Shown: positions 1 through 64,000 of the stretch, one piece after another
How positions within the stretch are numbered: position 1 is the stretch's first letter
Layout of the letters: every line of letters begins with the position of its first letter
Origin: an uncultured Tateyamaria sp.
GTDB taxonomy: Bacteria > Pseudomonadota > Alphaproteobacteria > Rhodobacterales > Rhodobacteraceae
Assembly (NCBI GenBank): GCA_947501275.1
Contig: CANMVD010000001.1
Location: 1,054,001-1,118,000, forward strand
Direction of reading: 5' to 3'
Length of the DNA stretch: 64,000 bases
The notes under the pieces: model-generated
What the model was told of the DNA's origin: nothing
Database searches by the model: none
The model's input: the letters and a program-made list of their open reading frames with translations, nothing else
Position numbers and translations under genes: made by a program

Positions 1-1659
1 TAAACTTCGGTCCAGTGGTTTGGCAAAGCGCGCATCGGCAATTGTGGGTTCGATGCCTTTGGCGCGCAGGCTTTCGGCGGCTTTCTCGACCTCCGATAGG
101 CGGGTGCCAAAGCTGAGCAGTGCGACGCCTTTGCCCTCATGGATCATACGGCCTTTACCGATCTCCAATGGTGTGCCGCGTTCGGGCATGTCGACGCCTG
201 TGCCTTCGCCGCGCGGGAAACGGAAAGCGATTGGGCCGTCATCATGCGCAGCCGCTGTAGCGACCATATGCGCCAGTTCGGCCTCGTCCGCGGCAGCCAT
301 AACGGTAAAGCCCGGCAGGTTGGCCAGATACGCGACGTCGAATGCCCCAGCATGTGTCGCCCCGTCTGCGCCGACAAGCCCGGCGCGGTCGATGGCAAAG
401 CGCACCGGTAGCCGTTGGATGGCTACATCGTGCACCACTTGGTCATAGCCGCGCTGCAGAAAGGTCGAATAGATCGCGCAAAACGGTTTCATCCCGCCTG
501 CTGCGAGGGCCGCCGAGAATGTCACGCCGTGCTGTTCGGCAATGCCGACGTCAAAACAGCGGCTGGGGTAGCGTTCGGCGAACAGGTTCAGGCCGGTGCC
601 ATCGGGCATGGCTGCTGTCACTGCGCAGACCTTGTCGTCATCCGCGGCCTCTTTCAGCAGGTGTTGCGCAAAGACTGATGTGTAGCTGGGTGCGTTTGAA
701 GGTGCTTTTTTCTGTTCGCCCGTGACCACATTGAACTTGGACACCCCGTGACCCTTGTCCCGGGCGGTTTCTGCGGGGGCGTAGCCTTTGCCTTTTTTTG
801 TCAGTACGTGGATCAGGATGGGCCCGGTGGCGCGGTGTTTCACGGTGCGCAGGACCGGAAGCAATTGATCCATATCGTGCCCGTCAATTGGCCCAAGGTA
901 ACTAAACCCCAATTCCTCGAACAAAGTGCCGCCGACGGCCATGCCTTTCAACATGTCTTTGGCGCGTTTGGCGCCTTCGCGGAAGGGCTCGGGCAACAGG
1001 CTGACCGCTCCTTTCGCGGCCTCTTTCAGATCTTGAAAGGGCGCTTGGGCGTAAAGACCGGACAGATAGCTCGACATGGCGCCAACGGGTGGGGCGATGC
1101 TCATCTCATTGTCGTTGAGTATGACAAACAGGCGCTTTTTCAGATGCCCTGCGTTGTTCATGGCCTCATAGGCCATGCCTGCGCTCATGGATCCGTCACC
1201 GATCACTGCAATGGCATCGCCTGCGCCTTCCGGCGGGGTGCCGCCCAGATCGCGAGCCACGGAAAATCCCAAAGCGGCTGAAATCGACGTAGAGGAGTGC
1301 GCCGCTCCAAACGGGTCGTAGGGAGACTCACTGCGCTTGGTGAACCCGCTCAGGCCGTCCTTTTGGCGCAGGGTGCGGATGCGGTCGCGCCGTTCGGTCA
1401 GGATCTTGTGCGGGTAGCACTGGTGGCCCACGTCCCACACCAGCTTGTCGCGCGGGGTGTCGAACACCGCGTGCAGCGCGACTGTCAGCTCGACAACACC
1501 GAGCCCCGCACCCAGATGCCCGCCCGTCACCGAAACAGCCGACACCGTTTCGGCCCGCACTTCGTTCGCAACTTGGCGCAATTGTGCATCTGTCAGGTGT
1601 TTGAGGTCAGCGGGACGCTGGATCTTGTCCAGTAGCGGGGTGTCGGGGCGATCTGTCAT
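1..1659 (-). CDS. dxs: 1-deoxy-D-xylulose-5-phosphate synthase (3' part beyond window)
   Basis: Condenses pyruvate and glyceraldehyde 3-phosphate to DXP, the first step of the MEP isoprenoid pathway, in the cytoplasm. The frame reads inward from ATG at 1659 and stays open to the window edge, giving 553 codons of a family that usually runs to about 640, so roughly the last 90 residues are missing. Visible motifs are the N-terminal GGHLGAGLG, the [11 protein letters not shown] stretch, the thiamine diphosphate motif GDGSMSAG followed by NN, and the transketolase-type [10 protein letters not shown]. It sits 9 bp after ispA, so prenyl diphosphate synthesis and its precursor pathway share an operon. 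Not listed as a closed frame because the stop lies outside the window. Confidence 0.96.
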
Positions 1660-1668
1660 AAGCAGTCT

Positions 1669-2535
1669 CTAGTATTTGCGGGCGATCACAAAGCGGGCCG
1701 TTTCCCGCAATATGTCTGCCTCGGCTTGGTATATACTTAATGCATCACAGGCTTGGGTCACGAGGTCGTCAGCGCGGCGTTTCGCCTCGTCCATGCCTAA
1801 CAGTGACACGAACGTCGCCTTGCCTGCGTCGGCGTCCTTGCCTGTGGCCTTGCCCATGGTGGCCGCATCGCTTTCCACATCCAGAATGTCATCGGCGATC
1901 TGAAAGGCAAGGCCAAGGGCGCGCGCGTAGGTTTGCAGTGGGGTGATGTCCGCTTGGGCCATGCGGGCGCCTGCGGTCGCAGACCACTCAATCAGCGCGC
2001 CGGTCTTGCCCCGTTGCAGTCTGGTGATTTCATCCAGCGTCAGAGGTGTTGTCGCGGTTTCGGCGGCGATATCGAGCGCCTGACCCAGCACCATGCCCTG
2101 CGCGCCAGAGGCCTTGGCCAAAGACGCAGCGAGGTCAGCGCGCACATCCCCCGCGCCAATGTCCGGGTGCGTGACCAGCTCAAAGGCCAGCGTTTGCAGG
2201 GCATCTCCGGCCAACACAGCCGTTGCTTCATCCCATTTCACATGCACGGTGGGTGCCCCGCGCCGCAGGTCGTCATCATCCATGCAGGGCAAATCATCAT
2301 GGACGAGGGAATAGGCGTGCAGGGCCTCGATCCCTGTGGCAGGCCAGATCGCGGCGGATGTGTCGATCCCGTGCAAGCGCGCGCCTTCCAACACCATAAA
2401 CCCGCGCAAACGCTTTCCACCATTAGTCGCGTGCGCCATCGCGTGCACCACGGGTAATGGATCAAGAGCACCCAGAACAGCGTCGAACTGAGACTGAATA
2501 GCCTCGGCCGCTGCGTTCAGCCGTTCGCGAAACAT
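1669..2535 (-). CDS. ispA: Polyprenyl (farnesyl/geranyl) diphosphate synthase
   Basis: Chain-elongating trans-prenyltransferase that joins IPP units to DMAPP/GPP to make C10-C15 diphosphates for quinones, carotenoids and bactoprenol. The 288-residue protein has the first aspartate-rich motif at residues 80-89 (DDLPCMDDDD, followed by RRG) and the second, DDILD, at 215-219, with the GQ..D motif around 151-155. Length matches the IspA family. Xseb ends 3 bp upstream and dxs starts 9 bp downstream, an arrangement common in alphaproteobacteria. Exact chain length cannot be read from sequence alone; the two residues between the first Asp pair and the next Asp (Pro-Cys) fit a short-chain synthase. 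Confidence 0.95.
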   Translation of the reverse strand: MFRERLNAAAEAIQSQFDAVLGALDPLPVVHAMAHATNGGKRLRGFMVLEGARLHGIDTSAAIWPATGIEALHAYSLVHDDLPCMDDDDLRRGAPTVHVKWDEATAVLAGDALQTLAFELVTHPDIGAGDVRADLAASLAKASGAQGMVLGQALDIAAETATTPLTLDEITRLQRGKTGALIEWSATAGARMAQADITPLQTYARALGLAFQIADDILDVESDAATMGKATGKDADAGKATFVSLLGMDEAKRRADDLVTQACDALSIYQAEADILRETARFVIARKY

Positions 2536-2538
2536 GGA

Positions 2539-2781
2539 TTACTGATCGCCGGCAGGTTTCAGACCAGCGGGGTTGCCATCACCATCTAGCGTAATGGCGG
2601 CAACCTTTTCCTCGGCCTCTTTCAGCTTGGTCTCGCAGCGGGCTTTCAGCGCTGCGCCGCGTTCATAGAGGCTGATGGAAGCGTCCAGAGCAACATCACC
2701 GCGTTCCAATTGGCCCAGCACCTGCTCCAGCTCGGCCATTGCTTCTTCAAAGCTCATTTCGTCAACGGGGCGGTCGGTCAT
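2539..2781 (-). CDS. xseB: Exodeoxyribonuclease VII small subunit
   Basis: Small helical subunit of exonuclease VII, which degrades single-stranded DNA together with XseA (not in this window). I place the start at ATG 2781 (MTDRPVDEMSFEEAMAELE), giving 80 residues, the usual family size; the frame extends upstream but the added residues are unlike XseB. The signature FEEAMAELEQVLGQLERGDVALDASISLYE stretch (residues 10-39) is clear. The ATG overlaps the TGA of the upstream deacetylase gene as ATGA, so translation is probably coupled. The C-terminus ends in a Gly/Pro-rich tail. Confidence 0.93.
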   Translation of the reverse strand: MTDRPVDEMSFEEAMAELEQVLGQLERGDVALDASISLYERGAALKARCETKLKEAEEKVAAITLDGDGNPAGLKPAGDQ

Positions 2782-3716
2782 AGCGTGGCCTTTATCAGCG
2801 ATTGGACATGGGCGCGGGCGCAAGCCGCCAGCGCGTCCAAGTCATAGCCGCCTTCCAGCAGCGATACCACCCGGCCCTTGCATAGGGTTTGTGCAGTGTC
2901 CGTGATGAGGTCGGTGAGTTGAGTGTAGGTATCAACGGTCCAGTTCAACTGCGCGAGCGGGTCGTCCTGATGGGCATCGAATCCGGCTGAAATCAGGATC
3001 AGCTCGGGTTGGTGTTTGATCAGGGCAGGGATCACCTTAGCCTTATATTCGGCGATGGCGTGGGTGCCATCGGTGCCGGGGGCGAGGGGCAGGTTCAGAA
3101 CAGTGCCATTCGGGCCTTGATCTGTGGCCGCGCCCGTTCCGGGCCAGAGCGGCATCTGTTGGGACGTGACCACCAAAGCGCGCGGGTCTTCTTGCAGCAG
3201 CGCTTGGGTACCGTTGCCGTGGTGGACGTCGAAATCGACAATAGCGACTCGTTCTAGCCCGTGGTGCTCCAGCGCGTGTTTGGCGGCGATGGCGACATTG
3301 CCAAAGATGCAGAATCCCATGGGCAAGGACTGTTCCGCATGGTGGCCGGGAGGGCGCATTGCGACAAATGCGTTCTTGGCCTCGTCCCCCAGCACCATAT
3401 CGACTGCTTTGACCGCACCGCCCGCGGCCCGCCAGACGGCGTTGTAGGATGTGGGACACAGGAAGGTTTCTGCATCCGTGTCCCGGTCGAGCCCGGCAAA
3501 CCCGTCTGTTGGGACCTTGGCGCGCACAAAGTTGATATAGTCCTGTGGGTGGCAGCGCGCGATATCCGCGTCGTCGGCCAGGGGCGGATCGACGCGGAGC
3601 AAATCGAGATCCTCAAGTGCGCGCTGGATATAGGCCAGACGGGCGACCTGTTCGGGCATGCCAGTTGGCGTAACGTGCAGGAGGCCGTCGGCGTGGGTGA
3701 GGAAGGCTGTTTTCAT
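2778..3716 (-). CDS. Histone deacetylase family / acetylpolyamine amidohydrolase-like protein
   Basis: Zinc-dependent deacetylase of the arginase/deacetylase fold; bacterial members act on acetylated polyamines, acetoin-related substrates or protein lysines. With the start at ATG 3716 (MKTAFLTHADG) the protein has 312 residues. Catalytic features are visible: PPGHHAE with the His pair, the zinc-binding DFDVHHGNGT, and the C-terminal SAGFDAHQDDPL, so it should be active. The frame could be extended 15 residues upstream, but MKTAFLTH matches the usual family start and directly abuts the previous stop (TAATG). It is the gene before xseB in the same operon. The substrate is not predictable from the sequence. 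Confidence 0.9.
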   Translation of the reverse strand: MKTAFLTHADGLLHVTPTGMPEQVARLAYIQRALEDLDLLRVDPPLADDADIARCHPQDYINFVRAKVPTDGFAGLDRDTDAETFLCPTSYNAVWRAAGGAVKAVDMVLGDEAKNAFVAMRPPGHHAEQSLPMGFCIFGNVAIAAKHALEHHGLERVAIVDFDVHHGNGTQALLQEDPRALVVTSQQMPLWPGTGAATDQGPNGTVLNLPLAPGTDGTHAIAEYKAKVIPALIKHQPELILISAGFDAHQDDPLAQLNWTVDTYTQLTDLITDTAQTLCKGRVVSLLEGGYDLDALAACARAHVQSLIKATL

Positions 3717-4021
3717 TAGTCTTTTACTGCCTGATAAATCATCTGCGCAGCGAGTAGCCACAAAGAGCCAACGGTCCCGCGCTGCGTTTTTTTGATCAAC
3801 CGCACCACTTTGTCATCTGCCAAGACATGAACGGGGAACTCTCTGGGATCTAAGCAGGCAGATTGTATGATCTGCAATTCGCGTTCCCAGGGTCCACCAA
3901 TATGCAGGTTTGGCATCCCAGATCGTCGTAGCATTGTTTCCAGCGCATGCGCGTGATGCCGTCGCATATGTTTATGCAATCGTGTCAGGACACGCAGGTT
4001 TACAAAAAACGTCTGGTCCAC
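3716..4021 (-). CDS. Small hypothetical protein between petR and the deacetylase
   Basis: A 101-residue frame beginning with GTG at 4021, three bases after the petR stop, and ending in a TAATG overlap with the deacetylase start. That tight fit on both sides is the main support for it being a gene. The protein is basic in its first third (several His and Arg, RLHKHMRRHHAHALE), has no signal peptide and one weakly hydrophobic stretch near the C-terminus (TVGSLWLLAAQMIYQAV). I recognise no domain. It could be a degenerate remnant instead of a translated gene. Confidence 0.45.
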   Translation of the reverse strand: MDQTFFVNLRVLTRLHKHMRRHHAHALETMLRRSGMPNLHIGGPWERELQIIQSACLDPREFPVHVLADDKVVRLIKKTQRGTVGSLWLLAAQMIYQAVKD

Positions 4022-4024
4022 ACA

Positions 4025-4726
4025 TCAATCCGGCGCGAGCATATACCCCGCGCCGCGTACGGTTTGCAGGTAGCGGGGCTGTTTGGGGTTACTCTCGATT
4101 TTGCGGCGCAGGCGTGTGATTTGGACGTCCACGGCGCGTTCCTGCGCCTGACCACGGTCGCGGCCAAGATCTTCGACCAGTTTGGCGCGGCTGATGGCTT
4201 CGCCGGGTTTGGCGGAGAACAGCTTCATCAACTGGATCTCGGTGGCGGTGAGCCGCACGAGGTCTTCGCCCTGCCACATCTCGCCGCGCTCCATATCGTA
4301 GCGAATGGGGCCGAGCGTCAGGATCTTGGGCTGCGCCTCTTCCGGAGCGGTGTCGGGCACACGGCGCAGGATGGCGTTGATACGCAACAGCAGCTCCTTA
4401 GGCTCAAAGGGCTTGGGTAAATAGTCGTCTGCCCCGGCTTCAAGCCCCTCGATACGGGCGTCGGTTTCGCCTTTGGCGGTCAACAGTAGAATCGGGGTCG
4501 GCAGGGTTTCACGCAGGGAGCGACAGAGGCTCAGGCCATCCTCCCCGGGCATCATGACGTCCAGCACAATCATATCAAAATCGAGGCCGGACAAGATGCG
4601 GCGTGCGTGTTCTGCGTCCCGCGCAGCAGTCACCAGAAATCCGTTGCGCATCAGAAACTTCTGCAACAGGGATCGGATCCGTTCATCATCATCAACGATC
4701 AGTAGATGTACGTCGAAATCACTCAT
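4025..4726 (-). CDS. petR: PetR-like OmpR-family response regulator
   Basis: DNA-binding two-component response regulator of 233 residues. The receiver domain (1-120) has the acidic cluster DDD at 12-14, the phospho-acceptor Asp56 in IVLDVMMP and Lys105 in LPKPF. The C-terminal winged helix (about 135-230) ends in the usual RLRRKIESNPKQPRYLQTVRGAGYML. It overlaps the MarR-type gene upstream by an ATGA. The MarR plus OmpR pair matches the petP-petR pair described in Rhodobacter capsulatus as needed for petABC expression, and petABC is present about 11 kb away at 15880. No histidine kinase is adjacent. Confidence 0.88.
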   Translation of the reverse strand: MSDFDVHLLIVDDDERIRSLLQKFLMRNGFLVTAARDAEHARRILSGLDFDMIVLDVMMPGEDGLSLCRSLRETLPTPILLLTAKGETDARIEGLEAGADDYLPKPFEPKELLLRINAILRRVPDTAPEEAQPKILTLGPIRYDMERGEMWQGEDLVRLTATEIQLMKLFSAKPGEAISRAKLVEDLGRDRGQAQERAVDVQITRLRRKIESNPKQPRYLQTVRGAGYMLAPD

Positions 4727-5235
4727 GCGCCGCTCTCCTTCAGCTTTGTGTAGGTGCGTTGCATCTCTGTGTCCATCATCGCCTCCAGAACCGTGCGAAA
4801 GCCCGCCACTGCCTCGGGGCCCGCATCTCGGAAGGCGGCGCGCATACGGGCGCGTTGGGCGTCTGAAAGCCGGGCCTCAAGGTTGCGACCCTCGTCCGTC
4901 AGGTGCAGGTGTCGTTCTCGCTTGTCGGACGTTCCTACGCGGCTTTCGACAAGGCCGTCTTCCATTAACTTGCGCAATACCCTGTTCAGGGATTGCTTGG
5001 TCACACCCAGAATATGCAGCAGGTTGTTGACTGTTGTGCCGGGCGCACGGTTTATGAAGTGAACAGCGCGGTGATGGGCCCGTCCATATGTCAGATCACC
5101 AAGAATGCGATCGGGATCGGCGGTAAAGCCGCGATAGGCAAAGAACATGGCCTCGATGCCTTGGCGCAATTGTTCGTCCGTGAGGTAAAGCAGGCTTTCA
5201 CCACTGCTTGGCCCACTTGTGCGTCCGTCCGCCAT
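4723..5235 (-). CDS. petP: PetP-like MarR-family transcriptional regulator
   Basis: A 170-residue winged-helix regulator. The central part (about residues 55-120) carries the MarR core: GTTVNNLLHILGVTKQSLNR is the recognition region, followed by the wing with the DKRERHLHLTDEG motif. An acidic N-terminal extension mentions no other domain. It is translationally coupled (ATGA) to petR. In Rhodobacter capsulatus the equivalent pair lies next to petABC. Here it is divergent from ilvE, with about 150 bp between the two starts. The ATG at 5235 is preceded by a purine-rich GGGGGCAG. The ligand is unknown. Confidence 0.85.
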   Translation of the reverse strand: MADGRTSGPSSGESLLYLTDEQLRQGIEAMFFAYRGFTADPDRILGDLTYGRAHHRAVHFINRAPGTTVNNLLHILGVTKQSLNRVLRKLMEDGLVESRVGTSDKRERHLHLTDEGRNLEARLSDAQRARMRAAFRDAGPEAVAGFRTVLEAMMDTEMQRTYTKLKESGA

Positions 5236-5384
5236 ACTGCCCCCCTGCGTTGTCCCTTTTGCAGTCAGTTTATGTCAGCCTTGTTGACATTCCAAGAGCG
5301 AAGCGATATCGAATCGCAGGTTTTGCGCAACTTTATGACCGGATCGGAACTATTCGCGCAATATTTGTAAATCAGGAGGGTGCC

Positions 5385-6251
5385 ATGGCTGGCTATGATG
5401 ATCGCGACGGAAAAATCTGGATGGACGGCCAAATGGTCGACTGGCGCAGTGCGAACGTCCATGTCCTGAGCCATGCTATGCATTATGCCAGTTCCGTCTT
5501 TGAGGGGGAGCGCGCGTATAACGGCAGGATCTTCCTCAGCCGGAAACATTCTGAACGGTTGCACTTTTCCGCGGGTGAGCTGGACTTCCAGATCCCCTAC
5601 ACCGTGGATGAAATCGAAGCGGCCAAGCAGGAAGTCCTCACAACCAATGGCCTGACGGATGCGTATGTGCGTGCTGTTGCATGGCGTGGAGCAGGCGAAG
5701 ACATGGGTGTAGCGTCTGCCCGCAACCCGGTTCATCTGGCCATCGCTGCTTGGGAATGGGGCAGCTATTATGGCGACGCCAAGTTTAAAGGTGCCAAGAT
5801 CGACATCGCCAAATGGAAGCGCCCGAGCCCGGAGACCATTCCGGTCCACGCCAAGGCGGCGGGTCTGTACATGATCTGCACAACCTCGAAACATGCGGCT
5901 GAGGCCAAAGGCTGTTCGGACGCTCTGTTCATGGACTACCGCGGCTATGTGGCGGAATGCACGGGCGCGAACATCTTCTTTGTGAAAGATGGCGAGGTGC
6001 ACACGCCCAAGGCGGATGTGTTCCTGAACGGTCTGACGCGCCAAACCGTTATCGGCATGCTCGAAGACAAGCAGATCAAAGTCCACCAGCGTGTGATCAT
6101 GCCCGAAGAGCTTGAAGGGTTTGAGCAATGCTGGCTGACCGGTACGGCAGCCGAAGTGACGCCCGTTGGGCAAATCGCTGACTTCAACTTTGAGGTCGGG
6201 GCCATGGCGCGTGATGTGGCCGAAAGCTACGAGACTTTGGTGCGTGCTTGA
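5385..6251 (+). CDS. ilvE: Branched-chain amino acid aminotransferase
   Basis: PLP-dependent fold-type IV transaminase that interconverts Val, Leu and Ile with their 2-oxo acids. I choose ATG 5385 (MAGYDDRDGKIWMDGQMV), which has an AGGAGG ribosome-binding site 6 bp upstream, giving 288 residues, the normal length; the open frame upstream is not conserved-looking. The PLP lysine should be Lys157 in HAKAAGLY, and the family motif YVAECTGANIFFVKDG follows, then LNGLTRQTVIGM. The next gene starts on the base after its stop. ilvD lies at 55124 in the same window but is not linked. Confidence 0.94.
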   Translation: MAGYDDRDGKIWMDGQMVDWRSANVHVLSHAMHYASSVFEGERAYNGRIFLSRKHSERLHFSAGELDFQIPYTVDEIEAAKQEVLTTNGLTDAYVRAVAWRGAGEDMGVASARNPVHLAIAAWEWGSYYGDAKFKGAKIDIAKWKRPSPETIPVHAKAAGLYMICTTSKHAAEAKGCSDALFMDYRGYVAECTGANIFFVKDGEVHTPKADVFLNGLTRQTVIGMLEDKQIKVHQRVIMPEELEGFEQCWLTGTAAEVTPVGQIADFNFEVGAMARDVAESYETLVRA

Positions 6252-6593
6252 ATGGACTACGCGGCCTTTGCGATTGAGTGGGAGGCCGCGTGGAACTCCC
6301 ACGATCTTGACAGGATCCTGGCCCACTACAGTCCGGAAGTGACCTTTCGTTCACAAAAGGCAATGCGGTCGGTGGGTCAGGGTGAGTTGCGCGGCAAGGA
6401 CGCCTTGCGCGCCTATTGGGCCAAGGCGCTGGAAGCGCAACCGGACCTGTCCTTTGTCGTTGTGGACGTGTTGCGGGGCTACGGGATGCTGGTCATCACC
6501 TACCGCAATCAGCGCAATGTATTGGCGGCAGAGACCTTGCGGTTTGGCCCCGATGGGCTGGTGGTCGAGGCGTCGGCCTGCCACCGGGACTAG
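6252..6593 (+). CDS. NTF2-like / SnoaL-type small protein
   Basis: A 113-residue protein with the typical start of nuclear-transport-factor-2-like alpha+beta cone proteins: an N-terminal helix with WEAAWNSHDLDRILAHYSPEVTFRS, then GKDALRAYWAKALEAQPDLSF and a series of beta strands. Such domains are ligand-binding or small enzymes (isomerases, dehydratases); no activity can be assigned. Its ATG follows directly on the ilvE TGA, so it is presumably co-transcribed. Its stop overlaps the convergent EamA gene by four bases. Confidence 0.82.
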   Translation: MDYAAFAIEWEAAWNSHDLDRILAHYSPEVTFRSQKAMRSVGQGELRGKDALRAYWAKALEAQPDLSFVVVDVLRGYGMLVITYRNQRNVLAAETLRFGPDGLVVEASACHRD

Positions 6594-7531
6594 CCTTTGG
6601 GGTCGGTGACAGACCGTGCGCGGCGGCGTTCCAGTCCCAGTTGCCGCTCCCGCCAGATGATCAGCACACCACCCAGTACGACAAGCGCTGCCCCTTCGAC
6701 CATGGTCAGCGTCGGCAATTCGTCAAAGATGACATAGCCAATCAAGGCTGCAAAAATCAGCGATGCATAGTCAAACGGTGCTAGCATGGATGCTGCCCCG
6801 AAACGGTAACTGGTTGTCACGAGGATTTGCGCCAAACCGCCGATCAGGCCTGCGCCAATCAGCAGCGCAATGTCTGTGGTACTGGGGATGATCCAGCCAA
6901 AGGGCAGGCTGAACAAGCTCAGGACCGTGGCCGTTAGGGAAAAGTAGAACACGATGGCGGCTGTGTGCTCTGTTTTGACCAAGGTGCGGATGTGGATTTG
7001 TACCACCGCCCGCAGAATGGACGCACCCAGCACCATAAGCGCACCAATCGTGCCTGCCGCGCCAAGCATATCCGCATCAAGACTGAGCCGTGGCCACAGC
7101 ACGATCATCACCCCGAACAGCCCCAGACCCACAGCGCCAATCCGGATGAGGCGTATCCGTTCACCCAGCATGATCGCGGCCAAAATAACGGTGAAGATCG
7201 GCGTGGCATAGCCGATGGCCGTCACCTCGGGCAGCGGCAGCAGTGCCAACCCGCCAAAGGTCAAGGCCATGGCAGAGGTGCCGAACAAACCACGCCAGAC
7301 ATGGCCCAGAAAGTTGTTCGGAATGAGAGCTTCGCGGATTTCACCCTTTTGCCAGATCCAGGCAAGGATAATGGGCAAGGCAAAGAGCGAGCGGAAAAAC
7401 ACAGCCTCGCCCGCCGGGACTTCATCGGTGGCTGCCTTGATCATGGCAGCCATCACCATGAACAGGAAAACCGCCACCAGCTTGAGCATGATGGCGGTGG
7501 AGGGTTTGTTGGCGATCGAGGGCTGTTGCAT
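6590..7531 (-). CDS. EamA/RhaT-family (DMT superfamily) exporter
   Basis: Inner-membrane transporter of 313 residues with two EamA repeats of about five transmembrane helices each (residues 15-150 and 160-300). Typical features are the first helix LKLVAVFLFMVMAAMIKAA, the FFRSLFALPIILAWIW segment and LPEVTAIGYATPIFTVILAAIMLGE, a hallmark of repeat 1. The second repeat has FAALIGYVIFDELPTLTMVEGAALVVLGGVLIIW. DMT members export amino acids, metabolites or drugs; the substrate is not predictable. Transcribed alone, convergent with the NTF2-like gene. Confidence 0.9.
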   Translation of the reverse strand: MQQPSIANKPSTAIMLKLVAVFLFMVMAAMIKAATDEVPAGEAVFFRSLFALPIILAWIWQKGEIREALIPNNFLGHVWRGLFGTSAMALTFGGLALLPLPEVTAIGYATPIFTVILAAIMLGERIRLIRIGAVGLGLFGVMIVLWPRLSLDADMLGAAGTIGALMVLGASILRAVVQIHIRTLVKTEHTAAIVFYFSLTATVLSLFSLPFGWIIPSTTDIALLIGAGLIGGLAQILVTTSYRFGAASMLAPFDYASLIFAALIGYVIFDELPTLTMVEGAALVVLGGVLIIWRERQLGLERRRARSVTDPKG

Positions 7532-7572
7532 TGCCCCCGATCCATGGAGCGTTCACGCCCCAAAGGCAAGTG

Positions 7573-7968
7573 TCACCCGAGGGTTGCGATGCCCAGAGGT
7601 ACGCTGAATTTTTCGCACCAGATGTAGACTTGGTTAAAGTTCGCGATGTCGACGCCTGCGGGCACGGTGAAGGATTGCGCGCCTGTCAGGTTGCCCAGCA
7701 CACCTGCGTCTGTATTGCCGTCATAGTAGCCGTCTTTGCCCAAGCCGACGCGGGGGTCGGGGGCGCCATCAAGGCTGAAGTCTTCGCTGAGTACAATTGT
7801 GTGGCTGCCATCGTCATTGGCGATGATTTCGACTGTGCCTGTGGTGATGTGATCAGAGGCACCGGTGAATGTGCCTGTGGCAACGGGTTCGGCGCTGGCG
7901 GCGACGGCGGACAGGCCAAGTGCGGCTGCAAGGATGGCGGCGAAAGCGACGGGGAAGAATTTCAACAT
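7573..7968 (-). CDS. Secreted DM13-domain protein
   Basis: A 131-residue protein with a clear signal peptide (MLKFFPVAFAAILAAALG, cleavage probably after ASA near residue 26) followed by a single DM13 domain (about residues 30-130). The DM13 signature is visible: GTFTGASDHITTGTVEI, LSEDFSLDGAPDPRVGLGKDGYY and the C-terminal VYIWCEKFSVPLGIATL with the conserved single Cys. DM13 domains have been proposed to act in redox or hydroxylation reactions outside the cytoplasm; this is family knowledge only. It is divergent from a TetR regulator and shares a repeated operator with it, so it is probably the regulator's target. Confidence 0.87.
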   Translation of the reverse strand: MLKFFPVAFAAILAAALGLSAVAASAEPVATGTFTGASDHITTGTVEIIANDDGSHTIVLSEDFSLDGAPDPRVGLGKDGYYDGNTDAGVLGNLTGAQSFTVPAGVDIANFNQVYIWCEKFSVPLGIATLG

Positions 7969-7984
7969 GGTGTTCTCCTATTGG

Positions 7985-8072
7985 GTACTGATTGGTTCCG
8001 ATGGGCTGTACTTGACATAGGGAACCAGTCGGTACAATACACAAGATCGTGAGTTATGGACTAATTGGTTCC
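7985..8072. promoter_or_regulatory. Three-copy 15-bp operator between DM13 and TetR genes
   Basis: A 15-bp sequence close to GTACYGAYTGGTTCC occurs three times in the 141-bp divergent intergenic region: GTACTGATTGGTTCC at 7985-7999, GGAACCAGTCGGTAC (inverted copy) at 8021-8035, and GGACTAATTGGTTCC at 8058-8072. A TTGACA at 8012-8017 and a TACAAT at 8033-8038 could be the -35 and -10 of the rightward promoter (15-bp spacer, slightly short); the inverted copy would then lie between and over them. This is the expected layout for autoregulation by the adjacent TetR-type repressor. Confidence 0.6.
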
Positions 8073-8109
8073 GAAGCTATATGTAATGTCACGAAATGGA
8101 GAACACGTT

Positions 8110-8691
8110 ATGGCCCGCCCCAGATCTTTCGACACCGATGTTGCCATCGACAAGGCTATGCAAGTCTTTTGGACCCACGGCTACGAGGGCGCATCGCTCC
8201 CTGACTTGCTGGACGGAATGGGATTGACTCGTGGCAGCTTGTATAAGGCGTTTACTGACAAAAAGACGCTATTTTTGAAAGTGCTCGCGCATTACGAAGA
8301 ACTGGCTGTGAACGCAGGTGTCGCGCTGTTGACCGACCCTGCGATCCCGAGCGGCGCAGATCGAATCCTTACGATGTTTACAAATTCCTACAAGGCCGTG
8401 ACAGACGGTGACCAACGCGGGTGTTTGCTGTGCACAGCCGCGGCAGGGCCGAGCATGTATGACGACGAAATCGCCGCCGTTGTGACCCAAGGCCTGAGCG
8501 CGCTGCGCGATGGTTTTTCACATGCATTGCTGGCCTCACCCCAGCACGAGGGATTGTCCGATGCAGACCGTCATGCCGTCGCAGATATGCTGTTGGCGCA
8601 ATACGTTGGCCTGCGCACCATGGCACGAGCCCGCATTCCGGATGAAATGCTGCATAACTCCGTCCGCTCAGTGGGTTTGATGCTGGCCTAG
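8110..8691 (+). CDS. TetR/AcrR-family transcriptional regulator
   Basis: A 193-residue one-component repressor. The N-terminal HTH domain (residues 1-50) contains [21 protein letters not shown] and the recognition helix region [15 protein letters not shown]-like ([18 protein letters not shown]), typical of the group that controls oxidoreductase or transporter genes. The C-terminal domain is a helical ligand-binding bundle with CLLCTAAAG near the middle, a pair of Cys that might be redox-sensitive. I start at ATG 8110; the frame extends 15 codons upstream but into the operator region. It overlaps the aroC stop by four bases (CTAG). Confidence 0.9.
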
Positions 8692-9791
8692 CCGATGGGC
8701 CCGCGCACGCCGCCGGTTTGACCGCGATCCAACAGCAGGTGATCAAGGATCACACAGGCCATCATTGCCTCGCCCACAGGCACGGCGCGGATACCGACAC
8801 ATGGATCGTGGCGACCCTTGGTGATGATTTCTGTCGCTTCGCCTGATTTGGTGATCGTCTGCCGGGTTTGCAGAATGGACGAGGTTGGCTTGACCGCAAA
8901 GCGCACAACAACATCCTGCCCGGTCGAGATCCCGCCGAGGATGCCGCCTGCGTGATTGGAGGAGTAGGTGGGCTTGCCATCGTTGCCCATAAAGATCTCA
9001 TCCGCGTTCAGCTCACCGGTCAGCATGGCGGCTGACATGCCTTCACCGATCTCGACGCCTTTAACTGCGTTGATAGACATCATTGCGGCCGCGAGATCTG
9101 TGTCCAGCTTGCCATAGATCGGGGCACCAAGGCCTGCAGGCACATTTCGCGCCACCACTTCGATTACGGCACCTACGCTTGAGCCGGATTTGCGCAAGCC
9201 ATCCAGATAGTCAGCCCACGTTTGCGCTGCCTCGGCATCAGGCACCCAGAATGGGTTTTGGTCGATCTGGTCCCAGTCAAAATTGGCGCGGTCGATTTCG
9301 TGGGCACCCATGCGGGTCATGTACCCCTTGATCTCGATCCCGGGGGCGAGGTGGTTCAGGGCCGCGCGGGCGACACCGCTTGCGGCCACTCGCGAAGCTG
9401 TCTCGCGGGCCGAGGACCGGCCCCCGCCGCGATAGTCGCGAATACCGTATTTTTGCCAATATGAGATATCGGCATGGCCGGGGCGGAACTTCTCGACGAT
9501 GTCGCCATAATCTTTGGAGCGTTGATCGGTGTTTTCGATCATCAGTTGGATCGGGGTGCCAGTGGTTTTGCCCTCAAACACGCCAGACAGGATTTTCACC
9601 GCATCGGGTTCGCGCCGCTGCGTCGTGTACTTGTTTTGGCCGGGCTTACGCTTGTCCAGCCAGTGCTGGATCATCGCTTCGTTCACGGCCACGCCGGGGG
9701 GGCAGCCATCTACGGTTGCGCCCAAGGCAGGCCCATGGCTTTCGCCCCATGTGGTGACACGGAAAAGATGACCGAAGGTGTTGAACGACAT
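8688..9791 (-). CDS. aroC: Chorismate synthase
   Basis: Converts 5-enolpyruvylshikimate 3-phosphate to chorismate using reduced FMN, the last common step of aromatic amino acid synthesis. From ATG 9791 ([20 protein letters not shown]) the product has 367 residues, the normal length. The three family signatures are visible: GESHGPALG near the N-terminus, [34 protein letters not shown] in the middle, and [17 protein letters not shown] near the C-terminus. Eight extra upstream codons are not needed. It stands alone between a TetR gene and a small putative membrane protein. Confidence 0.96.
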
Positions 9792-9848
9792 GGGATGCTC
9801 CGAAAAACCGACCAAGCGGGCATACTTGGAGCACCCCGGAATGCCAAG

Positions 9849-10067
9849 TCATTCCGACATGCCTTCCGCGACACGGGTCGGAAGACTGGCCGACAGTCTG
9901 TTCCGTTTGCGGGTCGCCAGGGTGGTGATGAAGGTTGTTGCGCGATCGACACCGATGACCAGAAACGTGGTCAGCCAGATGGGCATTTCATAGTGCGTCG
10001 CGATGCCGAAGGAAAAGTAAATGAGCCAGATAATCCCCAGCTCGAGACATAAAATACCTAGACGCAA
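9849..10067 (-). CDS. Putative small membrane protein (TTG start)
   Basis: A 72-residue frame with two hydrophobic stretches (LGILCLELGIIWLIYFSFGIA and MPIWLTTFLVIGVDRATTFI) and a basic C-terminal tail, which suggests a two-helix inner-membrane protein. The only in-frame start is TTG at 10067; a strong AGGAGAAAGGAGG lies 13 or more bases upstream, closer to an out-of-frame ATG at 10075 that meets a stop after five codons. No family recognised. It may be a real small protein or a remnant. Confidence 0.42.
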   Translation of the reverse strand: MRLGILCLELGIIWLIYFSFGIATHYEMPIWLTTFLVIGVDRATTFITTLATRKRNRLSASLPTRVAEGMSE

Positions 10068-10215
10068 TCCCCCATGGACGCCTCCTTTCTCCTGAAATTT
10101 GTGATGTAACTCCTTTTAACATATTCGGCAAAAAATGCAATGAAAATATTGTTTTGGCTGTCTTTGGGCCGGTGCGGCAGAACGGGTCCTTGCTGGTGCG
10201 TCTGCTTCGTCCTAT

Positions 10216-10308
10216 ACCGGGCCTACCTCGGGGTGCTGGCGACAGCTGAGATGCATGATGCGAACCCGTAGAACCTGAACCGGTTAACACCGGCGGAGGG
10301 AAGGTTTG
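10216..10308 (+). ncRNA. TPP (thi-box) riboswitch
   Basis: The conserved thi-box elements occur in order: CTCGGGGTGC, then CTGAGATG, then AACCCGTAGAACCTGAACCG followed by GTTAACACCGGCGGAGGGAA. This aptamer binds thiamine diphosphate. It lies about 50 bp upstream of the thiBPQ start. No clear terminator hairpin follows the aptamer, so control may act on translation initiation (the GGAGG before thiB is about 40 bp downstream). Confidence 0.95.
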
Positions 10309-10355
10309 GTTCTCCCAACACCTATTTCCCGCCGTCTTCTTTTTTGGAGGATGCG

Positions 10356-11336
10356 ATGAAGTATCTGATGACAACTGCTGCGGTCTTTTGTGCCACAGCC
10401 GCTTGGGCCGAGACGCCCGTTCTGACTGTTTATGCGGGCGACTATTTCACGTCCGAGTGGGGCCCTGGCCCCAAGATCGAGGCGGGTTTCGAAGAAATCT
10501 GCAATTGCGATCTGGAGTTTTCCACGGGCGATCTGGTCCCCCGTTTGTTGCTGGAAGGCGAGCGGACCAAGGCCGATGTGGTGATTGGCCTGACAACTGA
10601 CGTGACCGCCAAGGCGCGCGCCACGGGTCTGTTTTCGCCCCATGGTCAGGACAACAGTGCCCTGACCTTGCCGATTGCCTGGGAGGACGACACGTTCCTT
10701 CCCTTCAACTACGGGCACACGGCGTTTATTTATAACGAAGAGACCACGGCGACTCCGCCCGCGAGTTTCGAGGAACTGCTGGCCCTGCCCGATGACGTAA
10801 AGATTGTCATTCAGGACCCCCGCACGTCAATTTCCGGCTTGGCGTTGGTCTTGTGGATCGATGCGGTATACGGCGAGAAGGCGGCAGAGGCATGGGAGGC
10901 ATTGGCCCCCAAGATCCTTACCGTGACCAAGGACTGGTCGTCGAGCTATGGTCTGTTCACGGATGGTGAGGCTGACATGGTTCTCAGCTACACCACTTCA
11001 CCTGCGTACCACATGTTCGCCGAAGATGACTTTACCAAGAAAGCTGCGATCTTCCCCGAAGGTCACTATTTCATGGCCGAAACTGTGGGCAAGATTGCTG
11101 CCACTGATCAACCGGAACTGGCGGATGCCTTTATGGCCTATGTCATGAGCACGGATTTTCAAACCTTGATCCCAACTGCCAACTGGTCACTGCCTTCGGC
11201 TTTGCCGCAAGACGCGTGGCCTGAAGGCTGGTCCGAGTTGCCATTGCCTGAAAAGGTTTTGTTCTACTCGGAAACGGAAGCTGCAGAGGTTCAGGGCCAG
11301 GCCATCGAGACATGGCGCGCAACCCTCAGCCAATAA
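10356..11336 (+). CDS. thiB: Thiamine ABC transporter, periplasmic binding protein
   Basis: Periplasmic receptor for thiamine and its phosphates. From ATG 10356 the product has 326 residues with a short signal peptide (MKYLMTTAAVFCATAAWA, cleavage before ETPVLTVYAGDYF). The start has TTTGGAGG 5-8 bp upstream; a TTG 12 bases earlier is less likely. The body matches ThiB: VYAGDYFTSEWGPGPKIEAGFEEICNCDLEF, GYTHTAFIYN-like GHTAFIYNEE and the DWSSSYGLFTDGEADMVLSYTTSPAYH ligand-binding segment. It is under the TPP riboswitch and overlaps thiP by 25 bp. Confidence 0.95.
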   Translation: MKYLMTTAAVFCATAAWAETPVLTVYAGDYFTSEWGPGPKIEAGFEEICNCDLEFSTGDLVPRLLLEGERTKADVVIGLTTDVTAKARATGLFSPHGQDNSALTLPIAWEDDTFLPFNYGHTAFIYNEETTATPPASFEELLALPDDVKIVIQDPRTSISGLALVLWIDAVYGEKAAEAWEALAPKILTVTKDWSSSYGLFTDGEADMVLSYTTSPAYHMFAEDDFTKKAAIFPEGHYFMAETVGKIAATDQPELADAFMAYVMSTDFQTLIPTANWSLPSALPQDAWPEGWSELPLPEKVLFYSETEAAEVQGQAIETWRATLSQ

Positions 11337-12874
11337 GAACATCTGCTTTTGCAGCGCCCTTTGCAGCGGGGATCGTCATTGTGATGATCCTTGCCGCTTT
11401 GGGCGCTGTAGCGTCGCGGGCGGATGGAGCGGTACGCTTTGGTCCTGCGGACTGGGCGGCATTGCGTTTTACCCTTTGGCAGGCGTTATTATCCGCGCTG
11501 TTCAGCGTTGTGTTCGCCATCCCTGTGGCGCGTGCCTTGGCGCGGCGACGGTTTCGTGGGCGTGGCTTGCTGGTCACTCTGCTGGGCGCTCCGTTTATCC
11601 TGCCCGTTATCGTCGCCGTGATGGGAATTTTGTCGGTCTTTGGGCGCACAGGTTGGGTCAGTCAGGCCCTTGCTTTGTTGGGGTTTGAGCCGCTTTCGAT
11701 CTACGGTCTGGAGGGCGTTCTGATCGCCCATGTCTTTTTTAACATGCCATTGGCGACGCGATTATTGGTGCAGGGCTGGAGCGCTGTTCCTGCTGAACAA
11801 TTCCGCCTGGTGGGGCAGCTTGGGTTGCCGCCGACGGTGGTGTTTCGCACAGTCGAGTGGCCTGTGTTGCGCCAAGTTGTTCCGGGTGCATTCGCCCTGA
11901 TTTTCGTGATTTGCCTGACCAGTTTTGCAGTTGCGCTGACTTTGGGAGGCGGGCCGCGGGCGACCACGATCGAACTGGCGATTTATCAAGCATTTCGGTT
12001 TGAGTTCGACCTTGGGCGGGCAGCTGCTCTAAGCCTTGTGCAGTTGGCTGTAGCAGGTGGGGCCGCGTTGCTGGCGTTGTGGATCCTGCCCCCTTTGGTC
12101 ATGCAAGCAGGACGGGATCGCTCGCCGCAAAGATGGGACGCCCGTACCCTGACGGTGCGCGCGCTTGACTGTTTCTGGATTGTCCTTGCCGCAGCGTTCT
12201 TGCTGTTGCCGTTAGTGGCTGTTCTGCAGGCGGGGGTATTCGGCCTGTTCAAGATGCCCCCGCTTGTATGGAGTGCCGCGCTGACTTCGATCTGGGTGGC
12301 TATCTTTAGTACAGTCTTGCTGATCGCGCTGGCTCTTCCCATTGCTGCGTCTCTTGCTCACAGAAAGCGCGGAGGTTTGGAAAGCGTGACCTTGCTCGGC
12401 CTCGCGGCTTCTCCCCTCATGATCGGCACAGGTTGGTTCATTCTGATCCATCCCTATGCGGACCCACAGGTGTTTGCCCTGCCTGTCACGGCGGCGGTTA
12501 ACACGCTCATGGCCTTGCCTTTTGCGGTGCGTATCCTGTTGCCAGGGCTGCGGCAGGCCTTTACCGATTACGGCCGCCTGAGCGGAGCATTGGGCCTGCA
12601 TGGAGTTGCACTGTGGCGAATCGTACTTATCCCGCGCATCCGTCCACAATTGGGATTTGCGGCGGGTTTGACGGCGGCCTTGTCTGTGGGGGACCTTGGG
12701 GTTGTGACCTTGTTTGCCAATCCTGAGTTCGCGACTTTGCCGTTGCAGATGTACCGTTTGATGGGCAGCTACCGTACGGATGCAGCAGCGGGGGCGGCAT
12801 TGTTGTTGCTGGCCTTGGCGCTGGCGATGTTCTGGATGTGTGATGCGTGGGGGCGAAGACATGCTGCGGGTTGA
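11312..12874 (+). CDS. thiP: Thiamine ABC transporter, fused permease
   Basis: Inner-membrane permease of 520 residues with two homologous six-helix halves (about 1-260 and 270-520), as usual for ThiP. Each half has an EAA-type cytoplasmic loop: EQFRLVGQLGLPPTVVFRTVEWP in the first and DYGRLSGALGLHGVALWRIVLIP in the second, which contact the ThiQ ATPase. It starts at ATG 11312 inside the end of thiB and overlaps thiQ by 14 bp, so the three products are made in a coupled manner. Confidence 0.95.
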   Translation: MARNPQPIRTSAFAAPFAAGIVIVMILAALGAVASRADGAVRFGPADWAALRFTLWQALLSALFSVVFAIPVARALARRRFRGRGLLVTLLGAPFILPVIVAVMGILSVFGRTGWVSQALALLGFEPLSIYGLEGVLIAHVFFNMPLATRLLVQGWSAVPAEQFRLVGQLGLPPTVVFRTVEWPVLRQVVPGAFALIFVICLTSFAVALTLGGGPRATTIELAIYQAFRFEFDLGRAAALSLVQLAVAGGAALLALWILPPLVMQAGRDRSPQRWDARTLTVRALDCFWIVLAAAFLLLPLVAVLQAGVFGLFKMPPLVWSAALTSIWVAIFSTVLLIALALPIAASLAHRKRGGLESVTLLGLAASPLMIGTGWFILIHPYADPQVFALPVTAAVNTLMALPFAVRILLPGLRQAFTDYGRLSGALGLHGVALWRIVLIPRIRPQLGFAAGLTAALSVGDLGVVTLFANPEFATLPLQMYRLMGSYRTDAAAGAALLLLALALAMFWMCDAWGRRHAAG

Positions 12875-13556
12875 AAGCTTGCGGGTGCAGCAAGGGGCCT
12901 TTTCGCTGCGTGCCGATTTTGAAGTCGCACAGGGGCGACGCGTCGCGGTAATCGGGCCGTCGGGCGCGGGTAAGTCCACTTTATTGGGTGCACTGGGTGG
13001 TTACGTGGATGTGGCCGATGGGCGCGTGCATGTGGGTACACGCGACGTGACCAATGCTGCGCCGGATGAGCGTGACATTGCAATGCTGTTTCAGGATGGG
13101 AACCTGTTTCCACATCTGACGCTGGCACAGAATGTGGGGCTGGGGCTGCGGCCTGCCTTGCGCTTGTCAAAGGCAGAGTCGGATCGCGTTCATCAGGCAT
13201 TGAGGCGTGTGGGTTTGGGTGATTTTGCGCACCGTAAACCGGGTGATATCTCCGGCGGACAGCAAAGCCGGGCCGCACTTGCGCGTGTGTTATTGCAAGG
13301 CAAACCTTTGCTTTTGCTGGACGAACCCTTTGCCGCTTTGGGTCCTGCCTTGCGTGTTGAGATGTTGGAACTCACGTCTGAGGTGGTGCGCGAAACCGGG
13401 GCAACACTGCTGATGATCACCCACGCACCCGAGGATGCAGAGCAGGCGGCAGATGACGTGATCTTTGTCGATGACGGCAGAGTACATACGCCGCGGGCGG
13501 TGGCCGACGTAATGGCCGATCCGCCCGAAGCGTTGCGCGCGTATCTAGGCCGCTGA
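12861..13556 (+). CDS. thiQ: Thiamine ABC transporter, ATP-binding protein
   Basis: Cytoplasmic ATPase of the ThiBPQ importer, 231 residues from ATG 12861 (MLRVESLRVQQGAFSL); the longer upstream frame lies inside thiP and is not used. Walker A GPSGAGKST is at about residues 35-43, the signature ISGGQQSRAALARVLLQ near 130, Walker B LLLLDEPFAALG follows and the switch His is in LMITHAPEDAE. Short for an ABC ATPase, as is typical of ThiQ. It ends 12 bp inside the convergent ribH gene. Confidence 0.95.
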   Translation: MLRVESLRVQQGAFSLRADFEVAQGRRVAVIGPSGAGKSTLLGALGGYVDVADGRVHVGTRDVTNAAPDERDIAMLFQDGNLFPHLTLAQNVGLGLRPALRLSKAESDRVHQALRRVGLGDFAHRKPGDISGGQQSRAALARVLLQGKPLLLLDEPFAALGPALRVEMLELTSEVVRETGATLLMITHAPEDAEQAADDVIFVDDGRVHTPRAVADVMADPPEALRAYLGR

Positions 13557-13985
13557 GCGCGTTTTCTGGGCTGCATCAAGAATACCAAGCGCGGCCTGTG
13601 CAGCCTCGCGCCCCTTTATCACGAAGTGGTCGGCGTAAATGCCGATGTGATGTGCTGTCTCCTGAAATTGGTGCGGTGTGAGTGAGACCGACAGGATGGG
13701 GACTCCGGTTTTGAGGCCAACCTGCATCAGCCCGTCAACGACAGCGGAGGCCACGAAATCATGGCGATAGATGCCGCCGTCAACCACGAGGGCGGCGCAG
13801 GCAATCGCGTCGTAACGACCTGATTGTGCGAGGTTTTGCGCCATGAGGGGCAGTTCGAATGCGCCGGGCACGTCAAAGACATCGACACGATCTGACGGGA
13901 TCAATTCGGTGAAACCGTCCAATGCCCGATCTACGATGGCAGCATGCCAGCGGGCTTTGACAAAGGCGAAACGGGTGTGTGTCAT
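13545..13985 (-). CDS. ribH: 6,7-dimethyl-8-ribityllumazine synthase (type II-like)
   Basis: Penultimate enzyme of riboflavin synthesis, joining 5-amino-6-ribitylaminouracil with dihydroxybutanone phosphate. 146 residues. It has the VPGAFELPLMAQNLA motif (residues about 39-53) and VSLTPHQFQE, and it resembles the RibH2 type known from rhizobia and Brucella in its short N-terminus and in the ARWHAAIVDRAL start. The gene is preceded by an FMN riboswitch on the same strand and is not with other rib genes, so it may be a second, regulated copy. The ATG has AAGGAG 7 bp upstream. Confidence 0.92.
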   Translation of the reverse strand: MTHTRFAFVKARWHAAIVDRALDGFTELIPSDRVDVFDVPGAFELPLMAQNLAQSGRYDAIACAALVVDGGIYRHDFVASAVVDGLMQVGLKTGVPILSVSLTPHQFQETAHHIGIYADHFVIKGREAAQAALGILDAAQKTRSAA

Positions 13986-14064
13986 TGGTTTACTCCTTTA
14001 GGCTCAGACACGTCACACCCAAGGCGATTGCGCACAGACGTCCGCACCCCGAAGGGCACGCTTG

Positions 14065-14210
14065 CTGCACGTTCTCTTTCATCCGGACTATGACCGTCGG
14101 CTCAGGCCTCTCACCTGATCTGCTGGACCCTCGGAAAACCAAGGCGCTCGTGGGCTGACGGGTCGGGCCCGCATACCACCGGTGGGGAATTTCGCCCCGC
14201 CCTGAGAACA
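14065..14210 (-). ncRNA. FMN (RFN-element) riboswitch
   Basis: Read on the minus strand, the RFN element is nearly textbook: GGGGCGAAATTCCCCACCGG, then TGGTATGCGGGCC, CCCGTCAGCCCACGAGCG, then CAGATCAGGTGAGAGGCCTG and GCCGACGGTCATAGTCCGG, ending ATGAAAGAGAACG. It senses FMN and turns genes off when flavin is plentiful. It lies about 80 bp upstream of ribH. A short GTGCCCTTCGGGGTGC hairpin follows (about 14044-14059) but has no U-run, so translational control is likelier than termination. Confidence 0.96.
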
Positions 14211-14274
14211 CCGTCAGGTTGCCAATGCGCGGCAGCGAAGGCAAGAGGAACATAGCGTCCCGAAAGGCCCGACC

Positions 14275-14901
14275 ATGCATCCAAATCCGATTTTTCACAC
14301 CGAGACCGGTGACCGTAACATCGCCTACGCCCGTGAGCGTGCGTTTGGTGTGTTGGCGCTGAATGGCGCGGATGGGCCGATGATGTCCCATGTTCCCTTT
14401 CTGATTCACGAAGATGGCGTGCAGGTGGACCTGCATCTGGTCCGCTCAAACCCGATAGCGCGGGCGTTGAAGACACCCTTGCCCGCCAAAATTGCGGTCA
14501 GTGGGCCGGATGGCTACATCTCGCCCGATTGGTATGGCGTGCCCGATCAGGTGCCCACGTGGAACTATATTGCCGTGCATCTGACCGGTGTGCTGGAGCG
14601 CCTGCCGCAAGACGAGATGCGCGATATGCTGGATCGTCAGTCCAAGCATTTCGAGGATCAGCTCGCGCCCAAACCCGCATGGAAAACCGACAAGATGACA
14701 CTCGACGTGCTTCAGTCGATGATGCGCCAGATTGTGCCGTGCCGGATGCGGATTACGGATGTGGACGGGACCTGGAAGCTGAACCAGAACAAGCCCGACG
14801 CCGTGCGGCTGGCGGCAGCGGATCACGTGGAGGCCTATGGTATGGGGTCCGAGATCCGCTTGCTGTCTGCGTTGATGCGCGGGGCGGATGGACAGCCATG
14901 A
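14275..14901 (+). CDS. PaiB-like FMN-binding negative transcriptional regulator
   Basis: A 208-residue protein of the PaiB family, which has the split-barrel FMN-binding fold. Typical elements: MHPNPIFHTE, the HVPFLI strand, the KTPLPAKIAVSGPDGYISPDWYG segment, VPTWNYIAVHLTG, and KMTLDVLQSMMRQIVPCRMRITDVDGTWKLNQNK near the C-terminus. In Bacillus the homologue is linked to repression of protease and sporulation genes; whether this one binds DNA is uncertain. It is divergent from the FMN-riboswitch/ribH unit, an interesting neighbourhood for a flavoprotein. It overlaps nothing; the GST gene starts 40 bp on. Confidence 0.87.
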   Translation: MHPNPIFHTETGDRNIAYARERAFGVLALNGADGPMMSHVPFLIHEDGVQVDLHLVRSNPIARALKTPLPAKIAVSGPDGYISPDWYGVPDQVPTWNYIAVHLTGVLERLPQDEMRDMLDRQSKHFEDQLAPKPAWKTDKMTLDVLQSMMRQIVPCRMRITDVDGTWKLNQNKPDAVRLAAADHVEAYGMGSEIRLLSALMRGADGQP

Positions 14902-14941
14902 TCGCTCTGCTAGGATCGCACGGCTCAGCAAAGGAAACATC

Positions 14942-15544
14942 ATGAAGCTCTTTCACTCGCCCGCCTCTCCCTTTGTCCGCAAGGTCATGATTTTGTTGCA
15001 TGAGTTGGAAAAAGCGGATGCAGTTGAACTGGACACCATTGCGACAACGGCCATGGAGTCGGATGCCGGTTTGATGGCGGCCAACCCCTTGGCGCGCATC
15101 CCGGCCTTGCAGCGCCCGGACGGCATTACGTTATATGACAGTCGCGTCATCACAGCCTATCTGGACGACCTGTTTGCCGGCGGCATGTACCCTGCAGGCG
15201 CTGCGCGTTGGGAGGTTCTGACGCTGGAGGCCACGGGAGATGGCATTATGGATAGCGCCGTATCCATGGTGTACGAAAAACGCTTGCGGGCAGAGGCCGA
15301 GCAGTCAGAGGCCTGGATCGAAGCGCAATGGGCCAAGGTCGAGCGCGGCCTGGATGCGCTGAACAATCGCTGGATGAGTCATTTGTCGGGTCCGGTCCGC
15401 ATGGGGCATGTCTCTGTGGCCAGTGTGTTGGGTTACCTCGACTTCCGCCACGACGATCGCAATTGGCGGGAGGGCCGTTCTGCCCTTGCCCAGTGGTTTG
15501 AGGAATTCGCGGCCCGTCCTTCGATGGTCGCCACACAGCCTTGA
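14942..15544 (+). CDS. Glutathione S-transferase family protein
   Basis: A 200-residue cytoplasmic protein with the GST layout: an N-terminal thioredoxin-like domain (MKLFHSPASPFVRKVMILLHELE, with Ser/Pro rather than a catalytic Cys; NPLARIPALQRPDG with the cis-Pro; LYDSRVITAYLDDL for the glutathione gamma-glutamyl contact) and a helical C-terminal domain (about 85-200, with VSVASVLGYLDFRH). I start at ATG 14942, which has AAAGGAAA upstream; the 18-codon extension lies in the end of the PaiB gene. Substrate unknown. Confidence 0.9.
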   Translation: MKLFHSPASPFVRKVMILLHELEKADAVELDTIATTAMESDAGLMAANPLARIPALQRPDGITLYDSRVITAYLDDLFAGGMYPAGAARWEVLTLEATGDGIMDSAVSMVYEKRLRAEAEQSEAWIEAQWAKVERGLDALNNRWMSHLSGPVRMGHVSVASVLGYLDFRHDDRNWREGRSALAQWFEEFAARPSMVATQP

Positions 15545-15879
15545 ATCGCACACTTGCTGTAAAACTTTCGTTGCCCAATTCGGTGCAGATGGGCGGAAAC
15601 CGGGGTTAACATCGAAACCTAAAGAGAATCGGGCTGCTCAGGCCGTGCAAGCCTGTAGACTGCCGGATCAGTGTTACTGTGTTAATGCAGCGAACTGAGT
15701 TGAGTCTTATCAAATGGTTACCGCCAACAAGACCCTGCGACCACGTGTGTCAGTTTGCGCGCTGGACGTGGGGCGGTCTGCCCGCTAGATAGCCCGGTGA
15801 ACCGGCCCGTGCCTTTGGCGTGGGCTCCTCGTGATTTGGGCCCTGTTTCGGGGTCCGTAGGAAACTGGAGAAGTCCCCC
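15545..15879 (+). promoter_or_regulatory. 335-bp leader/promoter region of petABC
   Basis: No convincing frame on either strand. It must hold the petABC promoter and leader, since the GST gene ends at its left side. I see a short GC hairpin (GGGCGG..TGCCCGC near 15770-15785) and a GGGCCCTGTTTCGGGGTCC stem-loop-like stretch at about 15839-15857, just before the petA start. No clear -35/-10 pair can be picked with confidence. This is where a PetR-type regulator would be expected to bind. Confidence 0.4.
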
Positions 15880-16440
15880 GTGTCCCACACAGAAGAAGAA
15901 CACGACGACACCCGGCGCGATTTTCTGTTCTATGCCACCGGCGGTGCCGGTTTGGTTGTAACAGGCGCTGCCGTTTGGCCGCTGGTCAACCAGATGAATC
16001 CTTCGGCGGACGTTTTGGCCCTGTCCTCGATCCGCGTGGACGTGGCTGACGTGTCGCCCGGTACGCAATTGACGGTAAAGTGGCTGGGCAAGCCTGTCTT
16101 TATCCGTCGTCGGACTGAAGAAGAGATTGAAGCGGCTCGCTCTGTTGATCTGTCTGAACTGCCCGATGATATCGCGCGCAATGACAATCTGGGCGAAGTG
16201 GACGCTACAGATGAAAATCGCTCGCTTGATGAAAGCGGTGAGTGGTTGGTGATGATGGGTGTGTGTACGCACCTTGGCTGTGTGCCTTTGGGCGATGCCG
16301 GGGATTTTGGCGGCTGGTTCTGCCCCTGTCACGGCTCGCACTACGACACGTCTGGCCGTATCCGTAAGGGCCCCGCGCCAACCAACCTGCCGGTTCCTGT
16401 CGCTGAATTCGTGGACGAAACCACGATCCAACTGGGTTAA
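15880..16440 (+). CDS. petA: Ubiquinol-cytochrome c reductase Rieske iron-sulfur subunit
   Basis: Rieske 2Fe-2S subunit of the cytochrome bc1 complex, 186 residues. It begins with GTG at 15880 ([22 protein letters not shown]). The RRDFLF motif plus the following hydrophobic helix is the uncleaved Tat signal-anchor. Cluster ligands are visible: Cys129 and His131 in CTHLGC, Cys148 and His151 in CPCHGSH; Cys134 and Cys150 form the conserved disulfide. First gene of the petABC operon, with petB starting 14 bp downstream. Confidence 0.97.
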
Positions 16441-16454
16441 GGGAGAAAAGAGAC

Positions 16455-17801
16455 ATGTCTGGAATTCCTCACGACCATTATGAACCGAAGGCGGGCTGGG
16501 AAAAGGGCCTTGCCAAGCGGTTGCCGATTGTCGGCCTGATGTACGACACGCTGATGATCCCTACCCCGAAGAACCTGAACTGGATGTGGATCTGGGGCAT
16601 CGTGCTGACCTTCTGCCTCGCGCTGCAGATCATTACCGGTATCGTTCTGGTGATGCATTACACGCCACACGTCGATCTGGCCTTTGCCAGCGTTGAGCAC
16701 ATCATGCGCAACGTCAACGGCGGTGCGATGCTGCGCTACCTGCACATGAACGGCGCCTCGCTGTTCTTTGTCGCCGTCTACGCCCACATCTTCCGCGGTC
16801 TTTACTACGGGTCCTACAAGGCCCCGCGTGAGATCACGTGGATCATCGGGATGCTGATTTACCTGTTGATGATGGGTACCGCATTCATGGGCTACGTGTT
16901 GCCTTGGGGGCAGATGTCCTTCTGGGGTGCGACTGTCATCACCGGCCTGTTTGGCGCGATCCCTTTCATTGGTGAAGCGCTGCAGACATGGCTGCTGGGC
17001 GGACCTGCGGTGGACAATGCCACGCTGAACCGCTTCTTCAGCCTGCACTATCTGCTGCCGTTTGTGATTGCGGGTCTTGTGATCCTGCACATCTGGGCCT
17101 TCCACACGACGGGTAACAACAACCCAACCGGTGTTGATGTGCGCCGCACATCCAAGGAAGACGCCGCCAAGGATACGCTGCCCTTCTGGCCCTACTTTGT
17201 GATCAAGGACCTGTTCGCACTGGCCGTGATCCTCGTGGTGTTCTTTGCGGTTGTCGGCTTTATGCCCAACTACCTTGGCCACCCGGACAACTACATCGAA
17301 GCCAACCCGCTGGCGACGCCTGCGCACATTGTGCCCGAGTGGTATTTCCTGCCGTTCTACGCAATCCTGCGCGCCTTTGACGGCGACGTCTGGGTTGTCA
17401 TCATCGCATCCGGTCTGACCGGCGGCATCATCGACGCCAAGTTCTTTGGTGTTCTGGCGATGTTTGGTGCGATTGTTGTTATGGCTTTGGTGCCTTGGCT
17501 CGACACATCGTCGGTCCGTTCGGGGCGTTATCGTCCGATGTTCAAGTGGTGGTTCTGGCTGTTCGTCGTGAACTTCTTTGTGCTGATGTGGGTGGGTGCG
17601 ATGCCTGCCGAAGGGATCTATCCCTACATTGCTCTGATTGGTTCAACCTACTGGTTCGCTTACTTCCTGGTGATCCTGCCCTTGCTGGGCGTGATCGAGA
17701 AGCCGGATGCGCAACCCGACACCATCGAAGAAGACTTTGCCGCACATTATGGTGGTGACGATGCGGGCAAGGCTGCCCCGTCGGCGCAACCTGCGGAATA
17801 A
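16455..17801 (+). CDS. petB: Cytochrome b subunit of the bc1 complex
   Basis: Integral membrane subunit of 448 residues carrying the two b hemes and the quinol oxidation and quinone reduction sites. Eight hydrophobic helices are evident. The heme-binding part contains the [20 protein letters not shown] and [12 protein letters not shown] regions with the His ligands, the [20 protein letters not shown] segment and the conserved Qo motif PEWYF (in [17 protein letters not shown]). The C-terminal tail beyond the last helix is acidic and Ala-rich, as in Rhodobacter. An AGGGAGAAAAGAG precedes the ATG. Confidence 0.98.
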
Positions 17802-17812
17802 GGAGAAGGCAG

Positions 17813-18601
17813 ATGTTGAAGAAATTTGCCCTGAGTGCCGTGGCTGCGTTCGCGTTGTCCACGGGTGCTTTTGCCGCTGGCGAAGGTGGTCATGTCGAGA
17901 ATGTCGACTTTTCGTTTGATGGGCCGTTTGGGTCGTTTGATCAGAACCAGTTGCAGCGTGGCTTGCAGATCTACACCGAGATTTGCGCGGCCTGTCACGG
18001 ACTGCAGTACGTGCCGCTGCGTACGTTGGGTGATGAAGGCGGCCCCGCACTGCCGGATGATCAGGTTCGCGCTTATGCGGAATTTTATGAGGTCTTTGAT
18101 GCGGATCTGGATGATTTCCGGTCCGCCACGCCAAATGACCACTTCCCCGGGTCCAACCTTGAGAACGCCCCTGACCTGAGCCTGATGGCCAAGGCCCGTG
18201 CCGGGTTCCATGGCCCTTACGGCCTCGGCATCAATCAGTTCCTCAAGGGCATGGGTGGTCCGGAATACATTGTGGCCTTGCTTAACGGGTATACCGGTGA
18301 GGAAAAGGAAGAGGCGGGTGCGGTTCTATATGAGAATACCGCATTTCCGGGCGGCTGGATTGCAATGGCCCCCCCATTGTACGGCGATGATCTGGAATTT
18401 GCAGACGGTCACGCGACGGACCTTCACCACCTGTCCGAAGACGTCGCAGCCTTCCTGATGTGGACGGCCGAGCCCAAGATGATGGCCCGCAAGCAAGCTG
18501 GCTTTGTTGGTGTGGTATTCCTCACCATGTTGTCTGTGCTGCTGTACCTGACCAACAAGCGTCTTTGGGCGCCTGTAAAGGCCCGCTACAAGCAAAAGTA
18601 A
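17813..18601 (+). CDS. petC: Cytochrome c1
   Basis: Heme c subunit of the bc1 complex, 262 residues. A signal peptide ([21 protein letters not shown]) precedes the mature [18 protein letters not shown]. The covalent heme site is CAACH with Cys58, Cys61 and His62; the distal Met ligand region is in the [15 protein letters not shown] stretch. A C-terminal membrane anchor ([27 protein letters not shown]) ends the protein. AGGAG lies before the ATG and an intrinsic terminator follows the stop. Confidence 0.97.
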
Positions 18602-18628
18602 GCTCGGACCGATAACGCCCTGAGCGAA

Positions 18629-18655
18629 AGCCCTGCCCTTTGGCGGGGCTTTTTG
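18629..18655 (+). terminator. Intrinsic terminator of petABC
   Basis: AGCCCTGCC at 18629-18637 pairs with GGCGGGGCT at 18642-18650 (one T-G wobble) around a CTTT loop, followed by TTTT. It lies 28 bp after the petC stop. Confidence 0.9.
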
Positions 18656-18727
18656 CTTTGAGGTGTGAGGGCTGCTTTGCCGCGCCCATTGGAGCCCCCA
18701 GAATTTATGACGCGAGTTGAAGACGGA

Positions 18728-19975
18728 TCAGGCCTGCAGTTGGCTGTCTGATCGTCCCTTGATCGTTGTCGTGACGATCTGCCCTTCTGACTGAGCGGTG
18801 CCAAAGGTGACTTCGCTGAATTGCTCCGTCCGCCCCATGTGCGCGTTTTCCATCAACACATGATGCATCCTGCCGACCTGCGCGGCGAGGTGGGTTGCGA
18901 CTTGCGCGTCACCAGCGGCCCGCAATCGGGCGGCCCGTTCCTTGATTGCGGTTCCGTTGACCTGGGGCATTTTGGCCGCTGGAGTACCGGTGCGTATCGA
19001 GTACGGGAAGACGTGCAACCACGTGAGATGGCACTCCGTCACCAGTTTGAGCGAATTGTCGAAATGTGCGTCTGTTTCCGTGGGGAACCCTGCAATGATG
19101 TCTGCACCAAAGGTCATGTCCGGCCGCAGCTTGCGTGCCTCTTCCGTAAAGCGGATGGCATCATCACGCAGGTGCCGCCGCTTCATCCGTTTCAGGATCA
19201 GGTCGTCGCCGTGTTGCAGGCTAAGGTGCAGGTGCGGCATCAGGCGCGGCTCGGTTGCGATGGCTTGCATCAGGGCTGCATCAACTTCGATCGAGTCTAT
19301 TGAACTGATCCGCAGCCTTGGTAGATCCGGCACGAGCTTGAGGATGCGCAGCACCAGATCCCCAAGTTGTGGCGTTGCGGGCAGGTCCGCCCCCCACGAC
19401 GTCATGTCGACCCCTGTCAGCACCACTTCGTTAAAGCCGCGGTCCACCAGCCGTTTGATCTGTTCTACCACCACTCCCGCAGGGACGGAGCGCGAATTGC
19501 CGCGGCCATAGGGAATGATGCAGAATGTACAGCGGTGATCGCAGCCGTTTTGCACCTGCACATACGCGCGGCTGCGGGTGCCGAAACCGTCGATCAAGTG
19601 TCCGGCTGTTTCCGTCACTGACATGATGTCGTTGACCTGCACCGGTTCTGTGCCAAAGTTGCCCGCCAACCCGGCCCACGTGTCGCTTTGCATCTTTTCG
19701 GTGTTGCCGATGACCGCGTCGACCTCGTCCATGTTTGCAAAGGTGTCGGGTTCGGTCTGCGCTGCACAGCCGGTCACGATCAGTTTGGCGTCCGGGTGGG
19801 TGCGGCGCAGTTTTCGAATGTCCTGACGGGCCTTGCGCACAGCCTCCGCAGTGACCGCGCAGGTGTTTACAACGACCGCGTTTTGCAGACCTGCGCCTGC
19901 GGCCAATTCCTCCATCGCCTTGGTTTCATAAGCGTTGAGGCGGCAGCCGTGGTTAGAGAAGACGGGCGGTTTCAT
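18728..19975 (-). CDS. mtaB: tRNA (t6A37) methylthiotransferase
   Basis: Radical-SAM enzyme that converts t6A37 to ms2t6A37 in ANN-decoding tRNAs. 415 residues with the MTTase N-terminal domain (Cys in HGCRLNAYE, NTCAV and TGCAAQ, binding one Fe-S cluster), the radical SAM CDHRCTFC motif at about residues 146-153, IPYGRGNSRS and the LTGVDMTSWG segment. The MtaB subtype is favoured by the short TRAM-like C-terminal tail and the NHGCRLNAYE start. Its ATG overlaps the dapF stop (ATGA). Confidence 0.93.
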   Translation of the reverse strand: MKPPVFSNHGCRLNAYETKAMEELAAGAGLQNAVVVNTCAVTAEAVRKARQDIRKLRRTHPDAKLIVTGCAAQTEPDTFANMDEVDAVIGNTEKMQSDTWAGLAGNFGTEPVQVNDIMSVTETAGHLIDGFGTRSRAYVQVQNGCDHRCTFCIIPYGRGNSRSVPAGVVVEQIKRLVDRGFNEVVLTGVDMTSWGADLPATPQLGDLVLRILKLVPDLPRLRISSIDSIEVDAALMQAIATEPRLMPHLHLSLQHGDDLILKRMKRRHLRDDAIRFTEEARKLRPDMTFGADIIAGFPTETDAHFDNSLKLVTECHLTWLHVFPYSIRTGTPAAKMPQVNGTAIKERAARLRAAGDAQVATHLAAQVGRMHHVLMENAHMGRTEQFSEVTFGTAQSEGQIVTTTIKGRSDSQLQA

Positions 19976-20802
19976 AACCCGTCAAGGAAGCTTTGAGTCA
20001 GGACACCGTCAAACACATGCGCTGTGGGCCCGGACATCCAGACGCCATCCTCGCGCCAATCGATGTACAGCGTGCCGCCATCCAGATCGATTTGCACCTT
20101 GCGCCCGGTCAGTCCACGGCGATGCGCAGCCACAGCAGTGGCGCAAGAGGACGAGCCCGAAGCCAGAGTGACCCCCGTGCCGCGTTCCCAGACACGCATG
20201 CGCAGATGGTCTTGCCCGATCAGTTGGGCGAACTGGACGTTGGTGCGTTCGGGGTAAAGAGGATGGTGCTCAATGTGCGAACCACGGTGCTGGAGGTCGA
20301 CCCCAGCCACATCATCGACAAAGAAAGTGCAGTGCGGATTGCCCATGCCTGTAGCCACGGGATCACCCTCAATGGGTAAGTGCAGTGTGTCCATCTCTTG
20401 CGCCAACGGCACGCCTGCCCAGTCCAGTTGCGGGTGCCCCATGTTGACGGCTGTAACCCCGTCTGCGGCTGTCACAGCATGTAATGTGCCCCGTCCTGTG
20501 ACGGCGATGTCGAGAGACTTTGCCCCTGTCAGCGCCATCTCGCGCGCGGCAATGCAGCGGGTTGCGTTGCCGCAAGCAGACGAGTGGGATCCATCTGCAT
20601 TGTAGAACGTGATTGTCAGATCTGTGCCATCCGAGATGACGGCCAACTGGTCAAACCCCACGCCGCGATGCCGATCTGCCAGTGCAACGGCCAAATCAGG
20701 TGTCACAGAAGCGTCGGATATACGGGTATCAATCACGACAAAGTCGTTCCCAAGCCCGTGCATCTTCATGAAGGGCCAACCAGAGGCGGCAATCTGTTGC
20801 AT
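19972..20802 (-). CDS. dapF: Diaminopimelate epimerase
   Basis: Interconverts LL- and meso-diaminopimelate for lysine and peptidoglycan synthesis without cofactors. With ATG 20802 (MQQIAASGWPFMKMHGLGNDF) the protein has 276 residues, matching the family; ATG 20811 is a possible alternative, while the first in-frame ATG at 20856 adds an unlikely tail. The two catalytic Cys are in SHSSACGNATRC and SGSSSCATAVAAH. Coupled to mtaB by an ATGA overlap. The tRNA-Lys gene lies about 110 bp upstream on the other strand. Confidence 0.94.
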   Translation of the reverse strand: MQQIAASGWPFMKMHGLGNDFVVIDTRISDASVTPDLAVALADRHRGVGFDQLAVISDGTDLTITFYNADGSHSSACGNATRCIAAREMALTGAKSLDIAVTGRGTLHAVTAADGVTAVNMGHPQLDWAGVPLAQEMDTLHLPIEGDPVATGMGNPHCTFFVDDVAGVDLQHRGSHIEHHPLYPERTNVQFAQLIGQDHLRMRVWERGTGVTLASGSSSCATAVAAHRRGLTGRKVQIDLDGGTLYIDWREDGVWMSGPTAHVFDGVLTQSFLDGL

Positions 20803-20908
20803 CCCGGGCATATAACGCTGGGGTTTGTGGGAATCCAGTATGTCGCAGGAAATCATATGAGAATCGTCTTGACCCTGCGCCGCACCCTTTCTAGATAGGC
20901 CGCCAGTG

Positions 20909-20984
20909 GGGCCGTTAGCTCAGTTGGTAGAGCAGCTGACTTTTAATCAGCGGGTCGCAGGTTCGAACCCTGCACGGCTCACCA
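20909..20984 (+). tRNA. tRNA-Lys (anticodon UUU), CCA encoded
   Basis: A full cloverleaf: acceptor 5' GGGCCGT pairs with ACGGCTC (one G-U), D-arm AGCTCAGTTGGTAGAGC, anticodon arm CTGACTTTTAATCAG with anticodon TTT, variable loop GGGTC, T-arm GCAGGTTCGAACCCTGC, then encoded CCA. The sequence after it changes character, so the gene may be an integration site. Confidence 0.97.
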
Positions 20985-21493
20985 TTTATCCTACATTTTC
21001 AAATCCTTACACGGTGATCAACCTTAGGTCCGCTACGGTGTTCAAAAATGCCGATTCTGGGGGGGACATGGGGGACATATGAGGTTGGGCGCTCAGTTGG
21101 CTTGAAAGAAAAATGGAAAGTGTTGTGGCGTCCAACACCTTCTTTGAGTGCCTGAATCACGCATACACTCGCGTGCGTACTGTTGACGGCTTTGCTTGAG
21201 GCTCAGGGCATGAAAGTTTGGAAAGTCCTCATACGCCCCGACGCCATCGCACCGGATATACGGCAAGGGTGGCTGCGCGCCGAGACATTTGGCGATGTGC
21301 TGGGTTTAGTAGACCACCCGGACGCTGATGCCATATCAACTTTGACTGCTTGGCTTGGGCAACCTGTAAATCGGTCGATTGGGTCGTTAGTACACTGGTT
21401 TTACTGACAAATGTTCCTCCAATGATTGCCGTCCGAGCGAGGAAACGTGAAGGGATGTGGTTTGGACGAGCAAAGCCTGCCACCGAAACTCAA
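20985..21493. other. 509-bp non-coding stretch after tRNA-Lys
   Basis: No convincing gene. It is visibly more AT-rich than the flanks. A GGGGGACAT direct repeat occurs at 21061-21069 and 21070-21078. A 74-codon frame at 21183-21407 (plus) has no recognisable features. The stretch could be left from a mobile element that once used the tRNA gene; no integrase or second copy of the tRNA 3' end was seen. Confidence 0.5.
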
Positions 21494-21832
21494 TCACTTC
21501 GCTTTCTTGTAGCCTTCTCGTTGCAACTGCCGCACCAGCTTCCTGAAATTTTTCGATCCGCCTTCTGAAAATGGATGTCCATATGCAGTAACTGGTCCTT
21601 TCTTGACTGGCTTTTTGAATGTGCCATCTTCGAAAAAGACTTCATTGAGAACCCAGACACCCAAAGTATCCAGAGCGGACTTTGACTCATTGATTGGCTG
21701 GCTAAAGCATCCACCAGTGTTGCACCAAACGGCGACATTATTCCCATCAGGATCGACCATCCAGCGCTCACCAGCAAACGACGCGGATGTGGTCACTACC
21801 AACGCTGTAACAGCATAAATTGAATTTCTCAT
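21494..21832 (-). CDS. Small secreted hypothetical protein
   Basis: A 112-residue frame from ATG 21832 with a good signal peptide (MRNSIYAVTALVVTTSASFA, cleavage before GERWMVDPDG). The mature part is about 90 residues, with two Cys in VWCNTGGCFSQ that could form a disulfide, and a basic C-terminal end (RKLVRQLQREGYKKAK). AGGG lies about 8 bp before the ATG. I recognise no domain. It sits between the tRNA-linked stretch and an IS3 remnant, in AT-rich surroundings, so it is probably accessory. Confidence 0.6.
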   Translation of the reverse strand: MRNSIYAVTALVVTTSASFAGERWMVDPDGNNVAVWCNTGGCFSQPINESKSALDTLGVWVLNEVFFEDGTFKKPVKKGPVTAYGHPFSEGGSKNFRKLVRQLQREGYKKAK

Positions 21833-21862
21833 AATTCGTACCCTGCATTTTGTTTGTGGCAC

Positions 21863-22321
21863 TTACCGCCTTGGTTTCTGCATATCCTTGCCGCTCTTCG
21901 AGCAAGTTTCACAATGGTCAATGTCAATCCGATCACAGCACCTGTCTAGTACTTCCACATAATTTTCAGCTCGCTGTTGCGCCCTTTGCATCCGCCGACT
22001 TAAGTTCGTTCGGTTCAGGTTTTGGACGTCCTTTGACCGGTTCGCATATCCGTGTGGCGTCAATCCAGCGAGGTTGGAGTGAGGCCGGTGGTGAGTGTAG
22101 TCGGTGCGCCATGCCGCAATCGTGCGGCAGGCAGGGCGCAGAGACGGGAACAGGTGTTCGTGTCGGCATTCCTCGCGCATCCTTGCGTTGAAGCTTTCGA
22201 CCAAGCCGTTCCGCATCGGCTTGCCGGGTGCGATGCAGTGCCAAGCAACTTGTCGATCTTCCTGCCATTTCAGCATCGCGTTCGATCCGTGCCGTAGCAC
22301 GTCAGGAAGACGCGCTGTCAT
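21863..22321 (-). pseudogene. IS3-family transposase orfB, 3' fragment
   Basis: A 152-codon frame whose first half is the C-terminal end of an IS3/IS407-type DDE transposase: SNAMLKWQEDRQVAWHCIAPG, KPMRNGLVESFNARMREECR with the last catalytic Glu in VESFN, and WRTDYTHHRPHSNLAGLTPHGY. The N-terminal catalytic part with both Asp residues is missing. The codons after KDVQNLNRT are not transposase-like and probably read into flanking DNA. Confidence 0.85.
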
Positions 22322-22324
22322 TGA

Positions 22325-22456
22325 TTATGGCCGCCATTTGCAGAACGTCGCATCACTGATCCCATCCTTGCGACACAGCTCCTTCGCACCAAGCCCGGCC
22401 TGATGCTCTTTCAAGATGCCCATGATCTTGTCTTCGCCAAAACGGTTTCTCTACAT
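22325..22456 (-). pseudogene. IS3-family orfA fragment with a stop at codon 2
   Basis: Read from ATG 22456 this gives M, stop, RNRFGEDKIMGILKEHQAGLGAKELCRKDGISDATFCKWRP, stop. That is the helix-turn-helix start of IS3-family OrfA (KRNRF..EQIIGILKEH..G). The TAG at codon 2 is where the family has a Lys codon, so one substitution killed it. The sequence stops at KWR, where the deletion into orfB begins. Confidence 0.85.
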
Positions 22457-22504
22457 CGCTTGCCTCCTCAGCTGGAGTACAGGTCAAACAAAAATCCGGA
22501 CATT

Positions 22505-24259
22505 TCAGGGCAGAAGGGCAAGGTCTACCGCTACTTTGGCTGTCCCATTGGCGGAAACGGCTGCGTTCAGCGTGTTGTCATCCAGCCAGAATGTTTCCAG
22601 CCGCAGATCGTTCAACGCGACACTAAGATCGGCAGAGCCATCAGGTGTTTGGACTTGCAGGTTGCTGAGTGCATTGATGATTTCGCTAAAGTGCGAATCG
22701 ACCTCAAATCGCATGAAGGGTGCCAATGCTTGTTCCAAAGCGCCTTCGGCATACCAGCTGACCCTGCGCACGACGTCTTCGCTGCTTTCGACGTCCAGTT
22801 TGAGATCATCGAGCACGATCACATTGTTGGCTTTGTCAAAGACCGGACGGGCAGTCACATAAAGTTCGACAGAGACCCGCAAGAAGCTGACCCCTTTGAG
22901 CCGGATGCCAAGCACCAGCCGTTGTCCGTTTTGATAAGCCCGTACGGACAGGTCGCCAAAGCGCAAACCGGGCGCTTTTTCCGCTAGGAAATCCTGAATG
23001 GCCTTGTTTGCTGTTGCTTCGACAACATCCAGCGGCACATGGGCCGTGGGCACCACGTGAAAGCCACCGAAGGTCGAATTGTCGACGCGGACATTGACCT
23101 GCGTTTTGGAAACGGGCGGTTTGGTCAGCATCAGCTGCGGTTTTGAGGTGAAACCGCCGGCCACGCGCACAATGTTCCGTCTGCCATCGGGTGCGTGGAC
23201 CCGCGGAGACACCAGCATCTCTTGCGCATTTACGCCGATCCAGACCGGCGGTGTGGTGGGCAGGGCAATCGGCGCGGCCAGCAAGGTACGGGCCTGTGCC
23301 AACGCTGCGGCCACCGCTTCGCTGGCGACAGGTTCTTCGGTCGCGCTGTCCACAGCCCCAACCAGCGCACTTCTGAGTGCAGGTGTGAGTGCCTGCCCAA
23401 TCCCGGATTTGAACAGCGCGCTGAGACCGTCAAGGTCGATATGATTGAAGAAGCCCAGCGAACACGCACCCCTGTCCAGGTCAAATGAGACTGGCCCAAT
23501 CTCGGGCGATATGAACAGCTCATCATCCTTCACCGCGACTGATATCGTGGCCCGTGTCTTGACGCGAACAGGGACAGAACACTTCTGGGCACTGATCCAG
23601 TCAAAGTCCCGCAAGGCGCGCCCTTGCGCCTGCAGCTGGATGTGGGCAGTACTCGTGGTCGCAATGTCAAAGCCACCATTGGCGGCGCCAGAGATCGACA
23701 GTTTTCTCAGGTTTACGGAGTAAGCGAGTTCCGGAACGGGCGAAATTTCGTCGATGACCTGATCCAGACCGGTACATTCGACGGTATTGACGACAACATC
23801 TCGGGCGACGCGCATGACGCGCCCGCCAGTATTGTTCCATGCGCATTCGCCGACGCGCCCGATATCTTCCAGGATATTGCCGCTGAAGGCTTTACACGGC
23901 ACTTCCTCGATCACGCGTTCGACAACCGTGACGGGGTTACACCGACGCGCATCTGCTGGCAGATCAATGAGTCCAAAGACGGCTTCGGTGATCAACTTTG
24001 TCGACGTGCCGCTGACCAGTGGCTTGGCCTTGAGGGTGGTCTCAACAAGATTGGCCAAAGCAGCGGCTTGGAGGTCCACAGGCACAAAAACGGTAGAGAC
24101 AGGCACATCAACGGCCATGTTTTCGGGTGCGAACTCGGGCGGCGCGTCAGGCGCTATGCGCAGCGCCATGCCAGCCACGAAGTAGAGCACGGCCCCGAGT
24201 GACGGCACGCCGCCGACCCAGATTACGCGCTTGCGGGTGAAGCGGAAGGGGAGTTTCAT
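22505..24259 (-). CDS. DUF4403-family membrane-anchored protein (operon gene 4)
   Basis: 584 residues from ATG 24259 (MKLPFRFTRKRVIWVGGVPS), which overlaps the previous stop as ATGA; the longer frame to 24379 runs through the upstream gene. A basic N-terminus and one hydrophobic segment (about residues 12-33) anchor the protein, with the remainder probably periplasmic. The body fits DUF4403: VPVSTVFVPVDLQAAALANLVE at the start, VNLRKLSISGAANGGFDIATT, repeated long beta strands, and a second half beginning WIGVNAQEMLVSPRV. DUF4403 has been discussed as a possible tubular lipid-binding (TULIP-like) fold; I cannot test that here. Four Cys lie in residues about 105-165. Last gene of the four-gene operon; an IS terminus lies 2 bp after its stop. 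Confidence 0.75.
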   Translation of the reverse strand: MKLPFRFTRKRVIWVGGVPSLGAVLYFVAGMALRIAPDAPPEFAPENMAVDVPVSTVFVPVDLQAAALANLVETTLKAKPLVSGTSTKLITEAVFGLIDLPADARRCNPVTVVERVIEEVPCKAFSGNILEDIGRVGECAWNNTGGRVMRVARDVVVNTVECTGLDQVIDEISPVPELAYSVNLRKLSISGAANGGFDIATTSTAHIQLQAQGRALRDFDWISAQKCSVPVRVKTRATISVAVKDDELFISPEIGPVSFDLDRGACSLGFFNHIDLDGLSALFKSGIGQALTPALRSALVGAVDSATEEPVASEAVAAALAQARTLLAAPIALPTTPPVWIGVNAQEMLVSPRVHAPDGRRNIVRVAGGFTSKPQLMLTKPPVSKTQVNVRVDNSTFGGFHVVPTAHVPLDVVEATANKAIQDFLAEKAPGLRFGDLSVRAYQNGQRLVLGIRLKGVSFLRVSVELYVTARPVFDKANNVIVLDDLKLDVESSEDVVRRVSWYAEGALEQALAPFMRFEVDSHFSEIINALSNLQVQTPDGSADLSVALNDLRLETFWLDDNTLNAAVSANGTAKVAVDLALLP

Positions 24260-25569
24260 ATCGCCTCCACCATTGCGAGGGGCAGGCGGCATTCCGAGGC
24301 AATGTCGGACAGGTCTGCGTCCTTGACCTGCTTGAGTGTGCGCGCATGTTCGCGTTGCAGCGGCAACGCGCTGGCCCAAGCTGCAATTTCGTTGCGTTCT
24401 TTGCCGTGTTGCGCCGCGAGATCTCCGATGTCCGCTCCAGCGGCGAGCTGTGTCTTGGCTTCAAGTTCGGCACGCAGGTCTTGGAGCGCGGCGGTACGCA
24501 GGATCAGCGCATTGGCGAGGGTATCAAGGGCGAGATCTCCTTCGACTTCCTCCCAACTGTCCGAGAGTTTGGGATCCAGCATTTCCTCGATCTCGTCATA
24601 GGTGCCTTGGGGGATGCCGATCTGTTCGAGGATCGCCTCTTCCTCCATTCCGCGCACGTAGGCATCGCGGGCGTTCACCACAGTCGAAATTTCGCTAACC
24701 TGTGCTTCGCTCAGGCCAGTTTCCGTGACGACCAATGACAGTGTGCTGCCTCCGGCGATCAGAACTTCTGCTTTGAGACGGTCGGCGATGCTGCTCAGCA
24801 GATCTTCCGTCATCCCGTCTACAAGTGTCAGGATCACGCTGTGTTCCAGCCCTGCACGCAGCATCTTGCGCCCAACGCTCATCGCGACCTTTTGGCGGCC
24901 CAGATCCACTATGGCAAGGTTCAGCTTTTCGACATAGGCCGGAACCGTACCGACGCCTGCCTCTGCCAGTAGATCGCGGCGTTGACTAAAGGCGGAGGCC
25001 TTTGCCGCTTCGAGCTTTTCTACTTCGCGCCCGGCTTGCTTGGAGGCCGCATTGGCCTCTGCAATCACTGCGCGCAGGTCGTCGTTCACGATCCGTGCCT
25101 GTGCTTCGTTCCACACCAACATCACCGCCTCAAGAGCGAGGGCGACGGGCCCAGTGAATTTGGCAAAGCGTACCAGTTTGAAGGCTTTGCTGGCCTTGGC
25201 GAATTTAGCAACCTTGCCCGTACCCGAGGCCATGTTCATGTAGACGGCAAAGTTGGCAACCATTGACGCAGCCATAGGCGCCGTGGTCAGCCACAGGATA
25301 TTCTTGACGACGCCGACTGGTGAGGTTTCGGCAAACAGGATCGCCAAGGCGTCTTTTTCCACATCACCGGTCTCCGGCAATACAAGGTCCATCTGTTGGC
25401 GCATCAGGCCACCGACAAAGGCCAACTTGGCCTCCATCAGATCCAGATCGCCCACGATCTCGCGGTAGGCGTCATAGGTTTCGGTGTATAGTCGAGAATG
25501 TGCGTCGATCTCGGCTTTCTTGATATTCAAATCGGCCAAGAGATCGTCTGTCTTAAATGATTCTAACAT
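24256..25569 (-). CDS. Unknown helical protein with two hydrophobic segments (operon gene 3)
   Basis: 437 residues, no signal peptide, and no family I recognise. Residues 1-60 are predicted helical by eye (heptad-like, charged). Hydrophobic segments lie at about 87-113 (VVKNILWLTTAPMAASMVANF onward) and 137-153 (FTGPVALALEAVMLVWN), separated by a Lys/Ala-rich linker (GKVAKFAKASKAFKLVRFAK). A long charged coiled-coil-like part follows (155-230), then helical C-terminal modules with short Gly-turn motifs (EQIGIPQGTYDEIEEML; SDIASECRLPLAMVEAI). The layout (helix, paired hydrophobic segments, helix bundle) matches gene 1 of the same operon and recalls alpha-helical pore-forming proteins, but that is inference. 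Starts 2 bp after gene 2 ends. Confidence 0.7.
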   Translation of the reverse strand: MLESFKTDDLLADLNIKKAEIDAHSRLYTETYDAYREIVGDLDLMEAKLAFVGGLMRQQMDLVLPETGDVEKDALAILFAETSPVGVVKNILWLTTAPMAASMVANFAVYMNMASGTGKVAKFAKASKAFKLVRFAKFTGPVALALEAVMLVWNEAQARIVNDDLRAVIAEANAASKQAGREVEKLEAAKASAFSQRRDLLAEAGVGTVPAYVEKLNLAIVDLGRQKVAMSVGRKMLRAGLEHSVILTLVDGMTEDLLSSIADRLKAEVLIAGGSTLSLVVTETGLSEAQVSEISTVVNARDAYVRGMEEEAILEQIGIPQGTYDEIEEMLDPKLSDSWEEVEGDLALDTLANALILRTAALQDLRAELEAKTQLAAGADIGDLAAQHGKERNEIAAWASALPLQREHARTLKQVKDADLSDIASECRLPLAMVEAI

Positions 25570-25571
25570 AT

Positions 25572-26588
25572 CTATGCCTCCGTCGCGGCTGCGGAATATT
25601 GCAGCGCGTTGGTGATGAAATCAGCGGACCAGCCTGTTATTTCCGCAATCGTTTCGGCGTCGAGCCCCTGTTCGACCAGACTCTGCACCAAGTCACGTTG
25701 TGCGTTGGTCTTGGTCTCTTCGAGCAATTGGGTGCTGACGCTGCCGCCCTCGCCAAATTCAGCGCGCAATGCCGCTGACTTGGCGACGAGCACCGCTGTT
25801 TCATTGCGTGCGGTGTCAGATTGACTTTGGACGTGATGCGTCGCGTCGCGTATGCTCTTTGCGGCTCTGTCCAATATGGCCTGATGGTCCTCTATGTTTT
25901 CAAAGTAGTTGATGAATTTGCGCCCGGTGACGAGGTCGAGCAGGCTTTGCGGTTCGAAGAACTCGATAAAGGTCTTGTCGTCGCGGAGCCGGTCGGGAAA
26001 AGACTCCGCCCCGTGACTTGGTCCCACGATTGCAATTCCGCCATGACCCCGATTGTTCTGCGTGAACTCCTCGGACAGCTTTTCGTATTCCATGCGGGCA
26101 GTGAGGTAGGTTGAGCGATCTTCGGCAAAGACGGCGTAGGCGGCGCGAAACTGCGCAAGTGCAGTTTCGTAGGCTTTCAGCTCGTCCTTTACAGCGAAAT
26201 CGTAGTCCACTTTTTCGCGGACTGGATTGACGATGTGTTCCGCAATGGGGTCAACCAAATAGTCCCCAACAGCGCCAACGACGGGTTCGACCACGTGCTT
26301 TCCAACCGGCTTCACGACGTGCTCCCCAACGGCCTTGATCGTTGGGTCGACCACGTGTTCTCCAACGGGTTTCACAACGTGTTGGTCCACTGCATCAACC
26401 GCCGGCGCGACCACATGTTCGCCAACGGGCTTCACGATATGATCATCGACGGCACTGACAACGGGATCGACCACATGCTCTGCGACGGGGTCGATGACGG
26501 CTTCCTTGACCGGTTTCAAGACGGCCTTTTCGACCGGCTTGAATACCTTTTTCTTGATGAAACCGCCGATGTTACCAAACAGTCCCAT
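25572..26588 (-). CDS. Unknown protein with 20-residue tandem repeats (operon gene 2)
   Basis: 338 residues. The first 10 residues (MGLFGNIGGF) are amphipathic and are followed by a repeat region at about 12-127. From residue 31 to 110 it is four exact-length 20-residue units of the form VVKPVGEHVVDPxxxAVxxH, with a fifth partial unit after. Prolines recur at 8- and 12-residue intervals and His is frequent. The rest (130-338) is charged and helical, with a Gly-rich break at 180-195 (RGHGGIAIVGPSHG), and ends in a short helix-turn-helix-like motif (LDAETIAEITGWSADFITNAL). No signal peptide or clear membrane helix. The start codon overlaps the gene 1 stop (TGATG). Not a family I recognise. Confidence 0.7.
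   Translation of the reverse strand: MGLFGNIGGFIKKKVFKPVEKAVLKPVKEAVIDPVAEHVVDPVVSAVDDHIVKPVGEHVVAPAVDAVDQHVVKPVGEHVVDPTIKAVGEHVVKPVGKHVVEPVVGAVGDYLVDPIAEHIVNPVREKVDYDFAVKDELKAYETALAQFRAAYAVFAEDRSTYLTARMEYEKLSEEFTQNNRGHGGIAIVGPSHGAESFPDRLRDDKTFIEFFEPQSLLDLVTGRKFINYFENIEDHQAILDRAAKSIRDATHHVQSQSDTARNETAVLVAKSAALRAEFGEGGSVSTQLLEETKTNAQRDLVQSLVEQGLDAETIAEITGWSADFITNALQYSAAATEA
26259..26498 (-). repeat. Four in-frame 60-bp tandem repeats within operon gene 2
   Basis: Codes for residues 31-50, 51-70, 71-90 and 91-110 of gene 2. Each unit is exactly 60 bp and the encoded pattern is [VI]V[KD]PV[GA][EK]HVV.P...AV..[HY]. Nucleotide identity between units is high at the KPVGEHVV core (plus strand CCAACGGG or similar followed by CTTCACGA). 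A partial fifth unit runs to about 26208. A degenerate earlier unit (residues 11-30) has the same 8-residue proline spacing. Confidence 0.85.
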
Positions 26589-27661
26589 CAGTCTTCCACC
26601 AGTGCGCAGATCTTGCTGCCTTCGGTGCCTTGGATCTGCGCCTGAATGTCTGCGGCACGCAAAAGCTTGAGCCCGGTGAGGTTGGCCACCGTGCCTGCGG
26701 ACGCGCTGTTGTCGCGGCAGAAGATGCGGGCGGCAGTCGTGACTTTGCTGGCATGTTTGCCGGTTTCGACCGACGCATCAGAAAGCCGAACCTTGAGCAA
26801 TTCGAGATTGTCATCCGAAATCGCGTCGGGGTCATCCACAGTTGTGATGCCCAGCAGGCCCATCATCTGGCGCAGATCGTTTTCCATGGACGAGACACCG
26901 CCCGAAAGCGCGTCGTAGCTGTCGCGGGTTTCGTCATACCAGTTCTGGAAATTGAACACGCTGCTTTCCAGAAAATCGCGGCGGGCGATTTCGTTCTGGA
27001 TCGTGGCATAGATGCCAAGCCCCGCGCCAACCACACCGGCAACAGCGCCAACCACGCCAAGGCCTTTGAGCACGCGGGCTTTGCCCAACTTACCCAGCTT
27101 GTCCCAACGCTGTTTGGGGATCACCTGACCTTTGTAATTGGTGATCATTTTGGCCGAGTGACGGGTGAATTTGGCCTTGGACGCTTTCCAACCCTGGTAG
27201 GAGGTGTAAACGCCAACCCCAGCTGCAACACCACCTACTCCGACGCCGCCCCACATGATTGCCTGAGACATTTTTGCGGCCAGTTCGGCATTTTCGCCTT
27301 CGAGTGAGAAGAACGAGAATTCGTCTTGCAACTGGAACTCCGGCAACACAGCCTTGATGCTTTGGCTGAGTGTCGACAGCACATCCAGCGCCGAGAACAT
27401 CGCGACATAGTCGGTAAACAATGTGTTGAAACGGTCCAGCATATAGTCGTGGTGCTCGGACAGGTTTTCTCCTGCGGTCCGGTATTCATCCAGCTTCTTG
27501 GACAGCGTATCGGAAGAGGCGTCCGCAATCTGATCCATGTTGTCGACACCAGCGTCGACGTCTCCGATGCGTGTGACATCGGCAATGGGTGTGCTGGGTT
27601 CCTCGGTTGCGAGCGACAGAATTTCGGCAATATCCGACTGGTCCATGGCCAACTGGTTCAT
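26588..27661 (-). CDS. Unknown helical protein with Gly-rich hydrophobic pair (operon gene 1)
   Basis: 357 residues from ATG 27661, with AAGGAG 7 bp upstream. No signal peptide and no family I recognise. Residues 45-110 look like long helices (DTLSKKLDEYRTAGENLSEHHDYMLDRF...). Two Gly/Val/Ala-rich hydrophobic segments follow: 134-152 (AIMWGGVGVGGVAAGVGVY) and 198-221 (LKGLGVVGAVAGVVGAGLGIY), joined by a basic 45-residue linker (KASKAKFTRHSAKMITNYKG...). The C-terminal third is helical (DETRDSYDALSGGVSSMENDLRQMM). This resembles the head-hairpin arrangement of alpha-helical pore-forming proteins, by shape only. First gene of a four-gene unit with overlapping or near-overlapping frames. Confidence 0.72.
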   Translation of the reverse strand: MNQLAMDQSDIAEILSLATEEPSTPIADVTRIGDVDAGVDNMDQIADASSDTLSKKLDEYRTAGENLSEHHDYMLDRFNTLFTDYVAMFSALDVLSTLSQSIKAVLPEFQLQDEFSFFSLEGENAELAAKMSQAIMWGGVGVGGVAAGVGVYTSYQGWKASKAKFTRHSAKMITNYKGQVIPKQRWDKLGKLGKARVLKGLGVVGAVAGVVGAGLGIYATIQNEIARRDFLESSVFNFQNWYDETRDSYDALSGGVSSMENDLRQMMGLLGITTVDDPDAISDDNLELLKVRLSDASVETGKHASKVTTAARIFCRDNSASAGTVANLTGLKLLRAADIQAQIQGTEGSKICALVED

Positions 27662-27709
27662 GGGGCATCTCCTTCATAAAATGAGAGTATTTTAGGTTAA
27701 AGTGGCGGA

Positions 27710-28429
27710 TTATCCGCCGGGTCGTCGTCGTAATAGGGTAAGCGCGCCAAAGGCGAAGGCTAGCAGGGGCAGTGATGCCGGGAGTGGAACGGCAGATGGA
27801 TCCTGTGGTGGCGTTGGTGCTGAAAATGCAATGTTGTCGTAGCGGCCTGTGAGGATACGGCCATCGTTGTAGGCGTTTGTCGCGATCCCGAACAAAATAT
27901 CCTGACCGATGAAACGGGTCAGATCCACGGACACGCCGGTGTCAAAGAATGTATCACTTGGGCTTGTGGTGGTGGCGATGGCAGCGGCCACGGGGTTGCC
28001 CCCAAACGGGTCCACGCCGCCCCCACCCGTGAGCAGGGCAAAGACAGGAATGTAGTTGAAACTGGAATCGAAGATGAAAAAGGTAATGTTGTCCTGAAAC
28101 GCGCTGCCGGCTCCGATCAACTGGTCCGCACTGTCTTCGATCAGTGAGGTGTCGAAGGTCAGCAACGACGTGGCGGATGTGACCGTTGTGCTTTGCATGA
28201 TGGACGTCTGGCTTAGCCCGTCGGCAACCGACCCGGTTGTTGTCTCGAAAAACGAATTGCCGCCAGTGCTCTGCACGCCTGCGAATGTATCAAAGGGCAC
28301 GCCGCTTGGGCCCGAGATGTCTGTGGTGTAGCCGCTTAGGTCTCCGGTTTCGAAATCGCCGTTCACAACGGCGGCAGAAACAGGGCTGGCCAACAGCGCA
28401 AGCGCAAGGAAAAGGGATCGTGTCATCAC
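27710..28429 (-). CDS. Secreted VPLPA-CTERM sorted protein
   Basis: 239 residues. An N-terminal signal peptide (MMTRSLFLALALLASPVSA) is followed by a beta-rich domain beginning VVNGDFETGDLSGYTTDISG, a common opening in exported CTERM proteins. The C-terminus is a sorting tag: VPLPASLPLLAFAFGALTLLRRR, i.e. the VPLPA motif, a hydrophobic helix and an Arg cluster. Such proteins are processed by an exosortase-type system and sent to the surface or exopolymer. It lies 48 bp upstream of the four-gene unit on the same strand and may be co-transcribed; a GGCGGATTATCCGCC palindrome overlaps its stop (27705-27719). Confidence 0.85.
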   Translation of the reverse strand: MMTRSLFLALALLASPVSAAVVNGDFETGDLSGYTTDISGPSGVPFDTFAGVQSTGGNSFFETTTGSVADGLSQTSIMQSTTVTSATSLLTFDTSLIEDSADQLIGAGSAFQDNITFFIFDSSFNYIPVFALLTGGGGVDPFGGNPVAAAIATTTSPSDTFFDTGVSVDLTRFIGQDILFGIATNAYNDGRILTGRYDNIAFSAPTPPQDPSAVPLPASLPLLAFAFGALTLLRRRPGG

Positions 28430-28491
28430 GTGTGTCCAAAAATAGAGTCGATCAAATTACACTTAACGTAGGGGAACGCATGTGTGCTGGC

Positions 28492-28511
28492 AATCAGGTG
28501 ATCACCTGATT
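28492..28511. promoter_or_regulatory. Perfect 20-bp palindrome upstream of the VPLPA gene
   Basis: AATCAGGTGATCACCTGATT is fully self-complementary. It lies 63-82 bp upstream of the VPLPA start and touches the histidine kinase stop codon. It lacks a T-run on either side, which argues against a simple terminator, and has the size of a dimeric-regulator operator (LuxR-type boxes are also about 20 bp). Low certainty on function. Confidence 0.5.
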
Positions 28512-30453
28512 ATGCGCTCAGCCAGACTTGCATGACAGTTCCATTGGGTTTTTGCAGCATTGTAAACCGACCGCCATGTTCGCAAGCCAGCGCATGCACG
28601 ATCGAAAGCCCCAAGCCAGTGCCGCTGTTTGCAGGCACGTTTTGGCTCTCGTCAGGTCGGACCAGTTGTCCGGCAATTGCGGCCTGAAATGTCTCTTGGC
28701 TGAGGCCGGGGCCGGTATCGTGTACCTCGATGCGCAGACCACCATCGCGCCGTACACCCACGACCACGCCGCCATTGTCCGTCATGCGGATGGCGTTTGA
28801 CACCAGATTGGCCACGATACGCATCATAGCGAGGGGCGGTATTGTTGTTGTCAGGCTTGAGGGGATGACCGCCAGTCTCAGTCCGCGGGCTTGCGCATCT
28901 GCGATGAACATGTCGTTTACGGCCTTCAGCGTGTCCCCGATCATGGTCGGTGCAAGATCGTTTTTCTCTTTGAGCGCGTGTGTCAGTTCGTCGGACACCA
29001 GCCGTTCGAGATAAGTCAGCGTGTTTTCGACTTCGGCAATTGCGTCTGCCCCTGTGCCTTGGTCTGACAGCGAGCGTATGTTCAGTCGAAGCGCAACCAG
29101 CGGCTGGCGCAGGTCGTGCACCGTGTCTGTCAGGGATTGTCGCCGTTGCAGTCCCAGTGCTTCGGTACGTTCCATCTGGTCTTCGAGAGCGTGCAGGCGT
29201 TGCGTGAGGCTGACGGCCCGTTGCGCCTGTTCCAGCGATTGCTCCAGCGCGGTTTCATGTGCTTTTCGCAGCTGGTTGATCCGGTCCATGATCGCAAGGC
29301 CCATGAGGATCGCGTCCACCACCAGTACAGCGCGCATGGAGTCAAATTGGACTTCCTGCGAGATTTCGACCCCGAACCAGTGGCGCAAGGTCATCAGCAC
29401 ACTTGATATCAGCGCCCCGCTCCATGCAATGACGTAGAAGCGGACCTCGCGAAAGCGGGTCCGCGCGGCCAGAAACCCTGCCAAGGCGACAAGGAGTGTT
29501 GTCACCATCGCCAGTACGATCAGGTATTTCTTGATCGGTTGTGCATCGGCAAATGCTGTTGCAGCAAAGAGGGCCAGTCCGACCACACACAGGCTGAGAA
29601 GCAGACGGTCCATGAGCGGATGGTAGACTTTGGTCTGCAGGAACATGCGGGCAAAGGTAGCTGCGCTGAGGATCAGCCCAAGGCCGGTGGGCACCGTGGC
29701 GAAGGCGTTGAAGCGCGGGTTGTTCGGCCACAGATACTGAAATGTCGTGCCATCGGCATGGGCCAGAAACAGCAGGGCTGACAGCATGTAGGCACCGTAA
29801 GCGGCAAAGACGCCGCGCCGCGTTGTGACTGCCGCCAAGGACGCCCCCACAATGAGGATCGTAACCATCCCGTAGAACACAAAGTTCTTTGATGTGCGCC
29901 GGGCTGTCCAGTCGTTGAAGGCCTGTGCGGACAGAATGCGCCACGTGATTTCGGCAGAGCCACCGGAGTAGAAGGCCACATAGACGGTCGCCTGCGCACC
30001 GGGTTCGAGCCTAAAGCCGCTGGTAAGCTGCGGGTAGTCTATGGCGCGTGACGGGTAAGGGGAGGTTTCGTCCTGTTTTTCCAACTGGATCGAGGTGCCA
30101 TCCTGCCGGATCAGGTAGACCTCGAACCGCTGGAAAAAGTTCTCGTCCACGGCAAGGCGCCATGCATCCGCGTTGCTGTCGTTTCTGACATCGAACCGGA
30201 GCCAGTTCATCGCCTTGGTGTAGCCAAAATCGGCGACGTTGCCTCCGAGTGGTGTGAAGGTTTGCACGGTCATGTCCGCGAGTGTGGCCGTGCCGTGCAT
30301 GTCCTGTTTGAAGCTGACGAATGGTGCGATATCTTCCCAGTCGGTGATCTCGGATCCGAGAGTCAGGACGTTGCCTTGCTGGGCGCTGACTTGTAGCGTC
30401 ACGCAGAAGAAAACCAACAGAGCAGTTAGATGCCTGCGCAGAGGGGATGTCAC
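28510..30453 (-). CDS. 7TMR-DISM sensor histidine kinase
   Basis: Membrane histidine kinase. I prefer GTG 30453 (MTSPLRRHLTALLVFFCVTLQVSA, a signal peptide), giving 647 residues; ATG 30480 adds nine residues and would overlap the divergent regulator's start. Residues about 30-185 form the extracellular 7TMR-DISMED2-like domain, next come seven hydrophobic helices (about 190-390, with VFAAYGAYMLSALLFLAHADG), then a coiled coil, the phosphorylation helix with His in TVHDLRQPLVALRLNIRSL, and the ATPase domain with NLVSNAIRM (N box), DTGPGLS and GTGLGLSIVHAL (G boxes). The pair with the LuxR-type regulator forms a two-component system of unknown signal. Confidence 0.9.
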   Translation of the reverse strand: MTSPLRRHLTALLVFFCVTLQVSAQQGNVLTLGSEITDWEDIAPFVSFKQDMHGTATLADMTVQTFTPLGGNVADFGYTKAMNWLRFDVRNDSNADAWRLAVDENFFQRFEVYLIRQDGTSIQLEKQDETSPYPSRAIDYPQLTSGFRLEPGAQATVYVAFYSGGSAEITWRILSAQAFNDWTARRTSKNFVFYGMVTILIVGASLAAVTTRRGVFAAYGAYMLSALLFLAHADGTTFQYLWPNNPRFNAFATVPTGLGLILSAATFARMFLQTKVYHPLMDRLLLSLCVVGLALFAATAFADAQPIKKYLIVLAMVTTLLVALAGFLAARTRFREVRFYVIAWSGALISSVLMTLRHWFGVEISQEVQFDSMRAVLVVDAILMGLAIMDRINQLRKAHETALEQSLEQAQRAVSLTQRLHALEDQMERTEALGLQRRQSLTDTVHDLRQPLVALRLNIRSLSDQGTGADAIAEVENTLTYLERLVSDELTHALKEKNDLAPTMIGDTLKAVNDMFIADAQARGLRLAVIPSSLTTTIPPLAMMRIVANLVSNAIRMTDNGGVVVGVRRDGGLRIEVHDTGPGLSQETFQAAIAGQLVRPDESQNVPANSGTGLGLSIVHALACEHGGRFTMLQKPNGTVMQVWLSA

Positions 30454-30478
30454 TGAATTGACCCAAAAGACGGCCAGC

Positions 30479-31102
30479 ATGGGCGCCTGCATCTCCGTAC
30501 TTATTGCTGACGACCATGCCTTTACCCTGTTGGGCTTGCAACAAAGATTGCAATCGGATGCCCGCTTTGACGTTGTGGCGACGGCGCATGATGGTGTGGA
30601 TGCGATTGCCTTGGCGCGTACCCATGCGCCGGACGTGGCGCTGATCGATTTTGCGATGCCCGGCGCCAATGGCCTTGAGGCGCTGATCGAGATCAAGCGT
30701 TGGGCGCCTGCGACCCGTGTTGCCGTCCTGACGGCGCGTGATGACGTGGCGACCCTGACGGGTCTGAAGAACGCGGGCGCTGCTGGCGTACTGAGCAAGG
30801 CAGAATCGCCCGAGATCACGCTGGAACATGTCGCGCGCATTGGTGCGGGCAAGGTCGTTTATTCCGATGCGTTTGTGGCGTTGATCGAGACAAGTGCGTC
30901 TGCGGTCACGCTGACATCTCGTGAAACCGAAGTGTTGATCCGCGTCGCCAAGGGCATGAGCAACCCTGCTATTGCGGATGAGTTGGGCCTGTCCCCCAAA
31001 ACGGTAGAGAGTCACCGGGGTTCATTGATGCGCAAGCTGGAGGTCAACACGACCGCCACCTTGCTGTTGCGCGCCGCAAAAGAGGGCTTGATCGATTTTT
31101 AA
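30479..31102 (+). CDS. LuxR/FixJ-type response regulator
   Basis: 207 residues from ATG 30479 (MGACISVLIADDHAFTLLGLQ). The receiver domain (1-120) has DD near residues 10-11, the acceptor Asp in DVALIDFAMPGANG (about residue 54), and the switch Thr/Ala in VLTARDD. The C-terminal LuxR HTH (about 145-205) contains LTSRETEVLIRVAKGMSNPAIADELGLSPKTVESHRGSLMRKL. It is divergent from its probable kinase with only about 25 bp (or an overlap) between the starts, and its stop overlaps the convergent tctA stop. Confidence 0.92.
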   Translation: MGACISVLIADDHAFTLLGLQQRLQSDARFDVVATAHDGVDAIALARTHAPDVALIDFAMPGANGLEALIEIKRWAPATRVAVLTARDDVATLTGLKNAGAAGVLSKAESPEITLEHVARIGAGKVVYSDAFVALIETSASAVTLTSRETEVLIRVAKGMSNPAIADELGLSPKTVESHRGSLMRKLEVNTTATLLLRAAKEGLIDF

Positions 31103-32622
31103 TCTCCGTCTGCCACACCCTGCGCCCGAATGCGTGCGCGCCGGGCACGGTAGCTTGGCAGGATGATCAGGATCGCCGCAACCACCAGAAGCCCCAGTGT
31201 CATGGGCCGTTCCCAAACAAAGCTGACGCCATCATAAAGCTGCATGGCGCGGGCAAAGTTGTTTTCCAAAAGTGGCCCGAGGATGAACCCGATCAACAGC
31301 GGTGCCAGCGGATAGTCGGCAAATCGCAATATCGTGGCGCAAACCCCAAAGCCAACCAGCAGCAGCAATTCAGTCGCGTTGTTCTGCCCGATATAGGCCC
31401 CCATCAGGGTGAAGAACAAAATGAAAGGGATCAGGAAGTTCCGTGGCGCGGCCAACACTTTGGCGATGTAGGGGATCAGCGGCAAGTTGAGCATCAGCAG
31501 CACGAGGTTGCCCAGATACATAGAGATGATGACCGCCCAGAAGATTTGTGGCTCGTCCACCATCAGGCGGGGGCCGGGGCTGACATTCAGTGCGATGAGC
31601 GCACCCAACAGGATTGCTGTGGTGCCTGAACCGGGGATACCCAGCGTCAGCAGCGGCACAAAGGATCCTGTGCAGGCGGCGTTGTTCGCGCTTTCGGGGG
31701 CGGCCACGCCTTTGATCGAACCCTTGCCGAATTGGTCCTGTTCGTCCTTGGGGGCGATGTTGCGTTCAACGGCGTAGCCTAGGAACGACGCGATGGTTGC
31801 GCCCGCGCCGGGCAGGACGCCAATGAAAAATCCTTGCAGCGATTGGCGCGCAATGACAGGCGTGATCGATTTGGCCTCGGCCCTTGTGATCCGCAATTCC
31901 TTGATCTCGCTGTTTTCGCCGCCGTCCGCTGCCTTGGAGCGGTTGGGGTCGAGGATCAGGTAGATCGCTTCGGGCAGAGCGAACATAGCCATCGCGATGG
32001 TCACAAATCCAAAGCCGGATTGCAGGTCTGTGATGCCCATGGTGAAACGAGCGGAGTTGAACAACACCCCTTCCCCCACCGTTGCCATGATGAGGCCAAG
32101 CATAGTCATCAGGAGTGCTTTGCTGACTTGTCCGGTGCCTGCAAAAGCGGCAATGGCGGAGAGGCCCACAACCATCAGCGCAAAGTATTCGGCGGAGTGG
32201 AACAGCAGCGCAACTGAGGCCAGTGCGGGTGCAAAGATCAGAAGCAGGATTGCCCCGATTGTCCCACCGGCAAAGGAAGAGATGGCGGCGACGGTCAGGG
32301 CTTTGCCCGCTTTGCCCTGTCGTGTGAGCGGATAGCCGTCAAAGCTGGTAGCGACAGTCGAGGCGACCCCCGGCGCGTTGATCAGAATAGAGGACGTAGA
32401 ACCACCAAAGACGGCCCCGTAATAGACCCCGGATAGCAGGATCAGAGCGGAGGCCGCGTCGCCGATTGTGATCGCGATAGGGATCATGATGGCGATGATC
32501 GACATGGGCCCGAGGCCCGGCAGCATCCCAATGAATGTCCCGATCAGGCACCCGCCGATGACGAGCAGAATGTTGGTGAAGGTGAAGGCCGTTGAAAGCC
32601 CTAAAAGCAGTCCTTCAAGCAT
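31099..32622 (-). CDS. tctA: Tripartite tricarboxylate transporter, large permease
   Basis: 507-residue inner-membrane permease with about 11-12 helices. TctA family signatures are present: GTFIGMLPGLGPMSIIAIMIP, GVYYGAVFGGSTSSILINAPG, and in the second half GFFIGVLPGAGATIASFLGYAVE and FVPLLTLGIPGSGTTAILLGAL. It works with TctB and the periplasmic TctC to import di/tricarboxylates, driven by an ion gradient. Last gene of the acnD-prpF-rraA-tctCBA strand group; starts 1-2 bp after tctB. Confidence 0.94.
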   Translation of the reverse strand: MLEGLLLGLSTAFTFTNILLVIGGCLIGTFIGMLPGLGPMSIIAIMIPIAITIGDAASALILLSGVYYGAVFGGSTSSILINAPGVASTVATSFDGYPLTRQGKAGKALTVAAISSFAGGTIGAILLLIFAPALASVALLFHSAEYFALMVVGLSAIAAFAGTGQVSKALLMTMLGLIMATVGEGVLFNSARFTMGITDLQSGFGFVTIAMAMFALPEAIYLILDPNRSKAADGGENSEIKELRITRAEAKSITPVIARQSLQGFFIGVLPGAGATIASFLGYAVERNIAPKDEQDQFGKGSIKGVAAPESANNAACTGSFVPLLTLGIPGSGTTAILLGALIALNVSPGPRLMVDEPQIFWAVIISMYLGNLVLLMLNLPLIPYIAKVLAAPRNFLIPFILFFTLMGAYIGQNNATELLLLVGFGVCATILRFADYPLAPLLIGFILGPLLENNFARAMQLYDGVSFVWERPMTLGLLVVAAILIILPSYRARRARIRAQGVADGD

Positions 32623-32623
32623 G

Positions 32624-33115
32624 TCAGCCCCCTGTCATCATAAGTGGAAGGGGACGCAGGAAGATGCCCAGCACACTGTCAACCAGATACCAAATTCCAC
32701 CTGCAGCAATGGCACTGACGACGGCCATGACGACATAGCGCCGTTCACCCAAAGCAAAACTGCCCAGCACGAGAAAAAGGAATGTGGAGGCGAGGAACCC
32801 CAAGGGCCGCAGCAGCAGCGCATAAGCGATCATCAATCCGATCAGAATCAGCGCCTGCCCATAATTGTACTGCTTGAGATTGGAGAGTGTGATTTCCCCG
32901 GTTTTGTCCTTCTCAGGTGCCTTTTCGAGGCCCAGAACAATAATTAGGGCCAATGCGATGGCGCCAACAGACAGCACTTTGGGAAAACTCGAAGGCCAGA
33001 CCGGACTGCGTTTGAGGATGGGTGGTAAAAGATCGTCCATCGCGAAATATGCGGTGTAGCCGTATGCCAGACATATCAGCAGGATGATGAAGGCTATCCA
33101 TCTGTCGAGTGCCAT
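32624..33115 (-). CDS. tctB: Tripartite tricarboxylate transporter, small permease
   Basis: 163 residues from ATG 33115 (MALDRWIAFIILLICLAYG). Four hydrophobic helices, as usual for TctB: residues about 5-22, 48-65, 85-120 (YGQALILIGLMIAYALLLRPLGFLASTFLFLVLGSF) and 130-155. The frame extends upstream to 33319 but that part is Arg-rich noise crossing the tctC end. The protein is poorly conserved in its family; its identity rests mainly on its place between tctC and tctA. Confidence 0.85.
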   Translation of the reverse strand: MALDRWIAFIILLICLAYGYTAYFAMDDLLPPILKRSPVWPSSFPKVLSVGAIALALIIVLGLEKAPEKDKTGEITLSNLKQYNYGQALILIGLMIAYALLLRPLGFLASTFLFLVLGSFALGERRYVVMAVVSAIAAGGIWYLVDSVLGIFLRPLPLMMTGG

Positions 33116-33192
33116 CTGTGCCCCTCCCCTAGACTCTGATGCAGGGGCGCAATCTGCGCTGCGCCCCTGCGTTGTTGTGAAAAGCCAATGCC

Positions 33193-34185
33193 TTAGAGGA
33201 AGCCCAGCTGCTTCATCAGGTCGCCAATAACGGTTTCCTGCTCTTCGAGGAACGACTGGAAATCTGAGCCGGGGTTGTGGATGTTGACCCAACCGTTGCG
33301 CGCGCGCACGGCTTCCCATTCGGGTGTGTCATACATCTTGGCAATCGCGTCCTGATAGGCTGCCAGTTTGTCTTCTGGAAGGCCAGGGGCCGCAAAGAAG
33401 CCACGCCAGTTGACGAAGGTCGTGTCATTGCCTTGCTCAACCATGGTGGGGGCTTCTGCATAGCTGTCGACACGTTCGGGTGCTGTAACGCCGATGATGC
33501 GAACTTCGCCCGCTTTGGCCAGTTCGATGGCTTCGGAGAAGCCGGTGGACACGGCCTGCACTTCGCCGGACAGAAGGCCTGCCATGGTCGCGCCGCCACC
33601 GTCGTAGGGGACGTACTTCATCGCAACCGGATCAGCACCTGCAGCTTGGAACACCATGGCTGCAACCAAGTGGTCCATGCCGCCGGGTACCGAACCGCCG
33701 CCAATGGCAACACCGTTTGGATCTGCGTTGAACGCCTCGATCAGACTGTTGAGGTCAGCCGGGCCACCCTCGGCTGGGACAACCAGTGCGGCGTAGTCAC
33801 CAATGGTGCCCGCAACCAGTGTCAGGTCCCGGAAATTCTGTGGGAAAACACCTGTAAGCGAGCGGATCACGATGGGCGTCGAGTTGACCATCAGAGTGCC
33901 GTGGTTGCTGTCTGCGTTTTCGATCAAGTAGCCGATGGCTTTGCCGCCGCCGCCGCCGGACATGTTTTCATAGGATGCGCTCCCGACAAGACCCGCGCCT
34001 GTGAGAGCTTCGCCCGTGCCGCGTGCTGTACCGTCCCAACCGCCGCCAGCGCCGCCGGGGATCAAAAAGTGGATGCTGTCCACAACCTGATGGCCGTCCG
34101 CAAATGCGGGGGCGCTGAGGCCTGTGACGGCCATGGCCGTTGCTGCCGCCATCACAGTGCGGCGTGTGAAAGTCTTGAATGTCAT
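33193..34185 (-). CDS. tctC: Tripartite tricarboxylate transporter, substrate-binding protein
   Basis: 330-residue periplasmic receptor. A Tat-like signal peptide (TRRTVMAAATAMAVTGLSAPAFA) precedes the mature protein. The Bug/TctC fold signatures are visible: SIHFLIPGGAGGGWDGTARGTGEAL at the N-terminus and the YVPYDGGGATMAGLLSGEVQAVSTGF segment. It would bind the substrate for TctBA. Located 84 bp after the rraA-like gene, on the same strand. The substrate may be a branched tricarboxylate, judged from the neighbouring genes only. Confidence 0.93.
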   Translation of the reverse strand: MTFKTFTRRTVMAAATAMAVTGLSAPAFADGHQVVDSIHFLIPGGAGGGWDGTARGTGEALTGAGLVGSASYENMSGGGGGKAIGYLIENADSNHGTLMVNSTPIVIRSLTGVFPQNFRDLTLVAGTIGDYAALVVPAEGGPADLNSLIEAFNADPNGVAIGGGSVPGGMDHLVAAMVFQAAGADPVAMKYVPYDGGGATMAGLLSGEVQAVSTGFSEAIELAKAGEVRIIGVTAPERVDSYAEAPTMVEQGNDTTFVNWRGFFAAPGLPEDKLAAYQDAIAKMYDTPEWEAVRARNGWVNIHNPGSDFQSFLEEQETVIGDLMKQLGFL

Positions 34186-34269
34186 GTGGTTCCTCCCTGA
34201 ATGACAGTCTTGCGTATGTGTGTGAGTTGCGTGTTGCCCCCGACCTTTGCATCCCCCCTTGTTGTGGTT

Positions 34270-34782
34270 TTACCCGGGAGGTGTTGCAAAGAGCGGTGTG
34301 TCGCTGACAAGCACCCCATCCGGGTCACCATAGATACATTTTCCGCTATCAAACAAGACATTGCCGAAGGCGACAGGCACATCGAGCGCCCCAATCCCGC
34401 GTTTCGCGCTGCGCACGGGGCTGACACCGAGTGCCTTGATACAAATGTCGATGTCCCTCAGGGCCTCGATATCGCGGACGGGCCCATTGATCACGATCCC
34501 GGCCCAGCCGTTAGCGTATAAACGAGCCGCCTGGATGTCTCCCAGCAAGGCGGTGCGCATGGAACCGCCCCCGTCGATGACGATGATACCGCCTTCGCCC
34601 GGTGTGCCAAACAGTGCCTCTTGCATCAGCTTGGTATCTTCCATCGTCACACAGGTACGGATCCGACCAGCAAAGCTGGTGCGCTTGCCATAGTCCAGAA
34701 ACGGTAGGGTCACGTGCTGGACTGCGTCTTGATTTGCGTCGTTCAGATCGCAGATGGGAGCAAAAGCGAGCGTGTTTTTCAT
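34270..34782 (-). CDS. RraA-like protein (possible HMG/CHA-type aldolase)
   Basis: 170 residues of the RraA/4-hydroxy-4-methyl-2-oxoglutarate aldolase fold. The substrate and metal site region reads IVIDGGGSMRTALLGDIQAARLYANGWAGIVINGPVRDIEAL, with the Arg-Asp of VRD retained as in aldolase members, whereas Escherichia coli RraA lacks it. The RSAKRGIGALDVPVAFG stretch is also aldolase-like. Because it is coupled (ATGA) to prpF and lies with acnD and tct genes, a role in carbon-carbon cleavage or decarboxylation of a branched oxo acid is more likely than RNase E control. Confidence 0.8.
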   Translation of the reverse strand: MKNTLAFAPICDLNDANQDAVQHVTLPFLDYGKRTSFAGRIRTCVTMEDTKLMQEALFGTPGEGGIIVIDGGGSMRTALLGDIQAARLYANGWAGIVINGPVRDIEALRDIDICIKALGVSPVRSAKRGIGALDVPVAFGNVLFDSGKCIYGDPDGVLVSDTPLFATPPG

Positions 34783-35936
34783 TGTGTCACCTTGGCTTGG
34801 AGCAGGCCGGCGGGGATCAGCACGTTACCCTCCATCAGGCGGCGTTGCGTGCGGAACGTGGTCGCTGAGCGTGCGTGGTAGGTCCCGTTTTTTGTACTGA
34901 CATTGGCGTCGACTGGCAGCACGCCAGAGGGATTGCCGATGCGCAATGAGCCTTGTGACTTGGCTGTTTGCGCCACAACAGAGCCGGGGATTTTGGCGCC
35001 TACGGCGATGCACATCGCCCCAGTCAATGTCACGGCGCGGTGAAAATTACCCATAGATATCATGCGGATATTGATGTCGTGGCTGCTCGTATCATAGCTG
35101 CGCCCGTCCAGCGCGGTGAAGGGTGCGGGTGCGCCGACGATGGCGATTTTGGGGTTTGAAGCCTTGGCCTGTTCCGGCGTTGCGGCCATGCCCATCGCGA
35201 CAGCTGCGTGCTTGCGCACTTTGTCCAACTGCGCCATCAGATCCGTGTTTGCGTCAAGCGTCGCGGGATTTTCTGTGGCGGTCAGTCCAAACGCTTCGGC
35301 GTGCACAAATGCAACCGGGTTCGCAGCGTCGATCATCGAAACTTCGACGGTACCGACATCAGGGACATGCAGTGTATCGCGGGCGTGCCCCGTGGGTAGC
35401 AACGTGCCCGTGATTGCGCCCCCGGGGTCAAGAAAGTCGAGCCGGACTTGCGCGCCGGTCTGTGTCACGCCGGGGATTTCGAAATCACCGTCTTCCACCG
35501 GAACACCATCCTGCACAGCAAAGTCCGAGACATAGATTTGCCCGGTATTAGTGTTGTGGATGCGCAGTTTGGTGCGCCCTTCGGTCGCGCTCACAAGCCC
35601 CTCTTCAACCGCAAAAGGCCCCACGGCAGAGGACATGTTTCCGCAGGCAGAGCCGTAATCGGCCAAGGCCTCATTCACTGCGATTTGTACGAACGTGTAA
35701 TCAACGTCAGCATCGGGGTGGGTTGGTGCCTCGACGATCACAACCTTGGACACCGAAGACAATCCACCTCCCATACCGTCCAATTGCCGCCCATAGCGAT
35801 CCGGGCTGCCCATCACATGCAGAAAGATTCGGTTCCGAATGGCTGGGTCTGCAGGCAGATCGGCCCCGTTGAACACCACGGCCTTGGAGGTGCCGCCGCG
35901 ATAAAAGGCAGCGCGGATGCGGGCAGGGCGGGTCAT
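34779..35936 (-). CDS. prpF: PrpF-family isomerase (2-methylaconitate/methylitaconate type)
   Basis: 385-residue protein with two related domains of the DapF-like fold. The start TRPARIRAAFYRGGTSKAVVF, the SPDRYGRQLDGMGGGLSSVSKV segment, the YGSACGNMSSAVGPFAVEEG region with one conserved Cys, and GNFHRAVTLTGAMCIAVGAKIPG are characteristic. In the methylcitrate cycle PrpF isomerises trans- to cis-2-methylaconitate alongside AcnD; a relative makes dimethylmaleate from methylitaconate in nicotinate fermentation. Overlaps acnD and the rraA-like gene by ATGA at each side. Confidence 0.9.
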   Translation of the reverse strand: MTRPARIRAAFYRGGTSKAVVFNGADLPADPAIRNRIFLHVMGSPDRYGRQLDGMGGGLSSVSKVVIVEAPTHPDADVDYTFVQIAVNEALADYGSACGNMSSAVGPFAVEEGLVSATEGRTKLRIHNTNTGQIYVSDFAVQDGVPVEDGDFEIPGVTQTGAQVRLDFLDPGGAITGTLLPTGHARDTLHVPDVGTVEVSMIDAANPVAFVHAEAFGLTATENPATLDANTDLMAQLDKVRKHAAVAMGMAATPEQAKASNPKIAIVGAPAPFTALDGRSYDTSSHDINIRMISMGNFHRAVTLTGAMCIAVGAKIPGSVVAQTAKSQGSLRIGNPSGVLPVDANVSTKNGTYHARSATTFRTQRRLMEGNVLIPAGLLQAKVTQ

Positions 35937-38515
35937 GCCGAGGCCCTCAGGAAGCTTCGGAAGGCACGTGGCAGCAGCCCGCCTTCCGCAAAAGTCGTGC
36001 GTTCCGTGTCGTTATAAAGCCGTAGCTCCAACCGGGTCGTGTCAGTGCGCCCATCCGCGCGGTGGATGGTCAGGGTCGCCGATGTGAGATCACCGGCGAG
36101 TGTGATATCGTAGGTTTCGCTACCGTCTAACCCAAGCGTTAGCCGTGTTACCCCGTTCGGGAAGCACAACGGTGCTATGCCCATGTTAACGAGGTTGGAG
36201 CGGTGGATGCGTTCGAAACTTTCGGCGATCACCGCGCGCACGCCTGCCAGCCACGGGGCCTTGGCCGCCGTGTCACGCGATGATCCGCAGCCGTATTCTT
36301 TGCCTCCGATCACAACCAGCGACTGTTTGCGGCTTTGATAGATCTGGATGGCATCAAAGATGCTGGTCACAGTGCCTTCGGGCATGACCTTGGTCCATGA
36401 TCCTTCGTGTTCCGGCGTCATTTCGTTGCGCAGACGGTAGTTGGCAAAGGTCGAACGGATCACGACGTCTGAATTGCCCCTGCGCGTGCCGAACGAGTTG
36501 AAGTCACGCGGGGCGACGCCGTGGGACGTTAGGAACTTTCCGGCCTCTGCCTCGGGCGTGATCGTGCCGGAGGGCGAGATGTGGTCGGTCGTGACCGAGT
36601 CCCCAAGGATCACCAAAGGCCGGAGGTTTTTGAGTGGGTTCAGACCATCAGATGTTGGGGTGATCGACTTCACAAAAGGTGGAAAACTGACATAGGTCGA
36701 GGGCGCCCAGTTATAGGCGCCTGTACTGGTTTCGAGCGCATTCCAGTGGTCGTTCACGTTGGCGATTTCGCCGTAGTTGCGTTGGAAACTGTTGGCCGTG
36801 ACATGGGCGTTGATGATTGCGGTCACCTCGTCCTCGGCCGGCCAGAGATCATCAAGCATGACCGGCGTGCCGTGTTGGTCGTGCCCCAGTGGTTCGGTGG
36901 TGATGTCGCGCAGGATCGTGCCCATCAATGCGTAGGCGATGACCAGCGGCGGACTGGCGATCATATTGCGTGAGGCCAGCGGGTGGATCCGGCCTGCAAA
37001 GTTGCGATTGCCTGACACGACGGCCACGCCTTTTACGTCATGGGCGCGGATCGTGTCCTCGTGTGCGGGGTGGAGGGGGCCGGACATTCCATTGCAGGTG
37101 GAGCAGGAAAAGGCCGCGACCTCGAACCCCAACTGGTCAAGTGCGCCTTGCAAACCGCTGTCCGCAAGATAGCTCGCCACAACCCGCGATCCGGGTGCAA
37201 GCGAGGTTTTCACATGGGGTTTGACGGTGAGGCCCTTGGCGACCGCCCTTTGTGCGACCAGTCCCGCCAGCACCATGTTGCGTGGATTGGCGGTGTTGGT
37301 GCAACTGGTCACCGCGGCAATGATCACGTCGCCGTCGCCTATGTCGTGGTCTTCGCCTTCGACTTGCACGCGGCGGGCGGTTTTAACCTCGTCTTTGAGG
37401 GCGAGAGTGCCCGTGGCCGACACAAGGTCGATGCGCTGTTCCGGTCGTGAGGGGCCAGAAACCGAACGTCCGATCTTGCTGAGATCCAATTCGATCACGG
37501 CGTCATAGTCGGCGTCCGCTGCATCCTGATCGAGCCACATCTGTTGCGTTTTGCAATAGGCTTCGGTGCGATGGGCGTGATCGTCGCCGCGCCCTGTTTC
37601 GCGCAGATACCGCAATGTATTGTCATCGACGGGGCAGAACACGACCGTGCTGCCGTATTCAGGGGCCATATTGGCGATGGTCGCGCGGTCGGCGACGGAC
37701 AGGTGGCGGTAGCTGGGACCGAACAGCTCGACGAACTTGTCCACGACTCCGTGGGCGCGCAGGGTTTCTGCAATGACCAGCGCGATGTCGGTGGCGGTGA
37801 TCGCATGGGACGGCGTGCCGGTGATGCGGAGGCCGACAACTTCGGGGACGTTGAGGGCAGAGGCTTCGCCAAACAGCAGCGCCTCGGCCTCGAGTCCGCC
37901 GATGCCCCATCCAAGGATGCCAAGGGCGTTGATCATGGTTGTGTGACTGTCCGTGCCAAGACAGGTGTCTGGAACCAGCAACTGCGTATCGTGTGTGTCA
38001 GGCAAGACAGATTTGCCGAGGTATTCGAGGTTCACCTGATGGCAAATTCCCCCGCCCGGGGGGATCACGCGCAGGTTGGCAAAGCGGGTTTCACAGGCCT
38101 TGAGGAAGGCAAATCGCTCGCGATTTACCTCGAACTCGCGGTCCATGTTTTGGGCAAGGGCCAAGCGTTCCGCCCAGTGATTGATCGTCATGGAGTGGTC
38201 GATGACCAGATCGACAGGCAGGCTCATGTCGACGAGGGCAGGGTCACCGCCATGCGCGCCCAGCACATCCCGCATGGCCATCATGTCCACCAGCGCCGGG
38301 ATGCCGAGCATGTCATGCAGCAAAAGGCGTGCCGGACGAAAGGGGACAGCGGCGCCTGCGCGGTCATAGACGGTTTGCGCGGCGTTGGGGTCATTTCGGC
38401 CCGCATTCTCGGCCAGAACGCGCAAAGCAAAGGGCAGTTTCGAGACATCGCCCTTGATCAGTGCGCGATAGTCAAAGCCCTTGTAACCAGTCTCGCCAAT
38501 GTTGATCTGTGCCAT
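35933..38515 (-). CDS. acnD: AcnD-like Fe-S dehydratase (aconitase superfamily)
   Basis: 860 residues from ATG 38515 (MAQINIGETGYKGFDYRALI), the AcnD/2-methylisocitrate dehydratase type. The [4Fe-4S] Cys ligands are in VTSCTNTANP and CSTCNGMSGPLHP. Other motifs: PDTCLGTDSHTTMINALGILGWGIGGLEAEA, LGDSVTTDHISPSGTI, and KEYGCGSSRDTAAKAPWLAGVRAVIAESFERIHRSNLVNMGIAPL. It is transcribed first in the group acnD-prpF-rraA-like-tctCBA, divergent from the IclR gene. No prpC (methylcitrate synthase) lies in the window. Confidence 0.9.
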   Translation of the reverse strand: MAQINIGETGYKGFDYRALIKGDVSKLPFALRVLAENAGRNDPNAAQTVYDRAGAAVPFRPARLLLHDMLGIPALVDMMAMRDVLGAHGGDPALVDMSLPVDLVIDHSMTINHWAERLALAQNMDREFEVNRERFAFLKACETRFANLRVIPPGGGICHQVNLEYLGKSVLPDTHDTQLLVPDTCLGTDSHTTMINALGILGWGIGGLEAEALLFGEASALNVPEVVGLRITGTPSHAITATDIALVIAETLRAHGVVDKFVELFGPSYRHLSVADRATIANMAPEYGSTVVFCPVDDNTLRYLRETGRGDDHAHRTEAYCKTQQMWLDQDAADADYDAVIELDLSKIGRSVSGPSRPEQRIDLVSATGTLALKDEVKTARRVQVEGEDHDIGDGDVIIAAVTSCTNTANPRNMVLAGLVAQRAVAKGLTVKPHVKTSLAPGSRVVASYLADSGLQGALDQLGFEVAAFSCSTCNGMSGPLHPAHEDTIRAHDVKGVAVVSGNRNFAGRIHPLASRNMIASPPLVIAYALMGTILRDITTEPLGHDQHGTPVMLDDLWPAEDEVTAIINAHVTANSFQRNYGEIANVNDHWNALETSTGAYNWAPSTYVSFPPFVKSITPTSDGLNPLKNLRPLVILGDSVTTDHISPSGTITPEAEAGKFLTSHGVAPRDFNSFGTRRGNSDVVIRSTFANYRLRNEMTPEHEGSWTKVMPEGTVTSIFDAIQIYQSRKQSLVVIGGKEYGCGSSRDTAAKAPWLAGVRAVIAESFERIHRSNLVNMGIAPLCFPNGVTRLTLGLDGSETYDITLAGDLTSATLTIHRADGRTDTTRLELRLYNDTERTTFAEGGLLPRAFRSFLRASA

Positions 38516-38566
38516 GTTCGCCGTCCTCGTGATTGGCTCTGAGGTAGACAAAACATTCTGGTCTTG

Positions 38567-38576
38567 GCAACGTTGC
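38567..38576. promoter_or_regulatory. Possible IclR-type operator in the acnD-iclR intergenic
   Basis: GCAACGTTGC is a perfect 10-bp palindrome in the 92-bp divergent gap. A related GCGAAACGTTGTG occurs at about 39294-39306, upstream of the lyase gene at 39371. The shared core is AACGTTG. Weak evidence: short and only two sites. Confidence 0.35.
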
Positions 38577-38607
38577 GCAGGGGTCGTTTCGTCAGGGAGA
38601 ACAGACT

Positions 38608-39276
38608 ATGCCTGCAACCCGCACGGAATCGGTTGAACGTGCCATGTCAATTTTGCTGGCCTTTTCCTCGCAGAACACGACGCTTTCACTGGCTGAACTG
38701 GCGCGCGAGACCGGGTTACACAAAAGTACGATTTTGCGGCTGATCAACTCGCTTCAGATTTACGGCTTTATCAACAAGGGGCAGGACGGGCGGTATCGTG
38801 TCGGGGCCAGTGTCTGGCGCTTAGGCCTGATTTTCCGGCAGGAGTTTGCATCGCGTGAGAATGTGACCCCTGCCTTGCGAGAGCTTGTCGCGGCGACCGG
38901 GGAAACGGCGTCGTTTTATGTAAAGGCGGGGATGGAGCGCGTGTGTCTATACCGTGAAAACTCGCCCAACCTTGTACGTTTTCATGTGGAAGAGGGGATG
39001 CGATTGCGTCTGTCCACGGGGGCGTCAGGATTGGTGTTGCGGCATTTCTCGGGCGAGGCAGTCCCGGATGTGAGAGTGTTCAATGCCAATGGCACGGCCC
39101 ATTCCGTGGGAGAGACCAATCCCAACATTTCGTCAGTGGCGACACCTGTATTTGCCGCGCATGGTGAATTGACGGGGGCCTTGGCGGTGTCAGGCTTGAT
39201 CAGCCGTTTTGATGATGCGGCACGCGCGGCTGTTGTGCCACTGCTGGAACGGTTGGCGAAGTCGCTGGCCGTGTGA
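38608..39276 (+). CDS. IclR-family transcriptional regulator
   Basis: 222 residues. The winged-helix domain (1-70) has SVERAMSILLAFSSQNTTLSLAELARETGLHKSTILRLINSL, with the recognition helix at about 35-45, followed by the effector-binding domain (75-220; GETASFYVKAGMERVCLYREN, VGETNPNISSVATPVFAAHGELTGALAVSGLISRF). Such regulators usually respond to a pathway metabolite. It is divergent from the acnD operon and upstream of the lyase gene on its own strand, so it probably controls both. Confidence 0.92.
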   Translation: MPATRTESVERAMSILLAFSSQNTTLSLAELARETGLHKSTILRLINSLQIYGFINKGQDGRYRVGASVWRLGLIFRQEFASRENVTPALRELVAATGETASFYVKAGMERVCLYRENSPNLVRFHVEEGMRLRLSTGASGLVLRHFSGEAVPDVRVFNANGTAHSVGETNPNISSVATPVFAAHGELTGALAVSGLISRFDDAARAAVVPLLERLAKSLAV

Positions 39277-39370
39277 TCTGCCGTTCTGTTGTGCGAAACG
39301 TTGTGTCGGGGCCGTTGATCGGACTTTGCATAGGTTCTAGAGCACGACCAAACATAGATAGGGACCGCAC

Positions 39371-40249
39371 ATGCTGAGCCACGAGATCAACCGTACCTTC
39401 CGCGACAGGCTGAACCAAGGCGGTGCCATCCTGATGCCGGGAGCAGCGAATGCGCTGGCGGCGCGGGTGATTGCGGATTTGGGGTTTGAGGCGATTTACC
39501 TGTCTGGCGCAGGGCTAACGAACACGTATTTGGGGATGCCAGACCTTGGCTTTGTTTCTCTGCCGGAGATTGCGCAGCACACTTCGACCATCCGCAACAC
39601 AACTGATCTGCCGATTGTGGTGGATGCCGACACGGGCTTTGGCAATGCGCTGAACGTGCATCATACGGTGCGCACATTAGAGCGGGCCGGGGCAAGTGCG
39701 ATCCAACTGGAGGATCAAGTGAACCCCAAGCGGTGCGGGCATTTTTCCGGCAAGGATGTTGTCGATCTGAACGAGGCGCGCAGTCGCATCAAGGCGGCAG
39801 TAGATGCCCGGCAGGATCCGAATCTTTTGATTGTGGCGCGCACCGATGCCCGCGCGACCCGTGGCTTTAACGAAGCGATTGATCGAGCGGCGGCCTTTGT
39901 TGAGGATGGTGCTGACGTCACTTTTGTCGAGGCTCCGGAAAGTATGGAGGAGATCCGTGATATTCCGACCCGCTTGAAGGGAACGCCCCAATTGGTGAAT
40001 TTGGTCGTCGGTGGCAAGACCCCGATCATGGATTTGGATGAGTTGGATCAGATGGGCTTTGGCCTTGTCCTTTATGCCAACGTCGCTTTGCAGGGTGCGT
40101 TGCTGGGCATGCAAAAGGCGCTGTCGCAGTTGAAAACCGATCAGCGTTTGGACGAGGATGGTCCCGTGGCCAGCTTTAAGGTGCGACAGGCCACGGTGGA
40201 AAAGGACAAATGGGACGCGCTTGAAGCGCGCTATGCCGACAAGGGTTAG
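39371..40249 (+). CDS. PEP mutase/isocitrate-lyase-family lyase (methylisocitrate or dimethylmalate type)
   Basis: 292 residues of the isocitrate lyase/PEP phosphomutase superfamily. It carries the [44 protein letters not shown] segment with the Mg-binding Asp pair and the catalytic Cys loop KRCGH, as in methylisocitrate lyase and 2,3-dimethylmalate lyase. The reaction would split a methyl-substituted C6-C7 acid into pyruvate plus succinate or propionate. Its position next to the acnD/prpF/tct genes and IclR fits. PrpB itself is usually with prpC, absent here. Convergent with the ABC ATPase gene, overlapping four bases. Confidence 0.85.
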
Positions 40250-41025
40250 ACCGTTCCGCCAAGGCTACCTTCGAGCGAGGCGAGTTCTTGGCCGCCTGCC
40301 ATCAGGTCCTGCAGTTCCTCAGGCGTGATTTCGCCCCGCATTGCGGTGCCGAGTGTTTTACCCCGGTTCAGGACGGTAAAGCGATCACCGACTGCCATCG
40401 CGTGGCGCACGTTGTGGGTAATAAACACCACCGCAATCCCGTCCTTGCGAACCTTGTCGATGGTGGCCAGCACGTTAGACGTTTGACGGACCCCAAGGGC
40501 CGAGGTCGGCTCATCCAGGATCAGCACCTTGGCCCCCAGATAGACAGCGCGGGAAATCGCCACGGTCTGCCGTTCACCGCCAGACAATGTGCCGACGGCC
40601 TGATCTGGACCACGCAGGTTGATGCCCATCTTGCGCATCTGCTCCATCGTGACACGATTCGCGAATTCGTGGTCGAAGAAGGGCAAGCCGGCGATCTTCT
40701 TGATCGGTTCATTGCCCATGAAGAAATTGCGGCTGACGGACATCAGCGGAATCATGGCGAGGTGCTGGTGCACCGTTGCGATCCCTGCGGCGATGGCGTC
40801 GCGCGGATCAGCAAAGTCGAGCGGTTTGCCCTCGAACACGATCTCGCCCGCTGTGGGTTTGTGGACACCCGACATGGTCTTGATGAACGTGGATTTCCCC
40901 GCGCCGTTGTCGCCCAGAAGGCAGTGGCATTCGCCGGGGTAAACGTTGACCGAAACGCCTGCCAGCGCGATGACGCTGCCAAAGTGTTTCTCGATGTTCT
41001 TCATCTCGATGATGGGCTGGGTCAT
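40246..41025 (-). CDS. Sugar/inositol ABC transporter, ATP-binding protein
   Basis: 259 residues, a single-domain ATPase as in the FrcA type rather than the double RbsA type. Walker [10 protein letters not shown] is at about residues 38-46, signature [12 protein letters not shown] near 140, Walker [13 protein letters not shown] near 160 and the H-loop [24 protein letters not shown]. Together with the permease (start/stop overlap by one base) and binding protein it forms an importer. Because it sits in the iol cluster, the likely substrate is inositol, though FrcABC-like fructose uptake cannot be excluded. Confidence 0.9.
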
Positions 41026-42137
41026 CAGCGTTCTCCCGTGATGATGCGGCGGATGTAGGTGTTGAGGATCACCGCTGCGAGCAGGATGATGCCGAGGAAC
41101 ACCCGGAACAGAGACGATTCAACGCCCGCAAAGAACAGGCCTTGTTGCACGACCCCAAAGATCAGCGCGCCAAGTGCAGCCCCAAGGACTGAGCCATAGC
41201 CGCCGGTGAGGAGCGCCCCGCCGATGACCACCGCGATGATCGCCTCAAACTCCTTCAGCAGACCACGGTCGGCACCGGCAGATCCGAATTCCATCACCTG
41301 ACAGACTGCCAGAACTGTCGCGCAAAAGGCGGTGAACATGAACATCGTGATTTTGACGCGGTTGACTGGCACACCGGAGTTACGTGCGGCTTCGGCGTCT
41401 CCGCCCGAGGCGTAGATCCAGTTGCCAAAGCGTGTGCGTGTCAGGACAATGTGGCCGAAAATGACCAGAACGATGGCCCATATGATTAGCGTCGGGATGC
41501 CGTCTACGACCGGTTGGCCTTCGCGGGTGCCGCGTTGGAATGTTTCGATCACACCCATATCGCCAAGCCACTGGAAGAACCCGCGTCCTACTTTGCCTCC
41601 AAAGATTGCGCCCAGCCAGTCGCCTTCGGCTGCATCCCGGATGCCGCCAATGATGGTTTTGCTTTCGAGCGTTTGGGGGATGTAGATGGTAAAACCGCGC
41701 AGGATGAACAGGAAGGCAAGCGTCACGATAAAGCTGGGCAGCCCCGTGCGCACCACGATCCATCCGTTGAGCGCTCCCAGGGCGATACATATGGCAAAGG
41801 TGATGAGGATGGCGATCCACATCGGCCAAGCGAGGACAACGCCGAACACCGCCACCATCATGCCGGCAAAGCCGATCATGGAGCCGATGGAGAGGTCAAA
41901 TTCGCCTGTAATCATCAGCAGGCAGGCGCCTACCGCGATGATCATGAACTGGGCGGAAACGATGGACCAGTTCATCACGCCTTGTACGGCGAACATGCCG
42001 CTGTCCCATGCAAAAAGCGCGAATAGCGTGAACACCGCGACGGTGCCGACCATGCCGCCCAGTTCAGGCCGGATCAGGGCCCGCCTGAAGGATGAGATTT
42101 CTTTGACGCGTTCGTCTGTCGCTTGTTCGTTGGCCAT
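41025..42137 (-). CDS. Sugar/inositol ABC transporter, permease
   Basis: 370 residues with about 9-10 hydrophobic helices, in the branched-chain/ribose permease family. Typical segments are [51 protein letters not shown] and the C-terminal [42 protein letters not shown]. It has an extended cytoplasmic/periplasmic loop of about 60 residues in the middle ([20 protein letters not shown]...), which is longer than in RbsC and typical of FrcC. An intrinsic terminator separates it from the binding-protein gene. Confidence 0.9.
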
Positions 42138-42165
42138 TGGTCTCTTGCGCTCCCCATTTAAGAGA

Positions 42166-42195
42166 CAAAAAGGGCGGCCTTTTTACGGGCCGCCC
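42166..42195 (-). terminator. Intercistronic intrinsic terminator after the binding-protein gene
   Basis: On the minus strand GGGCGGCC pairs perfectly with GGCCGCCC around an eight-base loop and is followed by TTTTTGTC. It lies between the binding protein (ends 42213) and the permease (starts 42137). Partial termination here would give excess binding protein over membrane components. Confidence 0.9.
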
Positions 42196-42212
42196 AAAGT
42201 TGGTTTTCGAGT

Positions 42213-43163
42213 TTAGCGGAACTCGCCCGCGAACTCTTCAACTTTGCTCAGGCCATCCTTGGTCACGAAACCGGGGCCGGAGTTGATGTTGTTGCCAGGC
42301 AGAACACCGTAGCGGTCCCAGTTGGCAAGGATCACAACAGGCATATATGCCTGCAGGAAGGGCTGCTGATCGATGCCCCAGTTGATGATGTCCCCTTTGA
42401 TGCCTTTGACGATCTCTTCGCCAAGGTCAAACGTCCCAAAGTGGATGTCACCGGCCATGCCGTTTTCTTGCAGCGCGGCGATGGTTGGGTCGGCGGACAC
42501 GGGGCCCAGCGTCAGGATGCCGTCAACGTCGGGGTTGGCGGACAAGTAGGCCAGCACCTTGTTCTTGATTTCCGCCGGGTCAGTACCGGAATCCATCATT
42601 GCGTCACCCAGTTCGATACCCAGACCGTCGGCATAACCGCGGCAGCGCTCGCCCACTGTGGGCTGCTGGATGGCGTGGTTCACACACAGGAACTTTGTGA
42701 CGCCTTCGCCTTTGGCACGGATACCAGCGGCCAGACCTGCGTCGTATTCAGGCTGACCGACATACATCAGGGCGCCAACTTCGCGCGCCTGCTCAGGCGT
42801 GCCTGTGTTCATGATGATGACGTCGATACCTTGGTCAACGGCATTCATGATCGGGCCCTTGAGCACGTCAAAGTCGGCCAGGGTGGTGATGATCCCATCG
42901 GGGCTGGACGCTGCGGCCTGATCAATGATCCGTGCCATGTCGGCGATGTCACCGGTGGGTGGGTTGCGGTATTCGACGTTGGCGCCGACTTGCTCACCCG
43001 CGAGTGCGATGCCGTTCTTGATTGTGTTCCACCATGTGTCGCTGTCCGGCGCGTGGCTGACCAGCACATAGGTTTCGCCCTCGGCAGCGGCCGTGTTGGC
43101 CACCATCAGAGGTGCTGCGACAATGGCCGTTGCCATCATCAGTTTTTTCATAAGCTTGTTCAC
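42213..43163 (-). CDS. Sugar/inositol ABC transporter, periplasmic binding protein
   Basis: 316 residues. It starts with GTG at 43163 (GGGAGG 7 bp upstream); an ATG at codon 5 is an alternative. Signal peptide MNKLMKKLMMATAIVAAPLMVANTAAA, then a type-1 periplasmic binding fold with YVLVSHAPDSDTWWNTIKNGI, SSPDGIITTLADFDVL and DGILTLGPVSADPTIAAL. It is divergent from the LacI regulator with a strong LacI-type palindrome between. It resembles FrcB and inositol-binding IbpA proteins; inositol is inferred from the locus. Confidence 0.9.
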   Translation of the reverse strand: MNKLMKKLMMATAIVAAPLMVANTAAAEGETYVLVSHAPDSDTWWNTIKNGIALAGEQVGANVEYRNPPTGDIADMARIIDQAAASSPDGIITTLADFDVLKGPIMNAVDQGIDVIIMNTGTPEQAREVGALMYVGQPEYDAGLAAGIRAKGEGVTKFLCVNHAIQQPTVGERCRGYADGLGIELGDAMMDSGTDPAEIKNKVLAYLSANPDVDGILTLGPVSADPTIAALQENGMAGDIHFGTFDLGEEIVKGIKGDIINWGIDQQPFLQAYMPVVILANWDRYGVLPGNNINSGPGFVTKDGLSKVEEFAGEFR

Positions 43164-43251
43164 GTGAGTTCCTCCCAGTTGTCACCGTTCTTATGGCGTA
43201 AGAGCGGTTCGTTATCCGTCTCCACGACTCAAGCTAAACATATCGCTCCTT

Positions 43252-43273
43252 TTTTTGCAACCGGTTGCAAAAA
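43252..43273. promoter_or_regulatory. LacI-type operator, perfect 22-bp palindrome
   Basis: The centre reads TTTTGCAACCGGTTGCAAAA and is flanked by a further T and A to make 22 bp of perfect symmetry. It lies 89 bp upstream of the binding-protein gene and 79 bp upstream of the LacI gene. The central CG pair and AACCGGTT core are typical of LacI/GalR-family sites. Confidence 0.85.
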
Positions 43274-43351
43274 GTCTACGTCGATTTCATGCTGCATCTT
43301 GCAATCGTTCTGGATAGAAGGGTTGGCACTAAGTTTTGGAGCGCCTTTGGT

Positions 43352-44353
43352 ATGGCCATAACATTGAAAGAGGTTGCAGAGCGTGCGGGCGTGTCCCGGT
43401 CTGCCGTTTCGCGCACCTTCACCGATGGTGCCTCTGTGTCTGACAAGATGCGCCGTAAGGTCGAGCGGGCGGCGCGAGATCTGGGATACAGCCCCAATGC
43501 GTTGGCGTCGTCCCTAACCACTGGGCGCACCAAGTTGATTGGTCTTGTGTCCAACAACTTTCACAATCCTATCTTTCTGGAAGTATTTGATCTGTTCACC
43601 CGTGCCTTGCAGGATCGCGGTTTGCGTCCCTTGTTGGTGAATTTGACGGATGAGACGGATCCCGAAGCGTCGGTGCAGATGCTGCGCCAGTATTCGGTCG
43701 ATGGCGTGGTTGTGGCGTCGTCAACCTTACCGCCCCAATTCGCGCGCGCGTTCCGCGACAACGGCGTACCGGTTGTTCACTCCTTCGGTCGTTTTTCCAC
43801 GGCACCTCAGGTCCATGTTGTGGGGATTGATAATATGGCAGCAGGCCGGATGGCGGCAGAGACCCTTGTTGCTCGGGGATACGAACACATTGCGTTTCTT
43901 GGTGGTCCAGAGGCCGCGACATCCACGCAAGATCGATATACCGGGTTTGCGTCAGAACTGGCCAAGCATAAGGATGTAAAGTTCACCTATTCCTTTGCAG
44001 ATGCCTATTCGTTCAATGCGGGCCAGCGCGAGATGCTGCGCTTGTTGAGTGGCGCACGGGCAGAGGCGTATTTCTGCGGTGATGACGTGTTGTCGATCGG
44101 GGCATTGTCCGCGATCCAATCCAGCGATCTGTCGGTGCCCGACGACATTGGTATCATCGGGTTGAACGATATGGAGATGGCGCAGTGGCAGACATTTGAT
44201 CTGACCACCATCCACCAACCGATACGCCAGATTGTGTCGTCATCTATCGAGTTGGTGGTTGCGATGCTGGACGAGCCGGACCGTTATCCCGAGGCACGGA
44301 TTTTTCCGTGTTCGGTGGTGGAGCGGGGGACACTACGACCGCTACCGGATTGA
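43352..44353 (+). CDS. LacI-family transcriptional regulator
   Basis: 333 residues from ATG 43352 (MAITLKEVAERAGVSRSAVSRTF). The HTH and hinge (1-60) have VSRSAVSRTFTDGASVSDKMRRKVERAARDLGYSPNALASSL; the rest is a periplasmic-binding-like effector domain (GRTKLIGLVSNNFHNPIFLEVFD, VDGVVVASSTLPPQF, IIGLNDMEMAQWQTFDLTTIHQP). The two matching palindromes at 43252 and 47635 are the obvious targets, which would put the ABC transporter and both iol transcripts under its control. Effector unknown, perhaps an inositol metabolite. Confidence 0.93.
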   Translation: MAITLKEVAERAGVSRSAVSRTFTDGASVSDKMRRKVERAARDLGYSPNALASSLTTGRTKLIGLVSNNFHNPIFLEVFDLFTRALQDRGLRPLLVNLTDETDPEASVQMLRQYSVDGVVVASSTLPPQFARAFRDNGVPVVHSFGRFSTAPQVHVVGIDNMAAGRMAAETLVARGYEHIAFLGGPEAATSTQDRYTGFASELAKHKDVKFTYSFADAYSFNAGQREMLRLLSGARAEAYFCGDDVLSIGALSAIQSSDLSVPDDIGIIGLNDMEMAQWQTFDLTTIHQPIRQIVSSSIELVVAMLDEPDRYPEARIFPCSVVERGTLRPLPD

Positions 44354-44374
44354 GGCTGCGCCAAGTTATGTTTA

Positions 44375-44402
44375 GGGGGCTCTGCCCCCAGCACTCCGTG
44401 CT
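44375..44402. terminator. Twin GC-rich hairpins between convergent genes
   Basis: GGGGGCTCTGCCCCC at 44375-44389 forms a six-pair stem with a TCT loop, and AGCACTCCGTGCT at 44390-44402 forms a second five-pair stem. They lie between the convergent LacI and oxidoreductase genes. Hairpins of this style are frequent between genes in Rhodobacterales; there is no clear T-run, so termination is inferred. Confidence 0.6.
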
Positions 44403-44442
44403 CCCCCCGAAGTTTACTGGGCAAGATGAAGTTGGATTTGTG

Positions 44443-45576
44443 TCACCTGAACATAGGTGGTCGCGCGTCGATCCACGCGCCATTGTCCTTGGATGACGCG
44501 ACAGCTGCGTATACGGCTGCCACGGATCGCACGCCGTCTGCTGCTGTGGGCAGGCTGTTGCGGGTTTCGCCGTTGATGGCTGCTGCCAGATCCACGTAGA
44601 TGTTGGCGACGGCCAGTGGGAACCCTTCGGGATGCGCAATCGAGACGCGGGAGAGCCGCGTGGCTTCGTCCGACAGTCCGCCTTCGCCTTTTTCCATGAT
44701 TTGTGTGCGTCCGCCGACAGGTGTGTACATGACCTGGTTGGGCTGTTCCGAGGCCCAGCGGAGACCGCCGGTTTCGCCGAAAATCTGAATATCGAATCCG
44801 TGTTGCCGTCCGATTGCAACAGACGATGTCCAGAGCCGCCCGACAGTGCCGCCTTCCATCCGGAAGTTGACCATTGCGTCGTCTTCCAATTCGCGGCTGT
44901 TGATAGTTGCGGCAAAATCTGCAGAGAGTTTCGACACTTCGTCCCCCGCGATAAAGCTGGCCATGTGCATGGCATGGATGCCGCAATCTGCAAATTGTCC
45001 GGATACGCCTGCCATTGCCGGATCATAGCGCCAGCGCACGCGCGGGTTGTCTGCATCTGTCGCGTCGCCATGGTGACCGTGGCTGAAGTTCGCGACCACC
45101 AGACGGATCTTTCCAATCTCGCCTTGACCCACCATGTGCCGCATCTCGCGCACCATTGGATAGGCGGAATAGCAATAATTGACGGCGCAGATCTTGCCTG
45201 TGGCGGCGGCAATCTTCACGATCTCTTCGCCTTCCTCCACCGTCATGGTCATGGGTTTTTCGCACAGAACGTGGAAACCATTTTCAAGAAACGCCCTGGT
45301 GATTTCGAAGTGGGTGCTGTTGGGGGTAGCAACGGTAACGAGGTCAATCTTATCCGAGCGTTCTTTTTCACCATCCAGCATTTCGCGCCAGTCGCCATAG
45401 GCCCGATCCGCGGCAACACCAAGCTTTTGCGCGTAGGCTTTGCCTTTGTCCGCGTCCACATCCAGCGCGCCGGCTGCGAGTTCAAAGTTGCCGTCTGCCA
45501 GTGCGCCAAGGCGGTGGGCTGGCCCAATCTGGCTGCCTTCTCCGCCGCCGATCATGCCCCATTTCAGTTTTGTCAT
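44443..45576 (-). CDS. Gfo/Idh/MocA-family oxidoreductase
   Basis: 377 residues from ATG 45576 (MTKLKWGMIGGGEGSQIGPAH); the upstream extension of 37 codons lies in the TIM-barrel gene and intergenic DNA. The Rossmann NAD(P)-binding domain (1-125) has GMIGGGEGSQIG and the HVLCEKPMTMTVEEGEEIV motif with EKP; the C-terminal GFO_IDH_MocA domain has the substrate-side FADCGIHAMHMASFI. Reaction is probably oxidation of a cyclitol or sugar derivative. Last gene of a three-gene minus-strand unit starting at 47607. Confidence 0.9.
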   Translation of the reverse strand: MTKLKWGMIGGGEGSQIGPAHRLGALADGNFELAAGALDVDADKGKAYAQKLGVAADRAYGDWREMLDGEKERSDKIDLVTVATPNSTHFEITRAFLENGFHVLCEKPMTMTVEEGEEIVKIAAATGKICAVNYCYSAYPMVREMRHMVGQGEIGKIRLVVANFSHGHHGDATDADNPRVRWRYDPAMAGVSGQFADCGIHAMHMASFIAGDEVSKLSADFAATINSRELEDDAMVNFRMEGGTVGRLWTSSVAIGRQHGFDIQIFGETGGLRWASEQPNQVMYTPVGGRTQIMEKGEGGLSDEATRLSRVSIAHPEGFPLAVANIYVDLAAAINGETRNSLPTAADGVRSVAAVYAAVASSKDNGAWIDARPPMFR

Positions 45577-45590
45577 GTTCGGTTTCCTTC

Positions 45591-46481
45591 TTAGAAGCCA
45601 ATGCTTTGCAAATATTCGCGGTTGGCCCGAGCGTCGTCGATGGGGGTGACATCCATAGTTGGGTCGCAATCCTGTTCGACTGTGCACCAGCCTGTGAAGC
45701 CAGCGTCGAGCAGGGTCTGCCGCACGGTCGGGAAATCTACATCGCCGTCGCCGAGATTGCAGAAGATCCCCTGGCCGCAGGCATCGTAAAACCCCGTGCG
45801 TTTGGCAATGACGTCCGCTTTGACCATTGGATCAATGTCCTTGAAATGCATGTACGAGATACGGTCCATGTGCCGCTGCATGAAGGCCACGGGGTCAAAT
45901 CCGGCATAGGAGTGGTGTCCGGTGTCAAAGCAGATCTTGAGCAGCTTGTCGTCGATTTCACCCAAGAGCCGTTCAAGCTCGGGCTCGAAGTCCATGAAAC
46001 CGGCGGCATGGGCGTGGATGCCGACAGTCAGGCCATATTCCTCGGTTCCGATCCGGGCCGCTTCTGCAATGCGGTCGCGGTAGGCGGACCATTCGGCGGG
46101 ATCCATTTGTTCGGCTTCGCCCGCTCGGCCCGCAGTCGGGGCGCGACGGGGCGAGATAGAATCGATCAACACCAGGTGTTTGGCGCCGTGGGCGCGCAGC
46201 GCCTTGCCGGTGCGGTGTGTGCCATCCAGCACATCATCCCACGCACTGACATCATGGAAGGGGCGGAAGACCACGCCGCCGATCAGTTCCAGATCGTGTT
46301 GTGCCAAGGCCTCGCCCAGCTGAGCAGGATCTTCGGGCATAAAGCCGACGGGACCAAGTTCGATACCCTTGTATCCAGCCGCAGCGCAGTCGCTTAAGAC
46401 GCTTTGCCATGTGGGATTGCGGGCATCGTCCGCAAATTCGACACCCCAGCTGCAGGGCGCATTGCCAATTCTGATGGTCAT
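45591..46481 (-). CDS. TIM-barrel isomerase/dehydratase (IolE/IolI-like)
   Basis: 296 residues of the xylose-isomerase-like TIM-barrel family. It begins MTIRIGNAPCSWGVEFADD and has the strand motifs GYKGIELGPVGFMPE, LTVGIHAHAAGFMDF, LLKICFDTGHHSYAGFDPVAFM, DRISYMHFKDIDP and TGWCTVEQDCDPT, with Glu, Asp and His residues placed as metal ligands. As the only TIM barrel in the iol locus it is the best candidate for the inosose dehydratase step (IolE) feeding IolD, but the N-terminus is unlike classical IolE, and an IolI-type isomerase role is possible. Confidence 0.8.
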   Translation of the reverse strand: MTIRIGNAPCSWGVEFADDARNPTWQSVLSDCAAAGYKGIELGPVGFMPEDPAQLGEALAQHDLELIGGVVFRPFHDVSAWDDVLDGTHRTGKALRAHGAKHLVLIDSISPRRAPTAGRAGEAEQMDPAEWSAYRDRIAEAARIGTEEYGLTVGIHAHAAGFMDFEPELERLLGEIDDKLLKICFDTGHHSYAGFDPVAFMQRHMDRISYMHFKDIDPMVKADVIAKRTGFYDACGQGIFCNLGDGDVDFPTVRQTLLDAGFTGWCTVEQDCDPTMDVTPIDDARANREYLQSIGF

Positions 46482-46503
46482 GTCTTGACCCTTTCAGTTG
46501 TCT

Positions 46504-47607
46504 TTAGAAATCTTTGACGGATTGCCATGTCTTCGCCTCGGACGAGGCAAGGGCAGCGGCGACGATACGGTTCACCTCGTGCCCATCGGCGAAGGTGGGC
46601 CAGACGGGTTTACCCGTGGCGATGGCTTGCAGAAAGTCTCGGGCTTCGATGATGATCTGATCCTGATAGCCCGTGCCATGGCCGGGGCCTTGGCAGAAGG
46701 GTTCGTAATCCGGGTGGGCAGGCCCGGTCAGGATCTTGGTAAAGCCGCGCTCGGCCTCGGGGCCGGTTGCACGGTAAAGCCAGATGGCGTTCTGGTCTTC
46801 CTGATCAAAACGGATCGCGCCCTTTGTCCCGGTGACCTCGTAGGCGTAGCCCATCTTGCGGCCTGTCGCGATGCGGCTGGCATAGATCTGACCCATGGAG
46901 CCATTGGCAAAACGGCACATGATCTGGGCGTGATCATCATTGGTGACCTTACCGCCGGGGCGGGTGTGGTGCACCGTTTCGACTTCAGCCATGACGCGAT
47001 CGATCGGGCCGATAAGGGCGAGGGCAGCGTTCAGGATATGCGGTGCGAGATCGCCCATCGTGCCGTTGGCCATGTCGGATGTGCGCCACGATGCCGGGCT
47101 GTCGGGGTCAGACAGGAAATCTTCGGTATGTTCGGCGCGAAACCATGTGATGTTGCCAATCTCTCCGCTGCCAATCAGATCGCGGGCAAAGCGGCTGGCT
47201 GGCGTGCGAATATAGTTGAACCCGACCATGTTGGCCGCACCGGAGTCGCGTGCTGCCCGGACCATCGCTGCCCCGTCTTCGAGGGACGCCCCAAGTGGTT
47301 TTTCGCACAGCACAGGTTTGCCAAGCGCAAAGGCGGTTTCGGCAATCTGGCGGTGGGTTTCTTGCGGCGTTGCGATCACGACCGCCTCGACCGAAGGGTC
47401 GGTCACCAATGTGCGCCAGTCATCCGTCGCACGCGCAAAACCGTATGCGGCCCGGTAGCGTTCTGCGCTTTCGGGTGTTGTTGCGCAGACCATTTCCAGA
47501 TGCGGGCGCAAAGGCGTGTTAAACACAGCCCCAACTGCAGACATCGCGACCGCATGGGCCTTGCCCATGTAACCGCCACCCAAGATACCAATGCCAATCC
47601 GGCTCAC
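46504..47607 (-). CDS. Gfo/Idh/MocA-family oxidoreductase (second)
   Basis: 367 residues from GTG 47607 (MSRIGIGILGGGYMGKAH), with TGGAGG 8 bp upstream; the open frame to 47817 crosses the operator and the divergent gene. The nucleotide-binding GILGGGYMGKAHAVAM and the EKPLGASLEDGAAMV motif (Lys is catalytic in the family) are clear; the second domain has TMGDLAPHILNAALALIG. First gene of a three-gene unit under the LacI palindrome at 47635. Probably acts on an inositol isomer or derivative, in addition to IolG at 52291. Confidence 0.9.
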   Translation of the reverse strand: MSRIGIGILGGGYMGKAHAVAMSAVGAVFNTPLRPHLEMVCATTPESAERYRAAYGFARATDDWRTLVTDPSVEAVVIATPQETHRQIAETAFALGKPVLCEKPLGASLEDGAAMVRAARDSGAANMVGFNYIRTPASRFARDLIGSGEIGNITWFRAEHTEDFLSDPDSPASWRTSDMANGTMGDLAPHILNAALALIGPIDRVMAEVETVHHTRPGGKVTNDDHAQIMCRFANGSMGQIYASRIATGRKMGYAYEVTGTKGAIRFDQEDQNAIWLYRATGPEAERGFTKILTGPAHPDYEPFCQGPGHGTGYQDQIIIEARDFLQAIATGKPVWPTFADGHEVNRIVAAALASSEAKTWQSVKDF

Positions 47608-47634
47608 CGTGGCCTCCAGAAGTTTGAAATACGG

Positions 47635-47652
47635 TTTGCAACCGGTTGCAAA
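47635..47652. promoter_or_regulatory. LacI-type operator, perfect 18-bp palindrome
   Basis: TTTGCAACCGGTTGCAAA, the same core as the site at 43252. It lies 28 bp upstream of the leftward oxidoreductase start and about 100 bp upstream of iolD. Confidence 0.85.
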
Positions 47653-47752
47653 ATTTGTATCCTGAGATTCGAAAACCCGCAAGCGGCATTCGGCGTGATC
47701 TGCGAAACGACATTCGGCTGGGGGCCGGATAATCCCAAAGGATGACTTGGCC

Positions 47753-49621
47753 ATGACCAACCCTGATGACACTATCCGCCTGACAACAGCGCAAGCCATT
47801 ATCCGCTGGCTGTCCAATCAATTTATTGAAGTGGACGGCAAGGAGATGCGGGTTTGCGGCGGTGGATTTGGCATCTTTGGCCACGGCAATGTCACCTGTC
47901 TTGGCGAAGCGCTTTATGGTGTGCAGGATGAACTGCCGCTCTATCGTGGGCAGAACGAACAAAGCATGGGCTTTGCCGCCGCTGGTTACGCCAAGCAGTG
48001 GCTGCGCCAGCGGTTCATGTTTTGCACGGCCAGTGCGGGGCCGGGTACGGCTAACCTGCTGACCGCTGCGGCGCTGGCCCATGCCAACCGGCTGCCGATG
48101 TTGATGCTGTGTGGTGATACGTTCATCACGCGCTTGCCTGATCCTGTGTTGCAGCAGTTGGAGCACTACGGCGATCCGACTTTTGGTGTGAATGACGCCT
48201 TCAAGGCTGTGTCTCGCTTTTGGGATCGCATTACCCATCCCGCGCAAATCATTCAGTCGCTGCCCGCTGCACTGGCCACAATGCTGGACCCGGCGGATTG
48301 CGGCCCTGCCTTTATCGGCTTGCCGCAGGATGTGCAGGGGTGGACCTATGATTACCCTGCCTCCTTCTTTGAGCGGCGCGTGCATCGCATCCGGCGCCAG
48401 ACGCCAGATGCGGCCGAGATTGCGGATGCGATTGCGCTTCTGAACTCGGCCAAGCGCCCGATGATCATTGCGGGCGGTGGTGTGCAATATAGCCGTGCCG
48501 TGCTGGAGCTGACGGCCTTTGCCGAAGCGCATCAGATCCCGGTTGTCGAAACCATCGCAGGGCGCGCCAACATGGTGTCGGACCATCCGTTGAACATGGG
48601 CCCGATTGGCGTGACCGGGTCAGACAGCGCCAACGCGATTGCCGAAAAGGCGGATGTTATTCTAGCCGTAGGCACGCGGCTGCAGGATTTTACCACCGGT
48701 TCGTGGACGGCCTTTGCCAAAGACGCGCGTATCATCGGGCTGAACGCTGCCCGCCACGACGCGGCCAAGCATATGTCTCTGACGGTTGTAGGGGATGCCA
48801 AGCTGGGGCTTGAGGCGATGTCGAGCACGTTGACGTTTACGACGCCGTCCTCGTGGCTTTCCTTTGCCAAAGGTGAGCGCGTCAAATGGAATGCCTATGT
48901 GGCTGACAATGTGGCCCATGGAAACCGCCCGAATTCCTATGCGCAGGCCATTGGGATGGTGAACGATCTGTGCGACCCACGTGACCGGATTGTTGCCGCT
49001 GCAGGTGGTCTGCCGGCCGAAGTTACGGCGAACTGGCGCACGCTGGATATTGGAACGGTGGATGTGGAGTTCGGGTTTTCCTGCATGGGTTACGAGATCG
49101 CGGGCGCGTGGGGCGCACGCATTGCACAATCCGAGCGCGAGCCTGAAAAAGACACCATCACCTTTTGTGGGGACGGGTCGTATCTGATGATGAACTCGGA
49201 CATTTATTCGTCTGTCCTGAGCCGGAAAAAGCTGATCATCATGGTGCTGGATAACGGTGGCTTTGCTGTCATCAACAAGTTGCAGAACAACACTGGCAAC
49301 GAAAGCTTCAACAACCTCATTGCCGATTGTCCGACCGTACCCGAGCCCTTTGGAGTCGACTTTGTGGCTCATGCGGCTGCGATGGGTGCGGTCGCAGAGA
49401 AGGTCGCAAATCCGTCAGAATTAGGCGAAGCGTTCAAGCGGGCCAAGGCAAGTGATACGACGTCGGTGATTGTCATGGATGTCGATGCGTTCGAGGGCTG
49501 GACCACCGAAGGCCACACATGGTGGGAAGTCGGCACGCCCCACATCACCGACAGCGACAGAGTGCGCGACGCCCATGTTGAGTGGGAATCCACCCGTGCC
49601 AAGCAGCGGAAGGGTGTTTAG
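47753..49621 (+). CDS. iolD: Trihydroxycyclohexane-1,2-dione hydrolase
   Basis: Thiamine-diphosphate enzyme that opens the ring of 3D-trihydroxycyclohexane-1,2-dione to 5-deoxy-glucuronate. 622 residues from ATG 47753 (MTNPDDTIRLTTAQAIIRW); a TTG two codons earlier is unlikely. The catalytic Glu is in GQNEQSMGFAAAGYAKQ, and the C-terminal thiamine diphosphate motif GDGSYLMMNSDIYSSVLSRKKLIIMVLDNGG is clear, along with the central Rossmann-like domain (about 200-340). First gene of iolDCBJG; iolC begins on the next base after its stop. Confidence 0.95.
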   Translation: MTNPDDTIRLTTAQAIIRWLSNQFIEVDGKEMRVCGGGFGIFGHGNVTCLGEALYGVQDELPLYRGQNEQSMGFAAAGYAKQWLRQRFMFCTASAGPGTANLLTAAALAHANRLPMLMLCGDTFITRLPDPVLQQLEHYGDPTFGVNDAFKAVSRFWDRITHPAQIIQSLPAALATMLDPADCGPAFIGLPQDVQGWTYDYPASFFERRVHRIRRQTPDAAEIADAIALLNSAKRPMIIAGGGVQYSRAVLELTAFAEAHQIPVVETIAGRANMVSDHPLNMGPIGVTGSDSANAIAEKADVILAVGTRLQDFTTGSWTAFAKDARIIGLNAARHDAAKHMSLTVVGDAKLGLEAMSSTLTFTTPSSWLSFAKGERVKWNAYVADNVAHGNRPNSYAQAIGMVNDLCDPRDRIVAAAGGLPAEVTANWRTLDIGTVDVEFGFSCMGYEIAGAWGARIAQSEREPEKDTITFCGDGSYLMMNSDIYSSVLSRKKLIIMVLDNGGFAVINKLQNNTGNESFNNLIADCPTVPEPFGVDFVAHAAAMGAVAEKVANPSELGEAFKRAKASDTTSVIVMDVDAFEGWTTEGHTWWEVGTPHITDSDRVRDAHVEWESTRAKQRKGV

Positions 49622-50605
49622 ATGTCTGCACTGATGGACGGGATCAAGGGTAACCGCTTTGTCGTGTTTGGACGGGCGGGTATGGATATGTTTGCCGCCC
49701 CAGTGGGCACCAAAAGCGAACATGCGGAGGTGTTTCATGCTGACCTTGGCGGGTCATCTGCCAACACCTGTGCCGGGCTTGTGAAGCTTGGGAGCGAGGC
49801 AGCATTGGTCACCTCGGTGTCTGACGATGCGGTGGGGCGCTTTTGCGTGAACCGCTTGCAGCATTACGGCGTTGATACGTCCTATATCCGGGCCGTGGGT
49901 GGCGAGGCGCGCACGTCGTTGGCCGTGTACGAGAGTTGTATCGAGGATTTCCAGAACGTCATTTATCGCAATGGCGCAGCAGATTTTCAGGTGTCGCGGG
50001 CGGATATGGATGTGGTGGATTACACCCGGTTCAGTGCAGCCATTTCGGCCGGAACGGTGCTGGCGGCAGAACCGTCGCGCAGCGCCACGTTCCATGCCTT
50101 TGATATGGCGCGAGATGCTGGGTTGCCCGTGATCTTTGATATCGACTACCGCCCCTACTCCTGGCCCTCTGCCGAAGTTGCCGAAGATGTCCTGTCGCGC
50201 GCTGGCGAAGCGTCTGACATGATCGTGGGCAACGATGAAGAATTTGGATTTATGGCTGGAGGCATCGATAAGGGTCTCGCCAAGGCACGTGAATTGGCAG
50301 AGCGTTCGGGCCGTATCGTCATTTACAAGATGGGCGAAAAAGGGGCTGTGACTTTTGCCGACGGTCAAGAGATCCGTACCGGGATCTATCCCGCCGAGGC
50401 AGTGAAACCCAACGGTGCTGGCGACAGTTTCATGGCTGGTTTGCTGTCATCCATCGCTGCCGGGCATACTCTGCATGACGCGGTTCTGCGCGGTTCTGCC
50501 TGCGCGTCCATCGTCGTGGCCAAACCCGGCTGCGCCCCTGCCATGCCTGACATTGCCGCATTGGACGCGTTTCTTGCAGCGCATCCCGGCCCCACTGATC
50601 CCTAG
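49622..50605 (+). CDS. iolC: 5-dehydro-2-deoxygluconokinase
   Basis: PfkB-family sugar kinase of 327 residues that phosphorylates 5-dehydro-2-deoxygluconate. Visible are RFVVFGRAGMDMFAAP, the GGSSANTCAGLVKLGSEAALVTSVSDDAVGRF segment, NDEEFGFM and the anion-hole/catalytic Asp motif VKPNGAGDSFMAGLLSSI near the C-terminus. Usual IolC proteins can be fused to an aldolase domain; this one is not, and a separate IolJ is present. Confidence 0.93.
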   Translation: MSALMDGIKGNRFVVFGRAGMDMFAAPVGTKSEHAEVFHADLGGSSANTCAGLVKLGSEAALVTSVSDDAVGRFCVNRLQHYGVDTSYIRAVGGEARTSLAVYESCIEDFQNVIYRNGAADFQVSRADMDVVDYTRFSAAISAGTVLAAEPSRSATFHAFDMARDAGLPVIFDIDYRPYSWPSAEVAEDVLSRAGEASDMIVGNDEEFGFMAGGIDKGLAKARELAERSGRIVIYKMGEKGAVTFADGQEIRTGIYPAEAVKPNGAGDSFMAGLLSSIAAGHTLHDAVLRGSACASIVVAKPGCAPAMPDIAALDAFLAAHPGPTDP

Positions 50606-50617
50606 AAAGGAAACCCC

Positions 50618-51460
50618 ATGCATATCGCGCCCTTTGACAACAAGAACAAACCCATCGTGGATGTCGATCATGATCTGGTGCCCCTCAACTATTTCAACAT
50701 CGTCAAGCTGACGAAAGGCGAAGTGTTCGAGTACGCTGTACCCGGATATGAGACCTGTATCGTTCCTGCGACGGGCACAGTGGACGTGGATGTGGATGGG
50801 GCTGCCTTTGCCAAGCTCGGCAACCGTACCATCGATGTGTGGGACGGCGAGCCCGAGGGCGTCTATGTTCCCGTTGGCGCCAAGGTGCGCATCACCTGTC
50901 TGACCGATGCGACCGAGACGTTCATCGCGGGTGCAAAATACGACAAGGTGCTTGAGCCATTTGACGTGCGTGCTGACGCCTTGGATAAGGTGCAATACGG
51001 CTCGGACGAGACAAAAACCCACCGGAAGATCAAGCATATTCTGGGCGCGGATTGCCATGACAAGGTGGGCCGATTGCTGGTGTCCGAGCTTTATACAGTC
51101 GGTCAGGGCGGCTGGTCAGGCTTCCCAAGCCACAAGCACGACACGGATCGTTTGCCGGACGAGACGCGCCATGACGAAACGTATAATTTCCGTTTCCGCC
51201 CCAACTACGGGTCCGGCGTGCAGATGTTGCAGCGCGAGGACAACCTGTCGGGGGATGCCTATCACATCGTCGATGGCTCCACGATCATGATCGACAAGGG
51301 TTATCACCCCTGCGCCGTGCTACCGGGGTACGAGATGTACTACTTCACCATTCTGGGTGGGCTGAGCCAGCGTTCGCTGAAACAGTATTTCCAGCCGACC
51401 CACGCCGAACAACTGCACACTATCCCCGGCATCATGGACATGGTGGCCAAGTTCAAATGA
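50618..51460 (+). CDS. iolB: 5-deoxy-glucuronate isomerase
   Basis: 280-residue bicupin enzyme that converts 5-deoxy-glucuronate to 5-dehydro-2-deoxygluconate. The family motif WSGFPSHKHD, with metal-binding His residues, lies at about residues 167-176, followed by ETYNFRFRPNYGSGVQML and GYHPCAVLPGYEMYYFTILGG. AGAAAGGAAA precedes the ATG. Its TGA overlaps the iolJ ATG. Confidence 0.95.
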   Translation: MHIAPFDNKNKPIVDVDHDLVPLNYFNIVKLTKGEVFEYAVPGYETCIVPATGTVDVDVDGAAFAKLGNRTIDVWDGEPEGVYVPVGAKVRITCLTDATETFIAGAKYDKVLEPFDVRADALDKVQYGSDETKTHRKIKHILGADCHDKVGRLLVSELYTVGQGGWSGFPSHKHDTDRLPDETRHDETYNFRFRPNYGSGVQMLQREDNLSGDAYHIVDGSTIMIDKGYHPCAVLPGYEMYYFTILGGLSQRSLKQYFQPTHAEQLHTIPGIMDMVAKFK

Positions 51461-52287
51461 GTCTGGTGACATTGGCTGAGGTGCTGCAACCTGCGTTGCG
51501 GCAGGGTCATGCGGTGGCCGGTTTGGTGACTTTGGGCTGGGAAGACATGCGCGCCTATGTGGCCGCTGCCGAGGCCGAAGGTATGCCGGTGATCTTGCAG
51601 GCGGGGCCATCCTGCCGCGAACACACGCCGCTGCCGGTGTTGGGCAAGATGTTCACCTATCTGGCAGAGAACGCTTCGGTACCAGTCGTGGCGCATCTTG
51701 ATCACGGCTACACATTCGAGGACTGCAAGATTGCAATCGAATCCGGGTTCACGTCCGTCATGTTTGACGGGTCGCGCAAGCCTTTGGCCGAAAACATCGC
51801 AGAGACCAAAGCGATCGCGGACATGGCACACGCGGCAGGCGTGTCTTGCGAAGGCGAGATTGGATTTGTCGGTTATTCAGGCGGCGAAAACTCTGCCGGG
51901 ACCGACCCGGAAGAAGCGGCGCAATTCGCCCGCGAAACGGGGGTAGATGCGATGGCCGTGTCTGTCGGCAATGTCCACCTGCAGCAGGATGCAGGCGATG
52001 GTCTGGACGAAGACCGCATAGCCGCGATTGAGGCTGTTACGGACGTTCCTTTGGTCATCCACGGAGGGTCAGGCGTGCCGTTGGCGCAGCGTCGCAAGCT
52101 GGCGCAGGGCTCGAAGGTCTGCAAGTTCAACATCGGGACCGAGTTGCGCATGGCCTTTGGGTCGGCCTTGCGGGATGCGATCGGCTCAGACCCGGAGCGG
52201 TTTGACCGGGTGCAAATTCTGAAAGACACGCATGATCCGCTGGTTGCGGCAACGCGGCGCGTATTGGTTGGGTTCAAGGGGGCCTGA
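51457..52287 (+). CDS. iolJ: Class II aldolase, probable 6-phospho-5-dehydro-2-deoxygluconate aldolase
   Basis: 276-residue zinc-dependent class II aldolase (FbaA type). Zinc and substrate residues are visible: the VVAHLDHGYTFEDCKIAIESGFTSVMFDGS segment, HAAGVSCEGEIGFVGYSGGENSAGTDPEEA, VSVGNVH and VIHGGSGVP. In the iol pathway it splits the phosphorylated deoxyketogluconate into DHAP and malonate semialdehyde. Overlaps iolB (ATGA); 3 bp separates it from iolG. Confidence 0.92.
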   Translation: MSLVTLAEVLQPALRQGHAVAGLVTLGWEDMRAYVAAAEAEGMPVILQAGPSCREHTPLPVLGKMFTYLAENASVPVVAHLDHGYTFEDCKIAIESGFTSVMFDGSRKPLAENIAETKAIADMAHAAGVSCEGEIGFVGYSGGENSAGTDPEEAAQFARETGVDAMAVSVGNVHLQQDAGDGLDEDRIAAIEAVTDVPLVIHGGSGVPLAQRRKLAQGSKVCKFNIGTELRMAFGSALRDAIGSDPERFDRVQILKDTHDPLVAATRRVLVGFKGA

Positions 52288-52290
52288 GGA

Positions 52291-53280
52291 ATGCTACGAC
52301 TTGGACTATTGGGATGTGGGCGGATCGGACAGGTCCATGCGCTTTCGCTGAATCATATCGAAGGGGCAGGGGTCAGTGCCGTTGCTGATGCGTTTGCAGA
52401 ACCAGCCAACGCCTTGGCGGCCAGCACGGGTGCGCAAGTGATGGAGCCCGAAGCGCTGATCGCAAGTGACACTGTCGATGCTGTAGTTATCGGATCCCCT
52501 ACTGACACCCACTACGATCTGATCCACGCAGCAGCGGCAGCCGGCAAAGCTATCTTTTGTGAGAAACCTGTCGACATGTCGGCGGACCGCATCCGCGAAT
52601 GCATACGGGTTGTGGACAGTGCAGGCGTGCCATTCATGGCGGCGTTTAACCGGCGCTTTGATCCGAATTTTGCGCACCTGCAAGGGTGTATCATGGACGG
52701 GCAGATCGGCGATGTTGAAATGGTGACGATCCTGTCGCGTGATCCTTCGCCACCGCCGATCAGCTATATCAAAAGCTCTGGCGGCATTTTCCGGGACATG
52801 ATGATCCACGACTTTGACATGGCGCGCTTCTTGCTGAACGAAGATCCAGTAACGGTTCATGCTGTCGGTTCCGTTCTGATCGATCCAGAGATTGGTGAAG
52901 CCGGAGACGTGGATACGGCTGCCGTTACCTTGACGACGGCCTCGGGTAAGATCTGCCAGATTTCGAATTCGCGTCGTGCAGCGTATGGGTACGATCAGCG
53001 CATCGAGGTGCATGGCGCACGTGGTATGTTGCGGGCGGAAAACGTGCTTGAAACAACGGTCGAAGTTGCGACCGAGGCGGGGTTCAAACGCTCACCTACC
53101 ATGCATTTCTTTCTGGAGAGATACGAGGCAGCCTATAGGGCCGAGATGGCACATTTTGTTGCCGCGGTGCGCGATGGTGCGCCGGTCTCTCCGTCAATCG
53201 AGGATGGGTTACAGGCACAATTACTTGCGGACGCTGCATCGGAATCGCTGGCAACCGGGCTGCCGGTAGCGCTGGGCTGA
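52291..53280 (+). CDS. iolG: Inositol 2-dehydrogenase
   Basis: 329-residue NAD-dependent Gfo/Idh/MocA enzyme that oxidises myo-inositol to scyllo-inosose, the first catabolic step. The start MLRLGLLGCGRIGQVHALSLNHIEG, the FCEKPVDMSADRI stretch and the FMAAFNRRFDPNFAHLQG segment with GGIFRDMMIHDFDMARFLL (Asp and His of the active site) match IolG. It ends the plus-strand iol operon; the next gene is convergent, 3 bp away. No methylmalonate-semialdehyde dehydrogenase (iolA) lies in the window. Confidence 0.92.
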   Translation: MLRLGLLGCGRIGQVHALSLNHIEGAGVSAVADAFAEPANALAASTGAQVMEPEALIASDTVDAVVIGSPTDTHYDLIHAAAAAGKAIFCEKPVDMSADRIRECIRVVDSAGVPFMAAFNRRFDPNFAHLQGCIMDGQIGDVEMVTILSRDPSPPPISYIKSSGGIFRDMMIHDFDMARFLLNEDPVTVHAVGSVLIDPEIGEAGDVDTAAVTLTTASGKICQISNSRRAAYGYDQRIEVHGARGMLRAENVLETTVEVATEAGFKRSPTMHFFLERYEAAYRAEMAHFVAAVRDGAPVSPSIEDGLQAQLLADAASESLATGLPVALG

Positions 53281-53283
53281 GAC

Positions 53284-53649
53284 TCACGTCGTCTCGACGC
53301 AGTGGCGGCGAAAAGCGCGTTTCAGCAGGTCCAACTCTGCGCGCAGCAATTCCATTTCGGCACGGATGTCATCACCAAGGGCTTCACCCGCGATCAGGGT
53401 GAAGTGGCCAAGCTTCTCATCATCGGTCGCATCGCTGAGAACAAACACCTGCACCCCGTCTGCAATCGCTTCGGCGGGGATGGGTACCTGGATCAGCCAT
53501 GCCCCGTCACTTTCATTTAATTGCACGCCGGGGACGTCCTTGCCCAGATGTGTCACCTTGATCTGAGGAACACCTGTGCCGGATTGGTGGATTTCACCCT
53601 GCCAGATGCCGTGGCGCATTTTGGTTGGTGTGAGGGTCAGAGTGCTCAT
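53284..53649 (-). CDS. Hypothetical protein
   Basis: 121 residues with no family I recognise. It is beta-rich in its first 90 residues (MRHGIWQGEIHQSG, QIKVTHLGKDVPGVQLNESDGAWLIQVPIPAEAIADGVQVFVLSD) and ends in a charged helix (DIRAEMELLRAELDLLKRAFRRH), which could be a coiled coil. No signal peptide. It lies 16 bp after the end of the next gene upstream on the same strand, so the two are likely co-transcribed. Confidence 0.72.
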   Translation of the reverse strand: MSTLTLTPTKMRHGIWQGEIHQSGTGVPQIKVTHLGKDVPGVQLNESDGAWLIQVPIPAEAIADGVQVFVLSDATDDEKLGHFTLIAGEALGDDIRAEMELLRAELDLLKRAFRRHCVETT

Positions 53650-53665
53650 CTGGAATCTCCCATCG

Positions 53666-54439
53666 TCACAACGCGGCTCGCGGGCGGCGCGAAAGCGTCA
53701 GATCGCGCAACGTTACCTGATTCATTTCAGGACCTTCAAAGATCAGATCGATCCACGCCTTTTCCACCCGCTTTTCGTTCAGCTTGGAATAGGCAAGGTC
53801 GAACTCGACGCTGGCATCTTCGGTGTACAGAGGAATTTCGCGCACGATCTGCTCGGTGTTTGGCCCATGGCGAATATTGATACGCGCAAAAATCTCAAGC
53901 GGCTTTTCCATCTCAACGATGGCGTTCATGCCGATCAGGTGCGTCTTTTTCAAACCGCGCACGGCGTCTGGAGGCAGATCGATGACCAGTGACAGGAATG
54001 AACCATCGAATTTGAAGACGTCCATCCGCAGCCCGTAAGGCGCGAGGTCTTCTTCGCGTAGATTGCGGATCTGGCGCAGTGACAACTCACTTAGGACACA
54101 GTCGTGAAACAGTGTGACCTCATCACCCAACATGGATTTGGTTTCCACCGATGACATCCCCGGTTTGGCCAACGGGCCACGCCACAATTCCGGGCGCCAC
54201 GCCCAGTCAGCGTTGTGGGGTTTGGGGAAGTTGGTGGCACCGATGGCTGGCAGGGCAAGGCGTTCATCTGCCTTGTGTATCAGGCGATCGAGATGCGCGC
54301 GCAGCAGACGGGCGGCACTGCGCGTGTTTCGCAATTCATCGATCCGAGTATCCGCCGCATTACGCGCAGCGCGTGCCCACCGCCGCATTGCCCTGCGATG
54401 TGCGATCTTGTCGACGAATTTGGTACCGTTGCCTGCCAT
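53666..54439 (-). CDS. Conserved hypothetical protein (probably DUF6478)
   Basis: 257 residues. The N-terminal 60 residues are strongly basic and helical (DKIAHRRAMRRWARAARNAADTRIDELRNTRSAARLLRAHLDRLI). A folded alpha+beta part follows, with ATNFPKPHNADWAWRPELWRGPL, FHDCVLSELSLRQIRN, FDGSFLSLVIDLP and RINIRHGPNTEQIVRE. I believe this is the Rhodobacterales family DUF6478 but could not check. No signal peptide; function unknown. Confidence 0.78.
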   Translation of the reverse strand: MAGNGTKFVDKIAHRRAMRRWARAARNAADTRIDELRNTRSAARLLRAHLDRLIHKADERLALPAIGATNFPKPHNADWAWRPELWRGPLAKPGMSSVETKSMLGDEVTLFHDCVLSELSLRQIRNLREEDLAPYGLRMDVFKFDGSFLSLVIDLPPDAVRGLKKTHLIGMNAIVEMEKPLEIFARINIRHGPNTEQIVREIPLYTEDASVEFDLAYSKLNEKRVEKAWIDLIFEGPEMNQVTLRDLTLSRRPRAAL

Positions 54440-54489
54440 GTATATTTGTGGCCCCTGTTTTACCGGGCTCTTTATCTATGCCAAAGGTT

Positions 54490-55143
54490 TCACTCAAATA
54501 AACCGTTCATTGTCTTGCGTTGGGTGGCTTTGTTGCGTGTCGTTGCAGATTTGTCTGCGCTGGCGACAGCCTTGGCGATGGTTTGGTCTTGCGTACGTTG
54601 CATGGTTTGTTGAAGCAGTTCCGGTGCCAGAGGACCCAGGCTGATGCCCCCTTCGACCTCGTATATGGTCAACCCGACGATTTGATCCCCGACTTTGCCA
54701 GCCGTTCGCCAGTAGACGTCACGCAATTCAGGGCGTGGTGGTGCGCCTTGCACCTGAACAAGCGTTAGGGCTTCACGCTCTTCCAATTGCAGGATCGTTT
54801 CAGCACCAGATCCAAGATCGTCGGCCGTCAGCTCGGATTGTGTTGCCGCCGTTATGGTCGTTGCAGTGATCAACGCCAATGGTGCGCCATCACCACTAGC
54901 ATCCCCCAATGTGTCACAGCGTGCCATGACCGCAAAGCGTTGTTGCAGGCTTGCCGGGTCCACACAGTAACCCTGTGGTGGTACAAGGGTGACCGCTCCG
55001 CGGCCAAGATCGGCCATGCGCAGGACCGGTGCGTTTCTGGATGTGGCCTGAAGCCCGGCGGGCAAGGTGAACCCTCCCTCGCACCCCGAAAGGGCGAGGC
55101 AGGTTACCGCGACGGCCAGACCCTTACAGGTCCATGTATTCAT
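54490..55143 (-). CDS. Putative lipoprotein
   Basis: 217 residues from ATG 55143 ([24 protein letters not shown]), which has a lipobox LSGC with the lipid-attachment Cys at about residue 21. The mature part has [20 protein letters not shown], a stretch seen in small alphaproteobacterial lipoproteins of unknown role, and ends in a basic helix. Its first 20 bases overlap the end of ilvD in another frame, so it probably follows ilvD in the same transcript. Function unknown. Confidence 0.8.
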
Positions 55144-56887
55144 GCCGCTCGGCCTTGGCACCGGGATGCGTGACCGCCCCTTTGTAGACTTCACCGACCT
55201 GCTGGGCGTATTTCCACAGCGCGCCGGAGGCATAGATCGTCTCGCGCGGGCCCGCCCATGCGGCCTTGCGCTCTGCCAGCTCTTCGTCCGTCAGAGCGAC
55301 GTTGATCGACCCTTCGATGGCGTTGATCGTGATGACGTCACCGTTTTTCAGCAAGGCGATGGGGCCACCATGGGCGGCCTCGGGACCGACGTGACCCACG
55401 CAGAAGCCGCGTGTCGCGCCCGAAAAGCGCCCATCGGTGATCAGAGCAACCTTTTTGCCCATACCTTGACCAGACAAGGCCGCCGTGGTCGCCAGCATCT
55501 CGCGCATGCCCGGCCCACCTGAAGGTCCTTCGTTGCGGATCACAAACACTTCGCCTTCCTCATAGGTGCGGTTCTGTACGGATTCGAACGCATCCTGCTC
55601 GCATTCGAACACGCGCGCTGGACCGGTAAAGATCTGGTGCTGCGGTTCGATGCCTGCGACCTTCACGATGGCGCCTTCGGGCGCGACATTTCCCTTGAGG
55701 CCCACAACGCCGCCGGTCTTGGTGATGGGGTTAGAGATCGGGTGAATCACGCGGCCATCAGCCTCGCCTTGGATCCTGTCCAGCTCTTCGCCGATGGAAT
55801 AGCCGGATGCGGTCATGCAATCCTCGTGGATCAGACCCGCCTTGCGCAATTCCTTCATCACCACATAGACGCCGCCGACCTCGTAGAGATCCTTGGCCAC
55901 GTATTGCCCACCTGGCTTGAGGTCGACGAAGTAAGGCGTGTCGCGGAAGATTTCGCACACGTCGTCGAGGTAGAAATCGATGCCCGCCTCGTGCGCCATA
56001 GCGGGCAGGTGCAGGCCCGCGTTGGTCGAGCCACCTGTGCAGGCGACAACGCGTGCGGCGTTCTCGAACGCCTCACGGGTGCAGATATCGCGGGCGCGGA
56101 TGTTTTTCTCGATCAGTTGCATGACGGCAGCGCCGGAGGCTTCGGCGTATTGGTCACGGGACTGGTAAGGCGCTGGTGCGCCGGACGAGTTGGGTAGCGC
56201 AAGACCAATCGCCTCGGACACGCAGGCCATGGTGTTGGCGGTGAACTGGCCGCCACAGGCGCCCGCAGAGGGGCAGGCGACGCGTTCAAGAATTTCCAGC
56301 TCGGCCTCGGTCATGGTGCCGTTTTGCTGGCGACCGACAGCTTCGAACATGTCCTGAACAGTCAGGTCACGGTCTGCGAAGTCTTCGGGGACCGAAGCGC
56401 CAACAGGCGCGCGGCCCGGCAAGATCGAGCCGCCATAAAGGAACACAGACGGCACGTTAAGCCGGATCATCGCCATCATCATGCCCGGCAAGGATTTGTC
56501 ACAGCCCGCAAGACCCACGATGGCGTCATAACAGTGCCCGCGCATGGTCAGTTCGACCGTATCGGCAATCGCCTCTCGTGAGGCCAGAGACGAGCGCATG
56601 CCCTCGTGACCCATGGCGATGCCGTCGGTGACGGTGATGGTCGTGAACTCGCGCGGGGTGCCATAGGCGGACTTCACGCCCATCTTTACGGCCTGGGCCT
56701 GACGGTTCAGGGCGATGTTGCAAGGTGCGGCTTCGTTCCAGCAAGTGGCGACGCCAATGAGGGGCTGGTGGATCTCTTCCTCGGTCATGCCCATTGCATA
56801 GTAGTAAGACCGGTGTGGAGCGCGTTCCGGTCCCTCGGTCACATGACGGCTGGGCAATCTGGATTTGTCGAATTTGCCTTTGAGCAT
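55124..56887 (-). CDS. ilvD: Dihydroxy-acid dehydratase
   Basis: Fe-S enzyme of valine/leucine/isoleucine synthesis. 587 residues from ATG 56887 ([21 protein letters not shown]); the added upstream codons are not family-like. Fe-S cysteines are in [13 protein letters not shown] (near residue 47), [16 protein letters not shown] and [16 protein letters not shown]. The C-terminal [32 protein letters not shown] is also typical. It precedes the lipoprotein gene and is divergent from the large ABC-like gene. Confidence 0.95.
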
Positions 56888-57054
56888 TTGGCCTCTCCCT
56901 AAAGCGTTGCGGACCGGAATAGCCATTGCTCCGCGCCCCTGCAAGCACCGCGGCGGTTGTAATGGCGCTTGCGCAGCCATAGGTTGGCGAAACGGCGCAA
57001 ACTGGGGTGCATTATCAACCCCATGACATGTTGTGCCGCCGATCGGGACACGCC

Positions 57055-60000
57055 ATGGATTCCACTCTTTTCGCTTTCATCTGGAAGCATTCGAAACGCG
57101 ATCAGTTGATGCTGCTGGCGCTGACAATCGTAACGTTCCCGTTTCTCTACGCGACACTGGAACTGCCAAAACGGATCATCAACGATGCTATTGGCGCGTC
57201 CGAGAATGTGATCGCAGTTTTCGGGTTTGAATTTTCGCAGATCCAGTTTCTTGTCGCGCTGTGTATTGCATATCTGGCCATGGTCGCGGCTCACGGATTG
57301 CTGAAGATGCGGCTGAATACGATGAAGGGTGTGACGGCTGAACGGCTGTTGCGCCGTTTTCGGTACGACTTGATCGCCCGCATGTTGCGCTTTCCACGCA
57401 GCTATTTCCGCTCAACATCGCAGGGTGAACTTGTCAGCATGGTCACGTCCGAGGCCGAGCCTATGGGCGGTTTGATGGGCGACATGGTGGCTCAACCGGT
57501 CTTTCAAGCCGGCCAGATGTTGATCATTCTGGTATTTCTGTTCCTGCAATCGGTTTGGTTTGGGCTCGCCGGGATCGCGTTGATCCCGCTTCAGGCCTAC
57601 TTGATCCCGATGTTGCAGCGCCGGATCAACCTGCTCAACAAGGATCGGATCAAGGAAGTGCGAGCGTTTTCTGCCGAGATTGGCGAAAGTGCAGCGGGTA
57701 TTTCGGATCTGCGCACTAACGGCGGTCTGCGCTACCGCTTGGCCCAATTCACAGACCGTTTGAGCCGGATTTTTGAGCTGCGCTTCAAGATTTACCAGCA
57801 GAAGTTCTTTATGAAGTTCCTCAACAACTTCATCACCCAGTTGACGCCGTTCTTCTTTTACCTCGTCGGTGGTATTCTGGTGATCCGTGGTGACATTACG
57901 GTTGGCGCACTGGTTGCGGCGCTTGGTGCCTACAAGGACCTGTCATCGCCTTGGAAAGAACTGCTGACCTACTACAACCAGACCCAGGACATGGCCTTGC
58001 GGTGGGAGATCGTGACTGAGCGATTTGCGCCGCGCGACATGATCGACGAGACACTGTTTGAAGGCCATCCCGAAACCATTCCGCATCTTCACGGTGATAT
58101 CGTTCTGGACAACGTGACGGTTCGCAATTCGGACAACAATCCGGTGCTCGAGCAGATTTCGCTGAAGATCCCGCAAGGGTCGCGGGTTGCTGTTCTGGCG
58201 CGCAACCAAAGCGAGCGGACAGCCTTGGCGGAGTTGCTGACACGCGAGACATTGCCCACGCGCGGTACGATCACGATGGCCGGGCACGATTTGTCCCGGC
58301 TGCATCAGTCGGTTGTTGCGGCACGGATCGGATACGCCCATTCGCGTCCCTACCTGTTTGATGGCACTCTGGGCAGCAACTTGTTGATGCCTTTGATGAC
58401 CAGCCCCAAGACCGTGCCGTGGGATCAGGGCAAACGGGACCGTTTTTCCATTGAGGCAGAACGCTCAGGCAACAGTGGCGATCGCGTGGACGCGGATTGG
58501 ATTGATCCCGGCCTGGCGGGCCTTGGCACCGAGGACGAGGTACGCAAGTGGTGGTTTGATCTGGTGCAGGCCATGGGCATCGATGAGTTCATGTTCCGCC
58601 GAATGTTGAACAGCCGGATTGATGCGCGCAAACACCCCGAACTGGCCAAGGCGGTTGTGGCGCTGCGCCCCAAGGTGGAAGAGATCTTGCGCGAAAAGGA
58701 TTTGATCGACCAAGTCTATCGCTTTGATCCGGAGGAGTTTAACCCTGCCGTGCCTTTGGGCGGTAACTTGATGTTTGCCTCACCGGTGCGTGACATCAGT
58801 CAACAAGGGCTGGCTGCGGATGCACGGTTTATCCGGTTGGTGTTTGATCAGGGACTGGCCGAGCAGGGCATCGCAATTTCGCAAACGTTGATCGAAACGC
58901 TGCACCAGACTTTTGGCAAGGATGGCACCAACCACCCCTTGTTCACCGCCTTGAACATCGAAGAAGACATGTACGAGCAGTTGGTCGATATCGCCCAACG
59001 TCGCCGTGACAAGGGTGATGTGGCCCTGACAGATGATGAATTTGCGCTTTTGCTCACCGTGCCCTTTGCCTTTACAGCCGAACAGATTGGTCCTGCCTTC
59101 CCCGAGAGTTTCAAAAAAGAAATCGTTCAGATCCGCAAAACCAGCGGGCCGGGTATGCGCGAACAGGTGAAGAACATGTTTGTGCCTATCGACCCGGAAA
59201 ATTACCTGCCGCGCCTGACCGTGCTGGAAAACGCGCTTTATGGTCGGATTTCGATGGTGGCGGGCGCCAAGGAAGACCTGATCGAAGACATCGTGGCCGA
59301 GATGATGCGAGACAAGGGTTTGCACCGTCTGGTGGCCGAAACGATCTTTGATCTGCGGACAGGGATCGGCGGCACTAACCTGCCGACAATATTCCATGAA
59401 CGTGCAGCATTCTCGCGGGCAGGCATCAAACGGCCTGATGTTTTGGTGCTGGACAAGGCGCTGGCCAGTCACAGTGCCGAGTTGCGCAAAAAGACCCGAA
59501 GCGCGCTGCGGGACCTGTTGCCTGACACAACGCTGATTTTCCTCGAAGAGAGTTTCTCGTCACCCAGCAATTACGATGTCTTTGTCGAGATCAAGGACGG
59601 GCGCGTAGATGGATTACAGATCAACGAAGATGACGACGAAGCAGACGATCTGAGTCGCAAGTTGCGTGTTATCGCACGGACCGATCTGTTTTCGGACATC
59701 GACAGTCGCAACCAGCGCCTTCTGGCTTTTGCGGCGCAGTGGTATCACGCCGAGCCCGGCCAGCGTGTCTTTTCCATGCATGAAAAGGCGGACGCGGCAT
59801 ATCTGTGTGTGAGCGGCATGGCAGAACTGAGTTACGATTCCGAAGACGGTGAGGAGCGCGTGGTGTCCACAGTCGAGCCCGGGCGCTTGATCGGCGATCT
59901 CGCGATCATTCTGGATGACCCGCGCCAATTGCACCTCACGGCAAGGTCCGAAGTGACCTTTTTGCGCATCGGTGCTGCTGAGTTCAGGGCCGTTCTGGAA

Positions 60001-60135
60001 AACGATACCGCAGTGTTGTTGAGCTTGTTGAAAACCGTTGGCGGATATCTGAGCGGTGCAGCCGAGCTTATGCGCAAGGCCAATGTCACCATTCCGCAAG
60101 ATGAGGGACCACCGCCCCCTCCGCTTGACCGATGA
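57055..60135 (+). CDS. ABC-exporter-like protein with degenerate ATPase and cyclic-nucleotide-binding domain
   Basis: 1026 residues from ATG 57055 ([20 protein letters not shown]). Residues about 1-325 form a type I exporter membrane domain. The nucleotide-binding domain follows but its motifs are lost: the P-loop position reads [13 protein letters not shown] (about 378-391), the signature position reads [15 protein letters not shown] (about 775-789), Walker B ends LVLDKAL with Lys for Glu, and the H-loop is [10 protein letters not shown]. About 300 extra residues are inserted between the two halves of the domain (roughly 435-720). Residues about 860-1000 form a cyclic-nucleotide-binding domain ([35 protein letters not shown]). 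ATP hydrolysis looks impossible, so a regulatory or structural role is likely. Coupled to the CPBP gene (ATGA). Confidence 0.85.
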
Positions 60136-61037
60136 TGTACTGGTTGCGTGATCGCCGCGCCCACGACGTTTTTGTTGAACCTGCACGTGCGAAACCTCAG
60201 ATCTGGCGATTGGTGTTCGGCATTGTTCTGGTAGCGGCCATTCTGCTGGCACTTAACAGTATGATCTTTGGCGCTGTGTTGGGGGTGTTGGAACCCGAAA
60301 CAGCCCGCAGCATCTCGGATTTGGACTCGTTGGGGCAGACGGCAGGTTCAATGCTGTTTCTGTTGTGCCAGATCGGAATGCTCGGGGTCGCTGCGGCCAT
60401 GGTATGTGTGATGGTGCACAGCCGACGACCTGCCACCTTGATCGGATCCATCCCTTTGGCGACACGCCAGTTCGTGGCGGTATTCGTGATGATGTGCCTG
60501 TTGGTCTTGGTGATCTGGGTTCTTCCACCCTATGATTTCAGCAATCAGCTTGAGCGCAATATGAGCGTAGGGCGCTGGATGCTGCTTTTGCCCTTTGCCT
60601 TGGCAGCCATCTTTGTGCAGGTCAGTGCGGAAGAGGTCTTTTTTCGCGGCTACCTTCAGCAACAGCTCGCGGCGCGCTTCCGATCGCCGTTGGTTTGGGT
60701 GCTGTTGCCGGCTGCGCTATTCGGTCTGGGGCATTACGCACCCTCCAGCGCCGGGTCCAATGCGATGACAATTGCCATATGGGCGGCGCTGTTTGGTGTG
60801 CTGATGGCTGATCTTACCGCGCGGGCGGGAACACTTGGTCCGGCCATTGCCGTCCACTTTGTCAACAACATCACGGCTATGCTTATCAGCAGTCCGCCGG
60901 ATGAGATGTCGGGCCTGGCGCTTTACGTTTTGCCATTCGGATTGGCGGATGAGGCCGCAATGGCACAATGGTTGCCAGTCGACTTCGGCTGGATGATTGT
61001 AAGCTGGCTTGCCGCGCGGCTTGCCATCCGCGCCTGA
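60132..61037 (+). CDS. CPBP-family intramembrane metalloprotease
   Basis: 301 residues with about eight hydrophobic helices. The Abi/CAAX-protease motifs are present: AEEVFFRGYLQQQLAARF (the EExxxR motif), LFGLGHYAP with the first His, and VHFVNNI with the second His, so the zinc-type site is intact. Family members process prenylated or membrane proteins or give self-immunity to bacteriocins; the role here is unknown. The start overlaps the stop of the ABC-like gene, which suggests a shared function in the membrane. Confidence 0.88.
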   Translation: MMYWLRDRRAHDVFVEPARAKPQIWRLVFGIVLVAAILLALNSMIFGAVLGVLEPETARSISDLDSLGQTAGSMLFLLCQIGMLGVAAAMVCVMVHSRRPATLIGSIPLATRQFVAVFVMMCLLVLVIWVLPPYDFSNQLERNMSVGRWMLLLPFALAAIFVQVSAEEVFFRGYLQQQLAARFRSPLVWVLLPAALFGLGHYAPSSAGSNAMTIAIWAALFGVLMADLTARAGTLGPAIAVHFVNNITAMLISSPPDEMSGLALYVLPFGLADEAAMAQWLPVDFGWMIVSWLAARLAIRA

Positions 61038-61094
61038 TTGCAATTGCAGGAACAGCAGATTATCTGACGCAGGGACAGCCAGCAGGACACGCAT

Positions 61095-62024
61095 ATGAAC
61101 TGGATCACCAATTACGTCCGGCCCCGGATCAACTCGATCTTCTCGCGCCGCGAAACACCGGACAACCTGTGGACCAAGTGTGATGCATGCGGCACCATGC
61201 TGTTTCACCGTGAACTCTCGGACAATCTGAACGTCTGCACCAATTGCAATCACCACATGGGGATTACCCCAAGGGATCGCTTTCAGGCTTTGTTTGATGG
61301 TGGGATCTTTACCGAAGTCGAAGTCCCCACACCGGTTGCCGATCCGCTGATGTTCCGGGATCAAAAGAAATATCCCGACCGCATGAAGGCTGCCCAAAAG
61401 GCGACAGGCGAAACCGAGGCCATGCTGGTTGCCAAGGGCGAGATCGGACGCACGCCCATTGTTGCCGCGGCGCAGGATTTTTCCTTCATGGCGGGATCTA
61501 TGGGAATGTATGTGGGCAATGCAATCATTGCCGCGGCGCAGGAAGCCGTTAAGCTCAAGCGCCCCTTGGTTCTGTTTTCCGCTGCTGGCGGCGCGCGGAT
61601 GCAAGAAGGTATCCTGAGCCTCATGCAGATGCCCCGGACAACTGTTGCTGTGCAGATGCTGAAAGAGGCGAACCTGCCCTACATCGTTGTGCTGACCCAC
61701 CCGACAACAGGCGGTGTGACGGCCAGTTATGCGATGCTGGGGGATGTGCAGATCGCTGAACCCAATGCATTGATCTGCTTTGCGGGTCCGCGCGTCATTG
61801 AGCAAACCATCCGCGAAAAACTGCCCGAGGGGTTCCAGCGGGCCGAGTATCTGTTGGACCATGGTATGTTGGATCGTGTGACCTCACGCACTGAAATGCG
61901 CGAGGAACTGATCACCATAACGCGGATGTTGTTGGGGCTGCCACCGGCCGTCAAGGGCGACTTGCCCGCGCCTGACCCTGACGAGGCGACGGCAGAACCT
62001 GCAGTGGGTCAGTCTCAGGAATGA
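61095..62024 (+). CDS. accD: Acetyl-CoA carboxylase carboxyltransferase beta subunit
   Basis: 309 residues. The N-terminal zinc ribbon has Cys29, Cys32, Cys48 and Cys51 (KCDACG, CTNCN). The carboxyltransferase domain follows with AQDFSFMAGSMGMYVGNAI, the FSAAGGARMQEGILSLMQM segment and PTTGGVTASYAMLGDVQIAEPNALICFAGPRVIEQT. It makes malonyl-CoA with AccA (not in the window). Followed by folC with an ATGA overlap, the usual arrangement. Confidence 0.97.
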   Translation: MNWITNYVRPRINSIFSRRETPDNLWTKCDACGTMLFHRELSDNLNVCTNCNHHMGITPRDRFQALFDGGIFTEVEVPTPVADPLMFRDQKKYPDRMKAAQKATGETEAMLVAKGEIGRTPIVAAAQDFSFMAGSMGMYVGNAIIAAAQEAVKLKRPLVLFSAAGGARMQEGILSLMQMPRTTVAVQMLKEANLPYIVVLTHPTTGGVTASYAMLGDVQIAEPNALICFAGPRVIEQTIREKLPEGFQRAEYLLDHGMLDRVTSRTEMREELITITRMLLGLPPAVKGDLPAPDPDEATAEPAVGQSQE

Positions 62025-63301
62025 GCAGCGCATCATCGGATATCATCCTTGAACGGATGATGGCGTTGCATCCCAAAGTGATTGATCTGACGCTGGACCG
62101 CATGTGGCGCCTGCTCGACCGGCTTGGCAATCCACAGAATGACTTGCCACCCGTCATCCACATTGCCGGTACCAATGGTAAGGGGTCCACCCAAGCCATG
62201 ATCCGCGCGGGTCTTGAGGCGGCAGGCCACCGGGTCCACGCATATACTTCGCCCCACCTTGCCCGCTTTCACGAGCGGATCAGGTTGGCGGGTACACTCA
62301 TTTCCGAACCGGATCTGACGGCGATGCTGGACGAGTGTTACGCAGCCAATGGCGGCGAGAACATCACCTACTTCGAGATCACGACCTGTGCGGCGCTATT
62401 GGCCTTTGCCCGTACACCAGCAGATTACACGTTGCTGGAGGTGGGGCTGGGCGGGCGGCTCGACGCCACGAACGTGATTGAGCGCCCGGTGCTGACGGTC
62501 ATCACGCCCGTGTCGATGGATCATGAGGCTTTTCTTGGTGATACGCTTGGGGCCATCGCTGGCGAAAAGGCGGGTATCATCAAGCGCGGCGTTCCATGCA
62601 TCGTTGGGCCGCAACAGGACGCCGGTCTTGATGTCATCGAGGCGCGGGCCACGAAACTGGGTGCCCACATCCTCGCATGCGGGCAGCATTGGCATGCGGC
62701 GCCCGAACGCGATGGCATGATCTATCAGGACGAAACCGGCTTGCTGGATCTGCCGCGTCCCGTTTTGCCGGGTGACCACCAAATCCAGAATGCCGGGATG
62801 GCTTTGGCCGCGTTGCGCCATTTGGGGTGCGACGAGGCCGCATGTCATGCCGCAGTGACCAAAACGCAGTGGTCCGCGAGGATGCAACGGTTGCGTACGG
62901 GACCGCTGGTCGAGCTTGCCGATGGCTGTGGAGCCGAGCTTTGGCTTGATGGTGGGCATAATCCAGCAGCCGGTCAGGCACTGGCGCACACGTTAAACGG
63001 GATGTCTGCGCGCCCAACTCACCTGATCTGTGGCATGCTGAACACAAAAGACGCGCGCGGATATCTGCAACCTTTGGCCAAAGTGGCACAGGGATTGACC
63101 GCCGTTTCCATCCCCGGCGAGGCGAACACTTTGCCCGCAAACGTTACCGCAGAAGCTGCCGAAGGTGTTGGTTTTACGGCTAAAACGGGTGTTAACGTGA
63201 CCGAGGCTCTCAAGGACATTCTTGCGCGATCACCGCAGTCTCGTGTGCTGATTTGCGGCTCTCTATATCTTGCTGGTGCAATTTTGCGCGGCCACAGCTA
63301 G
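62021..63301 (+). CDS. folC: Folylpolyglutamate/dihydrofolate synthase
   Basis: 426 residues, Mur-ligase family. The ATP-binding HIAGTNGKGSTQAMIRAGLEAAGHRVHAYTSPHLARFHERIRLAG region lies at about residues 47-90, the second site ITPVSMDHEAFLGDTLGAIAGEKAGIIK near 165-195 and the C-terminal domain begins ELWLDGGHNPAAGQAL. Adds glutamate to dihydropteroate and to tetrahydrofolate. Overlaps accD by ATGA; no terminator seen downstream. Confidence 0.95.
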   Translation: MSSASSDIILERMMALHPKVIDLTLDRMWRLLDRLGNPQNDLPPVIHIAGTNGKGSTQAMIRAGLEAAGHRVHAYTSPHLARFHERIRLAGTLISEPDLTAMLDECYAANGGENITYFEITTCAALLAFARTPADYTLLEVGLGGRLDATNVIERPVLTVITPVSMDHEAFLGDTLGAIAGEKAGIIKRGVPCIVGPQQDAGLDVIEARATKLGAHILACGQHWHAAPERDGMIYQDETGLLDLPRPVLPGDHQIQNAGMALAALRHLGCDEAACHAAVTKTQWSARMQRLRTGPLVELADGCGAELWLDGGHNPAAGQALAHTLNGMSARPTHLICGMLNTKDARGYLQPLAKVAQGLTAVSIPGEANTLPANVTAEAAEGVGFTAKTGVNVTEALKDILARSPQSRVLICGSLYLAGAILRGHS

Positions 63302-63408
63302 ATCGTCCACTCCCCTCATTATGTTGACCGTACGGCCCCAACTGGTCTACATTTGGGGTATTATACGTAAGGGGTGGAGACGCTCCGGCATTGTTTGGGG
63401 GATGCAGT

Positions 63409-64000
63409 ATGGGTTGGCGTGCGGATAACGCGCCGGGGCAGGCCAATTTGGGCCAAGTGCCGGTACAATTAACTACCAGATCAAAGATATTGTTGGGTGT
63501 TGTGGCCTGTTTGGTCGTCCTGATTGGTGCGGTGGCTTTGCAGCCGCAATCGAACCTTGGATCACCATCTGTTCCCGTTGCCGCTGTCGTGCCAGAGCCC
63601 GTTGTAGCGCCGGAGCCAGCGCCGACGTTTGAAGTAGCTGCTGCGAACGCTTCCGTTGTTGAACCCGTGCAAGCGCCAGCCGTGACGCCCGAACCAGAAG
63701 TCAGTCGGGCGGATGCGTCTTTGCTTGAGTTGCGCCAGGCGGTTTACTCACGAGACGCCAGCCATCTGCTGCGCCAGCCGATTGCGGGTGGCGTGGCTGG
63801 AGATCAGTTCATTGACCTGCCCAAAGTGACAACGTCAGTCCTGGCAGGATTTGGGTATCGCGTGCGTGCAGGCGACCGGTTGCATGCGTTGCTGGTGCAG
63901 GCGTTGGCCGAGCAGAAATCAAATGCCTATATCGACGCGCTGCTGAACACTGCTGCGGCGCGGGGCGAATTTGTGCCGCCATTCCAGCTGCGTACTTCAA
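63409..64000 (+). CDS. Membrane-anchored protein of unknown function (5' part)
   Basis: Open frame from ATG 63409 (MGWRADNAPGQANLGQ) to the window edge, 197 codons, preceded by GGGGGA. A hydrophobic anchor (ILLGVVACLVVLIGAVAL, about residues 28-45) is followed by a Pro/Val/Glu-rich linker to about residue 105 (VPEPVVAPEPAPTFEV...), then a folded, more charged part (SLLELRQAVYSRDASHLLRQP). The layout suggests a single-pass protein with a periplasmic domain. No family recognised; the gene is cut by the window. Confidence 0.75.
   Translation, partial: MGWRADNAPGQANLGQVPVQLTTRSKILLGVVACLVVLIGAVALQPQSNLGSPSVPVAAVVPEPVVAPEPAPTFEVAAANASVVEPVQAPAVTPEPEVSRADASLLELRQAVYSRDASHLLRQPIAGGVAGDQFIDLPKVTTSVLAGFGYRVRAGDRLHALLVQALAEQKSNAYIDALLNTAAARGEFVPPFQLRTS

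What the first reader, a model, noticed from the sequence alone, without database searches (positions are those of the whole stretch)
22505..27661. Uncharacterised four-gene operon: two hairpin-type helical proteins, a tandem-repeat protein and a DUF4403 protein
Seen: four minus-strand genes joined by a 1-base overlap, a 2-bp gap and an ATGA overlap. Two of them (gene 1 at 26588-27661 and gene 3 at 24256-25569) are long, helical and carry paired hydrophobic segments. Gene 2 has 20-residue repeats. Gene 4 is a membrane-anchored DUF4403 protein. None of genes 1-3 has a signal peptide or a family I recognise. Established: alpha-helical pore-forming proteins often come as two or three related partners, and DUF4403 has been suggested to relate to lipid-binding TULIP folds. 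Inference: the four products form one membrane-acting assembly (pore, membrane remodelling, or lipid transfer) in an accessory locus.
Basis: partly seen in the sequence, partly recalled or inferred. Interest (0 to 1): 0.8.

Follow-up and report, generated by a model that had tools for sequence, protein, structure and literature searches.

The report
Five-gene membrane cassette in marine bacterium
A marine bacterium carries, close to a tRNA gene at which foreign DNA has landed in a relative, a rare set of five genes that is kept together in a second genus and probably builds something that acts on a membrane; three of the five proteins match no family in the libraries searched, and what the set does is not known.

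Summary
In detail: genes 1-4 are tightly packed minus-strand genes, and genes 1-3 reach no Pfam or NCBIfam cut-off. All five recur in the same order in one other genus, an uncultured Pelagimonas, at 36-49% protein identity with third codon positions only 31-37% identical. Gene 1, gene 4 and full-length gene 5 were found in only these two genomes of 295, 203 and 198 family genomes. DNA similarity to six congeners stops at the 3' end of a tRNA-Lys gene (5 of 6) or 12 bases on; one congener has an integrase element there. Genes 1 and 3, not detectably related, share one design: two hydrophobic segments around a cationic, almost acid-free tip, a loop type seen in 0 of 60 control loops. Best reading (0.35): a multi-component helical membrane-inserting assembly with a lipid-binding TULIP protein and a surface protein. 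Membership of the ClyA family is not shown: no sequence match, and the one model is too poor.

The parts
20909..20984 (+). tRNA-Lys (TTT); similarity to congeners stops at its 3' end, the likely edge of the variable region
21863..22505 (-). IS3-family transposase remnant directly downstream of gene 4 (rve_3 part in ORF 21863-22321; plasmid IS3 records match in two pieces up to 22510)
22505..24259 (-). gene 4: DUF4403 protein, predicted TULIP; N-terminal hydrophobic segment without a cysteine, so inner-membrane anchor inferred
24256..25569 (-). gene 3: protein with a membrane-insertion-like head (hydrophobic 91-109, cationic 110-134, hydrophobic 135-153) and a long C-terminal part
25572..26588 (-). 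gene 2: repeat protein (11 hVVxP units) followed by a heptad-like stretch; no hydrophobic segment over the threshold used
26588..27661 (-). gene 1: protein with a head (hydrophobic 134-152, cationic 153-202, hydrophobic 203-221) followed by a heptad-like stretch

Best explanation
This is a horizontally moving five-gene envelope cassette. Shown: the five genes stay together and in order in two genera and are constrained at the protein level; the window copy lies in a variable region that begins at tRNA-Lys. Inferred: genes 1 and 3 are made as soluble proteins without an export signal; each hides a hairpin head (two moderately hydrophobic segments, glycine-rich in gene 1, around an almost acid-free cationic tip) and inserts it into a membrane when it assembles with its partners. 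Gene 2, which has no head, is the third helical component or adaptor. The exosortase-sorted gene 5 product marks or binds the cell surface or a target surface. Gene 4, a TULIP protein on the periplasmic face of the inner membrane, binds lipids, either to feed the assembly or to protect the producer's own membrane. It would thus work like a three-component alpha-helical membrane-inserting (pore-type) system, with two envelope partners not named in the papers on such systems that I read passages of. Own step-wise estimates: one functional unit 0.9; heads that insert into a membrane 0.6; a pore or permeabilising assembly 0.35; action on another cell 0.2.
For: Same five genes, order and orientation in an uncultured Pelagimonas; identities of gene 5, g1, g2, g3, g4 46, 49, 36, 43, 44%, third codon positions 31-37% and second positions 61-71% identical. 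g1 in 2 of 295, full-length gene 5 in 2 of 198 and g4 in 2 of 203 family genomes, the same two each time. Heads: g1 loop 13 K/R to 1 D/E, g3 loop 6 to 0, relatives 13 to 1 and 7 to 0, with acidic flanks; an acid-free stretch as long as observed in 8, 2, 1 and 1 of 2000 shuffles for g1, its relative, g3, its relative, against 746-1711 of 2000 for g2, g4, gene 5 and their relatives. That null is easy to beat for any protein with two hydrophobic segments, so a second control: of 60 loops of 20-60 residues between neighbouring hydrophobic segments in 131 other ORFs of the window and six congener loci, 0 have 6 or more K/R with at most 1 D/E, and 0 have a net charge of +6 or more. A cationic loop goes against the positive-inside rule (recalled) for a hairpin with both ends in the cytoplasm, which favours later insertion. 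Heptad-like stretch after the g1 head (2 and 6 of 200 shuffles reach it, own and relative) and in g2 (4 and 0 of 200), at matching places. In a tripartite alpha-PFT, AhlB has two hydrophobic helical ends of 39 A and AhlC has lysines that delimit its head (PMC6602965, passages). XrtD exosortase in both genomes. DUF4403 predicted as TULIP (PMC6791001, passages).
Confidence: 0.35

Rival explanations
1. An own-envelope machine: genes 1-3 form a cytoplasmic or inner-membrane scaffold anchored by hairpins, and with the TULIP protein of gene 4 it moves or supplies a lipid so that the exosortase-processed protein of gene 5 is displayed on the surface. No pore and no target cell.
For: Two of the five proteins look like envelope proteins; XrtD is in both genomes; in other bacteria PEP-CTERM proteins are thought to stabilise the tie between cell surface and extracellular polysaccharide (PMC12188702, passages read).
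Against: Seven further family genomes have proteins with a similar C-terminal sorting part but without the rest of gene 5 (profile positions 126-245 at the widest), so such tails are not tied to this cassette; the cationic loops of g1 and g3 disfavour ordinary hairpin anchoring and are unlike 60 of 60 control loops.
Confidence: 0.3
2. Anti-phage cargo of a tRNA island: the hairpin proteins permeabilise the cell's own membrane after infection, with genes 2, 4 and 5 as sensor or control parts.
For: Position at a tRNA-Lys integration site; the second copy lies about 2.9 kb from a reverse-transcriptase gene.
Against: No convincing PADLOC match for any of the five (best: AbiP, E 0.016, on g1); an exosortase-sorted surface protein and a TULIP protein would be odd parts.
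Confidence: 0.12
3. Not a functional unit: unrelated hitch-hiking genes in a variable region.
For: Only two copies known, both near mobile-element remnants or a reverse-transcriptase gene.
Against: Same order, overlapping junctions and protein-level constraint on all five genes; each of three genes searched in the family was found only in the two cassette genomes.
Confidence: 0.06

Closest known systems
Tripartite alpha-pore-forming toxins of the ClyA family (AhlABC, SmhABC, Hbl/Nhe, MakABE)
   Same: Three adjacent genes for probably helical proteins, two with a hydrophobic head and one without; in Ahl, B and C have hydrophobic heads and A is predicted amphipathic (PMC6602965, passages). Extra genes beside the three components occur in the mak operon (MakC, MakD; PMC11484084, passages).
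   Different: No sequence match; g1 tip is 50 residues and strongly cationic; partners are a TULIP protein and an exosortase-type protein, where MakC and MakD are cytosolic; no toxicity known; fold not shown.
DUF4403 TULIP proteins (Pfam PF14356)
   Same: g4 matches the C-terminal half above the curated cut-off; TULIP predicted for the family (PMC6791001, passages).
   Different: N-terminal half not matched; no cysteine in the N-terminal segment, while 66% of the family are predicted lipoproteins in that paper; g4 sits in a cassette, whereas the DUF4403 gene of class member G456 (L035) has a lipobox-like start and lies among genes that by eye look like sucA, sucB and lpd.
PEP-CTERM/VPLPA-CTERM exosortase targets (TIGR03370, XrtD TIGR04152)
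   Same: Gene 5 has an N-terminal hydrophobic segment, VPLPA motif, hydrophobic stretch and arginines; XrtD in the genome.
   Different: Full-length gene 5 was found in only the two cassette genomes of 198 searched.
OrfX/P47 clusters of clostridia
   Same: TULIP-type proteins encoded beside toxin genes (PMC7020563, search listing with start of abstract; TULIP nature of P47/OrfX2 from PMC6791001).
   Different: Different families, no sequence link looked for; named only as a parallel.

Membership tests
ClyA-family alpha-pore-forming toxins | Sequence match to a described member or profile | tested here: inconclusive
   No such match up to E 1 in Pfam and NCBIfam or up to E 5 in PDB sequences with profiles of g1 and g3. 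That the libraries hold these families, and that many members of the family are too divergent to find each other, is recalled, so this does not exclude it.
ClyA-family alpha-pore-forming toxins | Five-helix bundle (PMC6162564, passages) with the membrane-active head inserted | tested here: inconclusive
ClyA-family alpha-pore-forming toxins | Hydrophobic head between flanking parts of the chain | tested here: met
   At sequence level only, for g1 and g3 and both relatives; that the flanks are long helices is not shown.
ClyA-family alpha-pore-forming toxins | Pore formation or membrane lysis | not testable with these tools
   Needs purified proteins and liposomes.
DUF4403 / TULIP | Match to PF14356 above the curated cut-off | tested here: met
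   86.8 bits against 28.3, profile 177-425 of 425; 87.9 bits in the genome search.
DUF4403 / TULIP | Both TULIP halves present | tested here: inconclusive
   Match covers g4 residues 327-578 only; the length would allow an N-terminal half.
DUF4403 / TULIP | Lipid binding | not testable with these tools
   Biochemistry needed.
VPLPA-CTERM exosortase target | VPLPA-CTERM tail scoring over cut-off | tested here: inconclusive
   25.3 bits against 25.35 in the window; 13.6 in the relative; motif, hydrophobic stretch and arginine visible in both.
VPLPA-CTERM exosortase target | XrtD exosortase in the same genome | tested here: met
   TIGR04152 over cut-off in 2 of 2 genomes.
tRNA-integrated genomic island | Similarity to congeners ends at a tRNA 3' end | tested here: met
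   Ends at 20984 in 5 of 6 and at 20996 in 1 of 6 congener loci fetched; 6 of 19 congeners were fetched.
tRNA-integrated genomic island | Phage-type integrase and duplicated attachment site | tested here: not met
   No second exact copy of 12 bases or more of the tRNA and its 26-base flank in the 64 kb window; no phage-type integrase among the 26 window proteins scanned with Pfam, not all ORFs. A congener has both. So the window copy lies in an accessory region at an integration site; a complete island is not shown.

The most novel reading that the evidence does not exclude
A new kind of envelope apparatus in which hairpin-inserting helical proteins, a repeat adaptor, a periplasmic lipid-binding TULIP protein and an exosortase-sorted surface protein act as one horizontally transferred unit, coupling membrane insertion of cytoplasmic proteins to lipid handling and surface display.
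Probability: 0.3. Interest if true: 0.75.

Novelty: new variant of a known kind. Interest (0 to 1): 0.52.

Why it matters
If right, it links two things whose roles are open: what DUF4403 TULIP proteins do in bacteria, and what cassette-specific exosortase targets are for. It gives both a small set of fixed partners that can be expressed and deleted. It would also extend alpha-helical membrane-inserting systems to marine Roseobacter-type bacteria with proteins that show no detectable sequence relation to the known ones.

Tried and rejected
Family scans of g1-g3 gave only weak sub-threshold matches. PDB profile hits of g3 to designed PPR and alpha-solenoid chains (E 1.3e-9, 6.8e-5, 0.02) come from several weak stretches (0 pass alone) and were not taken as homology. 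g3 profile over 349 phylum genomes: 27 match up to E 1, only the own genome up to 0.001; the other 26 are short pieces with best E 0.0025.

Paper searches: DUF4403, 1 paper (passages read); VPLPA-CTERM, 1 paper (listing only); Roseobacter with pore-forming, cytolysin, ClyA, at least 3 terms, 230 papers, 8 listed, 0 of 8 with Roseobacter; loop and hairpin terms, 0 papers. None of what I saw describes this cassette.

Full report
What is there. g1 (26588-27661) and g2 (25572-26588) share one base, g2 and g3 (24256-25569) are 2 bases apart, and g3 and g4 overlap by ATGA, with g4 starting at the ATG at 24259. Family scans name only g4: DUF4403, 86.8 bits against a cut-off of 28.3, C-terminal half. 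g1-g3 reach no curated cut-off in Pfam or NCBIfam and have nothing convincing in PADLOC or PHROGs.

The unit is larger than reported. The whole five-gene block recurs in one other genome, G186, whose contig is named as uncultured Pelagimonas sp. (CANMPP010000007.1). In locus L005 the order is gene 5, g1, g2, g3, g4, on one strand, with 8 bases between g1 and g2 and, taking the ATG that fits, ATGA overlaps at g2/g3 and g3/g4. Protein identities are 46% (gene 5), 49% (g1), 36% (g2), 43% (g3) and 44% (g4); second codon positions are 61-71% identical but third positions only 31-37%. So all five proteins have been kept by selection over a long time (inference). g2 differs in the number of its hVVxP units (11 against 4), so the repeat number is free. 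The start codon of gene 5 in L005 is unclear.

Distribution. g3 was found in 1 of 101 relatives, the own genome, with 0 of the 19 congeners (G186 has no row with a match there). g1 was found in 2 of 295 family genomes; its profile in 1 of 390 order genomes and, around G186, in 1 of 121. Full-length gene 5 was found in 2 of 198 and g4 in 2 of 203 family genomes, each time G000 and G186. In one search seven further genomes match only the C-terminal part of the gene 5 profile (126-245 at the widest). These samples overlap and are drawn from larger groups, so more copies may exist. The scan of genome contigs with the g1 profile gave one relative among 142 candidate stretches, the same Pelagimonas, but it depends on short peptide patterns.

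Genomic setting. A tRNA-Lys gene lies at 20909-20984, next to dapF (19972-20856). dapF is in 20 of 20 genus genomes searched; in six of them, fetched as 19.5-kb stretches, tRNA-Lys follows it too, and DNA similarity to the window stops at base 20984, the last base of the tRNA, in five and at 20996 in one. None of the five cassette genes was found in the six stretches (tblastn, E 1e-8), and the first genes behind the tRNA that I scanned differ between them. In G018 (L028) a phage-type integrase gene starts about 100 bases behind the tRNA, and 14.6 kb further on lies a 46-base stretch 98% identical to the tRNA end. So the tRNA end is a used integration site in this genus, and the cassette lies in the variable region behind it. 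The window shows no second copy of the tRNA end and no phage-type integrase among 26 proteins scanned, so a complete element is not shown. An IS3 remnant abuts g4, and the Pelagimonas copy has a reverse-transcriptase gene about 2.9 kb downstream.

Design of the proteins. g1 and g3 are not detectably related (hhalign 0.2%) but are built alike. Each has two hydrophobic segments of about 19 residues around a loop with many lysines and arginines and almost no acids (g1 13 to 1, g3 6 to 0; relatives 13 to 1 and 7 to 0), while the flanks are acidic. The longest acid-free stretch is 60 residues in g1 and 65 in each of g3 and the two relatives; shuffles of the same composition reach this length in 8, 1, 2 and 1 of 2000 trials (g1, g3, g1 relative, g3 relative), against 746-1711 of 2000 for g2, g4, gene 5 and their relatives. 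Any protein with two neighbouring hydrophobic segments would beat that null, so I added a control: among 131 other ORFs of 200 aa or more in the window and the six congener stretches (mechanical ORFs, not all genes) there are 60 loops of 20-60 residues between neighbouring hydrophobic segments, and 0 of 60 have 6 or more K/R with at most 1 D/E; 0 of 60 reach a net charge of +6. An ordinary hairpin anchor with both ends in the cytoplasm would have to carry such a loop across the inner membrane, which the positive-inside rule (recalled) disfavours, and no N-terminal export signal is seen. This argues for proteins that are soluble first and insert later. g2 has no hydrophobic segment over the threshold but has a heptad-like stretch (4 of 200 shuffles reach it; relative 0 of 200), as has the part after the g1 head (2 and 6 of 200), at matching places in the relatives. 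g3 does not (45 of 200; relative 10 of 200).

The two envelope partners. Gene 5 has an N-terminal hydrophobic segment and a VPLPA tail (TIGR03370 at 25.3 bits, just under the cut-off of 25.35; 13.6 in the relative), and both genomes encode XrtD. Work on other bacteria ties such proteins to the link between cell surface and extracellular polysaccharide (PMC12188702, passages). DUF4403 was predicted to be a two-domain TULIP like BPI, in 66% of cases with a lipoprotein signal (PMC6791001, passages); g4 has an N-terminal hydrophobic segment without a cysteine, so an inner-membrane anchor is more likely (inference).

Reading. The safest statement is that this is a conserved accessory five-gene cassette with envelope partners and three orphan proteins. 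The mechanism I think most likely is a multi-component helical assembly in which g1 and g3 insert their heads into a membrane, with g2 as head-less partner, helped by a lipid-binding protein and a surface protein. It would work like the tripartite alpha-PFT Ahl, where two components carry hydrophobic heads and the third is predicted amphipathic (PMC6602965, passages). It is not filed as a member of that family: no defining structural feature could be shown. The nearest rival, an own-envelope lipid and surface-display machine without any pore, is almost as likely.

Noticed in passing
L028:4000-18621: A congener carries about 14.6 kb between its tRNA-Lys and a 46-base stretch nearly identical to the tRNA end, with a phage-type integrase gene right behind the tRNA; the cargo was not studied.
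   Followed up: partly
window 21494-21862: Small ORF (122 aa) with a signal-peptide-like start by eye and no Pfam family, between tRNA-Lys and the IS3 remnant.
   Followed up: partly
window 28510-30852: 7TMR-DISM histidine kinase gene just upstream of gene 5; no match at E 1e-60 in the 19 congeners and none at the Pelagimonas locus at E 1e-8, so accessory but not part of the cassette.
   Followed up: partly
L005:3070-4215 and 5208-6733: Reverse-transcriptase gene (RVT_1) and, by eye only, resolvase-like and TniB-like pieces downstream of the Pelagimonas cassette.
   Followed up: partly
window 57007-60135: 1042-aa protein joining ABC transporter membrane and ATPase domains with a cyclic-nucleotide-binding domain.
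   Followed up: no
L018:349-3399: Long hypothetical protein on a Streptococcus equinus plasmid whose sequence resembles the repeats of gene 2 (tblastn E 7e-11), probably by composition.
   Followed up: partly
L005:12690-12790: The gene 5 copy in Pelagimonas has no clear start codon in front of its hydrophobic N-terminal segment.
   Followed up: no
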